NCBI RefSeq assembly: GCF_007830295.1
Contig: NZ_VLKC01000002.1
Location: 4,509,157-4,573,156 of the forward strand
Direction of reading: 5' to 3'
DNA from: Sporomusa sp. KB1
Lineage (GTDB): Bacteria > Bacillota > Negativicutes > Sporomusales > Sporomusaceae
DNA length: 64,000 nt
How positions within the stretch are numbered: the stretch's first letter is position 1; each line of letters starts with the position of its first letter. Shown one piece after another: positions 1 to 64,000 of this stretch. The notes beneath the pieces were generated by a model. It made no database searches, was not told the DNA's origin, and was given only the letters and a program-made list of their open reading frames with translations. The position numbers were made by a program, and so were the translations under genes.

Positions 1-2
1 AG

Positions 3-1079
3 GTAGGCACTCGCAAGGTAATTACTGAACACTCAACAATTGGTTTAGTTGTTACTACTGATGGTACTGTTACCGAGCTGTCGCGAGATAAATATCTAGC
101 AGCTGAAGAGCGGGTCATTACCGAACTCAAAGAACTACAAAAACCATTCTTAGTAATTCTAAATACTAGCAAACCCAATGCAAAAGAAACACGGGAGCTG
201 GTAGCAAAATTAGAAGGTACTTATGATGTACCGGTAATTCCGGTAGACTGTGCCCAATTATCCCATGATGATATATATGGCATTTTGCAAGAGGTACTCT
301 ACGAGTTTCCTGTTAGAGAAGTCAATATTACCCTGCCTAAGTGGGTTGAGGAACTTGATAAAGACCACTGGTTACGTCAGAAATTCGAAGGCGCTGTCAA
401 CAATGTAGTGCAATATATTCGACGCCTGCGCGATATTGACCGGGCAATTGACGATTTATCAGGCTATGATTTTGTCGCCGATGTAATTCTTCATGATATG
501 GATCTTGGCAACGGTATTGCCGTTATTGAAATGACCGCTCGCACAGACCTATTCTACGGTGTTCTTGAAGAGCTCACAGGCTTTACCATCACGGGAGAAC
601 ATCACCTGCTCAGGCTTATGAAGGACCTTTCAGTGGCCAAACGGCAGTATGACAAAATATCGGCTGCGCTGGAAGAGGTTGAACAAACAGGTTATGGTAT
701 TGTGCCGCCGCAGCTTGATGAAATGGTTCTGGAAGAACCAGAGATTATTCGTACCGGCAATCGCTTTGGCGTAAAACTCAAAGCTTCAGCACCTTCTTTA
801 CATATCATCCGCACTGATGTGCAAGCTGAAATCTCGCCTATTATTGGCACTGAAAAACAAAGCGAAGAACTGATTCAATATCTAATGCGCGAATTTGAAG
901 GCGAGCCGGAAAAAATCTGGCGCACTAACCTATTTGGTAAATCGTTAAATGAGCTTGTTCGTGAAGGTATTCAAAATAAACTAACAAGTATGCCGGAAAA
1001 CGCACAAATGAAACTAAAAGATACACTTCAGAAGATCGTTAATGATGGTAGTGGCGGATTAATATGTATCATTTTTTAA
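3..1079 (+). CDS. spoIVA: Stage IV sporulation protein A, 3' part (5' end outside window)
   Basis: The reading frame is open from the left window edge, so the gene starts upstream; 358 residues are visible against about 490 in the family. SpoIVA is the ATPase that polymerises on the forespore surface as the base of the spore coat and is anchored by SpoVM. The visible part begins in the GTPase-like domain (GTRKVITEHSTIGLVVTTDG) and ends in the family's hydrophobic tail (GSGGLICIIF). The Walker A segment is not in view. The internal ATG at 285 is not the start, because the family-like sequence continues upstream in frame. A terminator follows. A SpoVM-like micropeptide lies at 44.7 kb. Confidence 0.93.
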   Translation, partial: VGTRKVITEHSTIGLVVTTDGTVTELSRDKYLAAEERVITELKELQKPFLVILNTSKPNAKETRELVAKLEGTYDVPVIPVDCAQLSHDDIYGILQEVLYEFPVREVNITLPKWVEELDKDHWLRQKFEGAVNNVVQYIRRLRDIDRAIDDLSGYDFVADVILHDMDLGNGIAVIEMTARTDLFYGVLEELTGFTITGEHHLLRLMKDLSVAKRQYDKISAALEEVEQTGYGIVPPQLDEMVLEEPEIIRTGNRFGVKLKASAPSLHIIRTDVQAEISPIIGTEKQSEELIQYLMREFEGEPEKIWRTNLFGKSLNELVREGIQNKLTSMPENAQMKLKDTLQKIVNDGSGGLICIIF

Positions 1080-1107
1080 ATAATCCAGTACTTTATCCAA
1101 GGTTAGC

Positions 1108-1140
1108 AGTCAGTTCTGTAAAGGACTGACTAATTTTTTT
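1108..1140 (+). terminator. Rho-independent terminator after spoIVA
   Basis: A 9-bp stem (AGTCAGTTC against GGACTGACT, one wobble) is followed by a run of seven T. It separates spoIVA from the ACT-hom-thrB operon. Confidence 0.85.
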
Positions 1141-1150
1141 GTATTTTTGC

Positions 1151-1180
1151 TTGTAAAAGCCGCTATTTTGATGATATAAT
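1151..1180 (+). promoter_or_regulatory. Putative sigma-A promoter of ACT-hom-thrB
   Basis: TTGTAA at 1151-1156 and a perfect TATAAT at 1175-1180 are 18 bp apart, about 50 bp before the first gene of the threonine operon. The -35 match is weak. Confidence 0.5.
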
Positions 1181-1231
1181 GTCTACCATATAAAGATATC
1201 CATCCGCAACAGCAGTACCAAGGAGGGCAAA

Positions 1232-1681
1232 ATGGTTACAGGACAAAAAGCTATTTTTTATCTAGTTCGGGAAGAGATTTTACCCGAAGCCATAAAAAAA
1301 ACAATTAAAGTAAAAGAATTATTAAAGCGTGGTGAAGCGCGAACAATCAACGAAGCAGTTGAAAAAATGGAATTGAGCCGTAGTGCTTACTACAAATATA
1401 AGGACTATGTATTTCCGTTTTACGAAGCAAGTAAAGAAAAAATTGTAACAATCGCTTTACTGCTAGAACACAAATCAGGTGTATTGTCACGGGTTTTGAA
1501 CACCGTAGCCAACGAACATGGCAGTGTACTAACAATAAATCAAGGTATTCCACTTCAAGGAGTGGCAAACGCGACAATATCTATTGAAACTGCCGAGTTA
1601 GTTATCGACTTGGAGGCACTGCTTGACAAGTTGAGAATGGTAGATGGAGTAAAAAGACTGGAAGTTTTAGGCCAGGCTTAG
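1232..1681 (+). CDS. ACT domain protein, PheB/UPF0735 family
   Basis: This 149-residue protein has the family architecture: an N-terminal helical region with an HTH-like segment (INEAVEKMELSRSAYYKYKD, about residues 45-64) and a C-terminal ACT domain from about residue 71 (VTIALLLEHKSGVLSRVLN). ACT domains bind amino acids. The family (B. subtilis PheB, UPF0735) usually sits beside aromatic or threonine biosynthesis genes and probably senses an amino acid, but its role is not settled. AGGAGGGC lies 5 nt before the ATG. It ends 10 nt before hom and is almost certainly the first gene of that operon. Confidence 0.85.
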   Translation: MVTGQKAIFYLVREEILPEAIKKTIKVKELLKRGEARTINEAVEKMELSRSAYYKYKDYVFPFYEASKEKIVTIALLLEHKSGVLSRVLNTVANEHGSVLTINQGIPLQGVANATISIETAELVIDLEALLDKLRMVDGVKRLEVLGQA

Positions 1682-1691
1682 GAGGCTAACT

Positions 1692-2984
1692 ATGAGTGCA
1701 ATTAATATTGCTTTGTTGGGAATGGGTACTGTCGGTACCGGCGTTGTGAAAATTTTAACTAACAACGCCCGTAATATTTCCCAAAAGGTAGGTATACCAG
1801 TTGTAATTAAGAAAATATTGGTGAGAAATCTTACCAAAGCTAGAAATGTAGCAACAGAGGCTGAACTAGTGACAGATATGGAAGAAATCCTAAATGATCC
1901 TGACATTTCAATTGTCGTCGAAATCATGGGTGGAGAAATTCCTTCTAAGGATTATATGCTGGCTGCACTTAAAGCCGGTAAACATGTTGTCACTGCCAAC
2001 AAAGATGTTGTATCCAAATATGGGCGTGAACTCTTTGAGGCGGCTGAAGCCAGCCAGGTTGATTTTCTCTTTGAGGCCAGCGTGGGCGGTGGCATTCCCA
2101 TTATCCGTCCTCTTAAGCAGTGCTTAGCTGCCAATAAGATTACCGAAATTATGGGCATAGTTAATGGGACCACTAACTATATGCTTACCAAAATGTCAAA
2201 TGAGAAACTGGACTATGCTGACGTACTAGCCGAAGCACAGGCCAAAGGCTATGCCGAATCTGATCCAACAGCCGATGTCGGTGGCTTCGATGCTGCCCGC
2301 AAGATTGCCATTTTGGCATCCATTGCCTTTGGTGTCCGAATTACACTGGATGATGTCTCCATCGAAGGTATAACCAACATCTCTATTCAAGATATTGAAT
2401 ATGCTAAAGAACTTGGTTTTATCATCAAACTACTGGCCATTGCCAAGCAAAATGAGCAGGGGATTAATGTCCGGGTTCATCCGGCATTCCTGCCGTCCAG
2501 CCACCCTTTAGCCTCAGTTAATGACGTGTATAATGCAATATTCGTCAAAGGAGATGCCGTAGGTGAAACTATGTTTTATGGCCGTGGTGCAGGGGAATTG
2601 CCGACAGCCAGTGCAGTTGTTGCTGATATAATTGATGTCGCACGTGATATTCGCCATAATGTCAGTAGCCGTATTTTATGTACTTGTTTTGATCAAAAGC
2701 CTATTTATCCGGTCAATAAAATAGAATCCCCCTATTACATTAGACTACTTGTTGAAGATAAACCTGGCGTATTAGCAGCCATTGCCGGCGCATTTGGCGC
2801 TCAGCAAGTCAGCTTACATTCTGTTATTCAAAAGCGAAAAGTCGAAGGTTCTACTGAACTTGTCCTTATTACCTACCGGGTATCTGATGAAAATATTCGT
2901 TTGGCCATGAGCACCTTGCTGGGTATGTCAGTAGTAAGTAAATTAGGTAGTGTTATTCGAGTAGAAGCAGAACAAATTTCATAA
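1692..2984 (+). CDS. hom: Homoserine dehydrogenase
   Basis: It reduces aspartate semialdehyde to homoserine with NAD(P)H, the branch point towards threonine and methionine. The N-terminal Rossmann fold shows LGMGTVGTGVV at residues 9-19. VVTANKDVV and the GGFDAARKIAILA region mark the substrate domain. A C-terminal ACT domain (YYIRLLVEDKPGVLAAIAGA, from about residue 350) suggests feedback inhibition by threonine. Length 430 is normal for the monofunctional, ACT-bearing form. AGGAGG precedes the ATG. It is the second gene of the ACT-hom-thrB operon. Confidence 0.96.
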   Translation: MSAINIALLGMGTVGTGVVKILTNNARNISQKVGIPVVIKKILVRNLTKARNVATEAELVTDMEEILNDPDISIVVEIMGGEIPSKDYMLAALKAGKHVVTANKDVVSKYGRELFEAAEASQVDFLFEASVGGGIPIIRPLKQCLAANKITEIMGIVNGTTNYMLTKMSNEKLDYADVLAEAQAKGYAESDPTADVGGFDAARKIAILASIAFGVRITLDDVSIEGITNISIQDIEYAKELGFIIKLLAIAKQNEQGINVRVHPAFLPSSHPLASVNDVYNAIFVKGDAVGETMFYGRGAGELPTASAVVADIIDVARDIRHNVSSRILCTCFDQKPIYPVNKIESPYYIRLLVEDKPGVLAAIAGAFGAQQVSLHSVIQKRKVEGSTELVLITYRVSDENIRLAMSTLLGMSVVSKLGSVIRVEAEQIS

Positions 2985-3004
2985 GTTCAAAGGGTGGCGA
3001 TACT

Positions 3005-3910
3005 ATGGCAAACACCGTAAAAATTCGCGTGCCGGGAACAACCGCCAATTGTGGCCCTGGGTTTGATGCGGTCGGCATTGCATGTACATTATACAACGAT
3101 CTTGAGCTTACCTTGAGTGACGAGGACGGTATATCGCTGGCGATAACGGGAGAAGGGGCTGAGTTCATTCCCGCTGACGATTCTAACGTTGTAATTAAGG
3201 CGATAAAAATGATTCTAAACAAAACCGGCCATACAGCCAAAGGCATAAAACTCACGATGATTAATAAAATCCCCCTTGCCCGGGGTCTTGGCAGCAGTGC
3301 AGCAGCTATTGTTGGTGGACTGGTCGGTGCCAATGAGCTTACTGGTCGCCACTTTACCAAAGAAGATATCTTGGCTATGGCAACAACCATCGAGGGTCAC
3401 CCTGATAATGTTGCTCCCGCCATCTTTGGTGGGATTACTGTAAGCATTATGGATAGTGGCATCGCTAACTATCTGCGTTTTTTACCACCTACAAATTTTT
3501 CGATGGTGGTTGTAATTCCCGAATTTAATCTATCTACTAAAGCCGCCCGCAAGGTACTGCCGGAAACCGTACCTTTTGCTGATGCTGTATTCAATGTCAG
3601 CCGGGCAGCACTCTTAATTGGTGCATTATGTACTGGCGAATTGAAGTTATTATCACATGCACTGCAAGATAGACTACACCAGCCTTACCGGGAAAAACTT
3701 ATTCCCGGAATGGCTCAAGTCCTGTCAGCTGCTCGCCAGGCAGGAGCACTGGGGGCAGTTCTAAGCGGTGCTGGTCCCTGCCTGTTAGCCTTTACTGATG
3801 GAGACTCTGATAAGATCGGAAGGGCTATGGTTAAAGCCTTTCGTATTCACAAAGTAAAAGCAAGCTATCAGCTTTTGCAAATTGATCAGCAAGGTGCTGT
3901 CATTATATAG
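3005..3910 (+). CDS. thrB: Homoserine kinase
   Basis: A GHMP-family kinase that phosphorylates homoserine in threonine biosynthesis. The ATP-binding glycine/serine loop ARGLGSSAAAIVGGLVGAN lies at about residues 92-110. The N-terminal substrate motif (VPGTTANCGPGFD) and the C-terminal GAVLSGAGPC motif are intact. At 301 residues it has the usual length. It starts 20 nt after hom and ends the operon, with a strong terminator directly behind it. Threonine synthase is not in the window. Confidence 0.96.
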   Translation: MANTVKIRVPGTTANCGPGFDAVGIACTLYNDLELTLSDEDGISLAITGEGAEFIPADDSNVVIKAIKMILNKTGHTAKGIKLTMINKIPLARGLGSSAAAIVGGLVGANELTGRHFTKEDILAMATTIEGHPDNVAPAIFGGITVSIMDSGIANYLRFLPPTNFSMVVVIPEFNLSTKAARKVLPETVPFADAVFNVSRAALLIGALCTGELKLLSHALQDRLHQPYREKLIPGMAQVLSAARQAGALGAVLSGAGPCLLAFTDGDSDKIGRAMVKAFRIHKVKASYQLLQIDQQGAVII

Positions 3911-3934
3911 TTGTCCGGTTGGATTACAAGTAAA

Positions 3935-3977
3935 AAAGGAACCCCTGTTCATCATTAATACGAACAGGGGTTCCTTT
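3935..3977 (+). terminator. Rho-independent terminator of the hom-thrB operon
   Basis: A perfect 16-bp stem (AAAGGAACCCCTGTTC and its complement) with an 11-nt loop. T-rich ends on both strands could let it work in both directions. Confidence 0.9.
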
Positions 3978-4062
3978 GATACTAAGCCAATGAAGATTAA
4001 AGGAATTACTTGCCAGTGAGCATAATTAACAATTATAGCGATTGGTAAGGAGGGCAAAATAT

Positions 4063-4557
4063 ATGGCTTTTTCAGAAAAAAAGAGTGTTCGACCAATCAT
4101 AAAACTACCGTTTACAAGCACCGAACTTATCTTAGAATGTATTGCAGTTATTAGTTTAATCTTCATGCTTGGAACACTGGTTTCTTCGTGGCCATCAATT
4201 CCAGAAGTAGTGCCAAAGCATTTCGGTCTTACAGGAAAAATCGATGCATGGGGCAATAAGAATCTTCTTTATTTGCCCATTACGTCTGCGGTTATCATTT
4301 ATATCTTCTTATCTGTACTAACTCGTTTTCCGCATAGTTACAACTATCCAGTCAATATTACTGAGGAAAACGCAGAAAGACAGTACAGAACGGCTCGCAC
4401 TTTAATAATAGCGGTAAAGACTGAAATAGTGTTGCTTTTTATCTACATCCAATGGACTATGATAGCTAAGGCTAAAGCGTTGTTTTCACCTGTGTTTTTA
4501 TTTATATTTCTGGGGACTTTATGCTATTTCATACACCGCGCCTATAAGCTTAAATAA
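4063..4557 (+). CDS. DUF1648 membrane protein
   Basis: A 164-residue membrane protein with four hydrophobic segments. The DUF1648 signature is visible in the first extramembrane loop: proline, then HFGLTGKIDAWGNKN at about residues 52-66. Members occur alone or next to SdpR/SdpI-type systems, and most have no proven function. I place the start at the ATG at 4063 because the AAGGAGG at 4047-4053 serves it; an in-frame TTG at 4042 would lie upstream of its own Shine-Dalgarno. It is monocistronic. Confidence 0.8.
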   Translation: MAFSEKKSVRPIIKLPFTSTELILECIAVISLIFMLGTLVSSWPSIPEVVPKHFGLTGKIDAWGNKNLLYLPITSAVIIYIFLSVLTRFPHSYNYPVNITEENAERQYRTARTLIIAVKTEIVLLFIYIQWTMIAKAKALFSPVFLFIFLGTLCYFIHRAYKLK

Positions 4558-4698
4558 CCTGACACACCAACGCTAAGACATTCCCAATTTGAGTTAAGCA
4601 AGGGACGGGGAGACAAATGAACTGTCGTTCTGTCTCTCCAGAAAATTAAGCGTTCGATTTGAAGATTGTAAAATGTTTTGCCGAAAAGGAGAATCATC

Positions 4699-5169
4699 AT
4701 GGCGATTGAAAAAGTAAAAGCGTATTTTGAAAAATATAACTTGGCGGATCGGGTACAGGAATTTGAAGTGTCCAGTGCAACCGTGGAGCTTGCTGCAGCC
4801 GCATTAAATTGTGAACCGAAAAGAATTGCAAAAACGCTCTCCTTTATGGTCGGCGGACAGGCTATTTTGGTCGTCACCGCCGGTGATGCCAAAATAGATA
4901 ATGCAAAATACAAGGCACAATTTGGAACGAAAGCGAAAATGCTTACTTCCGACGAGGTAGTTGATCTGATTGGCCATGCTATAGGTGGGGTTTGTCCTTT
5001 TGCCGTCAAAGAGGGAGTTGCCGTTTATCTGGATGAATCTCTAAAAAGATTTGAAACGGTATTTCCAGCTTGCGGCAGCAGCAATAGCGCCATTGAGCTG
5101 ACAATAGAGAAACTGGAAAAATACTCGAACTATTCTGCGTGGGTGGATGTAGGTAAATGCTGGAATTAG
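4699..5169 (+). CDS. YbaK/ProX-type aminoacyl-tRNA deacylase-like protein
   Basis: A 156-residue single-domain protein of the YbaK/prolyl-tRNA-synthetase-associated (INS) family. Members hydrolyse mischarged tRNAs (Ala- or Cys-tRNA-Pro) in the cytosol. Family features are the KTLSFMVGGQAILVVTAGD segment, the conserved lysine of NAKYKAQFG, and the IGGVCPFAV glycine loop. The start is the ATG at 4699, served by AAGGAG; an upstream TTG at 4678 lacks one. It is followed at once by a radical-SAM remnant. Substrate specificity cannot be read from the sequence. Confidence 0.85.
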   Translation: MAIEKVKAYFEKYNLADRVQEFEVSSATVELAAAALNCEPKRIAKTLSFMVGGQAILVVTAGDAKIDNAKYKAQFGTKAKMLTSDEVVDLIGHAIGGVCPFAVKEGVAVYLDESLKRFETVFPACGSSNSAIELTIEKLEKYSNYSAWVDVGKCWN

Positions 5170-5215
5170 TGCACCTGTTTATATCAGCTATTGCAGATTT
5201 TTTAAAATAGAAAGT

Positions 5216-5512
5216 GCCATCAGAAGGACTAAATCCAGTAAGTGTATTATTCGGAGCCGTAATGATAATTCTGCTGTCATTGTGGGGCAGATTGGAGTGA
5301 AAGTGGCTCTCTGTCCAGGTAATTGCAGCTTTTGCGCTTTTGGTAAAAATCATACCCACTTTCAAAATAATAGAATCAGCGAGAATGAATTTATTACGAA
5401 AGTTACGGACTTTTGTAAAGAAGGAGACTTATATGGTCTATATTTAATGGCCATGCATGAATATGATCTCGATTTTTACTTAAAGATCATTCGCCAGCAA
5501 AAAAAATGGTAA
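5216..5512 (+). pseudogene. Remnant of a BioB-like radical-SAM gene
   Basis: Only the region around the radical-SAM cysteines survives: GQIGVKVALCPGNCSFCAFG aligns with the AQVGMDVGPCPKDCQFCSFA segment of the gene at 6874. In-frame similarity runs back to about 5240 (KCIIRSRNDNSA), but there is no credible start. After the cysteine motif the frame continues for about 55 residues (YGLYLMAMHEYDLDFYLKI matches the paralogue's IYLMATANYKFADYLEV) and then stops. The TIM-barrel rest is missing. It is the third and decayed member of a radical-SAM family in this window. Confidence 0.7.
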
Positions 5513-5538
5513 AAGCTTTGAAGAGTTTTCAAGTATTA

Positions 5539-5586
5539 ATTGCAAATAAATTTAATCTTGCAATTGATAAAATTTTACTATAAAAT
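5539..5586 (+). promoter_or_regulatory. ATTGCAA-N12-TTGCAAT operator/promoter, copy A
   Basis: The dyad ATTGCAA-N12-TTGCAAT occupies 5539-5564. Its right half supplies a -35 (TTGCAA, 5558-5563), placed 17 bp before TAAAAT (5581-5586). It lies just after the radical-SAM remnant and drives the decayed DUF4418 gene. The transcript would begin near AATAGTAG, as at copies C and D1. Confidence 0.7.
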
Positions 5587-5674
5587 AATAGTAGATCTGA
5601 AGCACAGCGTGAAACTGGAATGAAGGGAAGTTGATGCATACACAGTGGTTTCAAGCAATAAAGGAGGAAGAAAA

Positions 5675-6100
5675 CTGCAACATAAAAAACTGATACCGGG
5701 TATATGTCTCTTACTATCATTATGGCTCTTGGTAGTACCGTTCCTTTTTCCACCATGTGTTTCACAAGTTCACGGCATGGGGCATATGTCTTGCTGGTAT
5801 ACATAGCAATCTGAACCATTTAATGCAATTATGGCTGTCATTGTCAGCATCTACCTCATTTTTACATCAAGCTCTCAGGTAAAAAAGCATTGGGTCTGGT
5901 TTTGTGCATCTGTGGAATTATTGCCGCAGCACTACCCCAGTCGTGGGGACTCGGCATGTGTGTCAAAGATACTATGGCCTGTCATAAGACTTATCTGTAT
6001 ACAATGGGTGGGAGCGATTCCCCTGTTCTTATTAGGCATAAGTATTTTCTGCAAAAATTTTCGCAGTCATACACTGATTGACGAGGATGAAGATGAATGA
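5675..6100 (+). pseudogene. Decayed DUF4418 membrane protein gene
   Basis: Joining three stretches gives a DUF4418-like protein: a first hydrophobic segment (IPGICLLLSLWLLVVPFLF), HGMGHMSCWYT, a central segment (LGLVLCICGIIAAALP), the cysteine motif CVKDTMACH, and a last segment (IPLFLLGISIF). The gene is broken by a TAG at 5804 and by two frame changes, near 5885 and near 6010. A good Shine-Dalgarno (AAAGGAGG) now precedes CTG rather than ATG. Its TGA overlaps the ATG of the next fragment, as expected of a former operon with ABC transporter genes. Confidence 0.65.
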
Positions 6101-6219
6101 CTTTATTTCACATGATCCGCAGCAACCTTTTACATAGAAACTGCAAAATAGTATTGTTGTACATCGCTTCTTTTCCGCTTTTCCCCATCAACTTTCCGGT
6201 GGGATGGAACAACGTGTAG
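6097..6219 (+). pseudogene. N-terminal fragment of an ABC (FtsX/MacB-type) permease
   Basis: The ATG overlaps the DUF4418 stop (ATGA). The first 13-15 residues ([15 protein letters not shown]) look like the cytoplasmic start of FtsX/MacB-type permeases. The following sequence is unrelated and the frame stops at 6219. Permease and ATPase genes of this type commonly follow DUF4418 genes. The call rests on a short stretch. Confidence 0.4.
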
Positions 6220-6338
6220 CACTTGCCCGTGCCCTTGTAAATCATTCGAAAGCTTTGCTTTTGGATGAACCGTTGGGCGCTCTTGATGCCTTGACTCGCA
6301 TGAGCATGCAGGGTGAGATCCTGCGCATTTCGAACTGA
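6186..6338 (+). pseudogene. Fragment of an ABC transporter ATPase
   Basis: About 50 codons survive: the ABC signature ([16 protein letters not shown]), Walker B ([16 protein letters not shown]) and part of the D-loop. Walker A and the C-terminal half are absent and a TGA ends the frame. [12 protein letters not shown] is typical of nitrate/sulfonate/taurine importers (SsuB/TauB), so it probably comes from a different transporter than the permease fragment before it. Confidence 0.75.
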
Positions 6339-6372
6339 AAATGACGCTTAAAAATGGATTGCTGATAATGTC

Positions 6373-6430
6373 AATAGTGGTCTAAAACACTTGGCCAAGA
6401 CTGTAACATTGCAGATTTGCCCTATTTTTT
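6373..6430 (+). ncRNA. Attenuator-like leader, copy B
   Basis: This leader is related to those at 7969 and 9971. A 5' hairpin pairs GTGGTCT (6377-6383) with AGACTGT (6398-6404) around a 14-nt loop. The overlapping 3' part can form an imperfect hairpin with GCAGATTTGCCC, followed by six T (6425-6430). The two folds exclude each other. The sequence before it keeps only a GATAATG like the -10 of copy D1 and no dyad. The segment 6373-6516 is a near-duplicate in layout and length of 9971-10112. Confidence 0.55.
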
Positions 6431-6441
6431 TAGGCTTATGA

Positions 6442-6486
6442 ATTGCAAATGTATTTATTATTGCAATCGATATTTTAATATATACT
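6442..6486 (+). promoter_or_regulatory. ATTGCAA-N12-TTGCAAT operator, copy B
   Basis: A perfect dyad at 6442-6467, directly after the leader's T-run. The TATACT at 6481-6486 is only 14 bp from the right-hand TTGCAA, so promoter activity is doubtful here. A very good Shine-Dalgarno (GGAGGTGAT) and a GTG at 6505 follow. Confidence 0.6.
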
Positions 6487-6504
6487 GGCTTGGAGGTGAT
6501 AAAA

Positions 6505-6684
6505 GTGACAATCTTTCTGAGACGGGCTAACGCAGATATAGACGCTGAAAAATTGGCATCTGCCGTACTTCATCCGGAGGGATGTACAACTAAGCTCAAT
6601 CATTTGATTAGAATGGGAAATGTAAGCAATGGTGTTGACACTGAGCTTTGCACTGGGAATTGCGGGAACCACTTTTGCCGCTAG
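6505..6684 (+). CDS. Short ORF behind operator B, possibly a leader or fusion ORF
   Basis: GTG after GGAGGTGATAAAA opens a 59-codon frame (MTIFLRRANADIDAEKLASA, ending LCTGNCGNHFCR). The ribosome site and first codons match the frame at 10101 (MAIFDARR). The tail runs out of frame through a fragment of an S-layer-homology gene, so at least that part is not a natural protein end. I do not recognise the protein; the conserved start suggests a promoter-proximal segment copied with the leader. Confidence 0.35.
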   Translation: MTIFLRRANADIDAEKLASAVLHPEGCTTKLNHLIRMGNVSNGVDTELCTGNCGNHFCR

Positions 6685-6760
6685 CCCGTTTGCCGATGTG
6701 CCGGCGAAACACTGGGCCTATAACGCTGTGGACAGAACCAGGTACGCGCTCATTCTTTGA
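6629..6760 (+). pseudogene. N-terminal fragment of an SLH-domain (OmpM-like) protein
   Basis: This frame encodes a signal peptide core (MVLTLSFALGIAGTTFAAS) followed directly by the start of an S-layer homology domain (PFADVPAKHWAYNAVD). That is the typical beginning of the OmpM porins of Negativicutes, which link the outer membrane to peptidoglycan. Family resemblance ends after about 35 residues and a TGA follows at 6758. The basic signal-peptide start is also missing. It shows that gene debris of an outer-membrane type collected here. Confidence 0.65.
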
Positions 6761-6873
6761 GAGAATGGGCGGTGTACCTAAGCCCTCAATTGATTGATTG
6801 GGCCGACGAGATTGCGGGAGGGAGGATAAGAAAAAATTTGTCCAAATAAAAAATGACTGGAGGTTAATTAACC

Positions 6874-7875
6874 GTGAATAATCAAATTTCGCAGATTACT
6901 AATAAGGCGATCGACGGCGGCGAAATTACTGCCCTGGAACTACGCAGCTTACTTAACGTCGATTCACTGTCGGAAGAAGCCTATCTGATTCAATGCGCCG
7001 CACGCAAAGTCAGCGCCGCTGCTGCAAATGGAAAAGCTGAGGTATATGCCCAGGTAGGAATGGATGTTGGACCGTGCCCGAAAGACTGTCAATTTTGTTC
7101 TTTTGCGCCGGTCAATAAGGTTTTTCCTAAAGAAAAGGTTTACAGTCTGGAAGAGATTATTGAAAAATCGCTACGTTTTGAAGTCGATGGCGCCAACGCT
7201 ATATATCTTATGGCAACAGCCAATTACAAATTTGCTGATTATCTGGAAGTTACTAAAGAGGTAAGAGCGGCCTTAAAACCGAAAACTCCGATGGTTGCCA
7301 ACATTGACGATTTTGACGAAGACGAAGCCAGAGCACTGAAGAAGGCCGGTTTTGCCGGAGTCTACCATGTGATGCGGATGGGCGAAGGAATTGTTACCGG
7401 GATTGATCCGCAAGTGAGGGTAAGAACAATAACCGCAGCCCAAAAAGCAGGGTTGCTCGTGGGTGCCTGTGTTGAGCCGATAGGGCCGGAACACTCCATT
7501 GATGAAATTGTTGAAAAGGCCATGTTTATAAAGAAAATGAAGCTGGTACATGCCGGAGTGGGGCGGCGGTTAAAGATACCAGGATCGCCTTTGGCTATTC
7601 ATGGCATATTGACTGGAGTTCAGCAAGCCCACATTGTTGGAGCGGTTAAACTAGCAATGGGATATAGTATAGCTGGTCACGGCGCTGGGTGTGGATGCGA
7701 GGAACTTACAACTTTAGCCGGAGGGAACCTGTTGTGGGCCGAGTCCGGCTCTAATCCGCGGGATACCAAAGCCAATACGGTAATTGGTGGGACAGTGGCA
7801 AGCAAGCGGGAAATACTTCATGAAACCGGCTGGAAAATAGTCGACGGACCGTCGGTGCTATTTAGTCCAAGGTAG
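6874..7875 (+). CDS. BioB-like radical SAM protein
   Basis: A 333-residue radical-SAM enzyme. Cys68, Cys72 and Cys75 (CPKDCQFC) form the CX3CX2C site for the [4Fe-4S] cluster that cleaves S-adenosylmethionine. The size, a single TIM barrel and motifs such as NIDDFDEDEA and GACVEPIGPEH place it near biotin synthase and its uncharacterised relatives. The typical biotin synthase sequence around its second cluster is not recognisable, so I do not call it bioB. GTG start at 6874 with GGAGG 12-16 nt upstream. Two relatives lie at 5.2 and 16.6 kb. Operator copy C follows its stop. The substrate is unknown. Confidence 0.8.
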   Translation: MNNQISQITNKAIDGGEITALELRSLLNVDSLSEEAYLIQCAARKVSAAAANGKAEVYAQVGMDVGPCPKDCQFCSFAPVNKVFPKEKVYSLEEIIEKSLRFEVDGANAIYLMATANYKFADYLEVTKEVRAALKPKTPMVANIDDFDEDEARALKKAGFAGVYHVMRMGEGIVTGIDPQVRVRTITAAQKAGLLVGACVEPIGPEHSIDEIVEKAMFIKKMKLVHAGVGRRLKIPGSPLAIHGILTGVQQAHIVGAVKLAMGYSIAGHGAGCGCEELTTLAGGNLLWAESGSNPRDTKANTVIGGTVASKREILHETGWKIVDGPSVLFSPR

Positions 7876-7918
7876 AAAAGCAAGCTTTTAAGGAAACATC
7901 TTGAGCCACTTTATTTGA

Positions 7919-7966
7919 ATTGCATATAGATTTATATTTGCAATCGCAAATGCGTTGGTATATACT
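7919..7966 (+). promoter_or_regulatory. ATTGCAA-N12-TTGCAAT operator/promoter, copy C
   Basis: The dyad at 7919-7944 has one mismatch in the left arm (ATTGCAT). The right-arm TTGCAA (7938-7943) acts as -35, exactly 17 bp before TATACT (7961-7966). It drives the leader at 7969 and then the gene at 8116. Confidence 0.7.
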
Positions 7967-7968
7967 GG

Positions 7969-8030
7969 AATAGCAGTCTAAAACAAATGACAAGACTGCA
8001 ACATCGCTGATTTGCCCTATATTTATGGTT
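7969..8030 (+). ncRNA. Attenuator-like leader, copy C
   Basis: A perfect 7-bp hairpin (GCAGTCT 7973-7979 with AGACTGC 7993-7999, loop 13 nt) stands at the same place as in copies B and D but with different bases. The downstream hairpin with GATTTGCCC is weaker here than in copy D. A degenerate second dyad (ATTACAA at 8035) follows. Confidence 0.5.
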
Positions 8031-8115
8031 TAGCAATTACAAAATGTTTTAAATGAGTAGTCAGTTTGCGAGTATACTCAACCTCCGGGAACAATTATAT
8101 AAAGGGGGAAAAATT

Positions 8116-8541
8116 ATGTTTGCAAGAATCCATAATAAAAGCGATATTTTAGAAAACGGGAAAATTATGTTATTGACCGATAGTACACCAGGTTGCCGTA
8201 CACTAACTGATTTACAATATTTAGAACATACACTGCGTGAAGTGCTTGTGGAAACACATAAGAGCATTCAAGAAGCTATGGCGAATAATAACAACTTTAC
8301 GTTCAAAGCATATGTTGAAATTCTTTCATCTTTAACTGGTAACCTTAAAATTATTACAGAATCTATTCTTGCAGTTAAATCTTGTATACAGGCGAGTCGT
8401 GATAAGAATTCTGAGGCTCAAAAACCAGAAAAGTTACAGAAATATAGCGACTTTTTATCATATTCCGTACTAGCACTTTCAGAAACTGATATTTCTAGTA
8501 CGAACCTACGTGCACGAATTTTTGAATACCATGAGAAATAA
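8116..8541 (+). CDS. Hypothetical protein (141 aa)
   Basis: The ATG at 8116 follows AAAGGGGGAAA. The product is soluble and mostly helical by appearance, with no signal peptide or membrane segment and two cysteines (C33 and C96). The central part (LEHTLREVLVETHKSIQEAM, then LSSLTGNLKIITESILAVKSC) looks like amphipathic helices. I do not recognise a family. It is the first gene behind operator C and its attenuator, followed by a broken gene and arsM, so it may share that regulation. Its frame is open upstream to 8053, but there is no ribosome site there. Confidence 0.6.
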   Translation: MFARIHNKSDILENGKIMLLTDSTPGCRTLTDLQYLEHTLREVLVETHKSIQEAMANNNNFTFKAYVEILSSLTGNLKIITESILAVKSCIQASRDKNSEAQKPEKLQKYSDFLSYSVLALSETDISSTNLRARIFEYHEK

Positions 8542-8576
8542 GACACTCTTAAACATTTAGAAAAGAGGTGAGCATT

Positions 8577-8906
8577 TTGAACAGATGTTTGGCATTTACA
8601 AAAAAGCAGAGACAAATCAAGACGGAAGCCACGCAGAAATTTGCAAAGACAATAGAAGTAAATAAACGTATTGCAGTAAGAGCAGTCGCTGAAAATGGTG
8701 GGTTGCCACATTGGAAGGAAAATTTATGGTAAAAGCCGCCAATGCCCGTACTGTTATTAATATTAATTGCCATAGCAGGTGTGCTTTTTTTTGACATTAT
8801 AGAAACTTCTTACATTCCGCAGACCAATTATCTTAAATATCAAAACGGTCTTGATGACGTTGAACCGGCAAAAATGAAAAATAAGGCTCATAAAAAACAT
8901 TCTTGA
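8577..8906 (+). pseudogene. Small gene interrupted by an in-frame stop
   Basis: AAGAGGTGAGCAT precedes TTG at 8577. The first 51 codons end at TAA 8730-8732 (GGLPHWKENLW). The same frame then continues through a hydrophobic segment (MPVLLLILIAIAGVLFF, from 8742) to a basic tail ending at 8906. Read through, it would be a protein of about 109 residues with one membrane segment. As written it is either two small genes or one broken gene. A further frame at about 8880-8998 (IKNILEAGIAEIYVLVENVF) looks like another fragment. None is recognised. Confidence 0.4.
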
Positions 8907-9026
8907 GGCGGGAATAGCGGAAATATATGTATTGGTTGAAAATGTCTTTGCCTTGAGTATTTTGGAAGAAAAATATAATGGATGTGATTATAGACCATAA
9001 AAATAATAATTTAAGGAGGAAGACAA

Positions 9027-9809
9027 ATGCAAGATATTAGAGAAACTGTCAGGAAAAATTATGCGGAAAAAATCACCAACAAGGTTAATAGCTGTTGCGA
9101 CAATAGTCAACATTCTATTTCGAAAGACCTGTATTTGGTAGACAATTTAGAAAATTTAGATCTTGCACTCATTGCCACTTCTTTTGGGTGTGGAAATCCA
9201 ACTGCTTTGGCCCACTTAAATCAGGGTGAAGTTGTCTTGGATTTAGGAAGCGGCGCCGGGCTGGATGTATTGCTGGCTGCCAAGCTAGTTGGCCCAAAGG
9301 GCAAAGTTTATGGACTGGATATGACCGATGAGATGCTGCTAGTTGCTAAGGAAAACCAGAAAAAGGCTAACATTGCCAATGCAGAGTTTTTAAAAGGGCA
9401 CATCGAGGATATTCCTTTGCCTGACAATACAGTTGATGTTGTTATCTCTAACTGTGTTATTAATCTCAGTGGTAATAAAAATGAAGTTATAAAGGAAGCT
9501 TTTCGGGTATTAAAACATGGTGGAAGATTTGCTGTTTCTGATATTGTACTTAAAAAGCCGCTTCCAGAAAAAATTGCGAAGGATATTTTAGCTTGGGCAG
9601 GCTGCATTGCTGGAGCACTTTTAGAAGAAGAGTACAAAAATATACTAACTGCTGCAGGTTTTGTGGAAATTGATATTGAAGTGACACGGGAATTGGATTT
9701 CACGAAACAAAATTTTAAAAATTTAATTGACGGCCTATCCTTAACTGAGAGGACGGAACTTAAAAGCTCAATTGTTAGTGCTTTTGTAAGCGGTATTAAA
9801 CCTTGCTGA
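9027..9809 (+). CDS. arsM: ArsM-like arsenite (metalloid) methyltransferase
   Basis: A 260-residue class I SAM methyltransferase of the arsenite methyltransferase family. Motif I is [11 protein letters not shown] (70-80). The family cysteines are present in FGCGNPTAL (C55), SNCVINLS (C143) and AGCIAGAL (C193), and an N-terminal CC pair (C23/C24) is seen in many bacterial ArsMs. The family transfers methyl groups from SAM to As(III) in the cytosol. AAGGAGG precedes the ATG. No arsR, arsB or arsC is nearby, so another metalloid or a moonlighting role remains possible. It lies behind operator C. Confidence 0.85.
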
Positions 9810-9897
9810 CTATGACCAAATGCTTTTGCAAATGAATCCAGATGATGTTGCTCAAATGGGGCTAAAAGATGGATTAGACCTGGTTGGTTATTTCTAA
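9808..9897 (+). pseudogene. Remnant of a molybdopterin-dinucleotide-binding (FwdD/FdhF-tail-like) domain
   Basis: The frame overlapping the arsM stop reads [22 protein letters not shown], the pattern NP-D-..-G(I/L)KDGD found where molybdopterin oxidoreductase C-terminal domains and FwdD-type subunits bind the cofactor. It stops after 29 codons and has no start of its own. It may be debris of a second Mo/W enzyme gene. Confidence 0.45.
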
Positions 9898-9919
9898 TAA
9901 TATAGAACATTTACTTATA

Positions 9920-9967
9920 ATTGCAAATTGTTTTATTCTTGCAATTATAAATATGGTGTTATATAAT
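9920..9967 (+). promoter_or_regulatory. ATTGCAA-N12-TTGCAAT operator/promoter, copy D1
   Basis: A perfect dyad at 9920-9945. The right-arm TTGCAA (9939-9944) lies exactly 17 bp before a perfect TATAAT (9962-9967). It is the best promoter of the set and stands about 300 bp before the molybdopterin oxidoreductase operon. Confidence 0.78.
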
Positions 9968-9970
9968 GGC

Positions 9971-10027
9971 AATAGTGGTTGAAGCACGTAGCAGAACTGT
10001 AAAATACGCAGTTTTGCTCTTATTTTT
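9971..10027 (+). ncRNA. Attenuator-like leader, copy D
   Basis: The expected transcript starts near 9971. Hairpin 1 pairs GTGGTT (9975-9980) with AACTGT (9995-10000). Hairpin 2 pairs GCAGAACTG (9991-9999) with CAGTTTTGC (10009-10017) and is followed by TCTTATTTTTA, a plausible intrinsic terminator. Both use 9995-9999, so they exclude each other, the layout of a transcription attenuator. No ligand is evident. Confidence 0.6.
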
Positions 10028-10036
10028 AGTCTTATG

Positions 10037-10062
10037 ATTGCAAAATGATTGAATGATGCAAT
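10037..10062 (+). promoter_or_regulatory. ATTGCAA-N12-TTGCAAT operator, copy D2
   Basis: Directly behind the copy D terminator stands a second dyad (ATTGCAA-N12-ATGCAAT, one mismatch). TATATTTC at about 10075 is a poor -10. The pair D1/D2 flanks the attenuator; the layout recurs at B, where the upstream dyad is lost. Confidence 0.6.
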
Positions 10063-10100
10063 TTGGCTTTCAGTATATTTCTGCTTTTGAGGTGATAAAA

Positions 10101-10259
10101 GTGGCAATCTTTGATGCAAGGAGACAGGTTTGTGTTACCACTGAGGGATCAAAGCATGGACTACCAATCAGAATGGCCTGTTTAACACGTTGGGGGCCTG
10201 TCGGTGTTGTTCGACGGCAAACAAATGAACTATTATTATGTAAGAAAAAGGAGCAGTGA
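10101..10259 (+). CDS. Short ORF (52 aa) before the Mo-enzyme operon, possible leader peptide
   Basis: GTG follows TGAGGTGATAAAA and opens MAIFDARRQVCVTT, ending at 10259 four nt before the next ATG. The ribosome site and first codons match the frame at 6505 behind operator B. Its 3' end carries the AAGGAG that serves the next gene, so it could couple translation. It could also be the copied start of an unrelated gene. Not recognised. Confidence 0.35.
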   Translation: MAIFDARRQVCVTTEGSKHGLPIRMACLTRWGPVGVVRRQTNELLLCKKKEQ

Positions 10260-10263
10260 TTGC

Positions 10264-12468
10264 ATGAGCAACCTATTTAAACCAGGATGTAAAATGACCC
10301 GCCGGACATTTTTAGCAGGATCAGTGGCAATGGGAGCGAGCTTGACTCTTTTTGGATTGCTTGATCGTATGACAGCCGAGGCCAGTGGAATAAAAACCGG
10401 TGAGTCAGGCATTCTATCCTATCAGGCATGTCCGCGTAACTGCCATGATACCTGTACCCTAATATCAAAAGTAGTTGATGGAAGAATCGTGAACATTACC
10501 GGCGATCCCACCCATCCAATTACCGCCGGGACACCTTGTGTGAAGGGACATTGTTATCCTACTTGGGTCTACCACCCTGACCGAATTCTTTATCCGATGA
10601 AGCGGGCCGGCAAAAAAGGCGAAGGCAACTGGGAACGGATTTCCTGGGACGAGGCATACAGCACCATAACAGATAAATTTAAAGCAATTATTGAAAGTGA
10701 TGGTGCCAAAGCCATTCTACCTTATAGCTATTCCGGCAATCTTGGGATTGTTAACAACTACGGGGGGCCCAATCGTTTTTGGAATAAGCTGGGTGCCAGT
10801 AAGCTGGATCGCGCGGTGTGCGCCGGTGCAGGTAGTGTTGCAACAAATTATACTTATGGTCAGGTTGGGAGTATTGATCCGGAAACATATTCTAAAACCA
10901 AACTTTTCGTTTCCTGGGGCGTTAACCATACTGCGACTAATGTTCATATCATTAAATTCATCAACCGGGCACGGGACAACGGGGCCAAACTGGTGGAAAT
11001 TAACCCAGTACGGACACCACTGGGTTCCCAGGCTGACATACATATTCAACCAAAGCCGGGAACGGATGCTGCATTGGCCTTGGGTATTATGAACGTTATC
11101 ATTAATGAAGGTCTATATGACAAAAGTTTTGTGGAAAACTACACTTTGGGTTTTGATAAGTTGGTGGAAAAGGTACAGAACTATCCGGTAGAGCAGGTGG
11201 AGCAAATAACTGGCGTACCTGCCGCTACAATAGTTGAATTTGCCAGATTATATGCGACAACCAAGCCGTCTATCATTCGGGTTGGCTATGGCATGCAACG
11301 TAGTTCCAATGGTGGCCGGATGGTGCGCGCTATTTCTCTGTTGCCCGCACTGGTAGGCATGGTAGGCGTTGATGGCGGAGGCTATATCTACATCAATGGC
11401 GATTATTGGGCGTACGATTGGAAAGCCCTTCAAAGACCCGATTTACTGGCTGATAGCAAGGTACGCTCTATCAACATGAATGAAATCGGTAAGGCCCTTA
11501 ATGGACAAACCAAAGAAACGGAAGGTATGCCAGTTAAGGCGCTCTTTGTGTACAATAGTAATCCCTTGGCCATGTCTACTAATACCAATCAGATCAAACA
11601 AGGCTTAGAACGTGAAGATTTATTTACTGTTGTTGTCGATCCCTTTATTACCGACACAGGCGATTATGCCGATATTCTTCTGCCTGCGGCCACCTTTTTT
11701 GAATATGAAGATATAAACTCCGACTATCTCGGCTGGTATGTACGGCTCAATCAACCGGCCATTCCGGCCCTTGGCGAGAGTAAATCCAATTTAGAGATAT
11801 TCGCTGAATTGGCCAATCGAATGGGCTTTACTGAGCCATGCTTTGGCGATACTGCTGCCGACATTATCAAAGCAGGCTTAAAATCCGGTAGCCCTCTGTT
11901 TGAAGGCATAACTTATGAAACCCTTAAAGACAAGCATTGGATGAAACTTAAACTGGATATACCTTTTGCTGACCGGAAATTTAAAACACCCTCCGGCAAG
12001 ATTGAATTTTATTCTGAAGCCTTAGGCAAGGCCGGTTTTGATCCGGTGGCTGAACATGTGCCACCGGCTGAAGGTTCGGAAGAAACTCCTGAATTGTATA
12101 ATAAATATCCCCTCCATTTTTTGACCCCGGCCACCAAGCATTTTATTACCACTCAGTTTCACAATCTGCCGTATATACAGGAAATTTACGATGGCCCATT
12201 AGTCTATATCAATCCTAAAGATGCTGAAGATAGGGGGATCGAGAGTGGCGACTGGGTTTACGCCTTTAATGATCGCGGTAAGGTTAAGCTGAAAGTTAGA
12301 GTAACCGAAGGAGTAAAACCGGGGGTAGCCATGTCGCCTAAAGCTCCGTGGCAAAAACTGAGCCCAGGGAAAACCAATGTCAACGCCCTGGCGCCTGACA
12401 GACTAGGCGATATGGGAGGCGTATCGACGTATCATACCAATCTTGTACAAGTTGCCAAAAAGATATAG
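10264..12468 (+). CDS. Tat-exported molybdopterin oxidoreductase, catalytic subunit (DMSO reductase superfamily)
   Basis: A 734-residue enzyme with a twin-arginine signal (MTRRTFLAGSVAMGASLTLF, residues 12-31). An N-terminal [4Fe-4S] site (C56-X3-C60-X3-C64-X27-C92) is followed by the bis-MGD domains and a C-terminal dinucleotide-binding domain. DRAVCAGAG offers Cys186 where the metal ligand is expected. Cysteine ligation would group it with polysulfide/thiosulfate/arsenate-type enzymes rather than serine-ligated DMSO reductases; that is inference. The ATG at 10264 is chosen for the AAGGAG at 10248. It heads a five-gene operon with no membrane-anchor subunit. Substrate unknown; a sulfur compound is my favoured guess because of the rhodanese. 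Confidence 0.85.
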   Translation: MSNLFKPGCKMTRRTFLAGSVAMGASLTLFGLLDRMTAEASGIKTGESGILSYQACPRNCHDTCTLISKVVDGRIVNITGDPTHPITAGTPCVKGHCYPTWVYHPDRILYPMKRAGKKGEGNWERISWDEAYSTITDKFKAIIESDGAKAILPYSYSGNLGIVNNYGGPNRFWNKLGASKLDRAVCAGAGSVATNYTYGQVGSIDPETYSKTKLFVSWGVNHTATNVHIIKFINRARDNGAKLVEINPVRTPLGSQADIHIQPKPGTDAALALGIMNVIINEGLYDKSFVENYTLGFDKLVEKVQNYPVEQVEQITGVPAATIVEFARLYATTKPSIIRVGYGMQRSSNGGRMVRAISLLPALVGMVGVDGGGYIYINGDYWAYDWKALQRPDLLADSKVRSINMNEIGKALNGQTKETEGMPVKALFVYNSNPLAMSTNTNQIKQGLEREDLFTVVVDPFITDTGDYADILLPAATFFEYEDINSDYLGWYVRLNQPAIPALGESKSNLEIFAELANRMGFTEPCFGDTAADIIKAGLKSGSPLFEGITYETLKDKHWMKLKLDIPFADRKFKTPSGKIEFYSEALGKAGFDPVAEHVPPAEGSEETPELYNKYPLHFLTPATKHFITTQFHNLPYIQEIYDGPLVYINPKDAEDRGIESGDWVYAFNDRGKVKLKVRVTEGVKPGVAMSPKAPWQKLSPGKTNVNALAPDRLGDMGGVSTYHTNLVQVAKKI

Positions 12469-12494
12469 TATCCGGATAAATGGAGGAGAAATAA

Positions 12495-13034
12495 ATGGGA
12501 AAACAAGTAGGCTTCTATTATAATCAAAACTACTGTATTGGGTGTCAGGCCTGTGAAACTGCCTGCAAAAATAAGAACAAGCTGGACGTCGGGATTCGAT
12601 GGCGTGTGGTTGAGCATTCTGAAACTACCGTTAACGGGCGTCAGGTTGACCGATATTTTACCCATGCCTGCATGCATTGTGAAAAACCGGCCTGTGTTGC
12701 CACCTGTCCGGTGAAAGCCTATAGTAAGCGGGCAAAAGATGGTATCGTAGTACAGGATTATGAAAAATGTGTGGGCTGTGGGGCCTGTGTCAATGCTTGT
12801 CCCTATAAAGCGGTTAGTTTTAGCCGTAAGAAATTAAAGGCATCGAAATGCAACTTGTGCTTAGATTACCTGCAGCAAGGTGAGGCTCCGGCCTGTGTCC
12901 GCGGCTGTCCGTTACAGGTGTTGAAAGCAGGGACGATAAGTGCTATGGATAAGGAAGGGGCCGTAAAGGAATGTAAGGGCTTCTTGCAAACAGGCTCCGG
13001 CCCATCCATCCGCTTTGCCCCTGAGAAAAGGTAG
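12495..13034 (+). CDS. DmsB/PsrB-type 4Fe-4S electron transfer subunit
   Basis: A 179-residue ferredoxin-like subunit with the four cysteine clusters of DmsB/PsrB: CIGCQACETAC (res 14-24), CMHC...CVATCP, CVGCGACVNACP and a last group (CNLC...CVRGCP). It would pass electrons to the Mo subunit. It has no signal peptide, as usual for subunits exported together with a Tat-bearing partner. It begins 26 nt after the catalytic gene, with TGGAGGAG before the ATG. The usual third partner (DmsC/NrfD-type quinol anchor) does not follow. Confidence 0.9.
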   Translation: MGKQVGFYYNQNYCIGCQACETACKNKNKLDVGIRWRVVEHSETTVNGRQVDRYFTHACMHCEKPACVATCPVKAYSKRAKDGIVVQDYEKCVGCGACVNACPYKAVSFSRKKLKASKCNLCLDYLQQGEAPACVRGCPLQVLKAGTISAMDKEGAVKECKGFLQTGSGPSIRFAPEKR

Positions 13035-13045
13035 GATAAAGCACA

Positions 13046-13732
13046 ATGTACCCAAAAAATGTGGTTAGCGACACTTTTAGCGAGCTTGCTGAAATGTTGC
13101 TAGAGCGCGGCTGTGTGTATGAAATGCTGCGGAGATTGTTTTTGTTTGGGCCGACTGTCGGATTAGTAACAGAATTGATTGAATTGTCGTCTGCTTATCA
13201 AGAGGAAGATGCGGTGGAGTGCCCAGCAGGAGAAAGAGAATGGGTTGGTTTTTTACAAACCCTGCAGCCTGATTTGGCTGAGGCACTGGTTCAAAAATTG
13301 CAGCCGGAATTTACCCGGCTTTTCATTGGGCCCCGTCACTTGCCTGCTCCGCCTTACGAATCGGTTTACAGATCGGCGGAGCGTGTCTTGATGCAAGCAA
13401 TAACCATTGAAGTTCGGGAGAAATACCGGGATGCCGGTCTTGAGGTGAAAAACCTAAATCATGAACCTGACGATCATATCGGTTTGGAATTAGAATTCAT
13501 GTACTACCTTAATAGAAAAGCGTTAGAAGCTTTAACGCGAGGCGACGTACCTGCCATGCTCGCGGCACTCGATGCACAAAGCCGCTTTCTCACTGGGCAC
13601 CTGAGCCAATGGGTTTCGACTTTTTGTGATGATATCGCAGGCAATACCTGTCAAGAGTTTTTCCGGTATATGGCAGAATTCCTAAAAGGATTCATTATGG
13701 AGGACTGCGAGCAGGTAAGACGATTCATATAG
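13046..13732 (+). CDS. TorD/DmsD-family Mo-enzyme chaperone
   Basis: A 228-residue all-helical cytosolic protein with the family core LNHEPDDHIGLELEFM at about residues 138-153 and the upstream FTRLFIGPRHLPAPPYESVY motif. These chaperones bind the Tat signal of the matching molybdoenzyme and hold it until the cofactor is inserted. It starts 11 nt after the Fe-S subunit. Its presence supports the idea that the operon's Mo enzyme is folded inside and exported. Confidence 0.88.
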   Translation: MYPKNVVSDTFSELAEMLLERGCVYEMLRRLFLFGPTVGLVTELIELSSAYQEEDAVECPAGEREWVGFLQTLQPDLAEALVQKLQPEFTRLFIGPRHLPAPPYESVYRSAERVLMQAITIEVREKYRDAGLEVKNLNHEPDDHIGLELEFMYYLNRKALEALTRGDVPAMLAALDAQSRFLTGHLSQWVSTFCDDIAGNTCQEFFRYMAEFLKGFIMEDCEQVRRFI

Positions 13733-13798
13733 ACTGGACGAGAAATCTTAGAAGACGCAACATGATGCGCAGTTAATCATACAGGAGGTTAAGTACAG

Positions 13799-14767
13799 AT
13801 GCCAAGAAGAAAAAGTATTTGCACAAAAACGATTTTTGTTAGCCTGCTTGTGGCGATTTTTGTGAGCATATCATTATGTCCGCAGATTTTTGGCGCTACC
13901 GCGAACGCCAATGCTGCAGACTCCAGAAATCAGGGGTTTATTAACAAGGATTCACTGATAACCCCTATAAAATTGAACGACTTAATGAAGGACAGAACCG
14001 TCAAAATAATTGATGTAAGGTCACCGGAACGCTATCAGAAAGAACATCTTCCCGAGGCCGTGAATACATGGTGGAAAGACTACGAGGATGAAAAAGGTCT
14101 GATCCCGTCACCCGAGCGTTTTGCTGCTTTGCTAAGTAAACTGGGGATTAATAATAAAGATACCATTGTGCTCTATGCCGATTCTGATAAGCATGGCCCG
14201 GCGTATGTGGCTCACTTTTGGTGGCTGCTTGATATGTTTGGTTATCATAACGTGAAAATGTTGGATGGTGGTTTGGAAGCTTGGCAGGCTTCAGGGTATA
14301 AATTGTCTAACGAGATTTCGAAAGTTGACTCCGGCAATTTCCGGTTAACTAGGATAGATACTAGTAAATTGGCGACAACGGAAGAAGTTTGGACTGCCGT
14401 AAAAAAGCATGATTCCAATGTGATTATTTTGGATGTCAGGGAATGGGAAGAATTCTCGGGTAGCATACAGGCCCCAGGCGCAGTGAGAAAGGGCCGAATT
14501 CCCGGGGCCGTTTGGCTATACTGGGGAGATGTGCTAAATCCGGATAAAACGCTCAAAAATGCCGGCGAGTTGCGAAAAATATTCACTGCAAAGGGAATTA
14601 CTCCGGGCAAGACGGTCATTACCTATTGCCAGGCCGGAGTTCGTGCCGCACATACTGCTTATGTGCTGAGTGAGGTTCTCGGCTACAAAAACGTGAAAAA
14701 CTATGCCGGGTCGTGGATCGAATGGAGTCAACGAGAGGAACTGCCGATAGAGATTGATGGGCAATAG
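13799..14767 (+). CDS. Exported two-domain rhodanese (thiosulfate sulfurtransferase-like)
   Basis: 322 residues with a Sec-type signal peptide (basic MPRRK, then a hydrophobic core, probable cleavage near residues 33-41). Two rhodanese domains follow. The first (about 50-165) has YADSDKHG where the active loop should carry cysteine, so it is inactive. The second (about 175-315) has C277 in TYCQAGVRAAH. The family moves sulfane sulfur from thiosulfate or polysulfide. AGGAGG precedes the ATG. Sitting between a Mo enzyme with its chaperone and a hydrogenase-like gene, it suggests sulfur chemistry outside the cytoplasmic membrane. Confidence 0.88.
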   Translation: MPRRKSICTKTIFVSLLVAIFVSISLCPQIFGATANANAADSRNQGFINKDSLITPIKLNDLMKDRTVKIIDVRSPERYQKEHLPEAVNTWWKDYEDEKGLIPSPERFAALLSKLGINNKDTIVLYADSDKHGPAYVAHFWWLLDMFGYHNVKMLDGGLEAWQASGYKLSNEISKVDSGNFRLTRIDTSKLATTEEVWTAVKKHDSNVIILDVREWEEFSGSIQAPGAVRKGRIPGAVWLYWGDVLNPDKTLKNAGELRKIFTAKGITPGKTVITYCQAGVRAAHTAYVLSEVLGYKNVKNYAGSWIEWSQREELPIEIDGQ

Positions 14768-14775
14768 GAAAGCTG

Positions 14776-16290
14776 ATGGAAAATTGGACTACACGTTTTA
14801 CCAAAGCAAAAATGACACGACGCAGTTTTTTAAAATTCATTGGCGGCGCGAGTCTTGGCAGTATGGCTGTCACAATAGTAGCCTGCAGTACGGAAGCGGC
14901 AGAAGGCCGTGTTCCCATCGATCCCGATAATCCATCCATTGTTCGTGATGATCAGAAATGCATCCTCTGTGGCCAATGTTTGGAAGCTTGTGAGAAGGTC
15001 CAATCTGTCTATGGATATTATGATCTTCCCATTAAAAAGAATATTATTTGTGTCAATTGCGGACAGTGCAGCTTGTGGTGCCCTACGGCAGCAATTACCG
15101 AACGGGACGACATTGATAAAGTTGTTGCAGCTCTTGAAAATAAGGATATCCATGTTGTTGTTCAGACCGCTCCAGCTACGCGAGTTGCCTTAGGCGAAGA
15201 ATTTGGATTGGTGCCAGGTAGCATTGTTGAAGGACAACAAGTGGCGGCATTAAGAGAACTGGGATTTTCGGCCGTATTTGACACGAACTATAGCGCAGAT
15301 CTCACTATTATGGAAGAAGGAACGGAACTGGTTAAACGTATCCAAGGCATGAAAGACTTCCCGTTGCCACAGTTTACTTCTTGTAGTCCCGGTTGGGTCA
15401 AATTCTGTGAATATTATTATAGCGATTTGATTCCGCATCTTTCCACAGCTAAGTCGCCGCAGCAAATGCTGGGCGCTCTTGTCAAAACCTACTATGCCAA
15501 AGAAAAAGGGATTGCTCCCGAAAAGATCATTTCTGTTGCTATTATGCCATGTACAGCTAAAAAATTTGAATGTCTACGTCCGGAAATGAATTCTGCTGGC
15601 GTGTTACACGGCAAACCGCAGATTCGCGATGTAGATATTGTATTAACGACGCGGGAGCTGGCTCGTTTAATGAAACGAAAGGGCCTCGATCTTAATGCCC
15701 TAGAGGATGCAGCGTATGACCGTATCATGGGTGAAGGCACTGGCGCAGGCGTTATTTTCGGTACCACAGGTGGTGTTATGGAAGCCGCCGTGCGCAGTGC
15801 CTATTATCTTATTACCCATGAGGACCCACCTGAAACATTGTTAAATCTTGCTCCAGTGCGTGGATTACAGGGCGTAAAGGAAGCTACGGTAACTATTCCG
15901 GGTGTCGGACCGTTTTCTGTAGCTGTTTGCCATGGCCTCAAAAATTCCCGGGTTATTTTAGATGAAATCCAAGCCGGAAAATCGCGCTGGCAGTTCATCG
16001 AATTTATGTCCTGTCCAGGCGGTTGTGCTGGGGGTGGAGGACAACCCCGTACTTCCCTTCAACCATCAGATGAAGTGCGTCAGGCACGTATCGCCAGTCT
16101 CTACCGTCTGGATGGGAAAATCTACAAAAAACGTCTGAGCTATCAAAATCAGAAAGTGCAAGCTCTCTATCAGAACTACTTGGACCATCCCATGAGCGAA
16201 CTGGCTGAAAAACTGCTTCATACGCATTACACCGATCGGAGCAAAGAGTTGTCAGTTAAAAGAAAGTTTATAAAGAGAGATACAACATGA
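14776..16290 (+). CDS. Tat-exported [FeFe]-hydrogenase-like protein
   Basis: 504 residues. A twin-arginine signal (MTRRSFLKF, residues 13-21) ends in a lipobox-like IVAC (C37). Two [4Fe-4S] motifs follow (C62/65/68/72 and C92/95/98/102). The H-cluster domain shows L1 TSCSPGW (201-207), L2 MPCTAKKFE (257-265) and L3 FMSCPGGCAGGGGQP with C413 and C417. A small-subunit-like tail follows. The family interconverts H2 and protons. In the usual L1 (TSCCPGW) the residue before proline binds the cubane; here it is Ser204. It starts 9 nt after the rhodanese and ends the operon. No hydEFG maturases are in view. Confidence 0.85.
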   Translation: MENWTTRFTKAKMTRRSFLKFIGGASLGSMAVTIVACSTEAAEGRVPIDPDNPSIVRDDQKCILCGQCLEACEKVQSVYGYYDLPIKKNIICVNCGQCSLWCPTAAITERDDIDKVVAALENKDIHVVVQTAPATRVALGEEFGLVPGSIVEGQQVAALRELGFSAVFDTNYSADLTIMEEGTELVKRIQGMKDFPLPQFTSCSPGWVKFCEYYYSDLIPHLSTAKSPQQMLGALVKTYYAKEKGIAPEKIISVAIMPCTAKKFECLRPEMNSAGVLHGKPQIRDVDIVLTTRELARLMKRKGLDLNALEDAAYDRIMGEGTGAGVIFGTTGGVMEAAVRSAYYLITHEDPPETLLNLAPVRGLQGVKEATVTIPGVGPFSVAVCHGLKNSRVILDEIQAGKSRWQFIEFMSCPGGCAGGGGQPRTSLQPSDEVRQARIASLYRLDGKIYKKRLSYQNQKVQALYQNYLDHPMSELAEKLLHTHYTDRSKELSVKRKFIKRDTT

Positions 16291-16453
16291 AATGATCATG
16301 TCGAAAAGCTTGATAATTAAGCCTTTTTTCAAAATTCCACTCCAACAGGGAACTAACTACCACAATTAGCAGGTGTCCTTATTTACATGTTTAGGTATTA
16401 CTCTACAAAGGTTACCCATCAAGGATCGGGTAGAAACAAGGTGATTAGTTAAG

Positions 16454-16513
16454 AAGAGCTAACGATTGCGATATAATTCAATATTGCAATCGTTAGCTCT
16501 TTTATTATATAAT
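16454..16513 (+). promoter_or_regulatory. ATTGCAA-N12-TTGCAAT operator/promoter, copy E, fused with a terminator hairpin
   Basis: Positions 16454-16469 and 16486-16501 form a perfect 16-bp stem followed by TTTATT, a good terminator for the operon upstream. The same bases contain the dyad (ATTGCGA-N12-TTGCAAT, 16465-16490), whose right TTGCAA acts as -35 for TATAAT at 16508-16513 (18 bp). One element thus ends one operon and starts the radical-SAM gene. The rest of 16291-16616 holds only a weak hairpin with a T-run (16304-16328). Confidence 0.65.
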
Positions 16514-16615
16514 GGATATATGTATGAAAGACAGGAAAATGTGGACCATCATTTCATCAATGTCATGTTATTGGGGAAATAACGTAAATTTTCAAAAGAA
16601 CGGAGTACATAAGAA

Positions 16616-17536
16616 ATGGATATAAATATTGCTCAAGTTATTCAAAAGGCTGTGGATGGCGGTGAACTCAACGCATCAGAGTTACGCCAGTTGTTTAGTG
16701 TATATTATCTTTCTGAAGAAGCATATATGATTCAACATGCTTCAAGGAGACTCAGTAGCGCTACTTCAAAGGGAAAGGCGGAAGTTCATGGTCAGGTGGG
16801 AATTGATGTTGGACCATGTCTCAAGAACTGCGATTTTTGTTCTTTTGCAATCAAAAATAAGATTTTTCATGAACCCAAGGTACATGCATTGGAGGATATT
16901 ATTGAAAAATGCCTTGAATTTGAGAATGCGGGTGCTAATGCAGTTTATCTCATGGCAACGGCTGCTGTTAACATCCATGAATTCATTAAAATGGGGAAAG
17001 AAGTGAAAGCTTCATTAAAAACAGAAATTCCCCTTGTAGCAAACATTGACGATTTCGATGAAGATGGAGCAAAGGCACTTAAAAAAGCCGGATTTGCCGG
17101 CATTTATCATTGTGTACGCATTGGAGAGGGAACAATTACGGACATTGATCCTAAGGTGCGGATAAAAACAATTCATGCGGCACAAAAAGCAGGTCTGCTA
17201 TTAGGAACAAGCGTAGGTCCGGTAGGACCGGAACATACGCTTGATGAACTAGTGGAAACCACAATATTAACCAGAAGCCTGAAACCGATAAATAACGCCT
17301 CATGCCGTCGTATCAACATCCCCGGTTTACCGCTCACCGCCCATGGATCGATGAATTACGGACAAATGGCGCATGTTCTTGCGGTAATCCGGTTAGCCAG
17401 CGGCTATAACATCATTGGTCACGGTACACATGAACCGAATGGCATAGGGGCTATGGCCGGAGCTAACCTTTTTTGGGCTGAGCAAGGTGCAAATCAAGAG
17501 ATACCAGTGAACAAACAGTTAGAGGATGGACCGTGA
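16616..17536 (+). CDS. BioB-like radical SAM protein, 3' end frameshifted
   Basis: A paralogue of the gene at 6874, collinear with it throughout, with Cys68, Cys72 and Cys75 at identical positions (CLKNCDFC). The frame ends at 17536 after 306 residues. In the -1 frame the missing tail continues from about 17525 to a stop at 17610 (KEAGWDILQGPSVMFGC, matching HETGWKIVDGPSVLFSPR of the paralogue). I see no slippery site, so a recent mutation or a sequencing error is more likely than programmed frameshifting. The catalytic core is intact. It has its own operator/promoter E. Confidence 0.75.
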   Translation: MDINIAQVIQKAVDGGELNASELRQLFSVYYLSEEAYMIQHASRRLSSATSKGKAEVHGQVGIDVGPCLKNCDFCSFAIKNKIFHEPKVHALEDIIEKCLEFENAGANAVYLMATAAVNIHEFIKMGKEVKASLKTEIPLVANIDDFDEDGAKALKKAGFAGIYHCVRIGEGTITDIDPKVRIKTIHAAQKAGLLLGTSVGPVGPEHTLDELVETTILTRSLKPINNASCRRINIPGLPLTAHGSMNYGQMAHVLAVIRLASGYNIIGHGTHEPNGIGAMAGANLFWAEQGANQEIPVNKQLEDGP

Positions 17537-17832
17537 AACGAACGCAAACAGTGTTCAAAGAAGCTGGCTGGGATATATTGCAAGGTCCTTCGGTAATGTT
17601 TGGTTGTTAATATTCTAATGAATGACGAAGAGGTTGTCAAAGACAGGGGGATGGTGGTAGTGTCTTGAATCAAACAGCCGTAGACCGAAATATATTTATC
17701 AAAGAATTAAAAAAAGAGGTTTATCTATACGGCGGACATCTAGAGTGAGTGGTGTAAGTAAAGGGATTATTGAAAGAATAAAGACATTACCACTGTCCGT
17801 GTATCCCTTCATAAAAATTTTGGCATTTAGGG

Positions 17833-17861
17833 TTGACATCTCTCTCTAAATTGGGTACAAT
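17833..17861 (+). promoter_or_regulatory. Sigma-A promoter of the tRNA-Pro gene
   Basis: A consensus TTGACA (17833-17838) and TACAAT (17856-17861) with 17-bp spacing. The stretch 17611-17832 before it holds only a 27-codon frame (TTG at about 17665, NQTAVDRNIFIKELKKEVYL) that I do not recognise. Confidence 0.85.
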
Positions 17862-17919
17862 GAATTTTGTCAGTCAGATACTAGACGCAGCAGTTGCCAA
17901 TGGCTGGAGACAAGAATAT

Positions 17920-17996
17920 CGGGGCGTAGCGCAGTTTGGTAGCGCATTAGTCTGGGGGACTAAGGGTCGCAGGTTCAAATCCTGTCGCTCCGACCA
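17920..17996 (+). tRNA. tRNA-Pro (anticodon GGG)
   Basis: The acceptor stem CGGGGCG pairs with CGCTCCG, and the T-loop is GGTTCAAAT. The anticodon stem TTAGT/ACTAA encloses the loop CTGGGGG, giving anticodon GGG for proline codon CCC. The CCA end is encoded (17994-17996). A strong promoter precedes it and a terminator follows. Confidence 0.95.
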
Positions 17997-18006
17997 AAAA
18001 AGTTTT

Positions 18007-18034
18007 GGGATTCCATCTTGGAATCCCTTCTTTA
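18007..18034 (+). terminator. Terminator after tRNA-Pro
   Basis: A perfect 8-bp stem (GGGATTCC/GGAATCCC, loop ATCTT) followed by TTCTTT. Confidence 0.85.
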
Positions 18035-18071
18035 TAACATGATAGTAAAATCCTTGGCTTCTATGCCGTTA

Positions 18072-18110
18072 TCCTACTCTTTTGACCGAGGGTAGGAGTT
18101 TTTGGTTTTT
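18072..18110 (+). terminator. Terminator-like hairpin before queC
   Basis: TCCTACTC pairs with GAGGGTAGGA (two-base bulge) and is followed by a T-rich run. It could be a second terminator of the tRNA transcript or an expression platform for queC. I cannot find a preQ1 aptamer in front of it. Confidence 0.5.
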
Positions 18111-18187
18111 TACTGTCACTTTTGACCATTCTTAGTATTTGAGCAGAAGAAAGTAACCCAACTAAGCATACCAGGGGGTAAAAATTA

Positions 18188-18847
18188 ATGTCAAAAGCAG
18201 CGCTAGTAGTCTTCAGTGGTGGACAAGACAGCACTACATGTCTGTTCTGGGCAATGCAACACTTTGATAAAGTGGAAGCGATTACGTTTAACTATAACCA
18301 AAGACATAAACAGGAGATAGAGTGTGCTACTACTATTGCCAATGAATTTAAGATACCTCATATGGTTTTAGACATGAGCTTGCTGAATCAGTTGGCTCCT
18401 AATGCGCTAACCAGAAGTGATATCGAAATAAAAGCCGGTGAAAACGGACAACTACCTACAACATTTGTAGATGGTCGTAATTTACTCTTCCTGTCATTTG
18501 CAGCAGTAGCCGCCAAACAAAAGCAGATTCGTCATATTGTTACAGGGGTTTGTGAGACTGATTTTAGTGGTTATCCCGACTGCCGTGACGTTTTTGTCAA
18601 ATCAATGAATGTTACTTTAAATCTGGCAATGGACTACCCGTTTGTCATTCATACTCCCTTGATGTGGATAGATAAGGCCGATACCTGGGCGTTAGCCGAT
18701 AGCTTAGGTAAATTGGAGTACATTCGTCAGAATACACTTACCTGTTATAATGGCATCATGGGAGACGGGTGTGGCGAATGTCCCGCATGTAAACTACGGA
18801 ATGCTGGTTTGAAAAAATATCTTGAAACAAAGGCAGGCAAACAATAA
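18188..18847 (+). CDS. queC: 7-cyano-7-deazaguanine synthase
   Basis: QueC makes preQ0 from 7-carboxy-7-deazaguanine, ammonia and ATP in queuosine synthesis. The PP-loop SGGQDS (residues 9-14) is the adenylation site. The C-terminal zinc motif [10 protein letters not shown] is intact, with an upstream cysteine (TCYNG). At 219 residues it has the usual length. A GGGGG-type Shine-Dalgarno precedes the ATG. It is followed after 46 nt by queE, a typical pair; queD and queF are not in the window. Confidence 0.96.
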
Positions 18848-18893
18848 TTGGGAAAATTTATTAAACTAACGAAGGTTGATCGTAAGGTGTGCA

Positions 18894-19490
18894 ATGGTTG
18901 ACATCCTTTATCCGATAATCGAAATATTTAGTAGTATTCAAGGTGAAGGCTTTCATATGGGTAAGGGAGCAACCTTTATTAGGGTCGCGGGATGTAATCT
19001 AAGATGCTCATGGTGTGACACCGGGTATTCCTTTGATTTGTCAAAATCAAAGTGGATGAGTGTTGATGCTATAGTAGCTGCTGAGCATTTTTCTCATCAG
19101 CTTGTTGTCATTACCGGAGGAGAACCGACATTATACAATCTTGAACCATTAGTACGGGCATTACATAAATTAGGTAAGTATGTCACTATAGAAACCAATG
19201 GCACAAATCCAATACCGGTTGAGTGGGGGATCGATTGGATTACTGCATCCCCAAAACCAGCTAACGGATTTGCTTTGTCTTGTCGGGCGGATGAATTGAA
19301 ATATGTAGTGGATGACGAATTTAGCATTGATGTTATCAGCAAGCATGATGTACCAGAAGGAAGGATCTTTCTTCAAATAGAAAGTGGCCGGCAAGAGTCA
19401 CTCCAAAAAGCATATGATTTAATTAACCGCTATCCGGAACTACAGTTACGACTAGGGATACAGATGCATAAAGTTCTTAATTTTAGGTGA
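18894..19490 (+). CDS. queE: 7-carboxy-7-deazaguanine synthase (radical SAM)
   Basis: A small radical-SAM enzyme (198 residues) that contracts carboxytetrahydropterin to 7-carboxy-7-deazaguanine. The motif CNLRCSWC (CX3CX2C) follows the family's SSIQGEGFHMGKGATFIRVAG. TGGEPTLY is the SAM-binding GGE motif. The ATG at 18894 is chosen because AAGGTG lies 6 nt upstream; an in-frame TTG at 18876 has no better site. It is co-transcribed with queC, and a terminator follows. Confidence 0.94.
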   Translation: MVDILYPIIEIFSSIQGEGFHMGKGATFIRVAGCNLRCSWCDTGYSFDLSKSKWMSVDAIVAAEHFSHQLVVITGGEPTLYNLEPLVRALHKLGKYVTIETNGTNPIPVEWGIDWITASPKPANGFALSCRADELKYVVDDEFSIDVISKHDVPEGRIFLQIESGRQESLQKAYDLINRYPELQLRLGIQMHKVLNFR

Positions 19491-19528
19491 GAGTTTATTA
19501 TTTTGTATAGTAAGGCCCTATGCAGACC

Positions 19529-19562
19529 AAACGCTCACCTATTTTTTAGGTAAGCGTTTTCT
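19529..19562 (+). terminator. Terminator after queE
   Basis: An imperfect stem AAACGCT-ACCTA/TAGGT-AGCGTTT with a T6 loop and a T-rich tail closes the queC-queE unit. Confidence 0.75.
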
Positions 19563-19592
19563 TAGATAACATGAAGGAAAGGATGGGCAAAT

Positions 19593-20330
19593 ATGGAAAA
19601 CATAACAAATCGGCTTATTGTTGCACTCGATGTTCCTACAACAGAACAGGCCATTAGTGTGGTAGATTCATTGGGAGAACTTGTGCAATATTACAAGGTT
19701 GGGATGGAAGCATTTTATGGAATGGGGCATGCTGTATTGGCACAAATCGCCGGTCGCGGCAAGAAAACCTTTCTCGATCTCAAGCTGCACGACATTCCCA
19801 CAACGGTAGCCAGAACAGTAACAACCCTTTGCCAGTTTTCACCGGCATTTCTTACCTTACATGCAGCAGGCGGATCAAAGATGATTAAAGCAGCGATTGG
19901 GGCAGCCGATGAATGGGCCGGTAAAACCAATCGACCGCGTCCCAAACTGCTGGCTATCACAGTTTTGACAAGTATTGGCGAGCGTGATTGGGTTGAAATT
20001 GGCTACCAGAGTCCCATACGTGAGTCAGTACTGCGGATGTCAGTCATGTGCAAGGAAGAAGGACTTGACGGTGTTGTTGCCTCTCCCCGGGAGGCTGGCG
20101 CCATTCGCGCCTTGTGCGGGCCGGACTTCTTGATTGTTACACCAGGCATACGTCTTCTTCCTGATGAACAGGGGGATCAAATGAGGACTGCCACACCGGC
20201 CCAGGCGCTGAAGGTGGGCGCAAACTATTTAGTTGTCGGTCGACCGATCTTATCAGCAGATAATCCTCGTGAAGTAGCCGCAAGTATCATAAATGATATG
20301 AAGCCCGCCGAGCAGGAGGCTACTATTTAG
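19593..20330 (+). CDS. pyrF: Orotidine 5'-phosphate decarboxylase
   Basis: The last step of UMP synthesis. The family signature FLDLKLHDIPTT carries the Asp-Lys-Asp catalytic set, and the phosphate-binding end (VTPGIRL, YLVVGRPI) is intact. At 245 residues it is the short bacterial type. It starts with ATG after AAGGAAAGG. It is followed by pyrC after 25 nt, a partial pyrimidine operon. Confidence 0.96.
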   Translation: MENITNRLIVALDVPTTEQAISVVDSLGELVQYYKVGMEAFYGMGHAVLAQIAGRGKKTFLDLKLHDIPTTVARTVTTLCQFSPAFLTLHAAGGSKMIKAAIGAADEWAGKTNRPRPKLLAITVLTSIGERDWVEIGYQSPIRESVLRMSVMCKEEGLDGVVASPREAGAIRALCGPDFLIVTPGIRLLPDEQGDQMRTATPAQALKVGANYLVVGRPILSADNPREVAASIINDMKPAEQEATI

Positions 20331-20355
20331 GTAAAGCACGGAAGGTGGTGTCATT

Positions 20356-21636
20356 ATGGAAGGAGAAAAAATCATACAATTGGCAGAGCCGATACTCCTG
20401 AAAAATGGCCGGGTTATTGATCCAGCCCAAGGCATTGATGGTCCTGCAGATGTTCTAATTTCTGAGGGTCAAATAGCTGCTCTTGCTCCAAAATTGTCTT
20501 GCGAGGGAGCTATCAGGATTGATTGCACCGGCAAGTGGGTGGTACCGGGATTGATTGATGTTCATTGCCACTTACGCGAACCAGGTTTTGAACACAAAGA
20601 GACAATTGAAACTGGCAGCAAAGCCGCCGCTCACGGTGGATTCACAACAATCGTAGCCATGGCTAACCTCAATCCTGTTCCGGATAAGCTCAGTGTGTAT
20701 AACAAAATCCAGCAACTAATTGCCGAAAAAGCCCTCGTGCATGTTATTCAGGCTGCCAGCGTCACCAAGGATTTAAAAGGACGTGACCTGTGTGATATGG
20801 CTACGCTGGCGGCTGCAGGGGTTCGGATATTTTCTGATGATGGGCTGTATATTGATCGTGCTTCGGTATTGTATCAAGCGTTACAGTTAGCCAGGAAGTT
20901 AAAGGTCGTACTTTCGCTGCATGAGGAAGATGCAACCTTAAAATCGTATTGGCCGACTGCCTATGAACCGGTTAATGAGATTGCCGCCATAGCGCGCGAT
21001 CTCGAAATCTTGCGTGTTACTGGCGGGCAGGTACATTTTCAGCATTTGAGTACAGCAAATAGTATTGAGTTGATTCGCCGGGCAAAAAAAGAGGGGCTTA
21101 ATGTAACAGCAGAAGTTTGTCCGCATCATTTAACTCTTTCATTAGCCGATGTTATCCATCAAGGCACAAATGCCAAAATGGCTCCGCCTGTACGCACCCA
21201 CGAGGATATTGCTGAACTAATTCACGGCTTGGACGATGGAACGGTGGATATGATTGCCACCGATCACGCACCACATGCCCTAGATGACAAGAATGTGACC
21301 TTTGACTTGGCGGCCAATGGCATTGTTGGCTTTGAAACAGCGCTGCCTACTTTACTCACTAAACTTGTGCATGAGCAAGGCAAATCACCTGCCTGGCTGA
21401 TTAAACGCATGAGCAGCAATCCGGCACAAATCTTTGGTCTTCCCGGGGGAACGCTGGCAGCAGGAGCAGCAGCAGATGTCTGTGTTATTGATCCGATTCG
21501 GGAATGGACAATAGATAAAAATGCTTTTTTTTCAAAGAGTCGTAATACACCCTACCACGGAGCCAGCGTAAAAGGCAGTGTTTGGCTTACTTTAGTTAAC
21601 GGAAAGGTAATCTTTGATGGTAGAGCAAGCCGTTAA
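20356..21636 (+). CDS. pyrC: Dihydroorotase
   Basis: It closes carbamoyl-aspartate to dihydroorotate. The metal-binding HCH (DVHCHLREPG) lies near residues 64-66, further histidines are in LHEEDATL and CPHHLTLS, and the catalytic Asp lies in ATDHAPHA. At 426 residues it is the class I (pyrC of Gram-positives) type. Shine-Dalgarno GGAAGGTGG. Paired with pyrF; pyrR, which could control pyrimidine genes, is far away at 60.7 kb. Confidence 0.95.
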   Translation: MEGEKIIQLAEPILLKNGRVIDPAQGIDGPADVLISEGQIAALAPKLSCEGAIRIDCTGKWVVPGLIDVHCHLREPGFEHKETIETGSKAAAHGGFTTIVAMANLNPVPDKLSVYNKIQQLIAEKALVHVIQAASVTKDLKGRDLCDMATLAAAGVRIFSDDGLYIDRASVLYQALQLARKLKVVLSLHEEDATLKSYWPTAYEPVNEIAAIARDLEILRVTGGQVHFQHLSTANSIELIRRAKKEGLNVTAEVCPHHLTLSLADVIHQGTNAKMAPPVRTHEDIAELIHGLDDGTVDMIATDHAPHALDDKNVTFDLAANGIVGFETALPTLLTKLVHEQGKSPAWLIKRMSSNPAQIFGLPGGTLAAGAAADVCVIDPIREWTIDKNAFFSKSRNTPYHGASVKGSVWLTLVNGKVIFDGRASR

Positions 21637-21688
21637 AGATTACCTTTTGTTAAATAAAATTATTATGATGAAATAAGGAGGAGAAAAA

Positions 21689-22996
21689 GTGGAATTGCAA
21701 AGCAAGCAAAATCTGTTTTCGGGTGAGGATGAAGCCACCTGGAAACGCCGCTGGAAAGTGATGTATGCCTCGATAGCCGGGTATGCCATGGATGGATTGG
21801 ATATGCTGATTCTTTCCTTCGTTATGACCGCCATTATAAAGGAATTCGGCTTGTCTTTCGTTGATGCTGGCTTAATTGCGACCTATACTTTAATAGGGGC
21901 AGTCATGGGTGGTTATATTTTTGGCATTATGGCCGACTACATAGGCCGGGTAAAAGTATTCGCACTTACCATTATTCTTTTTTCAATTTTTACGGGACTG
22001 TGCGCAATAGCAAGTTCCCTAACTGAACTGAATATCTACCGTTTTCTATCTGGTTTGGGTCTGGGAGGCGAATTTGGCATCGGAATGACACTTGTCGCTG
22101 AAACCTGGCCTGCTGCCAAACGGGCGCGTGCGACTGCTGGTGTAGCTATTGGCTGGCAGCTAGGTGCAGTATTGGCTGCCGTTCTCGCAGCTATGGTAGT
22201 TCCACATTTCGGCTGGAGAGGTCTTTTTGCCATTGGCGTGTTACCTGCCTTATTTGCTGCTTGGGCACGGCGGGGTCTGCCTGAACCTGATATTTGGGTT
22301 AACCGCAAGATAATGAAAGACACGGTCGCAAAAAAATTAGCTAACAAAGAAGCACTTTCTGATACTGAAAAAGAATTTTGGAATAAGGCTAACAAGTTCC
22401 CGCTGACTCATCTCTTTGCCAGCAAAAGAAAATTCATAACTACTTTTGCGCTTACAGTAATGACCAGTGTCCAAAACTTCGGTTATTATGGCATCATGAT
22501 TTGGCTGCCAACTATCTTGATGCAAAAACATAACCTTTCACTCAATAAAACCACAACATGGATGATTGTTACGGTAATCGGAATGGTTATCGGTATTTAC
22601 CTTTTCGGACAATTCGCTGACCGAGTGGGTAGAAGACCGGCCTATATTACCTTCTATATTTGCTCAGCGGCGGCTGTTTGGATATACTCCATTTTGAATG
22701 ATCCAATTTTTCTCCTCATCGGCGGCGCTCTCCTCGGCTTCTTTTGCAATGGAATGATGGCCGGTTATGGTGCACTATTATCTGAGCATTACACTACCGA
22801 CGCCCGCTCTACAGCGCAAAACTTTATCTTTAATTCAGGCCGGGCTGTCGGCGGTTTTGCCCCGGTTATTATCGGTATGCTGGCAGCCAAGTATACTCTC
22901 AACGGCGCCCTGGTAATCCTTGCCTTTATGTATGTGGCAGCCGCAGTGAATGTATTTTTCCTGGTGCCGGAAACAAAGGATGTTACGTTAGATTAG
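21689..22996 (+). CDS. MFS transporter (AAHS/niacin permease-like)
   Basis: A 435-residue, 12-helix major facilitator. The helix 2-3 loop signature is ADYIGRVKVFALT and the helix 8-9 copy is ADRVGRRPAYIT. RFLSGLGLGGEFGIG and a cytosolic loop of about 60 residues between helices 6 and 7 fit the acid:proton symporter/NiaP-like group. The substrate cannot be read; aromatic acids, sialic acid or niacin are known in relatives. GTG start with AAGGAGG upstream; monocistronic and followed by a strong terminator. Confidence 0.82.
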   Translation: MELQSKQNLFSGEDEATWKRRWKVMYASIAGYAMDGLDMLILSFVMTAIIKEFGLSFVDAGLIATYTLIGAVMGGYIFGIMADYIGRVKVFALTIILFSIFTGLCAIASSLTELNIYRFLSGLGLGGEFGIGMTLVAETWPAAKRARATAGVAIGWQLGAVLAAVLAAMVVPHFGWRGLFAIGVLPALFAAWARRGLPEPDIWVNRKIMKDTVAKKLANKEALSDTEKEFWNKANKFPLTHLFASKRKFITTFALTVMTSVQNFGYYGIMIWLPTILMQKHNLSLNKTTTWMIVTVIGMVIGIYLFGQFADRVGRRPAYITFYICSAAAVWIYSILNDPIFLLIGGALLGFFCNGMMAGYGALLSEHYTTDARSTAQNFIFNSGRAVGGFAPVIIGMLAAKYTLNGALVILAFMYVAAAVNVFFLVPETKDVTLD

Positions 22997-23013
22997 AAAA
23001 ATTGTCTCAGCAG

Positions 23014-23054
23014 AAGAGGTCCTGCCTTGCCAGTCAAGGCAGGACCTCTTTTTT
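23014..23054 (+). terminator. Terminator after the MFS gene
   Basis: A perfect 16-bp stem (AAGAGGTCCTGCCTTG and its complement, 5-nt loop) followed by a T-run. Confidence 0.92.
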
Positions 23055-23062
23055 ACTTTAGT

Positions 23063-23838
23063 TTAAGTTGAACATTGATTTGAGGACAACTGCCGCGCCC
23101 CCGGGTATTTGTCAACTCGTTCAACGATAACCCTGTCCATTATAGCCCGTACTGCGGCTTTTTTTCATCGCTGGTAAAATTTCCTTTGTCAAAACTGGTC
23201 TTAATTGTAGCGGCAATTTCGGCCGTCGAGCGAGCAGGGGCGATAGTAGCCAATTCGGCTTGGTATGCTTTTTTCATTTGCGCAATATCGGCTAATTGAC
23301 GGCTGATATCTTGCAGTTGGCTTTCGGCATCATTCTCAGTCAACATCTTTTGCCGAAACCAGCGAAGAACGCTTTCTCTTTGCTTTATCAGCTCTTTTTC
23401 AGCGTTGCCCATTTGCTCTAGTGCTGCTTTATGCTGCTGCATGTCTTTGCCTTCAGGAACTGCCTGAATATGCTCGGCAAGCTTATCATGATTGTGATAG
23501 AATTCCAGCAAGTAATTGAAAACATACTCATCCAATACTTTGGTAGGAACTTGCCTGGCTGTACATGGCTCCAGGCCGGAATACGCATAGGAGGTGCTTT
23601 TCTGGCTAAGACAGGCATAGTAGCTGATATGTTCTTTACAGCCAGAATGCGAGATAACCATAGCTCGCCCGCAGCGGGCACAGGTAATCCTATATATGCT
23701 GGAAACTATCCAATATTTTTTTGCGCGGGGCGAGGGGATACCCCGCGCATTGAGCTCCTTGCAGATTCGTGCTGTACCCATTTTATTGATAACAGAGAAG
23801 TTGAAAATCATTCTAACAATATTGGCTTCATTTTCACC
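23063..23838 (-). pseudogene. Broken large serine recombinase
   Basis: On the minus strand the middle and C-terminal parts of a large serine recombinase survive: the recombinase domain (MGTARICKELNARGIPSP), the zinc ribbon (CARCGRAMVISHSG ... YYACLSQK), a coiled coil and the final strand. The catalytic serine domain is absent. There is a stop before GENEANIVRMIF, sequence is missing between SSIYRI and the zinc ribbon, and a frameshift near 23140 separates the end (AIMDRVIVERVDKYPG, stop at 23063). It marks a former integrated element. Confidence 0.8.
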
Positions 23839-23906
23839 TCAGTTAATCCTATGCTGACTCAGGTTGTCTGCTTGACGGAAATCTTATTAAAAATTCATAT
23901 CAGCAG

Positions 23907-24019
23907 ACTCACATTTAATTTGTGAGTATACAGTTTGCGTGTTATAATATACTCACGAAAAATTTGTGAGTATACCGGTTTTCCTGGGATATATACTCAT
24001 AAATTTAATGTGAGTATAT
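23907..24019 (+). repeat. Three phased inverted repeats (operator array) before the gene at 24049
   Basis: Three dyads of the form ACTCAC-N9-GTGAGT, two of them extended to TATACTCAC-N9-GTGAGTATA, are centred at 23917, 23961 and 24005, exactly 44 bp apart. A TATAAT at 23943-23948 runs into the second. The spacing is close to four helical turns. They are most simply repressor sites controlling the next gene; iterons are an alternative. Confidence 0.65.
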
Positions 24020-24048
24020 ATGTATTTAGGTTTGAGAGGTAACTGAAA

Positions 24049-24564
24049 ATGAATATTGAGCTACGTAAAAACGGAACGTTTTATCTGAAAGACAGCAGCT
24101 ATAATCCTGAAACCAAGCTTCCTAAAAACACCTCTATTTATCTTGGTTCCAATCCTCTGCAGGCAAAAGCTAAGCTAAAAACGTTTACAGATGATTTGGC
24201 ACTTCTCGATCAAATACCTGACACACTACCGTATGAGATTGAACTTAACAAGGCCATTAAGAATCTGCAAAAATTGAATACGTTGCAGACAGAGGGTGTA
24301 ATGAGGCTTATTAACTATTATTTAAATGACCTCTTACATGCCAAGCAGTTTATTCATAAGGCAAAGCAGGGAAGCATTCCGCCTACTAGTGATTGTCCGG
24401 GTTGCCGCTTTAAAACCGCAAATCGCTGTGACCACTTTAAACAAAATTTTTTGATCGGAAATAATAGATATAAAGAAGGTACGCCAATACGATGTCCGGC
24501 CTATGAATTAGGGCAAGTAAAATTGCCGGCAGGTTCAATTAAGCTGCCGCGAGACTTTAGATAG
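24049..24564 (+). CDS. Hypothetical protein with C-terminal cysteine motif
   Basis: 171 residues, ATG after GAGAGGT. The N-terminus (MNIELRKNGTFYLKDSSYNP, then NTSIYLGSNPLQAKAKL) resembles a small beta sheet like those at the start of integrase-type proteins. The middle is helical. The end has five cysteines and a His (CPGCRF...CDHF...CPAY), a likely metal site. No family is recognised. It stands behind three phased operators inside a decayed mobile island and is followed by a terminator, so it looks intact and regulated. Confidence 0.6.
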   Translation: MNIELRKNGTFYLKDSSYNPETKLPKNTSIYLGSNPLQAKAKLKTFTDDLALLDQIPDTLPYEIELNKAIKNLQKLNTLQTEGVMRLINYYLNDLLHAKQFIHKAKQGSIPPTSDCPGCRFKTANRCDHFKQNFLIGNNRYKEGTPIRCPAYELGQVKLPAGSIKLPRDFR

Positions 24565-24569
24565 TTGCA

Positions 24570-24598
24570 TTACAATTATTTCCAGGAAATAATTGTAA
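24570..24598 (+). terminator. Terminator after the gene at 24049
   Basis: A near-perfect AT-rich stem (TTACAATTATTT and its complement) followed by ATCTATTTTTA. Confidence 0.75.
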
Positions 24599-24608
24599 AT
24601 CTATTTTT

Positions 24609-24639
24609 ATACTGATTTGCATCCTGGGTTTTGTGAAAC
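24609..24639 (+). repeat. Copy 1 of a 31-bp repeat (half of a palindromic element)
   Basis: ATACTGATTTGCATCCTG and the following 13 bases are identical to 26814-26844. Here the right arm of the palindrome has decayed to a short AAATCAG, while at 26.8 kb it is complete. Confidence 0.75.
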
Positions 24640-24689
24640 CGTAGAAGTAAATCAGCATTTAAAACTGGTATTTTTTCCCGCAAACACTT

Positions 24690-24742
24690 AAGCATTAGGT
24701 CCTCGCTATTCGAGGATTGATAACTAAAATACCCTAATGCTT
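24690..24742. other. Nested hairpin
   Basis: AAGCATTAGG (24690-24699) pairs with CCTAATGCTT (24733-24742). Inside, CCTCG/CGAGG forms a second hairpin. No gene is near; it could be part of a structured RNA or the subterminal hairpin of a lost element. Confidence 0.45.
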
Positions 24743-24810
24743 CTAAAAAACACTCAAATAGAGCGAGACATTGCTTTCTTTTTAAGGCTAACCAAAGTAT
24801 GCAAAATATG

Positions 24811-24905
24811 TTTCCTCATACGAGCCACGTGGAGTGCACAGTTCTGCTGAAAAGAAAACACAGCCCGTGAAGCTAGGCGGCGCCTGACTTCATGGCTGTG
24901 GGGAA
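24811..24905 (+). ncRNA. Structured RNA candidate (riboswitch-like)
   Basis: A closing helix pairs TTTCCTCA (24811-24818) with TGGGGAAA (24898-24905). Inside is a long GC-rich hairpin: CACAGCC/GGCTGTG, then GTGAAG/CTTCAT, then AGGC/GCCT (24859-24900). A separate arm follows the CGAGCC motif. A terminator comes about 75 nt downstream. The layout is that of an aptamer with expression platform; CGAGCC and CGTGAAGC faintly recall the Moco motif, but I cannot assign a class. What follows is only a gene remnant. Confidence 0.4.
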
Positions 24906-24980
24906 ATATGGTATATGTTTCCTTAGACGTAGGAAGAAAACTTTAGGTATTAATATTGTGAAAGCATAACTGAAGAAAAT

Positions 24981-25016
24981 GCCATCAGATTTCACATAGT
25001 CTGATGGTGTTTTTTA
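24981..25016 (+). terminator. Terminator downstream of the RNA candidate
   Basis: CCATCAGA/TCTGATGG stem with a 10-nt loop, followed by TGTTTTTTT. Confidence 0.8.
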
Positions 25017-25045
25017 TACTCTGTTTTTTAAAAAAACTGTAGAGC

Positions 25046-25297
25046 ATGAACGGCGTTAACAACCAGTTTCGCTCCTATTTCAATGTTGGCATGAATGTAG
25101 GGCTGACCGAAGCGCAGATGAGGAGCTTGGTAGTAGTTCTCGAAGCCAGAGTCGGACAGCAGGAAGCCGATAATGCAGCCGCTGAACAAGGTTATAGAAA
25201 GCAGAATACGCAAGTAAGTATACTGGCTTCCGATCCAGCGCCCACTATAATCGATATTTTGATACCATCATTGACACAGCGGTTTTTCACAAAATAA
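25046..25297 (+). pseudogene. C-terminal remnant of a carboxymuconolactone decarboxylase-family gene
   Basis: The first part (FNVGMNVGLTEAQMRSLVVVLE, then ARVGQQEADNA) is the typical C-terminal helix pair of carboxymuconolactone decarboxylase/AhpD-like proteins. The catalytic cysteine region is missing and no ribosome site precedes it. After about residue 50 the resemblance ends. Confidence 0.6.
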
Positions 25298-25387
25298 ATG
25301 ATTATAAAATGATTATAAATTGATTTTATATTGATATTTGGGTATAATAAATATAGGTAGAATTCTAACATAAAGAGGTGAAACAAT

Positions 25388-25717
25388 ATGAAAGCTATCA
25401 TTCGTCCCATGACGGATTTGGCAAAGAAGATGGACGAAATTGAACATTTTTGTATTACCGAAAGCTTACCGGTATATATCACGAAAAAAGGCACTGGCAG
25501 GCTGGTTGTCCTTGGTCATGCAAACTATGAAAATCTAATGTCCGAACTCGAAAAAATTAAAGAAGAAAATGAATTGTATAAATCTCTTATTCAAGCGGCG
25601 GGCGAGAGCCGTAGAGGCGAAAGTCGGGATGTTAATGATGTCTTGGACGAATTAGACGCTGAATTAAGGGAGCGAGAAGATGACGACAGGCAAACAGAGC
25701 GGAAAGTATCAGGTTAA
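25388..25717 (+). CDS. Phd/YefM-type antitoxin
   Basis: 109 residues. The N-terminal DNA-binding fold of the Phd/YefM family is recognisable (MKAIIRPMTDLAKKMDEI, then PVYITKKGTGRLVVLGHANYENLM). The charged C-terminal tail (LDELDAELREREDDDR) would bind and neutralise the toxin. AAGAGGTGAAACA precedes the ATG. It overlaps the start of a broken ParE/RelE-type toxin gene, so it now stands without a working partner. Such antitoxins usually repress their own promoter. Confidence 0.8.
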   Translation: MKAIIRPMTDLAKKMDEIEHFCITESLPVYITKKGTGRLVVLGHANYENLMSELEKIKEENELYKSLIQAAGESRRGESRDVNDVLDELDAELREREDDDRQTERKVSG

Positions 25718-26032
25718 AATCGTACCTACGGCTCAGAAAGACCTCCGGGATGCAGCTATGTATATAGCGCAAGACAGTTCTGCGAATGCCAGAAAATTTG
25801 TCGCAGACGTAAAGGCCAGAACAATGTTTTAGCGAATAGTCCCAATATCTGTTTACCGCCTAGAGCGTACCCTTTTTTAGCGGAACAAGGATACTTACGG
25901 TTTTCCGTGCACACAAACTATTCAGCCCTATGGGTCTGGAACGGGCCGGTTATTGAGATACATCGTATTTTACACAACAAGAGAAATTGGACGCTGATCA
26001 TAAGTGGCCCTGAAGACATGGAAGGAATATAA
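25680..26032 (+). pseudogene. ParE/RelE-type toxin gene, frameshifted
   Basis: ATG at 25680 overlaps the antitoxin end. The first frame (YQVKIVPTAQKDLRDAAMYI ... FVADVKARTMF) stops at about 25832. In another frame the rest of a ParE/RelE-type toxin continues from about 25818 (CLPPRAYPFLAEQGYLRFSV ... EIHRILHNKRNWTLI) to 26032. Together they give a full toxin of about 117 residues, so one frameshift has disabled it. Confidence 0.75.
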
Positions 26033-26065
26033 CCCTCCGAATAATTCGGAGGGTTATATTCCTTC
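26021..26065 (+). terminator. Long perfect hairpin after the toxin gene
   Basis: A perfect 21-bp stem with a 3-nt TAA loop begins inside the last toxin codons. It has only a short T-run (TTC) behind it, so it may also be a stabilising 3' end or a repeat. Confidence 0.7.
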
Positions 26066-26767
26066 ATGCACTGTTTAGCTTACCCTGCACCGAATGATAG
26101 GCGCCTTGCTGGTTTTTTTGCGCCAGCAGAATAACATTGGCTTTGCGGATGGCCTGAGGATAGGTAAGCAGGTTAGCCCTGTTTCCAGAGCACTTGCAAA
26201 GATTCGGCAAAAGGCTCGTCTGTTTTTTGAGCAGTCATGAGCAATTTAGCAGGAGCAACAAAACTTGTGAACCTGTAGCACGTTCAAAGAATTCATCAAA
26301 TATGTTAAATAATTCGTGCTGAAGTTGAGTATAATTGATTATTTGAGATTGCTCCAACGTGCGCAATTAATTAGTGTGATGGAGGAGGCGGCGTGCTCCC
26401 TCTTGGAAAAAAATTCAGCCCTGGATATTTATTTCTATTGAAAAGCAATCTGATAAGTTGAAATTAGCAGAAGCGTTTGCTATGGGAGTATTGATAAAAA
26501 AGATTCCGCTACCATGCTGTGTTGGTCTCAATTAAAAGTCATGGGATAAAAATAATCAGCATGGAAGGTAAAAGAGTTATTAATTAATTCTGGATTTAAT
26601 ATGTCTGATGAGGAATATTGACAAAACCTATCTTAATACCGAGTTAGCTCAGGCTCTAGCTGCGAAGTCATCTTCACTGATGGCAAGGACATTTGAGAAT
26701 ATGGGAATAGCTTCTGGATTTATAATTTTGGAAGCTATGAATCAGGGATTGGGTGCATGGTATTACT
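26066..26767. other. Gene-poor stretch with fragments only
   Basis: About 700 bases without an intact gene. On the plus strand a frame ending at 26769 (MARTFENMGIASGFIILEAM ... GLGAWYY) resembles the helix of nitroreductase-family proteins around a GLG motif; this is weak. Minus-strand 26067-26240 is open (QAIRKANVILLAQKNQQGAY) but unrecognised. The rest shows nothing I can name. It fits the decayed state of the 23-27 kb island. Confidence 0.4.
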
Positions 26768-26810
26768 AAGCAGCCTTGCGGCCCATAAAGCCACAAACTG
26801 GCTGCTTTTA
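26768..26810 (+). terminator. Terminator-like hairpin
   Basis: AAGCAGCC/GGCTGCTT with inner GGC/GCC pairing, followed by TTATTTAT. Confidence 0.6.
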
Positions 26811-26813
26811 TTT

Positions 26814-26863
26814 ATACTGATTTGCATCCTGGGTTTTGTGAAACTCAGGATGCAAATCAGTAT
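26814..26863. repeat. Copy 2 of the palindromic repeat
   Basis: Two perfect 18-bp arms (ATACTGATTTGCATCCTG and its complement) enclose GGTTT-TGTG-AAACT, which itself pairs. The first 31 bases recur exactly at 24609. Size and symmetry suit a REP/MITE-like element. Confidence 0.7.
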
Positions 26864-27022
26864 TTTAAATTCAGTCAGGCAAATACACTCTCTGATAGAC
26901 GCACTATTTTTCAATCTCAAAATTATCTATACGATTTTTGGCAAGGGTATGGCCGAATAATGGCGAATTATATACCTGCTTATTCAATGCAATGGTAAAT
27001 AATTTCGGAATGAAACGAGTGG

Positions 27023-30000
27023 ATGGATATGTTACCTTCAATTCGGCAGCAATTGACGTTAATTATATGCTCTTTGATTTTGCTAGCGATGGTTTCAACG
27101 CTGACGATTAGTTATTCTTTAATTGCAGCAGATTACGAAACCAATATGCAACATAACAACTCGGTTATGTCAGAAAGCTTGGCAGGTAATATCACTCAAT
27201 TCATGCAGAATGCTTACAATATTAGCCAATTTATCGCAGAGTATCCCGATTTGGAAAAGTGGGATACAAAAAGACAACAAAAACTATTGGCAGATACGAC
27301 AAAGCTGTATCCATTTTTCCAAGTACTGGCCGTGCATAATCTTAATGGAGACCAATTAGCCAGATCAAGTGGTCTTTTGGCTAATCGCTCTGAACGCTGG
27401 TGGTTTAAAATGTTCATGACGGAAAAGCAGCCATTTATCTCTAAGACTTATTATTCACTATTCTCTGAGTCTCCTGTCACAACGATTGTTCATGGCATAT
27501 ACTCAAATGGCAATTTAGCCGGACTGCTTATGGCTGATATTGAAACAAACAAATTACAGCAGATGGTCGAGAATTATAATTCTGGGGAGGGTAGCTACGC
27601 CTATCTTTTAGATGGGGAAGGTGTGGTGATTGCTCATCCTAATAGGCAACAGGTTGCCGAATTGTATAACTACAAAACCATGAAGAAAAAGGTGTTATTG
27701 CGAGATGCTGGCGGCAGGATAGTAAAAGATGATAAGAATAACGAAATTACCGAGGAAATCAATTTTGACGTTGCGTCTTCCCTGCAGACTATTATTACTA
27801 AAGCTATGGCCGGCGAAATTGGAGTTGGTGAATATACTGACCTTAACGGCGAGGAGTATCTGTGTGCTTACCGGACTATAGCATTGCCAGGAGCATCTGC
27901 CCCGTGGAGCCTGATTGTTGTACAAAAGAAAAGTGCTGCTATGGCCTTTATGGAGTATGTAACAGTAAAGACTACTATTGTGGGAATGTTGGTCATTGTG
28001 TTTGCAATACTCTTGACAATTTGGTTTTCACGGAAAATAACCAATCCATTGATCGATGTTGTGAATGCCACTAACCAAATCAAAGAGGGCGATTTGGCAG
28101 TGCAGCTTGCCATTAAATCGTCTAATGAAATTAATGCGTTAGCGAAAAATTTTAATCAGATGGTAGCTGAGCTGCGCCAACACCGTGAAGGTTTGGAAGA
28201 GTTGGTGGAAGCACGCACGGTTGAGCTGGGTGCTGCTAATCAAGAGCTAACAGCCATGAATGAAATCTTAGAGGATACAAATCAACGGTTGAATGATGAA
28301 AACAAAGCTAGGTGTCAAACCGAAGGCAAGCTTGTTTTGCGTGAACGGCAATACCGAGCCATAACAAGCCTCTTGATACGAGCCGGCGATGACACGGAAG
28401 ATATCCTTGCGTTAATTTTGCATAATGCAGTCCGCCTGCTCAACTCGGCAGCAGGCTATATCGGCTTGTTTGATGAGGGCGGAAAGACTTTTTATATACA
28501 TAATGGTATCGGGATTGATGCAGCTTTGATCAGGAAACCGCTACCGGTTGAAGTTGGGATGAAATGGCAGGTTTATACTAGTGGTGAGATTTTCTATGTT
28601 GAGGACTATCGTAACTATCCCGGTTGCCTCGACGATAAAAGAATGGATTCTTCAGCAAGCAGTGTGATTATGACGCCGCTGAAACAAGCGGGTAAGGTTA
28701 AAGGCGTTCTTGTGTTAAGTTGGGAGGATAACATACATCCAGTCAATAAGGAAGATTTGGATGCTTTGCGTCAGTTTGGCGATTTGGCTGTGGTAGCGCT
28801 GGAACGGGATATGATCGAGAAGAAAATTAGCCACATGGCATTTTGCGACCCATTAACAGGTTTGCCTAATCGGGCGAGTTTAACTGCTTTTCTTGAGGCC
28901 GAAATGGAGAAGGCTCATCGCGGCGAAACACAGGGTATTATTTTGTTTATTGATCTTGATGATCTTAAAGCGGTAAATGACAATTTTGGGCATTCTTTTG
29001 GTGACAATATTATTGTTGCAGCAAGTCAGCAGATTGTTGTTGCAGTCGGTGAACAGGCTTTTGTGTCCCGCATTGGCGGTGATGAGTTTATTGTTATTAT
29101 GCCGGGGAAGAGCAGCAGGGGAAGAGCGGCCCACATTGCAGACATAGTCCTTGCAGAACTTTGTAAAGAGTACGAAGTCGCTACCCAAAAAATTCAAATG
29201 TCAGCCAGTATTGGAGTTGCGGTGTATCCTGATGATGGTGATAGGGCGGAGGATATCCTAAAAAAGGCCGACAGTGCTATGTATGCTGCTAAGAAGGCGG
29301 GAAGAAACTGCTGGCGTTTTTATGAACCAATTTTACTACAGGCGGCTTATGAAAAGATGATGCTGACAAATGGTTTGCGTCGTGGATTAGAACGGGGCGA
29401 ATTCTTTCTAAAGTATCAGCCGCAGTTTACTGCAAAGGGTGACCGTATTGTCGGGTTTGAGGCCTTGCTGCGGTGGAATAGTCCTGATCATGGTTTCGTG
29501 TCGCCAGCAAAGTTTATTCCTTTGTCTGAGCAAAACGGACTTATTTTGCCTATTGGGCAATGGGTGCTTCAAGAAGCCTGCCGGTTTGCCCGGCGACTAG
29601 CCGATATGGGGAAAGAAAGTATTCGTGTAGCGGTGAATATATCGTCTCGACAGCTGATGGCAGATGATTTTGTTACCCATGTTCGCACAAGTATTGAGAA
29701 TGCCGGCATAAAGCCATGGCAAATTGAAATTGAAATTACGGAAAGTGTTTTTATTGAATCTATGGAAGAGAGTGTTTTCAAACTTTGTCAGTTACGGGAT
29801 ATTGGAGTGATATTGGCGCTAGATGATTTTGGCACAGGCTACTCTTCGTTAACTTATTTACGCAGTTTACCTGTGGGAGTATTGAAGATAGATAAGTCAT
29901 TCATTGACAAGATTAGTAATGATAAAATGCAGCTGCAGGTGGTAGGCTCAATTATTGATTTAGGTCATAATCTGGGGTTGACGATAGTGGCTGAAGGGGT

Positions 30001-30127
30001 GGAATTGGAAGAACAGTTAAACATATTGAAAGTGCTTGGATGTGACTATATTCAAGGATATATTTTCAGTAAACCGCTAACGGAGGAAGCCGCTGCTATG
30101 TTGGTGGTGCAAAGAAACAATACATAG
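27023..30127 (+). CDS. Membrane GGDEF-EAL c-di-GMP enzyme with Cache, HAMP and GAF domains
   Basis: 1034 residues. Order: TM1 (10-32), extracytoplasmic dCache sensor (about 35-300), TM2 (315-337), HAMP (340-393), coiled coil, GAF (about 440-590), GGDEF (RIGGDEF at 683-689) and EAL (E813-A814-L815, with NISSRQL, EITES, DDFGTGYSSL and AEGVE all present). Both catalytic domains look intact, so it could make or degrade cyclic di-GMP in answer to an external signal. An RXXD inhibitory site is not seen before GGDEF. Start ATG 27023 has a weak ribosome site; ATG 27029 is an alternative. Confidence 0.93.
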   Translation: MDMLPSIRQQLTLIICSLILLAMVSTLTISYSLIAADYETNMQHNNSVMSESLAGNITQFMQNAYNISQFIAEYPDLEKWDTKRQQKLLADTTKLYPFFQVLAVHNLNGDQLARSSGLLANRSERWWFKMFMTEKQPFISKTYYSLFSESPVTTIVHGIYSNGNLAGLLMADIETNKLQQMVENYNSGEGSYAYLLDGEGVVIAHPNRQQVAELYNYKTMKKKVLLRDAGGRIVKDDKNNEITEEINFDVASSLQTIITKAMAGEIGVGEYTDLNGEEYLCAYRTIALPGASAPWSLIVVQKKSAAMAFMEYVTVKTTIVGMLVIVFAILLTIWFSRKITNPLIDVVNATNQIKEGDLAVQLAIKSSNEINALAKNFNQMVAELRQHREGLEELVEARTVELGAANQELTAMNEILEDTNQRLNDENKARCQTEGKLVLRERQYRAITSLLIRAGDDTEDILALILHNAVRLLNSAAGYIGLFDEGGKTFYIHNGIGIDAALIRKPLPVEVGMKWQVYTSGEIFYVEDYRNYPGCLDDKRMDSSASSVIMTPLKQAGKVKGVLVLSWEDNIHPVNKEDLDALRQFGDLAVVALERDMIEKKISHMAFCDPLTGLPNRASLTAFLEAEMEKAHRGETQGIILFIDLDDLKAVNDNFGHSFGDNIIVAASQQIVVAVGEQAFVSRIGGDEFIVIMPGKSSRGRAAHIADIVLAELCKEYEVATQKIQMSASIGVAVYPDDGDRAEDILKKADSAMYAAKKAGRNCWRFYEPILLQAAYEKMMLTNGLRRGLERGEFFLKYQPQFTAKGDRIVGFEALLRWNSPDHGFVSPAKFIPLSEQNGLILPIGQWVLQEACRFARRLADMGKESIRVAVNISSRQLMADDFVTHVRTSIENAGIKPWQIEIEITESVFIESMEESVFKLCQLRDIGVILALDDFGTGYSSLTYLRSLPVGVLKIDKSFIDKISNDKMQLQVVGSIIDLGHNLGLTIVAEGVELEEQLNILKVLGCDYIQGYIFSKPLTEEAAAMLVVQRNNT

Positions 30128-30143
30128 TAAAAAGTACTATATA

Positions 30144-30181
30144 AATAAGCGCCTACCCCAAAAATCAGGTAGGCGCTTATT
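30144..30181. terminator. Bidirectional terminator between the GGDEF-EAL gene and htpG
   Basis: A 14-bp perfect stem (AATAAGCGCCTACC and its complement) between convergent genes, with A/T-rich flanks on both sides. Confidence 0.85.
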
Positions 30182-30182
30182 G

Positions 30183-32144
30183 CTATTGTGCGCTACGGGC
30201 CATTAGACGGGCCACTTTATTGGCAAAACTGATGGGGTCATCTGGGGTAATTCCTTCCATCAGCAATGCTTGTCCATACAATAAATCACAATAATCGTTA
30301 AATGAGTCAGAATCAGGAGCTGTCTGATACAGATTCTTCAGTACACCAAATATCTCATGATCAGGATTAATCTCAAGAATCCGGCTAGCTTTATACATAG
30401 TTTTGTTCATTTCCGATAAAATTTGTTCCATGGACAGGCTAATGCCGCTATCATCGCTAACCAGGCATACGGCACTGGATTTTAAGCGATTGCTGATTTT
30501 AACGTCAGCTACTTTACCGGTAAGGCGTTCCTTGACGGCCTTGATCAGCGGCTCATTTTCTTTTGCTAGTGCATCAATATCCTTTTTGGTTTCAGGCGAG
30601 TCAATGTCGTCAAGTTCCAGGTTGCCGCGGCTGACTGACTGAAACTTTTTCTCTTCATATTCTTGCAAGGCATCAATAGCAAATTCATCTACCCGGTCAA
30701 AAAGATAGAGCACTTCAATGTTCTTTTCACGCAGTAATTCCATTTGTGGTAAGCGTTCCACTGCGGAGCGGTCTTTGCCTGTCGCGTAGTAGATAACCTT
30801 TTGGGTTTCCGGCATGCGTTTGGTGTAGTCTTCCAGCGTAGTCAGCTCATCGGCCGCCTGCGAGGTGGCAAAAAGCAAAAGGTTCTTTAATTTATCCCGG
30901 CTCTGGTACTCAGAATATATGCCAGTCTTGATGGCTTTGCCGTACTCATGCCAAAATTTTTCGTATTTCGGCCGATCTTTTGATAGCATAGTTTCCAGCG
31001 TTTTTAGTATGCTTTTCTCCAGATTTTTGCCAACCCGTTTCAACTGTTGACTCTGTTGGAGCAGTTCACGGGAGATATTGAGGGAAAAGTCGGGAGAATC
31101 GACTAACCCGCGAACAAAACGCAGGTACTCAGGCAGGAGATCCTGACAATTATCCATGATAAAGACATTTTTTGAATATAAACGAATGCCTGTCGTAGAC
31201 TCGCGCTGGTAAAAGTCAAAAGGCGCATGCGATGGAAGAAACAGCAGACTGGTATATTCTACAGCTCCTTCCACTTTGGAGTGGATAATCTCCAGGGGAT
31301 TTTCCCAGTCATGGAATAGATTTTTGTATAATTGATAATACTCCTCCTGAGTGATGTCGTTTTTATTCTTAGTCCAGAGGGGGGCCATAGAGTTGAGTGT
31401 ACGAACTTCAACGGTCTTGGTGGGCGGGGCATCTTCTATCACTTTGCCGTCCGCATCCAGCGGTTTTTCCTCTTTAGTAAAATTCATCTTAATTGGGTAG
31501 CGGATATAATCAGAATATTTTTTGATCAGGTTTTCCAGACGGTAGTTGTTGAGAAAGTTTTCCTCAGCATGTTCGGCAGAGCGATATTCCTCTTTGAGGG
31601 TTAAGATGATTGTCGTACCTCGAGTATCTTTGGCGTACTCTTCAATAGTATAAGTGCCATCACCGTTTGACTCCCAGCGAATGCCCTTAGACTGACCGGG
31701 AGCACGGGTAAGTAAAGTAACTTTTTCTGCTACCATGAAGGCCGAATAGAAACCAACGCCAAATTGACCGATTAGTTCAGTATCAGCTGCTGAGCCAGCT
31801 GTTTTTATTTTATCTAAAAAGGCTTTGGTGCCAGATTTGGCAATTGTGCCGATGTTTTCCACAACTTCGGCGTAGGTCATACCCATGCCATTGTCAGAGA
31901 TAGTGAGGGTGTTGGTCGTTTCGTCAGGCAGGATAAAAATTTCAAAATCAGCAGTGTCTTCAAGCAAGTCATGATTTGTTAATGATTCAAACCGAATTTT
32001 ATCAATAGCATCTGAGGCGTTTGAGATAAGCTCCCGTAAAAAAATCTCCCGGTTTGTATAAATTGAGTGAATCATTAGATCCAGTAGCTGCTTAGTCTCA
32101 GCCTGGAATTCTTTTGTTTCTTTGTTGATTGTTTCTTGAGACAT
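30183..32144 (-). CDS. htpG: Hsp90 family chaperone HtpG
   Basis: 653 residues. The N-terminal GHKL ATPase motifs are complete (ELISNASDAIDKIR; DNGMGMT; GQFGVGFYSAF). The middle domain and C-terminal dimerisation domain follow. It is a cytosolic ATP-dependent chaperone. The ribosome site GGAGGT lies before the ATG. A perfect CIRCE element lies about 34 bp upstream of the start, which points to HrcA control; this differs from B. subtilis, where htpG is outside the HrcA regulon. Confidence 0.97.
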   Translation of the reverse strand: MSQETINKETKEFQAETKQLLDLMIHSIYTNREIFLRELISNASDAIDKIRFESLTNHDLLEDTADFEIFILPDETTNTLTISDNGMGMTYAEVVENIGTIAKSGTKAFLDKIKTAGSAADTELIGQFGVGFYSAFMVAEKVTLLTRAPGQSKGIRWESNGDGTYTIEEYAKDTRGTTIILTLKEEYRSAEHAEENFLNNYRLENLIKKYSDYIRYPIKMNFTKEEKPLDADGKVIEDAPPTKTVEVRTLNSMAPLWTKNKNDITQEEYYQLYKNLFHDWENPLEIIHSKVEGAVEYTSLLFLPSHAPFDFYQRESTTGIRLYSKNVFIMDNCQDLLPEYLRFVRGLVDSPDFSLNISRELLQQSQQLKRVGKNLEKSILKTLETMLSKDRPKYEKFWHEYGKAIKTGIYSEYQSRDKLKNLLLFATSQAADELTTLEDYTKRMPETQKVIYYATGKDRSAVERLPQMELLREKNIEVLYLFDRVDEFAIDALQEYEEKKFQSVSRGNLELDDIDSPETKKDIDALAKENEPLIKAVKERLTGKVADVKISNRLKSSAVCLVSDDSGISLSMEQILSEMNKTMYKASRILEINPDHEIFGVLKNLYQTAPDSDSFNDYCDLLYGQALLMEGITPDDPISFANKVARLMARSAQ

Positions 32145-32177
32145 TACGAACCTCCAATATCATCAAAAATTCTGTTG

Positions 32178-32204
32178 TTAGCACTCTTAGAAGCTGAGTG
32201 CTAA
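32178..32204 (-). promoter_or_regulatory. CIRCE operator (HrcA site) of htpG
   Basis: TTAGCACTC-N9-GAGTGCTAA matches the CIRCE consensus at all positions. It lies between the htpG start and its promoter. Confidence 0.95.
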
Positions 32205-32214
32205 CACTATCTAA

Positions 32215-32243
32215 ATAATAACGAAAATAATTTATAAAATCAA
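32215..32243 (-). promoter_or_regulatory. htpG promoter
   Basis: On the minus strand TTGATT (32243-32238) and TATTAT (32220-32215) are 17 bp apart, directly upstream of CIRCE, so HrcA would sit at the transcription start. Confidence 0.75.
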
Positions 32244-32346
32244 ATATTCGATAACAGAAAAAAGACAGATACCGGCGTATTCCTACCAAATTTGCAAGAT
32301 ATCTCCTGCTTTTGTGGTATAGCATGTTTTTTCTCAAAATGATGTT

Positions 32347-32511
32347 CTAATTTTCCTTGAACATATGCAGCAATGACAGAGCCAGACCGGTCAGAACCAA
32401 GATAGCTATTCCAATTGCCCCCAATATATTGCCGTTATTTTTCAGCCAACGGGCATATGTCAAGGCATGAAAACCAATGACAGCACCTATAACGAGGTTG
32501 ATATAATTCAT
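32347..32511 (-). CDS. Small two-helix membrane protein in the germinant receptor operon
   Basis: 54 residues (MNYINLVIGAVIGFHALTYA, then ILGAIGIAILVLTGLALSLL). Two hydrophobic helices are separated by a short basic loop (RWLKNNGN). Its ATG overlaps the stop of the GerC-type gene (TAATG), so translation is coupled. Size, position and topology resemble the small GerD/GerXD-like or GerQ-like extra genes of some ger operons, but I recognise no family. It is probably part of the receptor or its assembly. Confidence 0.7.
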   Translation of the reverse strand: MNYINLVIGAVIGFHALTYARWLKNNGNILGAIGIAILVLTGLALSLLHMFKEN

Positions 32512-33764
32512 TAGTCATTACCCCTTATCGGCATGCTCTTAAACATTAGTCCGGTACGACGGATTTTAGTATTGATTTGGACATGAATTTCAGCCTCAGG
32601 ATAAAGGCTGTTCCAATTAAAACTGGCAACCTCATCATAGGTCTGGAACTTAGGTCGGAAGTAGCGGCCAAAATTAACAACATCAGTTTCCAGCGCTTGC
32701 GTATGGTTAAGCATATCTACCATTTCTAGCTTGATGGTTTTTGACACTTCTTGTTCCAGAAGTTTCCTGTTATCCTCGGATTCATAGTTAATATCGCTGG
32801 CAATACTGGTGAGTTCGCCTTCTAACAGCACATCAATATCAATAACAGGCCGGTTATTTACGAAGCCAACATTAATTTGTGGATCTTTGCCTAGCCGGAA
32901 AAGAATATGCACATTCCGCTCGGGTTTTTTGGGATCAATTATAGTTAAGAAGCCTTTAGGAAAATTCCCCATAAGAATAGCCATCATGCGTGTTTCTTCA
33001 TTAGTCAGCATCCCTGCCAGTTTGCCACCCTTAAATACAGCCGTACCAATAACAGCGGCAGGATTACCGCCTTCACGCGGTATATCGCCGGGCAAATACT
33101 CTTTTGCTCGTTCTGGTGGGATTGGGTTGGCTGTAGGCCTGTCTGTACCTGATAAGGGATTAATTCCCGCCAACACGGCATAGGGAGCGCCGCTCGTAGT
33201 CTTTAGTCGATTATAAAATTCATGAACATGCGTAGGCAGTAAATAGCCGGTCTCACTCCCTGATAACAAGAGACCTTCAATCCAGCGTGAAGGTAATACT
33301 TCAATTGACGGCTTATTTTTGTTGATAAATTCCTGTGCTGTATTACGAACCACCATCATAAACATAGATCCGCGAAATTCACGAAACCGGAGGAGTGGTC
33401 CTACTAAATTCTCTAGTCCCTGTCGTGCTAATTCTTCACTGACGATCCATACCTTAACATGGGATAAATTAGGGGCCCGGCCAATTGAGGCGCCGAGCAA
33501 AGACTGGCCTTCGGCTAGGGAGGGAGCCTTGATGGTAGTAATAACCACGCTTTTGTCACGGTCTGCATTACTGCCACTTCCACTAGTGCCTAGTGCCCTG
33601 GGAATAGCAATCAGATAGGTAATATTTATCTGTTCGTTTGGCAGATAATCAACACCAACAGCCAAAACATAGGCCACTTCGTCGGTTTCCTTAGCACCGG
33701 AACAACCTGATAGTATAAGGCATACGGCTAAGCCTAAAGATAATATAGTCAATCGGCAGAACAC
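32511..33764 (-). CDS. Ger(x)C family spore germination lipoprotein
   Basis: 417 residues, C subunit of a GerA-type germinant receptor. The lipoprotein signal (MFCRLTILSLGLAVCLILSG, then C21) is followed by the Ger(x)C start DEVAYVLAVGVDY and the C-terminal domain ending GLMFKSMPIRGND. It would be anchored to the outer face of the inner spore membrane. It overlaps the B gene by 16 nt. Confidence 0.93.
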   Translation of the reverse strand: MFCRLTILSLGLAVCLILSGCSGAKETDEVAYVLAVGVDYLPNEQINITYLIAIPRALGTSGSGSNADRDKSVVITTIKAPSLAEGQSLLGASIGRAPNLSHVKVWIVSEELARQGLENLVGPLLRFREFRGSMFMMVVRNTAQEFINKNKPSIEVLPSRWIEGLLLSGSETGYLLPTHVHEFYNRLKTTSGAPYAVLAGINPLSGTDRPTANPIPPERAKEYLPGDIPREGGNPAAVIGTAVFKGGKLAGMLTNEETRMMAILMGNFPKGFLTIIDPKKPERNVHILFRLGKDPQINVGFVNNRPVIDIDVLLEGELTSIASDINYESEDNRKLLEQEVSKTIKLEMVDMLNHTQALETDVVNFGRYFRPKFQTYDEVASFNWNSLYPEAEIHVQINTKIRRTGLMFKSMPIRGND

Positions 33765-34858
33765 GACTGGCCCCCCTTTTTGCTAGTCTTCACCATCGCC
33801 GCTACCAGCAGCAGCGGTGTAAGGGAAAATAGAGTAGTGGTAAAGAAGTTAGCTACTACAAACTCATCCAGGCGAATAACGGTGGCAATATCAGGTGGTA
33901 TCATGGCTAGCTGCGCAATGATATAAGCCAAGAGCGGAATGAGTGGTTTAAGGGCTGGCAGCTTCAATAAACGGGTAATTAAATAGGCTCCCATATAAAG
34001 GCTGATAGCAATTCCCAGCAACCCTACAATAACCCACAGTATGATAAATAATGACTCAATCCGTTGCAGGTAGCGGCTCAAATATACTAAGCGTGACATC
34101 TCAAAAAAAGGTAGTGTTTTTTCACTTGCCACGGCCACTCCAAATACTATGATGAATACCATCATGGAAAATGCCTTGAGCAAGACACAGCCCATTATTC
34201 CAAAGATACTAGCCCATTTAAAAGTTCGGACATTCTGCATAGCAGGTGCAACAATCACAAGAACCAGCGCGCCAAAGTTGGTACCTGCTCCATACATTCC
34301 CTGTTTGAGTGAAGGTAGAAGCCCGTAACCCTGCCAGGGAGCTAGATTATAAATGTCATAATTGGGAGCTAATAAGAGCAGGACTATTAGTAAACTAAAA
34401 ACGCTTATCGGCAATAACAAGTAGGTTCCGCGTGCCAATACTTCCAGTCCTAAGCGTGCACCTAGTGCAGCGATAAAAGCATACCAGCCGACAATGAAAT
34501 TAAACTCCATTTTGGGTAAGGCTGTAAGTAAGGTATTCTCGGCAAATTGGCGCAGTAAGAGCGCTGCGTTAAGAAAGAAAATAACAATGCATACGCTTGT
34601 CACTACCCATGCACCAACACGTCCTATCAGCTGTTCAGAAACGCTATAAAGGTCGCCAGGCGTCTGCTGCAAAATATAAACCCAGGCGATAATGGTCAAG
34701 ATCGCGGGTAAGCCGGCAACAATGCCTACCCACCAGCTGGCAGTAGCGACATCTGCGGCGTCATTGGCAGGTGATGTCAGAAAAATACGAGGCAAGAGTA
34801 TAATAAATACTAAGGCCATTCCCTCAGCCATACCCATGCGTCCAGGTTGATAACTCAT
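33749..34858 (-). CDS. GerAB/ArcD/ProY family spore germination permease
   Basis: 369 residues with about ten membrane helices. It is the B subunit of a GerA-type receptor, of the amino acid-polyamine transporter fold, and thought to bind the germinant. The N-terminus reads GRMGMAEGMALVFIILLPRI. It overlaps the A gene by 4 nt (ATGA) and the C gene by 16 nt, as in classic gerABC operons. Confidence 0.93.
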   Translation of the reverse strand: MSYQPGRMGMAEGMALVFIILLPRIFLTSPANDAADVATASWWVGIVAGLPAILTIIAWVYILQQTPGDLYSVSEQLIGRVGAWVVTSVCIVIFFLNAALLLRQFAENTLLTALPKMEFNFIVGWYAFIAALGARLGLEVLARGTYLLLPISVFSLLIVLLLLAPNYDIYNLAPWQGYGLLPSLKQGMYGAGTNFGALVLVIVAPAMQNVRTFKWASIFGIMGCVLLKAFSMMVFIIVFGVAVASEKTLPFFEMSRLVYLSRYLQRIESLFIILWVIVGLLGIAISLYMGAYLITRLLKLPALKPLIPLLAYIIAQLAMIPPDIATVIRLDEFVVANFFTTTLFSLTPLLLVAAMVKTSKKGGQSCSAD

Positions 34859-36735
34859 GGCTTATCTTGTCCTCCTAGTGGTTTTTCCTTTAGCCATTCG
34901 CGACTTACGGCAGGCTGCCTTATAGTATCTTTGGTATCCAAACCGTCTGGTCGTTTCTCTTGCTGAAACACGGGACCGCGCACCACCACATCCAGGTTGC
35001 CCTCCACCCGGGGAGCTATTGGCAGCATATACGGCATACCGAAAGATTTCATACTGCATAATAAGAGTACAAGCAGTAGTAACCCGGAAGCAACGCCGAC
35101 TAAGCCTAATCCCGCTGCCAGCATAAGCATGAGAAAGCGGAAAATGCGGAAAGCCAGTGCCATCTGAAAATCAGGAATAGCGAAGGAAGCAAGTCCTGAT
35201 AAGGCGATAATAATAACTACAATCGGACTGACAATATTGGCAGTAACCGCGGCCTGCCCCAGAATAAGCGCACCGACAATTCCGATTGTCGACCCCAGCA
35301 CTCCTGGAATCCGCAATCCTCCTTCCCGAATAAGTTCAAAAGAAAATTCCATGAGGACAATCTCAATGAGTGCGGGAAATGGTACTCTTTCGCGGGCGCC
35401 GGCAATAGCCAGAGCAATCTCGGTAGGTAGTGCCTCCTGATGGAAATAGTTAATTGCCAAATAGAAAGAAGGCAGTAATAGCATAATAAAGGCAGCAGCA
35501 AGACGCAATATACGCAGCCCAGTACTTGCAATTGCTTTAAGCGAGAAATCTTCTGCTGAATGAAAGAATGTAAAAAAGTTGACAGGCACAACATGGGCAA
35601 GCGGCACGCCATCAAGTATAAAGGCTACCCGGCCTTCGGCCAGATGCACACACACCCGGTCAGGCCGTTCCGTTGAAAGGGCCTGGGGAAACAGATTGCC
35701 AGGATGATCCTCAATGAACTGCTGGAGCGACCCGATATCTCCCATATAGTCGGTAGAAATTCCCTCAATCCGGCGCTTTAGTTCAGCTACGAGCAACGGA
35801 TTGGCCACAGACTCTAAATACATAATGGCACAGCTGGTATTGGTTCTTTTGCCGACAGATAGGATCTCGGTAACAAGCTCACTGCTCTTTAACGTACCGC
35901 GAATCAAGGCAGTATTAATGCGCAGCCCTTCACTAAAAGCTGCCTGTGATCCGCGCACCGTTTGCTCTGTTGTAGGTTTATTTACGCCGCGCTGCACCAT
36001 ACCTCTGGTGTTAATTAAGACAGCTTCAGGAACACCATCAACGAAGAGTGCGGTATCCCCACTGTTGATACCATGCTGGACAGATTGGTAATCTATGGCT
36101 TTGTTGATTTGGTTGGCAGGTAAACATTCCTCGATAATCTGAGCGGTAAGACCGCCAGGAGCACCGCCTTCTCGCACATGATCAGCCGAGAAAAGCATTA
36201 ATGGCTGTAAAACAGCCAGATTGAGTGTTTTACTATCAACCATACCATCTAAAAACACCAGCATAGCTTTTATCGGCGGGGCAAAAGGCAAAATAAGATT
36301 ACGAATAATAAGATCTCTGTTGTGCGGCAGCTTGTATAGTTTTTCCAGCAGCGCGCGGTTTTCGGCAAGCACACCACTCACCTGCCTGTTATCCGGGTGA
36401 CTTGCGGCGTCATAAGCTAGTCTGACAGGAGAACGCTCTGCCTTAATCGCTGCCAGTTTTTTAACCACAGCTTTCATTTGTTTTAGATGAGTAAACTGAC
36501 CTGGTTTAAGATGTTTAGCCGCCATTTCTAAGACTTCTTTTAGCTGTTTGGCTTGGCGCAAAAGTATCTGAAGTTCCTCCGCCGGCCCCACAAGTCCGTT
36601 TTCTAAGCGCAAACTGCTGTTTTGTTGCTTTTGGTCTAACCTATCATCTAATACAAAGGGAGTAGGAGTATGCGGTGGCTGATAGACAAGGATGTTTTTC
36701 AAATATTTGTAGGTTTTAGAAAAGATAGTCTCCAT
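34855..36735 (-). CDS. GerA-type spore germination protein, A subunit
   Basis: 626 residues. A long soluble N-terminal domain contains the family's VFLDGMVDSKTLN, NTRGMVQRGVNKPTTEQTVRG and KRTNTSCAIMYLE segments. It is followed by five or six membrane helices (from about residue 400) and a cytosolic tail. First gene of the gerA-B-C-small operon, with AAAGGAGG before the ATG. The family is expressed in the forespore under sigma-G; I did not find a convincing sigma-G promoter in the 125 bp upstream. Confidence 0.94.
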   Translation of the reverse strand: METIFSKTYKYLKNILVYQPPHTPTPFVLDDRLDQKQQNSSLRLENGLVGPAEELQILLRQAKQLKEVLEMAAKHLKPGQFTHLKQMKAVVKKLAAIKAERSPVRLAYDAASHPDNRQVSGVLAENRALLEKLYKLPHNRDLIIRNLILPFAPPIKAMLVFLDGMVDSKTLNLAVLQPLMLFSADHVREGGAPGGLTAQIIEECLPANQINKAIDYQSVQHGINSGDTALFVDGVPEAVLINTRGMVQRGVNKPTTEQTVRGSQAAFSEGLRINTALIRGTLKSSELVTEILSVGKRTNTSCAIMYLESVANPLLVAELKRRIEGISTDYMGDIGSLQQFIEDHPGNLFPQALSTERPDRVCVHLAEGRVAFILDGVPLAHVVPVNFFTFFHSAEDFSLKAIASTGLRILRLAAAFIMLLLPSFYLAINYFHQEALPTEIALAIAGARERVPFPALIEIVLMEFSFELIREGGLRIPGVLGSTIGIVGALILGQAAVTANIVSPIVVIIIALSGLASFAIPDFQMALAFRIFRFLMLMLAAGLGLVGVASGLLLLVLLLCSMKSFGMPYMLPIAPRVEGNLDVVVRGPVFQQEKRPDGLDTKDTIRQPAVSREWLKEKPLGGQDKP

Positions 36736-36813
36736 AGCAGCGTTCCTCCTTTCGAACTATTTTGTGGTTATTATTACCAAAAAGCAGTTTAATTATTATG
36801 TGAGTAGTTCTGA

Positions 36814-36865
36814 GAGTAAAGCAAAAGCACATCCAACCATGGTTGGATGTGCTTTTGCTTTACTC
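36814..36865. terminator. 52-bp perfect palindrome at the rmuC 3' end
   Basis: Two 26-base arms meet without any unpaired base (centre ACCA|TGGT). It overlaps the rmuC stop codon. There is no long T-run on either side, so the terminator role is inferred from position only. Confidence 0.65.
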
Positions 36866-38128
36866 TTGATTACTATCATATTGTCCCAGGATACGAACAG
36901 CATCTGCTGCGGGCAGTTGTTCAACGTCCTTAAGTTTCCGTTCAATGGCTCTGGTGCGTACGGCAGCAGCGTCAATTTGTTTGCTGGCCTGATCCAGCTT
37001 TTCCTTGGTCTTACTAAGAACATCGCCGAACTTACCAAACTCTGTTTTTACAGCGCCCAGAAGGCCCCAGACTTCACTTGATCGTTTTTCAATCGCCAAT
37101 GTCCGAAATCCCATTTGCAGACTATTCAATAACGCCGCCAGCGTAGTTGGACCTGTAATACTAATACGATATTCCCGCTGTAGGCTGTCACATAGTCCAG
37201 GACGCCGTAATACTTCGGCGTATAATCCTTCGATAGGCAGAAACATAATAGCAAAGTCAGTAGTATTGGGCGGATCAATATACTTATCTTTGATGGTTTT
37301 AGCTTCCAGACGAATCCTGGTCTCTAAACTGGCCGCAGCAGCGGCGGCCAGTTCGGCATTAGCCATATCCTGGGCTTCTAACAGCCGTTGATAATCTTCC
37401 TGGGGAAACTTGGCGTCAATGGGCAGCCACACAGGAGTATCATTACTATCTTTGCCTGGCAGGCATACGGCAAATTCTACCCGGTCCTGGCTGCCACGCT
37501 TTGTTGCCACATTGGCAGAATACTGCTCAGGGGTTAGGACTTGTTCTAATAGCGAGGCAAGCTGCATTTCACCCCAGATGCCACGGGTTTTAACGTTGGA
37601 CAAGACTTTCTTGAGATCTCCGACCCCGGACGCCAGCTGCTGCATTTCTCCCAACCCTTTGTGCACTTGTTCCAGACGCTCGCTCACAAGTTGAAACGAC
37701 TCCCCCAACCGTTTTTCTAGCGTTGCATGCAGTTTTTCATCTACCGTTGCCCGCATTGCTTCAAGTTTTTTGCTGTTATCATTTTGAATATCCATAAGTT
37801 TGACTTCAATTGTCTCACGGAGTTTGTCAAGTCTTTGTTCATTAAGCTGAATAAGACGCGTAAATCGCTGGTCATTACTATTCGTAAATTCATGCAGCTG
37901 GCCTGCCAGTTCTTCCCGCAGTATTTTACTCGTAAAAGCCAGTTCCTGGCGATTTTTTCCCAGTTCATCGCGCAGCATGGCCTCAAGGCGTTCCTGATTA
38001 TAGGCGAGTTGCTTGAACGGCGTCAAGTCTGGACTCCCAGCCTTGTTAGCCTTTACTAGCAGCAGTAAGAGTAATCCGCCGTTACCGAAGAGTAAAAGCA
38101 GCGTGATTGCAGCAAATATGTCATTCAT
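36860..38128 (-). CDS. rmuC: RmuC family protein
   Basis: 422 residues. An N-terminal membrane helix (AITLLLLFGNGGLLLLLLV) is followed by a long coiled coil (about 35-160) and the RmuC nuclease-like domain (GIWGEMQLASLLEQVL; LPIDAKFPQEDYQRLL; FLPIEGLYAEVL). RmuC limits recombination at inverted repeats in E. coli; the biochemical activity is not settled. Monocistronic on the minus strand. A striking perfect palindrome lies at its end. Confidence 0.92.
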   Translation of the reverse strand: MNDIFAAITLLLLFGNGGLLLLLLVKANKAGSPDLTPFKQLAYNQERLEAMLRDELGKNRQELAFTSKILREELAGQLHEFTNSNDQRFTRLIQLNEQRLDKLRETIEVKLMDIQNDNSKKLEAMRATVDEKLHATLEKRLGESFQLVSERLEQVHKGLGEMQQLASGVGDLKKVLSNVKTRGIWGEMQLASLLEQVLTPEQYSANVATKRGSQDRVEFAVCLPGKDSNDTPVWLPIDAKFPQEDYQRLLEAQDMANAELAAAAAASLETRIRLEAKTIKDKYIDPPNTTDFAIMFLPIEGLYAEVLRRPGLCDSLQREYRISITGPTTLAALLNSLQMGFRTLAIEKRSSEVWGLLGAVKTEFGKFGDVLSKTKEKLDQASKQIDAAAVRTRAIERKLKDVEQLPAADAVRILGQYDSNQE

Positions 38129-38322
38129 TAGTTACACCATCCCTTAACTTAGTTAGCTCTTTCTTATTCAAGACGAGTAAGGGCAAATCCTGTTGTCAAC
38201 TAGAAATTTCACTTATGTCTGCTTTTTTTGAATAAAGCAGGAGTTCTTTTGATATTAATAGAAAATAATGTCATGTGTAGATTTTTATAAATTGTGGCAT
38301 TGACTTTACAAGGAGGGTTTAT

Positions 38323-39579
38323 ATGTCTAATAAAGAACAAATGATAAACCAAACAATTAACAAGTATGAGCAATATATTAACCCGGCTATGGCCAAACTG
38401 TTCCGATTCATGGGGCTGTCTACCATTGAATGGGAGGCCGAAGGTACTATTATCAAGGACATTGGCGGTAAGGAATATATCGACTGTCTGGGGGGCTATG
38501 GGGTATTTAGTCTGGGACACCGTCACCCCAAAGTGGTTGAGGCTGTTAAGCGCCAACTAGATTTCATGCCGCTATCAAGTAAGGTGTTATTTGATAAGCC
38601 GATGGCTGATTTGGCAGAACTTCTGGCTGAAATAACGCCTGGTGACCTTCAATATAGCTTCATCGTCAACAGTGGAACGGAAGCAGTAGAAGGCAGTCTC
38701 AAGCTGGCACGGGTCCACACCGGCCGGAGTAAGTTTGTTGCTACCACCAATTCGTTTCATGGCAAAACACTAGGCTCCCTGAGTGCTACTGGACGGGAAA
38801 TGTTCCGGGAGCCGTTTCAACCGCTGCTTGCGGGCTTTAGTCATGTGCCATTTGGTGATATTGATGCTTTAGCCCAAGTTGTGGACAAGGAGACAGCAGC
38901 TGTCATTATTGAACCCATTCAGGGCGAAGGGGGAATCATTGTCCCTCCTGATACCTATCTGCCTGCAGTACGTGAGATCTGTGACAAAACAGGAGCACTG
39001 CTGTTATGTGATGAAGTACAAACCGGGTTAGGCCGTACCGGCAAGATGTTTGCGGTTGAGCACTATGGTGTGGTGCCTGATATTATAACAACCGCTAAAG
39101 CCTTAGGCGGCGGTATTATGCCTATTGGTGCGTTTACAGCGCGGCCAAAGGTCTGGGATAAGTACATCACCAGTCCGTTTTTGCATACCTCAACCTTTGG
39201 CGGCAACCCACTGGCCTGTGCAGCTGCTATCGCCGCTGTCAGCGTTATCCGCGAGGAGGGCCTACTTAAGCGGGCTGAACAAAGCGGTCACTATTTTATG
39301 GGTAAGCTAACAGAGCTAGCCAAGACGTACCCTGAGGTAATAGCCCAAGTACGCGGCAAGGGTCTGATGATTGGCATAGAACTGACTAAAGAAGGTATTG
39401 GCGGGTTAATCATGTCTGAAATGATTGACAAAGGTGTTCTTATTGCGTACACACTTAACAATCCTAAAGTTATGCGAATTGAACCGCCGCTTATCATTGA
39501 GCAGGAGCAGATTGATTATGTCATTTCAGCTTTGTCAAGTGCATTAGTAAAGGCACAGGATATGCTGGAAGACCTATAG
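38323..39579 (+). CDS. Class III aminotransferase, putrescine aminotransferase-like
   Basis: 418 residues, PLP fold type I. The pyridoxal lysine is K259 in TTAKALGGGIMPIG. NSGTEAVEGSLKLAR, HGKTLGSLSATG and LLCDEVQTGLGRTG are the typical class III motifs. The N-terminal extension and EWEAEGTIIKDIGGKEYIDC resemble PatA/YgjG, which transaminates putrescine or cadaverine with 2-oxoglutarate; ornithine-type relatives cannot be excluded. AGGAGGG precedes the ATG. The next gene, 40 nt on, may be co-transcribed. Confidence 0.85.
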   Translation: MSNKEQMINQTINKYEQYINPAMAKLFRFMGLSTIEWEAEGTIIKDIGGKEYIDCLGGYGVFSLGHRHPKVVEAVKRQLDFMPLSSKVLFDKPMADLAELLAEITPGDLQYSFIVNSGTEAVEGSLKLARVHTGRSKFVATTNSFHGKTLGSLSATGREMFREPFQPLLAGFSHVPFGDIDALAQVVDKETAAVIIEPIQGEGGIIVPPDTYLPAVREICDKTGALLLCDEVQTGLGRTGKMFAVEHYGVVPDIITTAKALGGGIMPIGAFTARPKVWDKYITSPFLHTSTFGGNPLACAAAIAAVSVIREEGLLKRAEQSGHYFMGKLTELAKTYPEVIAQVRGKGLMIGIELTKEGIGGLIMSEMIDKGVLIAYTLNNPKVMRIEPPLIIEQEQIDYVISALSSALVKAQDMLEDL

Positions 39580-39618
39580 TTTTGCATAAATAGCATAATT
39601 GGACAGGAGGAAATGAAT

Positions 39619-40059
39619 ATGCCGTATGTAGAAGTGACTTTGCCTGTTAACGCTGATCGCAGCCAAATTTATCCTATTTTAAAGGATATGGAGAAATACC
39701 CCGAGTTTATGGCTGATTTGGTTAGCGTTGAGGTTATTGAACGAAAAGACAATACCACCATAACGAAATGGGTATCAAATGTAGATGGTCGAATTATCAA
39801 GTGGACTGAGCTTGATAATTTTGATGATACCAATATGCATATTAGCTATAAACAAACCGAAGGCGATTTAAAAAGATTTCAGGGCGAATGGATATTAACA
39901 CCAATTGCCAGCGGCACCGAGATCAAACTAACCGTTGATTTTGAATTTGGCATTCCGATGATTGCGGGATTGCTTAATCCGATTCTTAAGAGAAAGGTAC
40001 GGGACAACAGTATGAATATGTTGACCGCCATCAAGGAACGCATGGAAAATCGGGCTTAA
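39619..40059 (+). CDS. SRPBCC (COQ10/START-like) family protein
   Basis: 146 residues, a single lipid-binding-type domain. It shows the family's opening (ILKDMEKYPEFMADLVSVEV), the central ITKWVSNVDG strand and the long C-terminal helix (VRDNSMNMLTAIKERM). Members bind hydrophobic ligands such as quinones or polyketides. I start at the second ATG (39619), 8 nt after AGGAGG; the ATG at 39613 is only 2 nt from it. Function in this organism is unknown. Confidence 0.8.
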   Translation: MPYVEVTLPVNADRSQIYPILKDMEKYPEFMADLVSVEVIERKDNTTITKWVSNVDGRIIKWTELDNFDDTNMHISYKQTEGDLKRFQGEWILTPIASGTEIKLTVDFEFGIPMIAGLLNPILKRKVRDNSMNMLTAIKERMENRA

Positions 40060-40207
40060 ATGCTTGTTGTTAATTATAAGTTAATCACTTATAATTAATA
40101 TAGATTCATAAAAAGAATGGAGGAGCGATGTCATCTTTAGCTAGCGTGGAATAGTTAAGACGGTAAAGTTTACTATAGAATAAAATATATGCTATGGAGG
40201 TGTCTTA

Positions 40208-41077
40208 ATGAACACGCTTAAGACTACTGTTTTACTTGCTGCACTAACAGGTTTACTAATTGCAGTTGGTGCCTTTTTTGGTGGCACTAAAGGCATGACG
40301 TTCATGTTTGTTATTTCGATTTTGATGAACTTTGCCAGCTACTGGTTTAGTGATAAAATTGTACTCAATATGTATGGTGCGCAAGCGGTTACGCCCCAAG
40401 ATGCCCCAGACTTAATCCGCATGGTGAGCAATTTGGCGCAAAAGGCCAAACTGCCGATGCCTAAGGTTTATATTATCAATACAGATGTGCCTAATGCCTT
40501 TGCCACCGGTCGTGATCCTGAGCATGCTGCTGTCGCTGTGACAACAGGTATTATGCGCGCGCTCAACTATGAAGAGTTAGAAGGCGTTGTCGCTCACGAA
40601 TTGTCTCATATCAAAAACCGTGACACTTTGATTAGCACTATTGTTGCTAGTCTGGCTGGTGTCATCACCATGATTGCTAATATTGCACAATGGACAGCCA
40701 TCTTCGGCCTGGGTCGTGGCGATGATGAGGAGGGGGGCGGTATCGGCGGTATTATTGAGTTTGTCTTCCTGGTTGTACTGGCACCGCTAGCTGCTACTCT
40801 TATCCAGCTTGGTGTCTCTCGTTCGCGCGAATATCTGGCTGACCAAACAGGAGGCTCTATTTCCGGCAATCCATTAGCACTAGCCAGTGCTCTTAAGAAG
40901 ATTGAATACTTTGCCCAACACCGGGTAATGGCTGAAGCTACTCCTGCTACCTCTCATCTCTTTATCATTAACCCGTTTAGCGGTGCAGGCGGCATGATGG
41001 TTAGTCTATTCAGCACCCACCCGTCAACAGCTGATAGAGTGGCTAAATTGGAAGAACAGGCAAAAAAAACAAGGTAA
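40208..41077 (+). CDS. htpX: Protease HtpX
   Basis: 289 residues. A membrane zinc metalloprotease of family M48 with HEXXH at H130-E131-XX-H134 (HELSHIKNRD). Two helices lie before the active site and two after it (TLISTIVASLAGVITMIANI; FVFLVVLAPLAATLI). The third metal ligand Glu lies in SREYLADQTGG. It degrades misfolded membrane proteins from the cytosolic side. GGAGG precedes the ATG; a terminator follows. Confidence 0.96.
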   Translation: MNTLKTTVLLAALTGLLIAVGAFFGGTKGMTFMFVISILMNFASYWFSDKIVLNMYGAQAVTPQDAPDLIRMVSNLAQKAKLPMPKVYIINTDVPNAFATGRDPEHAAVAVTTGIMRALNYEELEGVVAHELSHIKNRDTLISTIVASLAGVITMIANIAQWTAIFGLGRGDDEEGGGIGGIIEFVFLVVLAPLAATLIQLGVSRSREYLADQTGGSISGNPLALASALKKIEYFAQHRVMAEATPATSHLFIINPFSGAGGMMVSLFSTHPSTADRVAKLEEQAKKTR

Positions 41078-41092
41078 CAGCAAGCATAAGAA

Positions 41093-41130
41093 GAAGGAGC
41101 ATATCATTGTGATATGCTCCTTCTCTTTAT
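41093..41130 (+). terminator. Terminator after htpX
   Basis: A perfect 14-bp stem (GAAGGAGCATATCA and its complement, TTG loop) followed by TCTTTAT. Confidence 0.9.
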
Positions 41131-41239
41131 ACTTGGCATGGTTGACGGACTGATGGAGAATTGGGGTTTCTAACTTAGTTGGCCCCAATGCTGTATGCTA
41201 GTCGGGAACTCGTCGTAAAAATCGGCGGCAATGACAGGA

Positions 41240-42040
41240 TTACAAGAGATTAAGTTCTTTGGCGATCATCTTGGTTATTTCTCTGGCTTTGCCGCCGGTT
41301 GCTCCGTCTAATGCTTCAATATTGGTTGCGACAATATATCGTTGACCATGTTTTTCTATACAACCGACAAACCAGCCTGAAATCCACTTTCCATCCGCAA
41401 ACCCTGAGCCAGTTTTGCCCATAAATTTGATGCCATTACTGTCTGATAACGTGATGTTCTTTTTTACTATCTCTTGTGTGCTTGCTGAGAACGGCAATTG
41501 ATTGGCAAATAGTTTATTAAGTAAGTTTACTTGTTCTATTGCCGAGATTTGCAAGGAAGATCGTAGCCAGAAAGTGGTCAATCCGCCGGATATGTCTCGA
41601 TTGCCGTAATCAATTTTGTTTAGGTACTCCTGCATGCGCTCTTGTCCTATACGGGACGCCAGCTCCTGGAAGTACCAGACCACTGACTCTTGGGTTGCAG
41701 AGGCCAGCGTGTGGTCATGGTTCCAGTGGGGAAAATCGTACTTTGTTCCGTTCCATTTAAACAGGGTGAAGACATCCTCCTGATCTAACACACCTGTTTC
41801 AAGTCCAATGAGGGAATTGTAAATCTTAAAGGTTGAGCAAGGGGAGAGTCTTTTTTTGCTTTGTGATTCGTTGTAGATCACATAGTGATCGTTTGCCGGG
41901 TCATACATAACAAAGGTACCGGTAAAGCCTGCAAAATATTTCTCAAAATCATTCCTTATAGTAATTTCGGCCGCACTCGCACTACTTAGTGTAAGGTTGA
42001 GAGCCACTGCGCACAATATGAGCACAAGAATTTTTTTCAC
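41240..42040 (-). CDS. Class D beta-lactamase
   Basis: 266 residues with a signal peptide (MKKILVLILCAVALNLTLSS, cleavage near ASA-AE). All class D motifs are intact: Ser69-Thr-Phe-Lys72, Ser119-Val-Val, Tyr145-Gly-Asn and Lys209-Thr-Gly. The final helix follows. The family hydrolyses beta-lactams through an acylated serine; carboxylation of Lys72 is expected. Its sequence looks closer to class D enzymes of Gram-positive spore formers than to classic OXA types. No blaR/blaI or TACA-TGTA operator is seen, so expression is probably constitutive or intrinsic. Spectrum cannot be read. Confidence 0.92.
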   Translation of the reverse strand: MKKILVLILCAVALNLTLSSASAAEITIRNDFEKYFAGFTGTFVMYDPANDHYVIYNESQSKKRLSPCSTFKIYNSLIGLETGVLDQEDVFTLFKWNGTKYDFPHWNHDHTLASATQESVVWYFQELASRIGQERMQEYLNKIDYGNRDISGGLTTFWLRSSLQISAIEQVNLLNKLFANQLPFSASTQEIVKKNITLSDSNGIKFMGKTGSGFADGKWISGWFVGCIEKHGQRYIVATNIEALDGATGGKAREITKMIAKELNLL

Positions 42041-42346
42041 TTAGTCATTCCTCCTAATCGTTCCTTCAATAATCAAGTATAATCTGATGCTAGCACCAAT
42101 TTCTACTAGTAATCGGGCCAAAGAGAATTCGCTTTGTACTAGCATAAGATCATCTTCATATAACACTGCAATAGTACTTTAATGTTATACCCAATAAATG
42201 TTGAATGCAAGCTTTGCTCAGGGACCCATATAAACTGCAAATCAAAAAAACTGCTAAATTTTTGTAGTTAGCAGAATCCTTTTGCAGGATATAGGCTAAT
42301 AGGTAGGGAAAAAATATACTAGTTTTTAATACAAGGGAGGCTGGCT
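42041..42346. other. Divergent intergenic region
   Basis: It holds the beta-lactamase ribosome site (AGGAGGAAT on the minus strand), the GGGAGG of the FAH-family gene, and a hairpin CTGCTAA/TTAGCAG near 42251-42275 followed by AATCCTTTT. A possible minus-strand -10 (TATAAC) lies near 42190. I see no recognisable operator. Confidence 0.4.
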
Positions 42347-43111
42347 ATGAAAATAGTACGATTTGAAATTGACAACACGGTTAGCTATGGAGTTTTAGCA
42401 GCAGACAACCAGATTCATGTGCTAAGTGGCGATATATTTAGCGATACTTTCACTGAAACCGGCAAAAGACTACCTCTGGAGAATGTAAAATTGCTGGCAC
42501 CCTGTGTACCAAGCAAAGCCGTGTGCATTGGTCTTAATTATCACGATCATGCGCGGGAAATGAATCTTCCATTGCCGGAAGAGCCATTACTATTTCTTAA
42601 GCCATCCTCGGCATTAAATCATCCTGGCGGCACTGTCGAGTATCCATCAATCTCGAAGAACCTTCACTATGAAGGTGAATTGGCCGTTGTAATTAAGAAG
42701 GAAGCGCGTAAAGTTCCTGTCGAAACAGCCTTTGAGTATGTATTAGGTTATACCTGTGCCAATGATGTAACTGCCCGCGATATTCAGATGAAGGACAGTC
42801 AATGGACACGCGGTAAGTCGTTTGATACCTTTTTGCCGTTAGGCCCATGCATAGAGACTGAGCTTGATCCACATAACGTCGCTATTATGCTTTTACTTAA
42901 TGGGGAGGTAAAACAGTCTTCTAATACGTCTAATCTGATATTTACTGTTCCTAAATTAGTAGCGTTCATTAGCCAGGTTATGACCTTATATCCTGGTGAT
43001 GTCATCCTGACAGGCACACCTTCAGGAGTAGGCCCGATGCAGGTGGGAGATACGGTTACTGTTGAGATTGAGGGGATTGGTTGTTTGAATAATAGTATCG
43101 TGTCTGGCTGA
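42347..43111 (+). CDS. Fumarylacetoacetate hydrolase family protein
   Basis: 254 residues with the FAH fold. The motifs KAVCIGLNYHDHAREM, the metal-binding glutamates of HYEGELAVVI, and NDVTARDIQMKDSQW are intact, as is the end LTGTPSGVGPMQVGD. Members hydrolyse acylpyruvates or isomerise/decarboxylate 2-hydroxymuconates with Mg2+. The exact substrate is not readable; an acylpyruvase/oxaloacetate tautomerase-like role is as likely as aromatic degradation, since no degradation genes are near. It is the first gene of a run ending with the adenosyltransferase. Confidence 0.87.
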   Translation: MKIVRFEIDNTVSYGVLAADNQIHVLSGDIFSDTFTETGKRLPLENVKLLAPCVPSKAVCIGLNYHDHAREMNLPLPEEPLLFLKPSSALNHPGGTVEYPSISKNLHYEGELAVVIKKEARKVPVETAFEYVLGYTCANDVTARDIQMKDSQWTRGKSFDTFLPLGPCIETELDPHNVAIMLLLNGEVKQSSNTSNLIFTVPKLVAFISQVMTLYPGDVILTGTPSGVGPMQVGDTVTVEIEGIGCLNNSIVSG

Positions 43112-43131
43112 GAAGAGGAGTGATTGGTTGC

Positions 43132-43653
43132 TTGGAAAGTTCACTTTTTCGATATAAAGACTTGAGTCCGGAAATTGACAACAGCGTGTTTCTAGCTGCG
43201 GGAGTAAGAGTTATCGGGGATGTGTCGATTGCAAAAAACTCCAGTGTTTGGTATAACACAGTTGTCAGAGGCGATATTAACCCGATAAAGATTGGCCAGT
43301 ATACTAACATTCAGGATAATTGTACGGTACATGTTATGTATGACTTTCCCTGCATTATTGGTGATTATATTACAGTGGGTCATAACGTAATACTCCACGG
43401 CTGTACCGTAGCTGATAACTGCTTGATCGGTATGGGAGCCATTCTATTAGGCTATGCCGAGATTGGTGAAAACTGTATTATTGGAGCTGGATCCCTGATT
43501 ACTGAACGTAAAAAGATTCCACCCAATTCGTTAGTTATGGGTTCACCTGGCAAAATCATCCGCCAGGTCAGCCCGGAAGAGATTGAAGCCATACGCAACT
43601 CGGCTTTAAAATATGCTGAAATCGCCCAAAACTATATGAGGAGTAGTACATAA
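43132..43653 (+). CDS. Gamma carbonic anhydrase-like hexapeptide protein
   Basis: About 173 residues, a left-handed beta-helix of hexapeptide repeats (VIGDVSIAKNSSVWYNTVVR, VRGDINPIKIGQYTNIQDNC). The metal histidines are in TVHVM and VGHNVILHGC. The gamma-CA family includes carbonic anhydrases and proteins of unproven activity (YrdA, PaaY). No ATG is available. I choose TTG 43132, 11 nt after AGGAG, over GTG 43120, which overlaps that site. Confidence 0.88.
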   Translation: MESSLFRYKDLSPEIDNSVFLAAGVRVIGDVSIAKNSSVWYNTVVRGDINPIKIGQYTNIQDNCTVHVMYDFPCIIGDYITVGHNVILHGCTVADNCLIGMGAILLGYAEIGENCIIGAGSLITERKKIPPNSLVMGSPGKIIRQVSPEEIEAIRNSALKYAEIAQNYMRSST

Positions 43654-43654
43654 C

Positions 43655-44107
43655 ATGAGTGATATCGCCCAAAATACCCTGGTGCTTTTAAAACCTGATG
43701 CGGTACAAAGAAAGCTTTGCGGTGAAATTATTCATCGATTTGAACGTAAAGGCTTGTTGCTTTCAGCGCTTAAATTGCTTCAATTAACGCCTGAAATGGC
43801 TGCAAAGCATTATGCTGAGCATATCGGCAAACCATTTTACCCGGCTCTTGTCAAATTTATTACTTCCGGACCGGTAGTAGCCATGGTACTAACCGGATCT
43901 AATGCCGTTAAAGTAGTCAGAACCATGATGGGGCCGACCAATCCAGTTGATGCACTGCCAGGAACCATTCGTGGCGACTATGCTAAGGTTATGTCCTATA
44001 ATATTGTACATGGTTCCGATAGCGCCGATAGCGCGGCACGAGAGATAGCTATTTATTTTACTGAACAGGAAATTGTTCAGTATCACTGGGAGGATTGTTA
44101 TGAGTAA
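43655..44107 (+). CDS. ndk: Nucleoside diphosphate kinase
   Basis: 150 residues. The active-site His119 lies in NIVHGSDSADSAAREI. The N-terminal TLVLLKPDAVQR and the Kpn loop are intact. It moves the gamma phosphate between nucleoside triphosphates and diphosphates. It starts 2 nt after the preceding stop and its end overlaps the next gene by 8 nt. Confidence 0.97.
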   Translation: MSDIAQNTLVLLKPDAVQRKLCGEIIHRFERKGLLLSALKLLQLTPEMAAKHYAEHIGKPFYPALVKFITSGPVVAMVLTGSNAVKVVRTMMGPTNPVDALPGTIRGDYAKVMSYNIVHGSDSADSAAREIAIYFTEQEIVQYHWEDCYE

Positions 44108-44618
44108 AGTTTATACTAAAACCGGGGACAAAGGAACAACTGGTCTCCTAACTGGCGAGCGAGTTAAGAAAACCAGTGCCAGAGTAGAAGCCTATGGTAC
44201 TGTCGATGAAATTAATTCAGCATTAGGCTTAGCCCGCGCTAATTGTACCAGGCAAGAGGTCAAAGAAGCCATAGTAAAACTACAGAAACTGCTGATGTTG
44301 ATTATGGCCGATTTAGCCAGTGGCGGTGATAAAGAGCAATATGTAACGAATGACCATGTTATAACACTGGAACAAATGATTGATGAGTTTGATGCCAAGC
44401 TGCCGCCGCTAAAAAGTTTTATTATCCCCGGCGATACTCCGGGAGCTGCAGCACTGGATTTGGCAAGAACAGTAACCAGGCGGGCTGAACGCCAGACCTT
44501 ACGGTTCAAGGAAGCTGAGACTGATGCTGGCGTCACAGAACCTTTACTTATCAGCCTAAATCGTCTGTCAGATTTTTGTTTTGTATTATCCCGTTTTGAG
44601 GCCGAAAGTACCAAATAG
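44100..44618 (+). CDS. PduO-type cob(I)alamin adenosyltransferase
   Basis: 172 residues from ATG 44100 (GGGAGG upstream; an earlier in-frame start at 44073 lies deep in ndk). The PduO N-terminal signature is complete: YTKTGDKGTTGLLTGERVKK (ATP site), VEAYGTVDEINSALG, and TRRAERQTLRF ... LNRLSDFCFVLSR. It attaches the adenosyl group to cobalamin for B12-dependent enzymes. It overlaps ndk by 8 nt. Confidence 0.94.
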   Translation: MSKVYTKTGDKGTTGLLTGERVKKTSARVEAYGTVDEINSALGLARANCTRQEVKEAIVKLQKLLMLIMADLASGGDKEQYVTNDHVITLEQMIDEFDAKLPPLKSFIIPGDTPGAAALDLARTVTRRAERQTLRFKEAETDAGVTEPLLISLNRLSDFCFVLSRFEAESTK

Positions 44619-44722
44619 CTGTTAGCAGGTAAGGCACAATTTTCTTCGCTCCGCATAAACTATATCGACAGCATAAAGATGCATTAGCTATAGATAATAG
44701 CTAAAATGAGGGGGCGAGCACT

Positions 44723-44797
44723 GTGAATTTTCGTTTTTATGTAATGTCACTGCCAGGACCGCTGCGTAAATTGATGCGTATGTTCTTGAAAGGATAG
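44723..44797 (+). CDS. spoVM: SpoVM-like sporulation micropeptide (24 aa)
   Basis: GTG at 44723 after GAGGGGGCG encodes MNFRFYVMSLPGPLRKLMRM plus FLKG. The pattern (aromatic start, LP at the bend, then an amphipathic helix with paired basic and hydrophobic residues) matches B. subtilis SpoVM, 26 residues. SpoVM recognises the curved forespore membrane and anchors SpoIVA, whose gene opens this window. It stands alone between the adenosyltransferase and a terminator. Assignment by pattern only; the short length limits certainty. Confidence 0.65.
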   Translation: MNFRFYVMSLPGPLRKLMRMFLKG

Positions 44798-44806
44798 AGC
44801 AGATAG

Positions 44807-44849
44807 ATACAAAAAGAGCTATTGTGATGCAGTAGCTCTTTTTGTATGT
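44807..44849 (+). terminator. Terminator after the SpoVM-like gene
   Basis: A perfect 15-bp stem (ATACAAAAAGAGCTA and its complement, 11-nt loop) with T5 inside the 3' arm. Confidence 0.88.
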
Positions 44850-45058
44850 ACTGGAAGTTTCCAATAATTTTGTTGATTTTTATTCTTGGTATATATTTTG
44901 GAAAAAAATTATAAATATGGAATAAATAATAGAAAAATTGCTCATTTTAACCTAAACAAAATAGACAGAAAAGAAGGAATATTTACAGTAAACAGAGAAC
45001 TAGAAAAAGCATATGTCAGTAATGAATTTAAGCAGACCACAACAGGAGGGGACTAGCC

Positions 45059-47140
45059 ATGAAAGAGTACAAGAGCGACAAGTTGAGAAATGTTGGAATT
45101 GTAGCCCACGGTGGAGCCGGTAAGACATCCTTAACAGAAGCCATGCTATTTAATTCTGGCGCGGTTAACCGTTTAGGACGTGTTGATGATGGTTCGGCGA
45201 CAACTGACTTTGAACCGGAAGAGGTAAAACGGAAAGTAACAATTAGTACGGCTTTGGCGCCTTGTGAGTGGCGCGATCATAAGATAAATTTTGTTGATAC
45301 TCCCGGCTATGCTGATTTCGTAGCTGAAGTTAAGGGCGCTCTACGTGCTGTAGATAGTGCGCTCATTGTTCTGTGCGCCGCTGCCGGCGTCGAAGTGGAA
45401 ACCGAAAAAGTATGGAACTATGCCAATGAATTATCTTTACCACGGATAGGATTTATTAACAAAATGGACCGGGAAAACGCTGACTTTTATAGTGTTGTCG
45501 AAAGTATGAAAGAAAAATTCGGCAATGGCGTTATCCCGGTTCAATTGCCTATTGGGGCCCAGGATAGTTTTAACGGCATTGTTAATGTGCTTACCATGAA
45601 AGCTTATTTAGCGGCGAAAAATGGTAAAGAATGTACTGAGATAGATATCCCGGCAGATATGCTGGAGCAAGCCCAGGAAGCAAGAGCGGCACTTATTGAA
45701 GCAGCTGCCGAAGGAAATGATGAGCTGTTAACGAAATACCTTGAAGGAGAAGAGTTGAGCAATGAAGAAATAAACACCGGTTTATTGGCTGGTATTGCCC
45801 AAGCCAAAGTATTTCCGGTACTTTGCGGTTCAGCTCTTAAAAATATTGGTGTGCGACAAGCATTGGACACTATTATCAGCTGTCTGCCATCTCCAGAGGC
45901 CACGCCGGTTCTCGGCTATCATCCGGTAAGCAAGGATCCTATTGAAAGAAGCGCTGCCGATCCAGTTTCGGCAATGGTATTTAAAACCACTGCCGACCCG
46001 TTTGTCGGCCGCCTAAGCTATATTCGTCTGTTCTCAGGCAGTATGAAGCCAGACAGTACCTTGTATAACGCCACCAAAGAAAAGTCAGAGCGTATCGGTT
46101 CAATCTTTACCTTGCGTGGTAAACATCAAGAGCCAATTTCGAATATATATGCCGGCGATATTGTTGTGGTGGCGAAACTACAGGAAACGGCTACTGGCGA
46201 TTCGCTCTGCGACAAAGATAAACCTATTCTGTTTGAATCAATTGCCTATCCTAAGCCAATGTTCACCAGAACTATTGAGGCTAAGAATAAAGGCGACGAG
46301 GATAAGATTGGTCAGGCGTTGGCCCGCCTCATGGACGAGGATCCTACATTTAAAGTATATAAGAATGTGGAAACCCATCAGTTGCTTATTTCAGGCATGG
46401 GCGAACTGCATTTGGATATTATGTCTGAGCGCATGAAGCGCAAGTTTGGCGTCGAAACACTGCTTGCAACCCCCAAAGTACCTTACCGCGAAACCATTCG
46501 AGGCTCAGCCAAAGTAGAAGGCAAGCATAAAAAGCAAAGCGGAGGACATGGTCAGTACGGTCATGTCTGGCTGCAGCTTGACCCGTTAGCACCAGGCGCT
46601 GACTTTGAGTTTGTTGACTCTATTTTTGGCGGATCGGTACCTCGCCAGTATATCCCGGCTGTTGAAAAAGGGGTAAGAGAGGCATTAGCCGGCGGCCTGC
46701 TCGCCGGTTATCCGATGGTTGATGTTAAGGTAACGTTAACCGATGGATCGTATCATACGGTCGACTCATCAGAAATGGCCTTTAAAATTGCCAGCACGTT
46801 GGCTTTGCGCAAAGGGGTATTACAAGCCAAGCCTGTTTTACTTGAGCCCATCTATGCCATAGAAGTTATCGTGCCTGAATCCTATATGGGAGATGTCATT
46901 GGCGATCTTAATACCAAGCGAGGGCGGATTCAAGGCATGGAGCCTATCGGGGGCGGCTTAGGCCGGGTCAAAGCCCAGGTACCATTGGCAGAAATGTTTC
47001 GTTACAGCATTGACTTGCGTTCCATTACCCAGGGGCGGGGCTCTTTTGATATGAATTTCTCCCATTACGAAGATGTTCCGGCGCGTATTGCGGAAGCGAT
47101 TATTGCTAATGCTAAGAAAGATAAAATAGAAGAAGCCTAG
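45059..47140 (+). CDS. Elongation factor G-like GTPase (second EF-G type)
   Basis: 693 residues with all five EF-G domains. The P-loop is AHGGAGKTSLTE (about 17-28) rather than the AHIDAGKTTTTE of canonical translocase. DTPGYADF and NKMDRE are intact. Domain IV keeps KKQSGGHGQYGHVWL. The G1 change and sequence style mark it as the paralogous EF-G-like branch (FusA2 type), which may act in ribosome recycling or under stress. AGGAGG lies before the ATG. It is monocistronic and not in a ribosomal protein operon. Confidence 0.9.
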   Translation: MKEYKSDKLRNVGIVAHGGAGKTSLTEAMLFNSGAVNRLGRVDDGSATTDFEPEEVKRKVTISTALAPCEWRDHKINFVDTPGYADFVAEVKGALRAVDSALIVLCAAAGVEVETEKVWNYANELSLPRIGFINKMDRENADFYSVVESMKEKFGNGVIPVQLPIGAQDSFNGIVNVLTMKAYLAAKNGKECTEIDIPADMLEQAQEARAALIEAAAEGNDELLTKYLEGEELSNEEINTGLLAGIAQAKVFPVLCGSALKNIGVRQALDTIISCLPSPEATPVLGYHPVSKDPIERSAADPVSAMVFKTTADPFVGRLSYIRLFSGSMKPDSTLYNATKEKSERIGSIFTLRGKHQEPISNIYAGDIVVVAKLQETATGDSLCDKDKPILFESIAYPKPMFTRTIEAKNKGDEDKIGQALARLMDEDPTFKVYKNVETHQLLISGMGELHLDIMSERMKRKFGVETLLATPKVPYRETIRGSAKVEGKHKKQSGGHGQYGHVWLQLDPLAPGADFEFVDSIFGGSVPRQYIPAVEKGVREALAGGLLAGYPMVDVKVTLTDGSYHTVDSSEMAFKIASTLALRKGVLQAKPVLLEPIYAIEVIVPESYMGDVIGDLNTKRGRIQGMEPIGGGLGRVKAQVPLAEMFRYSIDLRSITQGRGSFDMNFSHYEDVPARIAEAIIANAKKDKIEEA

Positions 47141-47151
47141 CAACTAAGCGA

Positions 47152-47192
47152 AAAAAACCTTGGCACGGGATAAACGTCTGCCAAGGTTTTTT
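47152..47192 (+). terminator. Terminator after the EF-G-like gene
   Basis: An 11-13 bp stem (AAAAAACCTTGGCA with its complement) ending in T6. Confidence 0.9.
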
Positions 47193-47365
47193 ATATTTGT
47201 AAGATTGACAACGCTCCACCATGGCGTTTGACTTCCGTTTTGCCAACACACCACCAGCCTGCAAAAATTTTCAGCACGTTGTATACAGCAGTAATCAAAT
47301 TTTGCGCTTGTAGCTATATTTGTGTAAAATAGGAGTAACATTAGTATTTTACGGAGGGTTACTAT

Positions 47366-48178
47366 ATGGGTGAATTTATGTTGAAACAAAGTGTAAATAA
47401 AGTTTGGTACGGAATATTCACCAGCTTTGCTGCGTTAGGTATCAGGCATGGTATATCTACACGGCTGGGTGGTCACAGCACAGCGCCGTTTCTTAGCCTG
47501 AACTTAGGACTACATACTGGTGACGACGCTGAGACAGTTTGGAATAACAGGCAGCTTTTTTGTCAAGCAGTAGGTCTGTCAGCGGACAAAGTGGTCACTG
47601 CCGAACAGATACATGGTGTTGTGGTTAAGCAAGTTACAGCTGCAGATGCGGGTCGCGGCGCTAAACATTATCATGAAGCTATTAAAGGTACGGATGCCCT
47701 TATCACTAACGTGCCAGGGCTGCCACTTATGCTGTTCTTTGCCGACTGTGTGCCTGTACTCATTGTTGATCCGGTAGCTAAAGCGGTTGGCATTAGCCAT
47801 GCCGGGTGGAAAGGCACGGTTGGCAAAATAGCACAAAAAACAGTACTTGCCATGCAGCAGCAGTTTAACACCAACCCGGCCGATTGCCTGGTAGGCATTG
47901 GGCCATCAATTGGTTCCTGCTGCTATGAAGTTGACGAAGTCGTGATTAATAAGCTAAAAGATAACTTCGATAAATGGGAAGAACTTGTGGAGCCTCACAA
48001 TAACCGTTGGCGACTAAATTTATGGGAAGCCAATCGCCGCCAACTTAGAGAAATCGGAGTACCCGACAATACTATCACTGTATGCGACATATGTACCGCC
48101 TGCAACACTGAAATTTTCTTTTCTCACCGTGCTGAAGCCGGACGAACAGGACGCATTGGCGCCATTATAGCTTTATAA
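47366..48178 (+). CDS. pgeF: Laccase-domain protein PgeF/YlmD (peptidoglycan editing factor, purine nucleoside phosphorylase-like)
   Basis: 270 residues, DUF152/YfiH family. The zinc-site motifs are FFADCVPVLI with HAGWKGTVG, and IGPSIGSCCYEVDEVV. It ends with the conserved FFSHRAEAGRTGRIGAII. Relatives cleave purine nucleosides and influence peptidoglycan composition. ATG after GGAGGG. It is the ylmD of the classic ylmDEFGH-divIVA cluster, here separated from ylmE by a substrate-binding protein gene. Confidence 0.93.
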   Translation: MGEFMLKQSVNKVWYGIFTSFAALGIRHGISTRLGGHSTAPFLSLNLGLHTGDDAETVWNNRQLFCQAVGLSADKVVTAEQIHGVVVKQVTAADAGRGAKHYHEAIKGTDALITNVPGLPLMLFFADCVPVLIVDPVAKAVGISHAGWKGTVGKIAQKTVLAMQQQFNTNPADCLVGIGPSIGSCCYEVDEVVINKLKDNFDKWEELVEPHNNRWRLNLWEANRRQLREIGVPDNTITVCDICTACNTEIFFSHRAEAGRTGRIGAIIAL

Positions 48179-48237
48179 TTGGTGAATGTTCTGCCGGTTT
48201 TACTCCGCAAATATAACTAAACGTAACTTAATGTATA

Positions 48238-48266
48238 TTGACAACATACAAAAGTACAAGTAAAAT
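48238..48266 (+). promoter_or_regulatory. Promoter of the binding-protein gene
   Basis: A perfect TTGACA (48238-48243) and TAAAAT (48261-48266), 17 bp apart, give a leader of about 250 nt. Confidence 0.85.
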
Positions 48267-48288
48267 TAGATGCAAGATCAGCAAAGGC

Positions 48289-48334
48289 GCTTTTTGGGGA
48301 GATACTTATTCCTTCTCCCTAAAAAGCTTTTTTT
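48289..48334 (+). terminator. Early terminator in the leader of the binding-protein gene
   Basis: GCTTTTTGGGGAG pairs with CTCCCTAAAAAGC (one G-U) and is followed by T7. It lies only about 15 nt after the predicted transcription start, so most transcripts may stop here. Confidence 0.8.
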
Positions 48335-48346
48335 ATAAGTGAACTT

Positions 48347-48423
48347 GTTTCAGCATAGCTGAAACATCGGCGGGTTCAGGCGGGGAGTCTACCCTACCTG
48401 AACAAACGCCGCCTACAGCGGCG
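48347..48423 (+). ncRNA. Triple-hairpin leader RNA before the binding-protein gene
   Basis: Three hairpins follow one another. GTTTCAGC/GCTGAAAC has an ATA loop (48347-48365). GTTCAGG/CCTGAAC has inner GGG/CCC (48374-48403). CGCCGC/GCGGCG has loop CTACA (48407-48423). A weaker CGCCGC/GCTGCGG pair may follow to 48459. I recognise no riboswitch class and no T-box motif. Confidence 0.5.
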
Positions 48424-48525
48424 GAAGTCTTAACTCGCCGCAAAAGCTAATCGCTGCGGAGGTGATATAGGTAGATATATGGTATCCTTAGAACTTTGGA
48501 ATAATAGGGGAGGAAAGAAATAGCT

Positions 48526-49692
48526 ATGAGAAAATTAGGATTAAAAATGTCCTGTTTGTTAACCATGCTAGTAATGCTGGCCGGCTTAGTCTCTGGTTGC
48601 AGCGATACCGCCAGCAAAGACCTCAAAATCGGTGTAGTGTACGAACTTACCGGTAATACTGCGTCATTCGGTACTGCGGCAGCTAACGGTGCGAAATTGG
48701 CATTTAAAGAAATCAATGCCAAAGGCGGTGTTCTCGGTAAACAAATCCAACCGATAATTGCCGACAATAAGGGTGAACCAGCCGAATCTACCAATGCTGT
48801 AACAAAGGTCATTACTCAGGATAAAGTAGTAGCTATAACCGGCTTTACTGTTAGTTCCTGCGGCATTGCCGGATCAACAGTCGCTGAAGTAAACAAAATC
48901 CCGCTTGTAGCCGCAGCAACTACTAATCCGAAAGTTACCCTTGACGAAAATTCAGGCAAAACAAAAGACTATGTATTTCGCGCTTGTTTCATAGATCCGT
49001 TTCAAGGTACAGTAGCAGCAAACTTCGCCATCAACAGTCTTAAAGTGAAAACAGCCGTTGTCTTGATTGACAACTCCAGTGATTACAGTAAAGGTTTATC
49101 TCAGTTTTTCAAGGAATCCTACACTAAAAACGGTGGACAGATTATCGCCGAGGAAGCGTATCTGCAAAAAGATCAAGACTTTAAAGCTATTCTAACTAAA
49201 ATTAAGAGCCTCAATCCAGAAGTTATATATCTTCCGGGCTACTACGAAGAGGTAGGTAAAATTATTAAGCAAGCCCGCGAAATGGGGATTACTGTACCGT
49301 TTTTGGGCGGTGATGCCTGGGATTCTCCCAAATTGCTGGAAATTGGTGGTGCCCAACCTTTAAATAATACTCATTTCACTAACTTTTATTCAATAGAAGA
49401 TACTAATCCAGCCTCCATGGCCTTTGTCGATGCTTTTAAGAAAGAATATGGTCAAGTTCCTGATTCTATGGCTGCTATGGGTTACGATGCAGCTTACTTA
49501 CTGGTAGATGCCATAAAACGGGCTAACAGCGCCGAACCAGCCAAGATTAGGGAAGCTCTGGCAGCAACCCAAGGTTTCAAAAGCGTAAGCGGTGATATGA
49601 GTTTGACTTCGACGCACGACGCAATTAGAAGCGCAGTCATTATTGAATTGAAAGATGGTAAGCAAGTGTATAAAGAGACTGTGAAACCATAA
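48526..49692 (+). CDS. Branched-chain amino acid-type ABC transporter substrate-binding lipoprotein (LivK-like)
   Basis: 388 residues. The lipoprotein signal is MRKLGLKMSCLLTMLVMLAG then LVSGC (C25). The mature part is a type I periplasmic binding fold: IGVVYELTGNTASFG, GGVLGKQIQPIIADN, and AVVLIDNSSDYSKG. The family delivers Leu/Ile/Val or similar ligands to LivHMGF permeases, but no permease or ATPase genes are nearby. It splits the ylmD/ylmE cluster. A strong promoter, an early terminator and a structured leader suggest tight control. Confidence 0.9.
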   Translation: MRKLGLKMSCLLTMLVMLAGLVSGCSDTASKDLKIGVVYELTGNTASFGTAAANGAKLAFKEINAKGGVLGKQIQPIIADNKGEPAESTNAVTKVITQDKVVAITGFTVSSCGIAGSTVAEVNKIPLVAAATTNPKVTLDENSGKTKDYVFRACFIDPFQGTVAANFAINSLKVKTAVVLIDNSSDYSKGLSQFFKESYTKNGGQIIAEEAYLQKDQDFKAILTKIKSLNPEVIYLPGYYEEVGKIIKQAREMGITVPFLGGDAWDSPKLLEIGGAQPLNNTHFTNFYSIEDTNPASMAFVDAFKKEYGQVPDSMAAMGYDAAYLLVDAIKRANSAEPAKIREALAATQGFKSVSGDMSLTSTHDAIRSAVIIELKDGKQVYKETVKP

Positions 49693-49791
49693 CAGATGCT
49701 GCTATAAAGAAAACACGGCTTACGCCCAGCCTTTGATGACAGTAGAAGTGGATGTTGTTCTTATCCTGTTTATCATTTCTGTTAAGGCAAA

Positions 49792-49837
49792 AAAAGATCA
49801 CCATCTGATTAGTTCAAGTCAGGTGGCGATCTTTTTT
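49792..49837 (+). terminator. Terminator after the binding-protein gene
   Basis: AAAGATC-CCA-CTGA pairs with TCAG-TGG-GATCTTT around a 10-nt loop, followed by T6. Confidence 0.85.
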
Positions 49838-49975
49838 CCATCTCCAATAGTAGCTTCACTCACACATTAGATATCTATTAATAGATTTTACGTCAAAAAG
49901 ATAGAATAATATATGTACTTGATAGAGGAAAATTTTGTTTGTGGGCGAATAAACTATTTGAATGGAGGGTTTACC

Positions 49976-50644
49976 ATGTCCATAGCGCAAAATATTGCGG
50001 AAATAAAAACTAAAATAGATACAAGCAAAGTAAAACTGGTAGCTGTTACCAAAAATCATAGCGTTTCCTCCATGCTAGAGGCATTAGCTGTTGGAATAAC
50101 AGCTGTGGGAGAAAACCGGGTTCAGGAAATGCTGTCTAAGTATCCTGAGATAAAGGCGGCTGGTCTATCGCCTGAGTGGCATCTTATTGGTCACCTACAG
50201 ACAAATAAAGTTCGTCAGGCAGTACCGCTGGCAGACCTCATTCATTCTGTAGACAGTGAACAGCTGGCTGTTGAGATTGATAAGGTTGCTGCTAAGCTAG
50301 GCAAATGCCAGGATGTACTCCTACAGGTTAATGTCGCTGATGAAGAAAGCAAGTTTGGCACTGAATTTGGTCAGGCCTTGCCATTAGCTAACTATATTAG
50401 CCAGCTCGAACATGTCAGGTTATGCGGTCTTATGACGATTGCGCCCTATAGTGAAAACCCGGAAACAGTGCGTCCGGTATTTAAAGAACTTTATCAGTTA
50501 TACGCCGAATTAAAGGGCTTGCATCTGGCAAATACTGACATTAAATGGTTATCCATGGGAATGACCAATGATTATATGGTAGCTATCGAAGAAGGAGCAA
50601 ACTTGGTTCGTATTGGTACTGGAATATTTGGTTCGCGTCAATAG
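49976..50644 (+). CDS. YggS/YlmE family PLP homeostasis protein
   Basis: 222 residues from ATG 49976 (TGGAGGG upstream; the frame is open to 49913 without a ribosome site). The PLP lysine is in KLVAVTKNHS, and GENRVQEML, EWHLIGHLQTNK and LSMGMTNDY are the family motifs. The fold is a fold-type III barrel without enzyme activity; it keeps PLP and amino acid pools in balance. First gene of the division cluster. Confidence 0.95.
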   Translation: MSIAQNIAEIKTKIDTSKVKLVAVTKNHSVSSMLEALAVGITAVGENRVQEMLSKYPEIKAAGLSPEWHLIGHLQTNKVRQAVPLADLIHSVDSEQLAVEIDKVAAKLGKCQDVLLQVNVADEESKFGTEFGQALPLANYISQLEHVRLCGLMTIAPYSENPETVRPVFKELYQLYAELKGLHLANTDIKWLSMGMTNDYMVAIEEGANLVRIGTGIFGSRQ

Positions 50645-50664
50645 TAAGGAGGAGAAAGAACGTT

Positions 50665-51117
50665 ATGAAGTTTATGGAAAAAGTTTGGGGCAGTCTTGGT
50701 CTGTTTGAATCAGCAGAACAAGAGGAAGATCGTTCGAAACTAGAGGAGGCCGAAACAAAAGTTAAACCAAAAAATAATAATGTGGTCTCACTACCCATGG
50801 CCCAAAATAGCAATAATACCCAACAGCAATCGAAACAAATCAAGGTTATGGTTGTTGAACCCTTTTCGTTTGATGACGCTCAGCATATTGCCGATTATCT
50901 AAAAAGCCGTAAACCAGTAGTCGTTAACCTTGAAAGCTCTGACCCTGATATTGCCAAACGGATGATTGATTTTATTAGTGGTACGACCTATGCATTAAAT
51001 GGTCAAATTCAGAAAGTCGGCAATAATATTTTCCTATGTGCCCCCAATAATGTTGACGTTGCCTATAGTCCGCGGGAAGATGTCAGTGATAAGACGTTCT
51101 TGCCTTGGGGCCAATAA
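50665..51117 (+). CDS. sepF: Cell division protein SepF
   Basis: 150 residues. The N-terminal amphipathic membrane-binding helix (MKFMEKVWGSLGLFES) is followed by an unstructured acidic linker and the SepF fold (VMVVEPFSFDDAQHIADYLK, LNGQIQKVGNNIFLCAP). It bundles FtsZ filaments at the septum. It starts 20 nt after the YggS-type gene. Confidence 0.96.
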   Translation: MKFMEKVWGSLGLFESAEQEEDRSKLEEAETKVKPKNNNVVSLPMAQNSNNTQQQSKQIKVMVVEPFSFDDAQHIADYLKSRKPVVVNLESSDPDIAKRMIDFISGTTYALNGQIQKVGNNIFLCAPNNVDVAYSPREDVSDKTFLPWGQ

Positions 51118-51144
51118 ATAGACTGAATGCCAAATGGAGGAATT

Positions 51145-51957
51145 ATGTTAACAAATAAACAGCTTGGTTTTATCGGCGGCGGTGCGATGGCCGAATCAAT
51201 CATTCGCGGTATTTTACATGCGGAATTGGTAATGCCGTCCCAAATAATGGTGAATGATATTTCCCGTGAACGTCTGGCTTACCTAAGCAGTACGTTTGCA
51301 ATTGCAACAACACCTGATAGTCAGGAAATTATCAAACAATCTGATATCGTATTTCTAACAGTAAAGCCACAAGTTATTGCTAACGTTATTGACACAATTG
51401 CACCGCTAGTAACGAAAACTACGATAGTGGTATCAGTGGCAGCCGGCGTGACAATTGCTGCATTGCAAAGCAAATTGGCTGAAGTTCCAATCATTCGGGT
51501 TATGCCTAATACCCCGGTGGCCGTTGGTGAAGGCATTTCCGCTATGGCGCTGGGGAAGTATACAACAAAAGCAGCTAGTGACCCAGTGGCCGAAGTATTT
51601 GCGTCTGTTGGCCGGGTTGTTACTGTTAGCGAAGATTCGATGGATGCTGTTACCGGCCTGTCAGGCAGCGGTCCGGCGTATGCCTTTGTTTTAATTGATG
51701 CTCTCGCCGATGCTGGCGTCAGAGTTGGTTTAGCCCGGCAGACATCAATATTATTGGCAGCCCAAACGTTAATGGGCGCTGCTAAAATGGTACTCGAAAC
51801 AAACGAACATCCTGCCAAACTGAGAGATATGGTAACATCGCCGGGTGGTACTACTATTGCTGGTGTCCATGTATTAGAACAAAAGGGAGTAAGGGCTGCA
51901 CTTATTGATGCTGTTGTTGCTGCCACAGAACGGTCCCGGGAGATGGGAAAAAGGTAA
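51145..51957 (+). CDS. proC: Pyrroline-5-carboxylate reductase
   Basis: 270 residues from ATG 51145, chosen for the TGGAGGAATT just upstream (an in-frame ATG at 51127 precedes that site). The Rossmann motif FIGGGAMAESII and the C-terminal signature (LRDMVTSPGGTTIAGVHVLE) are intact. It makes proline from pyrroline-5-carboxylate. proC occupies the place where ylmG lies in Bacillus. It overlaps the next gene by one base (TAATG). Confidence 0.95.
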   Translation: MLTNKQLGFIGGGAMAESIIRGILHAELVMPSQIMVNDISRERLAYLSSTFAIATTPDSQEIIKQSDIVFLTVKPQVIANVIDTIAPLVTKTTIVVSVAAGVTIAALQSKLAEVPIIRVMPNTPVAVGEGISAMALGKYTTKAASDPVAEVFASVGRVVTVSEDSMDAVTGLSGSGPAYAFVLIDALADAGVRVGLARQTSILLAAQTLMGAAKMVLETNEHPAKLRDMVTSPGGTTIAGVHVLEQKGVRAALIDAVVAATERSREMGKR

Positions 51958-52751
51958 TGAGTGAACGGGACAAAATTTTACGCTATTATCGCGCTTCAGG
52001 TGATGCGGAGCTAGCAGCAAAGCTTTTGGATTTGGCAGAGATTGCGCTCAAAAGCCGCAAATACAAAGTCAGCGAATTCCTTGATCCGTATGGTTTAAGT
52101 ATTGCTGAAACTATCGTTGCCCATTATGATAGGCTGACATTGGAAACAAATGGCGGTTATCCTGGTGCAGAACGGGTTAAAGTGGCGTTTGTTGACACTG
52201 AGTTTCTTGAGTATGCCGATTCATTTGATTTTGGGTTAAAAGTCATTTTGCTTAAATGGGATAGTCGTTATTATCGCCTGTCACATCGGGACGTGCTCGG
52301 AGCGCTCATGGGTATTGGCATAAAACGTGAAATCCTTGGTGACATTATTGTAGCTGGAGATCAATGTTATGTCTTAGCCGACGCAACTATGGCTGCTTAT
52401 ATTGTACAGAACGTAACTGAAGTTGGACAAGCTGTGGTCTCTGTTTCACAAGTATCGCTTGATGATATTCCGGCAAAAGAGGAAAAAATCAAAGAAATCC
52501 GGGCAACTGTGGCTTCTATGCGAGTAGATGCTGTAGCAGCCGCTGGTTTTGGAACCTCACGCACCCGAATGGCTGAAGATATTGTAGCCGCCAAACTAAA
52601 AATCAATTGGCAAGAAGCCAAAAGCCCATCACAAGTCATAAAGGTGGGGGATATTATTTCTATGCGTGGCCGGGGACGGGTAGAAGTTATTGAAGTGCCT
52701 GGACAAACGAAAAAAGGCAGATATAGCGTTTTACTTAGACGCTTTATGTAA
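51957..52751 (+). CDS. ylmH: YlmH-type RNA-binding protein with S4 domain
   Basis: 264 residues. The YlmH N-terminal region includes EFLDPYGLSIAETIV and the RNP-like LSHRDVLGALMGIGIKREILG. The S4 domain lies at about 180-255 (SRTRMAEDIVAAKLKINWQE, SMRGRGRVEVIEV). YlmH binds stalled ribosomal 50S-tRNA complexes and belongs to the division cluster. Translation is coupled to proC. Confidence 0.93.
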   Translation: MSERDKILRYYRASGDAELAAKLLDLAEIALKSRKYKVSEFLDPYGLSIAETIVAHYDRLTLETNGGYPGAERVKVAFVDTEFLEYADSFDFGLKVILLKWDSRYYRLSHRDVLGALMGIGIKREILGDIIVAGDQCYVLADATMAAYIVQNVTEVGQAVVSVSQVSLDDIPAKEEKIKEIRATVASMRVDAVAAAGFGTSRTRMAEDIVAAKLKINWQEAKSPSQVIKVGDIISMRGRGRVEVIEVPGQTKKGRYSVLLRRFM

Positions 52752-52772
52752 TTTGAATAGGGGTGGGGAGTT

Positions 52773-53225
52773 ATGCTAACGCCATTAGACATCCATAATA
52801 AAGAGTTTAAGCGTAGTTTTCGTGGCTATAAAGAAGATGAAGTCGATGAGTTTCTTGACGGAGTTATTAAAGATTATGAGACACTATATCGTGATAATAT
52901 TGAGCGGAAAGAAACAATCGAACGCCTTAACAGCAAACTCGAGCACTACCAGCATATGGAGAACACTCTCCATAGCACACTGGTCATTGCCCAGGAAACA
53001 GCTGAAGAAGTCAAACTTAATGCCAAAAAAGAAACAGAGCTCATAATTAAGGAAGCTGAAATTAGTGCGCAAAAACTGGTTGAGGAAGCCTTGGCTAAAG
53101 TTCGCAGAATGACTGGCGAATATGAAGAATTACAAAAACAATCGAAGGTGTTCCGTACTCGGCTGCGTACTCTCTTACAAGCGCAAATGGAAATGCTTAA
53201 CAATGTTGATGAGGATGAAAACTAA
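52773..53225 (+). CDS. divIVA: DivIVA-family cell division/polarity protein
   Basis: 150 residues. The N-terminal lipid-binding domain ([20 protein letters not shown], then [16 protein letters not shown]) is followed by a long coiled coil. DivIVA gathers at curved membranes of poles and septa. GGTGGGGAG precedes the ATG. The next gene starts 2 nt after its stop. Confidence 0.96.
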
Positions 53226-53227
53226 TC

Positions 53228-53533
53228 TTGCCTGACAATGTACTTGACATTAGAGAGCTGCCAGACGGCATTGCCTTTAAAGTTCGTGTTCAGCCGCGTG
53301 CAAGTAAAAATATGGTTGCCGGCATTATGGGAGATTGTCTTAAAATTAAACTGACTTCGCCGCCAGTTGATGGTGCAGCTAATGCTGCCTGTACTGCCTT
53401 TATTGCTGGCATTCTGGATGTAGCAAAAAGTTCTGTAGTTATTACTACTGGCCAAAATAGTCGTTTAAAAGTGATTAAGGTAACAGGCATTGATAAAAAG
53501 AAATTTTTCACTATGCTCTGCCTGGATAATTGA
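53228..53533 (+). CDS. DUF167/YggU family protein
   Basis: 101 residues, TTG start. The family pattern is clear: FKVRVQPRASKN, GDCLKIKLTSPPVDGAANAA, and VVITTGQNSRLKVIKV. It has a small alpha/beta fold with unknown function, and is often found between divIVA and ileS. No separate ribosome site is obvious (GATGAGGATG at the divIVA end), so translation is likely coupled. Confidence 0.9.
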   Translation: MPDNVLDIRELPDGIAFKVRVQPRASKNMVAGIMGDCLKIKLTSPPVDGAANAACTAFIAGILDVAKSSVVITTGQNSRLKVIKVTGIDKKKFFTMLCLDN

Positions 53534-53557
53534 CTTTGTGCGCCAATCATGTATAAT
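53530..53557 (+). promoter_or_regulatory. Promoter of the ileS T-box transcript
   Basis: TTGACT (53530-53535) and TATAAT (53552-53557) are 16 bp apart, at the end of the DUF167 gene. Confidence 0.8.
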
Positions 53558-53579
53558 ATATGCGTACATGATAATATTT

Positions 53580-53810
53580 TATCAGTAATGACGGAGACAC
53601 GCTTTGATGGCGGTTTACAGCGAACCAGGACATGGTGTGAGCCTGGTAATCAAGATCATGGCCTAACATCGCTCCTGAACTGCGGACTGAAAGTTCAAGT
53701 AGGCTCCGCCGTCTAACGCCCGTTACCGCGTTGTAGAGCGGCTATATCAGCCAGTAGGGTGGTACCACGGGAACTTATCTCTCGTCCCTTTTTGGGGATG
53801 AGGGTTTTTT
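53580..53810 (+). ncRNA. T-box leader of ileS
   Basis: The T-box sequence AGGGTGGTACCACGGG stands at 53756-53771. The terminator CTCGTCCC/GGGATGAG with T6 follows (53781-53810). Stem I with its AGTA/GAAC-type motifs precedes it. The region GGTAATCAAGATCATGG (53645-53661) offers ATC as isoleucine specifier, which agrees with the downstream gene. Uncharged tRNA-Ile would stabilise the antiterminator. Confidence 0.93.
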
Positions 53811-53832
53811 ATTTTATATGGAGGTGCTAATT

Positions 53833-56625
53833 TTGGATTACAGCAAAACACTTAACTTGCCACAAACCGATTTTCCAATGCGCGCGAATCTTCCCGAACG
53901 GGAACCGAAAATGTTGGAATACTGGAATGAGCAACAAATCTATGAGAAAAAACTGGCTCAAAGCAAGGGTAAAACCAAGTTTATCTTGCATGACGGCCCG
54001 CCATATGCCAATGGTAATATTCATATCGGTACTGCTTTAAATAAAATCCTTAAAGATATTATTATCAAATATAAATCGCTACAGGGATTCGATGCTCCTT
54101 ACGTTCCAGGTTGGGACACTCATGGCCTGCCGATTGAGCATGCTGCCATTAAAATTCTTGGGTTAAACCGCCATGAGCTCAACCCGCTTGATTTGCGGCG
54201 TGAATGCAAGCAATATGCTCTTAAATGTCTAAACCTTCAGCGGGAAGACTTCAAACGTCTGGGCGTTGCTGGTGACTGGGAAAATCCATATATAACACTC
54301 TACCCCGAATATGAGGCCAAACAAATTGAAGTGTTTGGGGAAATGGCCAAAAAAGGCTATATTTATAAGGGCCTAAAGTCTGTTTATTGGTGTACTTCGT
54401 GTGAAACCGCATTAGCTGAAGCCGAAATTGAATATGCCGAGAAAAAATCACATTCTATCTATGTTAAATTTCCTCTTATTGATGATAAAGGTAACCTGCC
54501 GGTGGGTGTTGACCGGGAGAAAGTGTATGCCGTTATCTGGACAACAACTCCCTGGACTATGCCGGCGAATGTTGCCATTTGTGTTCACCCTGAGATTGAA
54601 TATGCCTGGGTAGAAATTAATGATGAAATTTATCTCTTTGCAAGTGAATTGGTGGAATCAGTTGTTAAGGCTAATAATCTGGGAGAATACACAATCCTGG
54701 GAACAATGAAGGGTGCTGCCATTGAAGGTATGACCTTCAGTCATCCATTCTTTGAGCGTGAGTCACCTATTATCCTTGGTGAGCATGTCACCCTGGAAGC
54801 TGGCACCGGCTGTGTACATACGGCTCCCGGCCATGGCCAGGAAGACTTTGAGGTAGGTATGAAATACGGCCTGCCGATCATTAGTCCTGTTGATCCAACT
54901 GGTAAATTTACTGCAGAAGCCGGTAAATTTGAAGGCCTGACTGTGTCTGATGCTAATGTGCCTGTTATAAAAGAATTGGCTGGGCGTGGGCTGCTACTCG
55001 GCAAAGGCTCGGTTAAACATCAATATGCTCACTGCTGGCGCTGTAAGAACCCGATTATCTATCGTGCAACTGAACAATGGTTTGCCTCAGTTGATGGATT
55101 TAGAGATGCTACTCTCAAAACCATAGCCAACGAAATTCAGTGGATTCCCACCTGGGGCGAAGATCGTATCCGCAATATGGTGGCTGATCGTCAAGACTGG
55201 TGTATTTCGCGGCAACGGGTGTGGGGTGTTCCTATTCCGATTTTCTACTGCACCAAATGTAATGAGCATATAATTAATGATGAAACAATTAATGCTGTCA
55301 AAGAACTTTTCCGCAAAGAAGGCTCTGACGCCTGGTGGGCCAAAAAGCCGGAGGAAATTCTGCCACAAGGCTTTACCTGTCCGCATTGCGGCCATGAAGA
55401 ATTCAGAAAAGAAACCGATATTATGGATGTATGGTTTGACAGCGGTTCCAGCCATGCGGCTGTACTTGGGCAGCGTAAAGAACTTCAGTGGCCGGCTGAT
55501 TTATATCTGGAAGGCAGTGACCAGCATCGCGGCTGGTTTCAATCCTCACTATTAACTTCAATAGCCACACGGGGGGTAGCGCCATACAAAGCGGTATTAA
55601 CCCATGGTTTCGTTGTTGATGGTGATGGTCGAAAAATGTCCAAGTCAATTGGCAATGTCATATACCCGCAGGAGGTTATCCAAAAATATGGTGCCGATGT
55701 GCTGCGCCTTTGGGTAGCATCAGCCGACTATAAAGCTGATATTCGCATTTCCAATGATATCCTTAAGCAGTTGTCAGAAGTATATCGCAAAATCCGCAAT
55801 ACTTTCCGCTACATTCTAGGCAGCTTGCATGACTTCAACCCTGACACCGACAAAGTGTCCTACAACCAGCTGCTTGAGATTGACCGTTGGGCGCTGATGC
55901 GGTTAGAACAAGTCCGGACTAAAGTCACTCAGGCCTATGAAGATTACGAATTCCATTTGTTATATCATACAGTGCATAACTTCTGTGCGGTAGATCTAAG
56001 CGCTTTTTATCTTGATATCCTCAAAGATCGCGTTTATACTGGGTTGCCGACTTCAATTGAACGCCGCGCTGCGCAAACGACGATGTATGAGATTCTCAAC
56101 ACCCTGGTTGCTGTGGTTGCGCCGGTATTAACCTTTACTGCCGAGGAAGTATGGCAGTATATGCCCAAAGAAGCAAACCGTGCTGAAAGCGTTCAGTTAA
56201 CAAGTTGGCCAGTAGCCCGTCCTGAATATTTGGATACTGCGCTGGAAGCTAAATGGGGAAAAATACTTGAATTACGCGGTGAAATTACTAAAGCACTTGA
56301 AACAGCCCGCCGCAACAAGGTTATTGGTCATTCGCTAGATGCAGCGGTTAGTCTGTATGCTGCCGGGGAGGAGCTGACTGCACTTTCGACCATTAAGGAC
56401 GATTTAGCCACACTACTCATTGTGTCTGAAGTAACTTTATCTGATACTATTGAACAGGCTCCGGGTGAAGCCTACCGGGCCGCCGACATGCAACTTGCAG
56501 TTGCTGTGGCTCCGGCTCAGGGCGTGAAATGCGAACGTTGTTGGATTTATAGCCCGACAGTGAACCAGGACAAAGAACATCCAGCTCTTTGTCAACGGTG
56601 CGCTGCTGTAGTAAAAAACATGTAA
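53833..56625 (+). CDS. ileS: Isoleucyl-tRNA synthetase
   Basis: 930 residues. The class I signatures are HIGT ([11 protein letters not shown]) and KMSKS ([11 protein letters not shown]). The editing domain ([13 protein letters not shown]) and the C-terminal zinc site (CERCW...CQRC) are complete. I place the start at TTG 53833, 8 nt after GGAGG, giving the typical [20 protein letters not shown]. The in-frame ATG at 53818 overlaps that Shine-Dalgarno. Controlled by the T-box upstream. Confidence 0.96.
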
Positions 56626-56636
56626 GCATGTATGAT

Positions 56637-56666
56637 AAACCGGAGCTTAATTCCGGTTTATTTTTA
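56637..56666 (+). terminator. Terminator after ileS
   Basis: AAACCGGA/TTCCGGTTT stem with a 6-nt loop, followed by ATTTTTATT. Confidence 0.88.
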
Positions 56667-56707
56667 TTCGCCGGGTAATAATAATAATACAAGTGGGGGA
56701 CTATTGT

Positions 56708-57034
56708 ATGGATAATAAACATCCGGTAAATACTACAAAGACTGCTAAAGATCAGACCGAATTTGTAGCCAAACAGCTAGAACGGCTGGTAAACCGGTTA
56801 GAGGCTATGAGAATTGCTGCTTATATGGAGATGCTGGAACGTCCGGCTAAGCTGATTTTCACCAATTTTGTGGCCGGTATTGCCCGCGGATTAGGGATTG
56901 CCATTGGAGCCAGCTTGGTGTTCGCCTTATTACTCGCTTTTCTCAAGCAGTTGATTATGCTCAATATACCGGGTATCGGTGGTTTTATCGCCGATATTCT
57001 CCGGTTTGTTGAAACCAAGAACGGAACATTCTAA
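56708..57034 (+). CDS. DUF5665 membrane protein
   Basis: 108 residues from ATG 56708 (GGGGGA upstream). A helical N-terminus (EFVAKQLERLVNRLEAMRIA) is followed by the family stretch ANFVAGIARGLGIAIGASLV-like (here TNFVAGIARGLGIAIGASLV), one or two membrane segments, and a short tail (NIPGIGGFIADILRFVE). Function unknown. It is followed by a nitroreductase gene 22 nt on. Confidence 0.82.
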   Translation: MDNKHPVNTTKTAKDQTEFVAKQLERLVNRLEAMRIAAYMEMLERPAKLIFTNFVAGIARGLGIAIGASLVFALLLAFLKQLIMLNIPGIGGFIADILRFVETKNGTF

Positions 57035-57056
57035 TTCCAAGCCAGGAGGATGACGC

Positions 57057-57584
57057 ATGACAAAAGACATTTTTGATTGCATCCGTGAAAGTCACAGTGT
57101 TCGCCTATTCAAGTCTGAACAAATTCCGGAACCAACATTAACTAGAATTTTAGACGCCGGTAATATGGCGCCTAGTGCCGGCAACCTGCAGCCCTGGTAT
57201 TTTTATGTAGTACAAGACTCAGCAGTAAAAGCAAAATTGTCTGCTGCCTCCTTTAATCAAGAACAAATTAGCGACGCACCCACTGTTGTTGTTATTTTAG
57301 CTGATCCCGCCCGTTCCAACGAAAGGTACGGCGAACGTGGAGCCCAGTTATATTGTCTCCAGGATTCAGCTGCCGCCGCCCAAAACATTCTCCTGGCAGC
57401 AGAAGGATTAGGTATTGCAGCCTGCTGGGTCGGCGCTTTTGATGAAAGAAAAGTCCAGGAGGCCGTAGAGGCTCCGCCTCGCCTTAGGGCTGTAGCCATG
57501 ATTTGTTTAGGCTATAGTGGTGAACAGCCAAAAGAATATAAAGAGCGGCTACGCTTGAATGAAGTCGTCAAATTTATTCACTGA
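57057..57584 (+). CDS. Nitroreductase family protein
   Basis: 175 residues, FMN-binding alpha/beta fold. Motifs are ESHSVRLFKSEQIPE (FMN phosphate arginines), NMAPSAGNLQPWYFYVV, and AAQNILLAAEGLGIAACWVG. It belongs to the NAD(P)H-dependent nitroreductase/dehydrogenase group with unknown natural substrate. AGGAGG precedes the ATG; it may form an operon with DUF5665 and the next gene. Confidence 0.92.
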   Translation: MTKDIFDCIRESHSVRLFKSEQIPEPTLTRILDAGNMAPSAGNLQPWYFYVVQDSAVKAKLSAASFNQEQISDAPTVVVILADPARSNERYGERGAQLYCLQDSAAAAQNILLAAEGLGIAACWVGAFDERKVQEAVEAPPRLRAVAMICLGYSGEQPKEYKERLRLNEVVKFIH

Positions 57585-57599
57585 CAAGGGGGCTTTACC

Positions 57600-58277
57600 T
57601 TGCACCCTGAACAAATAACAAAATTCAAACTACAGCTGGAAGCCAAAAAACGGGATTTAGTCCATACCATCTTGCAGTTAGAAGATAATGGCCTGCGTGC
57701 TGCATTATCTAATACAACCGGTGAACTGTCGGCTTATGATAATCACCCGGCTGACTTAGGTAGTGAGACCTTTGAGCGTGGCAAGGATTTGGGACTAAGA
57801 GACAACGAGCGCGTGCTTTTACGAAGCGTAGAACACGCACTGGATAAAATTCATCAAGGAACCTATGGGCGCTGTGACACTTGCGGCGCCGAGATAGCAA
57901 CTGAGCGGCTTGAAGCGCTTCCGTGGGCCACTCAGTGCAAAAAATGCCAAGAGGAATCAGAACAGATTGATGTTACACCCCGTCCGCTGGAAGAAGATTC
58001 ACTTGCGCCGCCGTTTCATCGAAGTTTTCTTGACTCGGACAGAGTTGATTCTGTCGGTTATGACGGGGAGGACGCCTGGCAGGACGTGGCCCGCTATGGC
58101 AGCTCAGACACACCGCAGGATATCCCCGGAACCTATGATTATAAAGCTCTATTTCTTAATAGCAATGAACACCAGGGTATTGTTGACTTGGCTGACGCTA
58201 TCCCTAATGAACCCGGAAGCACTAGTAACCATGCTAGAAAACGACGGCAAATAGAAGAAAAAGAAACCGGGCGATAG
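57600..58277 (+). CDS. YteA-type sporulation protein with DksA/TraR zinc finger
   Basis: 225 residues, TTG start after AAGGGGG. A coiled-coil N-terminus (KFKLQLEAKKRDLVHTILQL) is followed by the zinc finger CDTCGAEIATERLEALPWAT with CKKC (four cysteines, about 93-117). The long C-terminal extension after the finger is typical of the yteA family of spore formers rather than of DksA. Members are expressed during sporulation; the molecular role is not known. Its stop lies inside a terminator hairpin. Confidence 0.88.
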   Translation: MHPEQITKFKLQLEAKKRDLVHTILQLEDNGLRAALSNTTGELSAYDNHPADLGSETFERGKDLGLRDNERVLLRSVEHALDKIHQGTYGRCDTCGAEIATERLEALPWATQCKKCQEESEQIDVTPRPLEEDSLAPPFHRSFLDSDRVDSVGYDGEDAWQDVARYGSSDTPQDIPGTYDYKALFLNSNEHQGIVDLADAIPNEPGSTSNHARKRRQIEEKETGR

Positions 58278-58289
58278 CCTGGTTTCTTT
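58260..58289 (+). terminator. Terminator overlapping the yteA-type stop codon
   Basis: AAAGAAACC/GGTTTCTTT, a perfect 9-bp stem with a 12-nt loop. Confidence 0.75.
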
Positions 58290-58432
58290 ACTTGGTATGC
58301 AGGAATTTAATTGCTTGTGTTTAATTATAAACTGTGCAAGTGGATACACTAGTTTGGTTGCTAGCATAGACATCATATAAGAGCGAGACGATAGTATTTA
58401 TGGAAAAAGTTAATGCACTAGGAGGGCGCTTA

Positions 58433-59137
58433 ATGACCAGTCCCAAAAACACCTATATAGTGCTAAGTAGAATTGGCGTTTTTGGACTGGTTGTAGCCGC
58501 TTATTTTTGTTTACCCGGAGTACAGCAGTTTGCCAGTGAAGGCATTACCTATCTGCAATATCGCAATTTTCAAGGTCTGCGCCAGTTTATCCTGTCTTAT
58601 GGCATATGGGCACCTATAACAAGTATTGCCCTTATGGCTCTACAGTCCTTGGTACCACTGGTTCCGGGAATTATCATAACGATTACCAATGCCTGGATAT
58701 TTGGCTGGCAATATGGTGCCCTGTATTCCTGGTCCGGAGCACTCCTGGGCGCCGTCCTTGATTTTTTGATTGCCCGCTGGTATGGCCGCCCGGTAATCGA
58801 GCGATTTGTCAACAGTAAATATCTAAACTTTACTGATCGTTTTTTTAAGCGGCATGGTATCATAGCCGTATTTATCACCAGACTAGTGCCAATTGTACCT
58901 TTTAAAGTTATTAGCTATGGGGCTGGTCTGACTAGACTTACCTGTTGTGAGTTCACTACCGCGACTGCGATCGGCCAAACACCCGCCATTGTGCTCTATT
59001 CGATCCTTGGACAACACCTTTTCCATAATAGTAAGGCAGTAGCCGCTATTACCTCCATATTAATAGCGCTTGGCCTACTAGTCTATTACTATCGCAGTAC
59101 TATTGAGCGTTATTTCACTTTCCCAAAAGAGAAGTAA
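58433..59137 (+). CDS. TVP38/TMEM64 (DedA-like) membrane protein
   Basis: 234 residues from ATG 58433, with AGGAGGGC upstream (the frame is open to 58400). About six membrane segments flank the SNARE-associated/DedA core: PLVPGIIITITNAWIFGWQY, GALLGAVLDFLIARWYGRP, and FITRLVPIVPFKVISYGAGL. Members are likely lipid scramblases or flippases. Monocistronic. Confidence 0.9.
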   Translation: MTSPKNTYIVLSRIGVFGLVVAAYFCLPGVQQFASEGITYLQYRNFQGLRQFILSYGIWAPITSIALMALQSLVPLVPGIIITITNAWIFGWQYGALYSWSGALLGAVLDFLIARWYGRPVIERFVNSKYLNFTDRFFKRHGIIAVFITRLVPIVPFKVISYGAGLTRLTCCEFTTATAIGQTPAIVLYSILGQHLFHNSKAVAAITSILIALGLLVYYYRSTIERYFTFPKEK

Positions 59138-59230
59138 ATTATAGCGCGGCAACTATTGCTGTGCTTTTCTTTATATTGGTATCATGTTATCATAGCTTAT
59201 ACAGTTGATGTAGGATAGGAGAGAAGATGG

Positions 59231-59701
59231 GTGCCAATATCACTATTAGCAGTTATTGCTACAACAGTAGTACTTATTGACCAGTGGTCAAAACAGTATA
59301 TTCAGAGCCAGATGCTGCCCGGAATGTCTATACCTTTGGTGGACGGGATATTTCATATTACCTATGTATTAAATCCTGGCGCTGCTTTTGGTATTTTAGA
59401 AAATCAAAGAATGCTTTTTATTGTAATTGCACTCGTAATGCTGGGACTTACCGGTTATTTCTTAAAACATATACCCGAACCCTTCCGGCTTATGCGACTA
59501 GGCCTAAGCCTGCTCGCGGGCGGAGCAATTGGCAATGTTATTGATCGGGTGCAAACCGGACATGTGGTGGATTTTTTGGACTTTCGCATTTGGCCGGTTT
59601 TTAATGTGGCCGATATTGCCATTGTAACAGGTGTTGGTTGTGTTATTTATACCCTTGTGTTTAGCACTTTTCCAACAGAAAACCAAGAAAACCCAAGATA
59701 G
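59231..59701 (+). CDS. lspA: Lipoprotein signal peptidase
   Basis: 156 residues, GTG start 7 nt after AGGAGAG. Four membrane helices; the catalytic aspartates are D105 (GNVIDRV) and D128 (FNVADIAI). It removes the signal peptide of lipoproteins after diacylglyceryl transfer. First gene of lspA-rluD-pyrR, with 9 and 4 nt between the genes. Confidence 0.96.
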   Translation: MPISLLAVIATTVVLIDQWSKQYIQSQMLPGMSIPLVDGIFHITYVLNPGAAFGILENQRMLFIVIALVMLGLTGYFLKHIPEPFRLMRLGLSLLAGGAIGNVIDRVQTGHVVDFLDFRIWPVFNVADIAIVTGVGCVIYTLVFSTFPTENQENPR

Positions 59702-59710
59702 GATGATATC

Positions 59711-62973
<3,263 letters not shown>

Positions 62974-63116
62974 ACTATAACCTCCGCAAAAACATAAGAC
63001 AATTTGCCAATAGTATAACACCCTGCCATTTAGCGGTCAAACCCGGTCTAATTCTGCTGCCAATAGAATACTATGGTTAATATAGCAAACACAACACATG
63101 GTAGCGAGGTGGCTGC

Positions 63117-64000
63117 ATGGATAGGAAAAAATGGTATACACGTACGTCTGAGGAGGCAGTTCAATTCTGGCAAACTAGTTTTACTGATGGCTTATCTTCT
63201 GCTGAAGTCAAGACCAGGCTGGAAAAATTCGGCTGTAATGAACTGGCTGAAAAAGAAAAACCAGCTTGGTGGAAACGGTTTTTGGCACAATTTCAGGACT
63301 TTATGGTATTAGTGCTGCTAGGAGCGACACTGATATCGGCTTTTCTGGGTGAATATGCTGATGCCATTACCATTTTAGTCATTGTCCTTATGAATGCTGT
63401 ATTAGGTTTTATTCAGGAATATCGAGCTGAGCAGTCACTGGCGGCATTAAAAAAACTGGCTTCGCTTACTGCCAGAGTAGTGAGAAACGGTATGGTCCAA
63501 CAAGTTCCAGCCAGAGAACTTGTGCCTGGTGATATTTTAGTACTTGAAGCAGGTGACAAGCTTTCGGCTGACGGCCGACTCATTGATGTACATAATATGG
63601 AGGTAGAGGAAGCAGCGTTAACCGGAGAATCTACGTCTGTTCGCAAAGTAGCTGACCGCAAATTTAGTGAGGATGCTCCTTTAGGCGACAGGAAAAATAT
63701 GGTCTTTTCCGGCACTAACGTAGTCCGGGGCCGTGGCAGGGCTGTTGTTTGTGCGACTGGCATGGCTACCGAAGTCGGTCATATAGCAGATATGATTCAG
63801 GCTACAACAGAAGAAACCACTCCGCTGGAACGACGCCTTGAGCATTTGGGAAAATGGTTAGTTTGGGCTTGTCTGGTTATTTGTTTAATTGTCGTTATTA
63901 CCGGGGTAGTTAGAGGAGAATCGGTATTTCTTATGTGTATGGCCGGTATTAGCCTGGCAGTTGCTGCTATTCCGGAGGGGTTGCCCGCTATTGTTACAGT
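63117..64000 (+). CDS. Calcium-type cation P-ATPase, 5' part (3' end outside window)
   Basis: The frame runs open to the window edge; 294 residues are visible. The N-terminus has the cation-ATPase N domain (GLSSAEVKTRLEKFGCNELA). Helices M1-M2 follow, then the actuator domain with EAALTGES (TGES, phosphatase motif). M3 and the M4 ion-site motif AAIPEGLPAIVT come next. PEGLP and the overall style indicate a type IIA/IIB Ca2+ pump (PMA/SERCA-like). The phosphorylation site DKTGT lies beyond the window. GAGGTGG precedes the ATG. Confidence 0.92.
   Translation, partial: MDRKKWYTRTSEEAVQFWQTSFTDGLSSAEVKTRLEKFGCNELAEKEKPAWWKRFLAQFQDFMVLVLLGATLISAFLGEYADAITILVIVLMNAVLGFIQEYRAEQSLAALKKLASLTARVVRNGMVQQVPARELVPGDILVLEAGDKLSADGRLIDVHNMEVEEAALTGESTSVRKVADRKFSEDAPLGDRKNMVFSGTNVVRGRGRAVVCATGMATEVGHIADMIQATTEETTPLERRLEHLGKWLVWACLVICLIVVITGVVRGESVFLMCMAGISLAVAAIPEGLPAIVT

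Follow-up and report, generated by a model that had tools for sequence, protein, structure and literature searches.

Related systems

Molybdenum reductases of the DMSO-reductase superfamily are normally powered by quinol, via a dedicated membrane subunit or a cytochrome donor. An anchorless catalytic pair has its precedent in ArrAB and PcrAB, periplasmic Mo-FeS heterodimers without integral anchor; these are fed by CymA or c-type cytochromes, whereas the pair described here is encoded together with a hydrogenase.

The composition of SrrABCDEF, the respiratory selenite reductase of Bacillus selenitireducens MLS10, has been described (PMC12481199), and a rhodanese near SrrA is regarded as a selenite marker (PMC8528874). 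On the hydrogenase side, Desgi_0926-0928 of Desulfotomaculum gibsoniae (PMC4148979) stands for Tat [FeFe] hydrogenases that associate with the membrane and have subunits resembling HybA and HybB. Hydrogen-dependent CO2 reductase (HDCR; 7qv7), which is cytoplasmic and formate-specific, links a Mo/W subunit through Fe-S proteins with an [FeFe] hydrogenase in one quinone-free chain. Finally, unnamed Cys-ligated MopB lineages, with acetylene hydratase (AH)-like, Psr-like and Dms-like best matches, are metagenomic branches to which no operon or function is assigned (PMC10100899, section 8).

Organization of the operon

We analysed a stretch of 64,000 nucleotides from Sporomusa sp. KB1, hereafter the window. 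Five genes, all on the + strand and close-packed, occupy positions 10264 to 16290 in the order Mo subunit, FeS subunit, TorD, rhodanese and [FeFe] hydrogenase. The features of this region are the following:

6874..7875, + strand: BioB-like radical SAM protein 1 (context gene; PF04055), whose homologues adjoin ArsS
9027..9809, + strand: arsM, arsenite methyltransferase (context gene; NF008823, 320 bits, cut-off 263)
9990..10018, + strand: terminator-like hairpin at the boundary between arsM and the operon (11-pair stem and T run)
10264..12468, + strand: Mo/W-bisPGD catalytic subunit, 734 aa, DMSO-reductase superfamily, Cys ligand (PF00384/PF01568/PF04879)
12495..13034, + strand: DmsB/PsrB-type 4x[4Fe-4S] subunit, 179 aa (PF13247)
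13046..13732, + strand: TorD/DmsD-type chaperone, 228 aa (PF02613, Nitrate_red_del, 117.7 bits)
13799..14767, + strand: tandem rhodanese with Sec signal (PF00581, two stretches)
14776..16290, + strand: [FeFe] hydrogenase, group A, predicted Tat lipoprotein (PF02906, 306 bits; PF02256)
16454..16501, + strand: terminator-like hairpin closing the operon (20-pair stem and T run)
16616..17536, + strand: BioB-like radical SAM protein 2 (context gene; PF04055)

From 5′ to 3′ the intergenic gaps measure 26, 11, 66 and 8 bp, a terminator-like hairpin stands on either side, and all five reading frames are intact. The ATG start codon of the Mo gene, at 10264, is preceded by AAGGAG at a distance of ten bases; the open frame itself starts earlier, with a GTG at 10204. 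Coordinates and families confirm the five-gene content that an earlier note had claimed for this interval. Also borne out, by Pfam and by motif inspection of the sequence, through which the signal peptides were assigned, are its Tat signals on the Mo subunit and hydrogenase, the Sec signal on the rhodanese and the presence of TorD.

The Rfam search found no RNA element upstream of the operon, a tRNA being the sole match. The operon belongs to a 10.7-kb block which two sister species lack at the corresponding locus. The five genes would be co-transcribed as one unit within this species-specific block.

In composition the locus comes close to SrrABCDEF, to which it was compared by published operon content: the Mo subunit is Tat-exported, measures about 80 kDa and has a Cys-type ligand, and one operon encodes it together with a small four-cluster Fe-S subunit, a TorD-type chaperone and rhodanese. 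It differs by the absence of the SrrC anchor, by one rhodanese instead of two rhodanese-region genes, and by the addition of an [FeFe] hydrogenase; of the full Srr gene set (Mo, FeS, NrfD, chaperone and rhodanese), only the anchor is absent. No NCBIfam model for SrrA was among the matches of the Mo subunit. The Mo catalytic subunit, DmsB/PsrB-type subunit and TorD chaperone likewise recall Psr/Phs/Dms-type CISM enzymes, from which the locus differs in having no NrfD/DmsC and in scoring under all the curated cut-offs. The operon assembles known modules in a new way. The earlier note knew of no described complex of this composition, which holds for the added hydrogenase and the absent anchor, the new parts relative to SrrABDE, but not for Mo-FeS-TorD-rhodanese, which matches SrrABDE.

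Relatives and conservation of gene order

The earlier note proposed to look for conservation of the five-gene order. This order was found in none of the 380 Negativicutes, 398 phylum-sampled genomes and 28 genomes from the order, the genes being unlinked in all relatives found, a result that the note itself had named as refuting. As the combination occurs in one genome only, the case for selection on a joint function has a single instance. The arrangement could then be a chance or decaying one, the hydrogenase having been dropped into a variable hot-spot beside a tRNA gene and being functionally unconnected with the Mo enzyme. That no other genome examined shows the combination, and that two sister species lack the block at this locus, are both in line with this idea, which we nevertheless hold to be very improbable: the frames are intact, the spacing of 8-66 bp and the hairpins on either side resemble a working operon, and the hydrogenase body is conserved, with five unusual positions outside its linker and signal.

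Among the 380 Negativicutes, Mo orthologues were limited to two genomes, G006 (81% identity) and G025 (77%). G025 and the pair G401/G441 (55%) carry the anchored module Mo-FeS-TorD-NrfD, and beyond the genus the Mo orthologue closest to this one has an NrfD anchor within its operon. In G006 the operon, of arsenosugar type, runs ArsS-ABC-BioB-Mo-FeS-TorD-ArsM-aquaporin-rhodanese, without NrfD. This anchorless Mo-FeS-TorD-rhodanese set has no hydrogenase and must therefore accept another electron donor.

The Fe-S subunit belongs to the Fer4_11 family (TIGR02951, 147.5 bits, under the cut-off of 214.1). It has no signal peptide, as expected for a putative Tat hitchhiker. Comparison of its anchorless and anchored orthologues revealed no indel, and hence no visible adaptation there to a new partner. 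The rhodanese has two domains, of which the second carries the active-site motif CQAGVR with its Cys intact. It is 56% identical to that of the G006 operon and 83% identical to a copy in G004 which adjoins an ArsS-like gene and is its closest homologue outside the operon.

The hydrogenase and the missing anchor

The hydrogenase scores 479.5 bits with TIGR02512 ('[FeFe] hydrogenase, group A'; cut-off 405.95). It has two accessory [4Fe-4S] clusters, the H-cluster domain (Fe_hyd_lg_C) and the small-subunit domain (Fe_hyd_SSU), and the Cys pattern is conserved. By family it is a group A member, predicted to be catalytic, so that the label 'hydrogenase-like' of the earlier note can be made more precise. 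Three features deserve attention:

14812..14886, + strand: Tat signal and lipobox (MTRRSFLK...TIVAC), read from the sequence; the lipobox is kept in relatives
14884..14910, + strand: site of the missing linker, between the lipid Cys and GRVPIDP (alignment with 24 relatives)
15376..15390, + strand: H-cluster motif L1, TSCSP, with Ser replacing the cubane-ligand Cys of TSCCP (motif comparison)

Motifs L2 and L3 are intact. TSCSP was considered as the mark of a special H-cluster and set aside, because many members of this family share it, as do the cytoplasmic HydA copies of the genome.

The protein is 82% identical to the hydrogenase of G027 and 81% to that of G015. In the phylum sample 29 genomes matched the hydrogenase, and matches outside its own genome were nearly all Hyd-HybA-HybB; the tree nests it within this clade (99/92 with G027, then 100/99). 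With the Desgi_0926-0928 type it shares the hydrogenase family, the Tat lipoprotein character and an H-cluster domain with fused small-subunit domain. However, the operon has no HybA/HybB, and a targeted search of the whole genome found no HybB homologue. The protein is, on this evidence, a derived descendant of the Hyd-HybA-HybB family but has no place in such a complex.

Moreover, the post-lipobox linker of this type is gone. This segment, GGxGW(L/M)PxQYQ...WPxQV, is present in 24 of 24 aligned relatives and missing only from the window hydrogenase, in which the deletion takes out eight positions that 14 or 15 of 15 relatives conserve; outside linker and signal, the protein differs at just five conserved positions. 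The G111 hydrogenase, which has no adjacent HybAB, retains the linker, and G111 has HybAB at another locus. Kept in HybAB-linked hydrogenases and lost here, the linker is a testable docking element. In a structure model of the hydrogenase the Fe-S domain was poorly predicted, and the model was left unused.

No membrane anchor gene occurs in the operon, and each of the genome's three NrfD genes sits in a separate Mo operon of its own. Together with the missing HybB, this bears out the absence of a DmsC/PsrC/NrfD anchor noted earlier; the genome-wide checks were targeted searches. The sole predicted lipid tether of the arrangement is on the hydrogenase.

The absence of HybB from the genome and the loss of the linker make a direct chain from H2 over the Fe-S subunit to the Mo centre more plausible. 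The earlier note had proposed such a chain, soluble or lipoprotein-tethered: its extracytoplasmic, anchorless layout stands, with only the hydrogenase lipid-tethered, and the electron transfer itself would follow from this layout. Instead, menaquinol could feed the anchorless Mo-FeS pair via NapGH, NapC or NrfH, as CymA feeds ArrAB, the hydrogenase being merely co-transcribed and serving for example a HydC cytochrome b. This possible, if somewhat unlikely, route agrees with the G006 set, which does without hydrogenase, with the NapGH-like genes (L046) and two HydAB plus cytochrome b loci of this genome, and with the NapGH, NapC and NrfH quinol dehydrogenases of Sporomusa ovata (PMC12780646). 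It leaves aside that the hydrogenase has parted with HybAB and the linker and now stands 8 bp behind the rhodanese, and that the block encodes no dedicated donor gene.

The Mo/W catalytic subunit

The Mo subunit contains the Pfam families Molybdopterin, Molydop_binding and Molybdop_Fe4S4, and two of its features could be placed:

10294..10383, + strand: Tat signal MTRRTFLAGSVAMGASLTLFGLLDRMTAEA, without lipobox Cys, read from the sequence
10819..10821, + strand: Cys186 (734-aa numbering), predicted Mo/W ligand, aligned with the ligand cysteines of acetylene hydratase and PsrA

The signal combines RRTFLAG with an Ala-x-Ala site and lacks the lipobox Cys which NrfD-partnered relatives have at the corresponding position. 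The ligand Cys is invariant in 28 of 28 homologues. The loop that flanks the Mo ligand carries window-specific substitutions: of 34 private changes, 6 fall within 20 residues, a clustering which, with a permutation p of 0.026 and three sequences tried, is suggestive only.

By sequence the best PDB match is acetylene hydratase, the best families are DmsA/Fdh/PhsA, and the subunit stays below every curated family cut-off in the Psr/Phs/Dms-type comparison; in named genome contigs only distant relatives (26-33%) were found. With its Cys ligand, this profile fits the MopB lineages of PMC10100899. The AlphaFold model (pLDDT 88.8) matches the MopB fold over its full length, with formate dehydrogenases (Z 39.8), NapA (38.6), acetylene hydratase (37.0) and ArrA (36.1) as structural matches, a comparison in which the subfamilies are not separable.

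Several named enzymes were considered and rejected. For DMSO/TMAO reductases (DmsA, DorA, TorA) the ligand would be Ser, not the Cys found in 28 of 28, and dmsA_ynfE gives 357 bits against a cut-off of 777.7. The thiosulfate reductase PhsA model gives 272.8 bits (equivalog cut-off 694), and that of respiratory arsenate reductase ArrA 90.5 bits (equivalog cut-off 1600), an arsenic substrate being still compatible with this score. Acetylene hydratase is cytoplasmic and single-subunit; the Mo subunit instead carries a Tat export signal and shares its operon with genes for an Fe-S subunit and a chaperone.

Formate dehydrogenase was rejected as well, and with it goes a wider reading, that of a periplasmic relative of HDCR or formate hydrogenlyase in which a Mo/W formate dehydrogenase is coupled to the [FeFe] hydrogenase. 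The part types do match, with an [FeFe] hydrogenase, an Fe-S protein and a Mo/W subunit; the PDB matches include FdhF and HydA2 of HDCR, and formate dehydrogenases are the top structural matches. But formate dehydrogenases have a His directly after the Cys/Sec ligand (CH in 7qv7), a position that is Ala here and is His in 0 of 28 homologues, Fdh-alpha scores 316 bits against 666, and the context is arsenic, not C1, which makes this reading extremely improbable.

Proposed function and arsenic context

We favour an anchorless extracytoplasmic module that would use H2, independently of quinones, to reduce a metalloid or sulfane substrate in the periplasm, a tentative reading to which we give a probability of about 0.4. 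The Mo/W subunit, Fe-S subunit and chaperone would constitute an SrrABD/PsrAB-like reductase minus NrfD, possibly forming a complex with a hydrogenase that parted from HybA/HybB and lost its family linker. The lipid-tethered hydrogenase would oxidise H2 in the periplasm, electrons leaving it by way of its two accessory [4Fe-4S] clusters, crossing the Fe-S subunit with its four clusters and arriving at the Mo/W centre. There a metalloid or metalloid-sulfur oxyanion would be reduced, with an arsenic species as the leading candidate and selenite next, while the rhodanese may handle sulfane sulfur or a thio-bound product. As the periplasm would host both the oxidation of H2 and the reduction of the acceptor, no energy would be conserved by a quinone loop; the role could be detoxification, or supply of reduced (e.g. 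trivalent) metalloid to an ArsM/ArsS-type pathway. If so wired, a Mo module without anchor and a hydrogenase without quinone module would represent an unusual, direct H2 powering of periplasmic chemistry.

A role in sulfur metabolism along the lines of the earlier note, as an H2-linked polysulfide, thiosulfate or sulfur reductase whose Mo enzyme receives sulfane sulfur from the rhodanese, would suit the exported tandem rhodanese with intact active-site Cys, as well as the Cys-ligated Mo centre, which is in keeping with the PsrA/PhsA/SrrA group. The PhsA score is however far under its cut-off, a true PhsABC (PhsA, 1006 bits) is encoded elsewhere in the genome, and the surroundings, including those of the nearest outside rhodanese homologue, are organoarsenic; we judge this role distinctly unlikely.

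As to the substrate, arsM and the two radical-SAM genes flank the operon, and BioB-like genes adjoin ArsS in G025, G013, G020, G023 and G027. Judged by this neighbourhood, the probable substrate class is arsenic or a related metalloid. DMSO and thiosulfate, two acceptors which the earlier note had listed, are disfavoured, DMSO because the Mo ligand is Cys and not Ser, thiosulfate because of the real PhsABC. The terminator-like hairpin divides arsM from the operon, and arsM as a neighbour is no proof of arsenic chemistry.

A more specific form of our preferred reading, in itself rather unlikely, is a lipid-tethered, quinone-independent H2:metalloid oxidoreductase outside the inner membrane, in which the hydrogenase would have swapped its HybAB quinone module for a Mo-FeS reductase. 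This reductase would act on arsenate, thioarsenate or methylarsenate and be coupled to an organoarsenic metabolism of the ArsM/ArsS type. The locus places a Mo enzyme next to ArsM/ArsS genes in acetogens, a group for which little is known of arsenic redox steps, and its organoarsenic surroundings may give an unnamed Cys-ligated Mo lineage a concrete substrate class.

Operon organization and missing anchors

Five genes on the + strand of this 6.06-Mb Sporomusa genome run from 10264 to 16290 with intergenic gaps of 26, 11, 66 and 8 bp. In gene order, Pfam and NCBIfam identify a molybdopterin oxidoreductase (Mo), an Fe-S protein resembling DmsB, a chaperone of TorD type, a tandem rhodanese and an [FeFe] hydrogenase of group A. 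The operon and its surroundings comprise:

6874-7875, BioB-like radical SAM paralogue, upstream side
9990-10018, terminator-like hairpin upstream of the operon
10264, +, ATG start of the Mo gene, with AAGGAG ten bases upstream
16454-16501, terminator-like hairpin downstream of the operon
16616-17536, BioB-like radical SAM paralogue, downstream side
G000:C1:4213831-4214820, third BioB-like radical SAM copy, elsewhere in the genome

Export signals were assigned by motif reading only, predicting Tat for Mo, Tat plus a lipobox for the hydrogenase, Sec for the rhodanese and none for the Fe-S subunit. These signals, the chaperone and the lack of an anchor gene in the operon agree with the observations of the earlier note. 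No spare NrfD/HybB anchor exists elsewhere in the genome: a HybB query gave no match there, and each of the three genes for NrfD, the quinone-reactive membrane anchor, lies within its own Mo operon:

about 1.00 Mb, PhsABC (PhsA 1006 bits, cut-off 694)
0.80 Mb, cytoplasmic-type Mo operon
0.20 Mb, 897-aa Mo enzyme with NapGH-like genes

Two seemingly identical regions (G000:C2:30000-46000 and C2:732000-748000), including a Mo oxidoreductase gene, lie toward opposite ends of the second contig (839 kb) and represent either a duplication or an assembly artefact.

Origin of the modules

The operon joins a Mo-FeS-TorD module known alongside NrfD, a rhodanese of organoarsenic type and a hydrogenase known alongside HybAB; it is a new variant assembled from known modules. 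What is surprising, real and testable is that the two quinone modules have been lost as a pair, and that the context is arsenic.

Among 380 Negativicutes genomes, close Mo orthologues are confined to one of the same genus (G006, 81%) and one of the same order (G025, 77%), farther ones (55%) being found in G401 and G441. Gene order is Mo-FeS-TorD-NrfD in G025 and Mo-FeS-TorD-NrfD-NrfD plus an FMN-binding protein in G401 and G441; in these anchored forms the Mo subunit has a lipobox Cys, absent from the window and G006 proteins. In alignments, the predicted Mo ligand falls at the position of the acetylene hydratase and PsrA Cys, and it is Cys in 28/28 aligned homologues. Falling below every curated NCBIfam cut-off, the window protein fits the unnamed Cys-ligated lineages described with acetylene-hydratase-, Psr- and Dms-like hits (PMC10100899). 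Its private substitutions relative to G006 and G025 cluster at the ligand loop (V168G, F170N, S187A, D188G, K191S, P192V, K195N), which hints at an altered pocket.

The closest hydrogenase relatives are Tat lipoproteins from G027 (82% identity) and G015 (81%); in both, the next genes encode a HybA-like Fe-S protein and then a HybB/NrfD-like membrane protein. This three-gene set is repeated across the phylum sample, and Desulfotomaculum gibsoniae has been noted to encode, in three genes, a membrane-associated [FeFe] hydrogenase that bears a Tat motif (PMC4148979). Since, in the tree, the window hydrogenase is nested within the Hyd-HybA-HybB clade (sister to G027, 99/92, then G015, 100/99), its separation from HybAB is derived. 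In the N-terminal alignment, the linker GGxGW(L/M)PxQY...WPxQVRGR, which follows the lipid Cys and precedes the first Fe-S motif, is kept in 24/24 relatives (one degenerate) and missing from the window protein, which otherwise differs at only five conserved positions. One relative, in G111, has no adjacent HybAB and retains the linker, HybAB being found at another locus of that genome. We infer a HybA/HybB-docking role for this linker, which the window protein could then do without. TSCSP, found at motif L1 instead of TSCCP, is common to many relatives and not special.

In two sister species (genomes G007 and G008), identity to the window reaches 92-99% for most of the flanking genes (YbaK, QueC, QueE, PyrF) and tRNA-Pro is kept, while the YbaK-QueC interval, about 3-3.6 kb, differs in content; the 6.9-17.5 kb block is therefore specific to the window species among those examined. 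The interval 5170-18190, from ybaK to tRNA-Pro/queC, differs in content in three Sporomusa species, making it a probable insertion hot-spot.

Arsenic context

Upstream of the operon lies arsM (NF008823, 320 bits, cut-off 263). The three BioB-like paralogues score under the biotin synthase cut-off, and homologues adjoin ArsS in G025, G013, G020, G023 and G027; they are possibly an undescribed organoarsenic enzyme. Homologues also neighbour SsuA-like ABC transporters in Sporomusaceae. A 162-aa open frame (8053-8541), lacking Pfam or NCBIfam matches, separates the upstream BioB-like gene from arsM.

In G006 (G006:C1:3211000-3230000), genes for ArsS (411 bits, cut-off 300), an ABC transporter, a BioB-like protein, Mo, FeS, TorD, arsenosugar-type ArsM (528.8 bits, cut-off 400), an aquaporin and a rhodanese follow one another in this order, tightly packed and with the Mo genes in the middle, an operon-like run coupling a Tat-exported Mo enzyme with arsenosugar-type genes in another Sporomusa. 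In G004 (contig C50, L172:2947-4861), a rhodanese 83% identical to that of the window starts 11 bp after an ArsS-like gene; it has no signal peptide, whereas the window rhodanese is predicted to be exported. This recurrent association points to arsenic or a related metalloid as candidate substrate, as context rather than proof. Selenite is a strong second candidate, because the Srr selenite reductase (PMC12481199) has this composition of Mo, FeS, chaperone and rhodanese, and rhodanese neighbours are regarded as a selenite marker (PMC8528874).

Proposed electron flow

The lipid-tethered hydrogenase would probably split H2 in the periplasm, its two accessory clusters passing electrons via the DmsB-like subunit to Mo/W, where a metalloid or metalloid-sulfur oxyanion would be reduced; the rhodanese may deal with sulfane sulfur or a thio-product. 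With both half-reactions periplasmic, a quinone loop would move no charge, and respiration is a poorer fit than detoxification or than feeding reduced metalloid into the ArsM/ArsS route.

Anchorless periplasmic Mo-FeS pairs are known (ArrAB, PcrAB). G006 carries the same anchorless reductase set and no hydrogenase, so that another electron donor must exist there; S. ovata possesses NapC, NapGH and NrfH (PMC12780646). The five-gene combination was found once only among the genomes examined, showing no conservation. For these reasons the step from hydrogenase to Mo is the best-supported inference rather than a demonstrated one. The anchor-free chain from H2 via Fe-S to Mo outside the inner membrane put forward in the earlier note is supported in part, the absence of the anchor being confirmed.

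Other features

A class D beta-lactamase-like gene with an STFK motif and a signal peptide lies at 41240-42040; a similar gene (L102:15720-16574) lies a few kb from the G027 Hyd-HybA-HybB locus. At 23140-23811, judging from sequence alone, a fragment resembles the C-terminal region of a serine recombinase.
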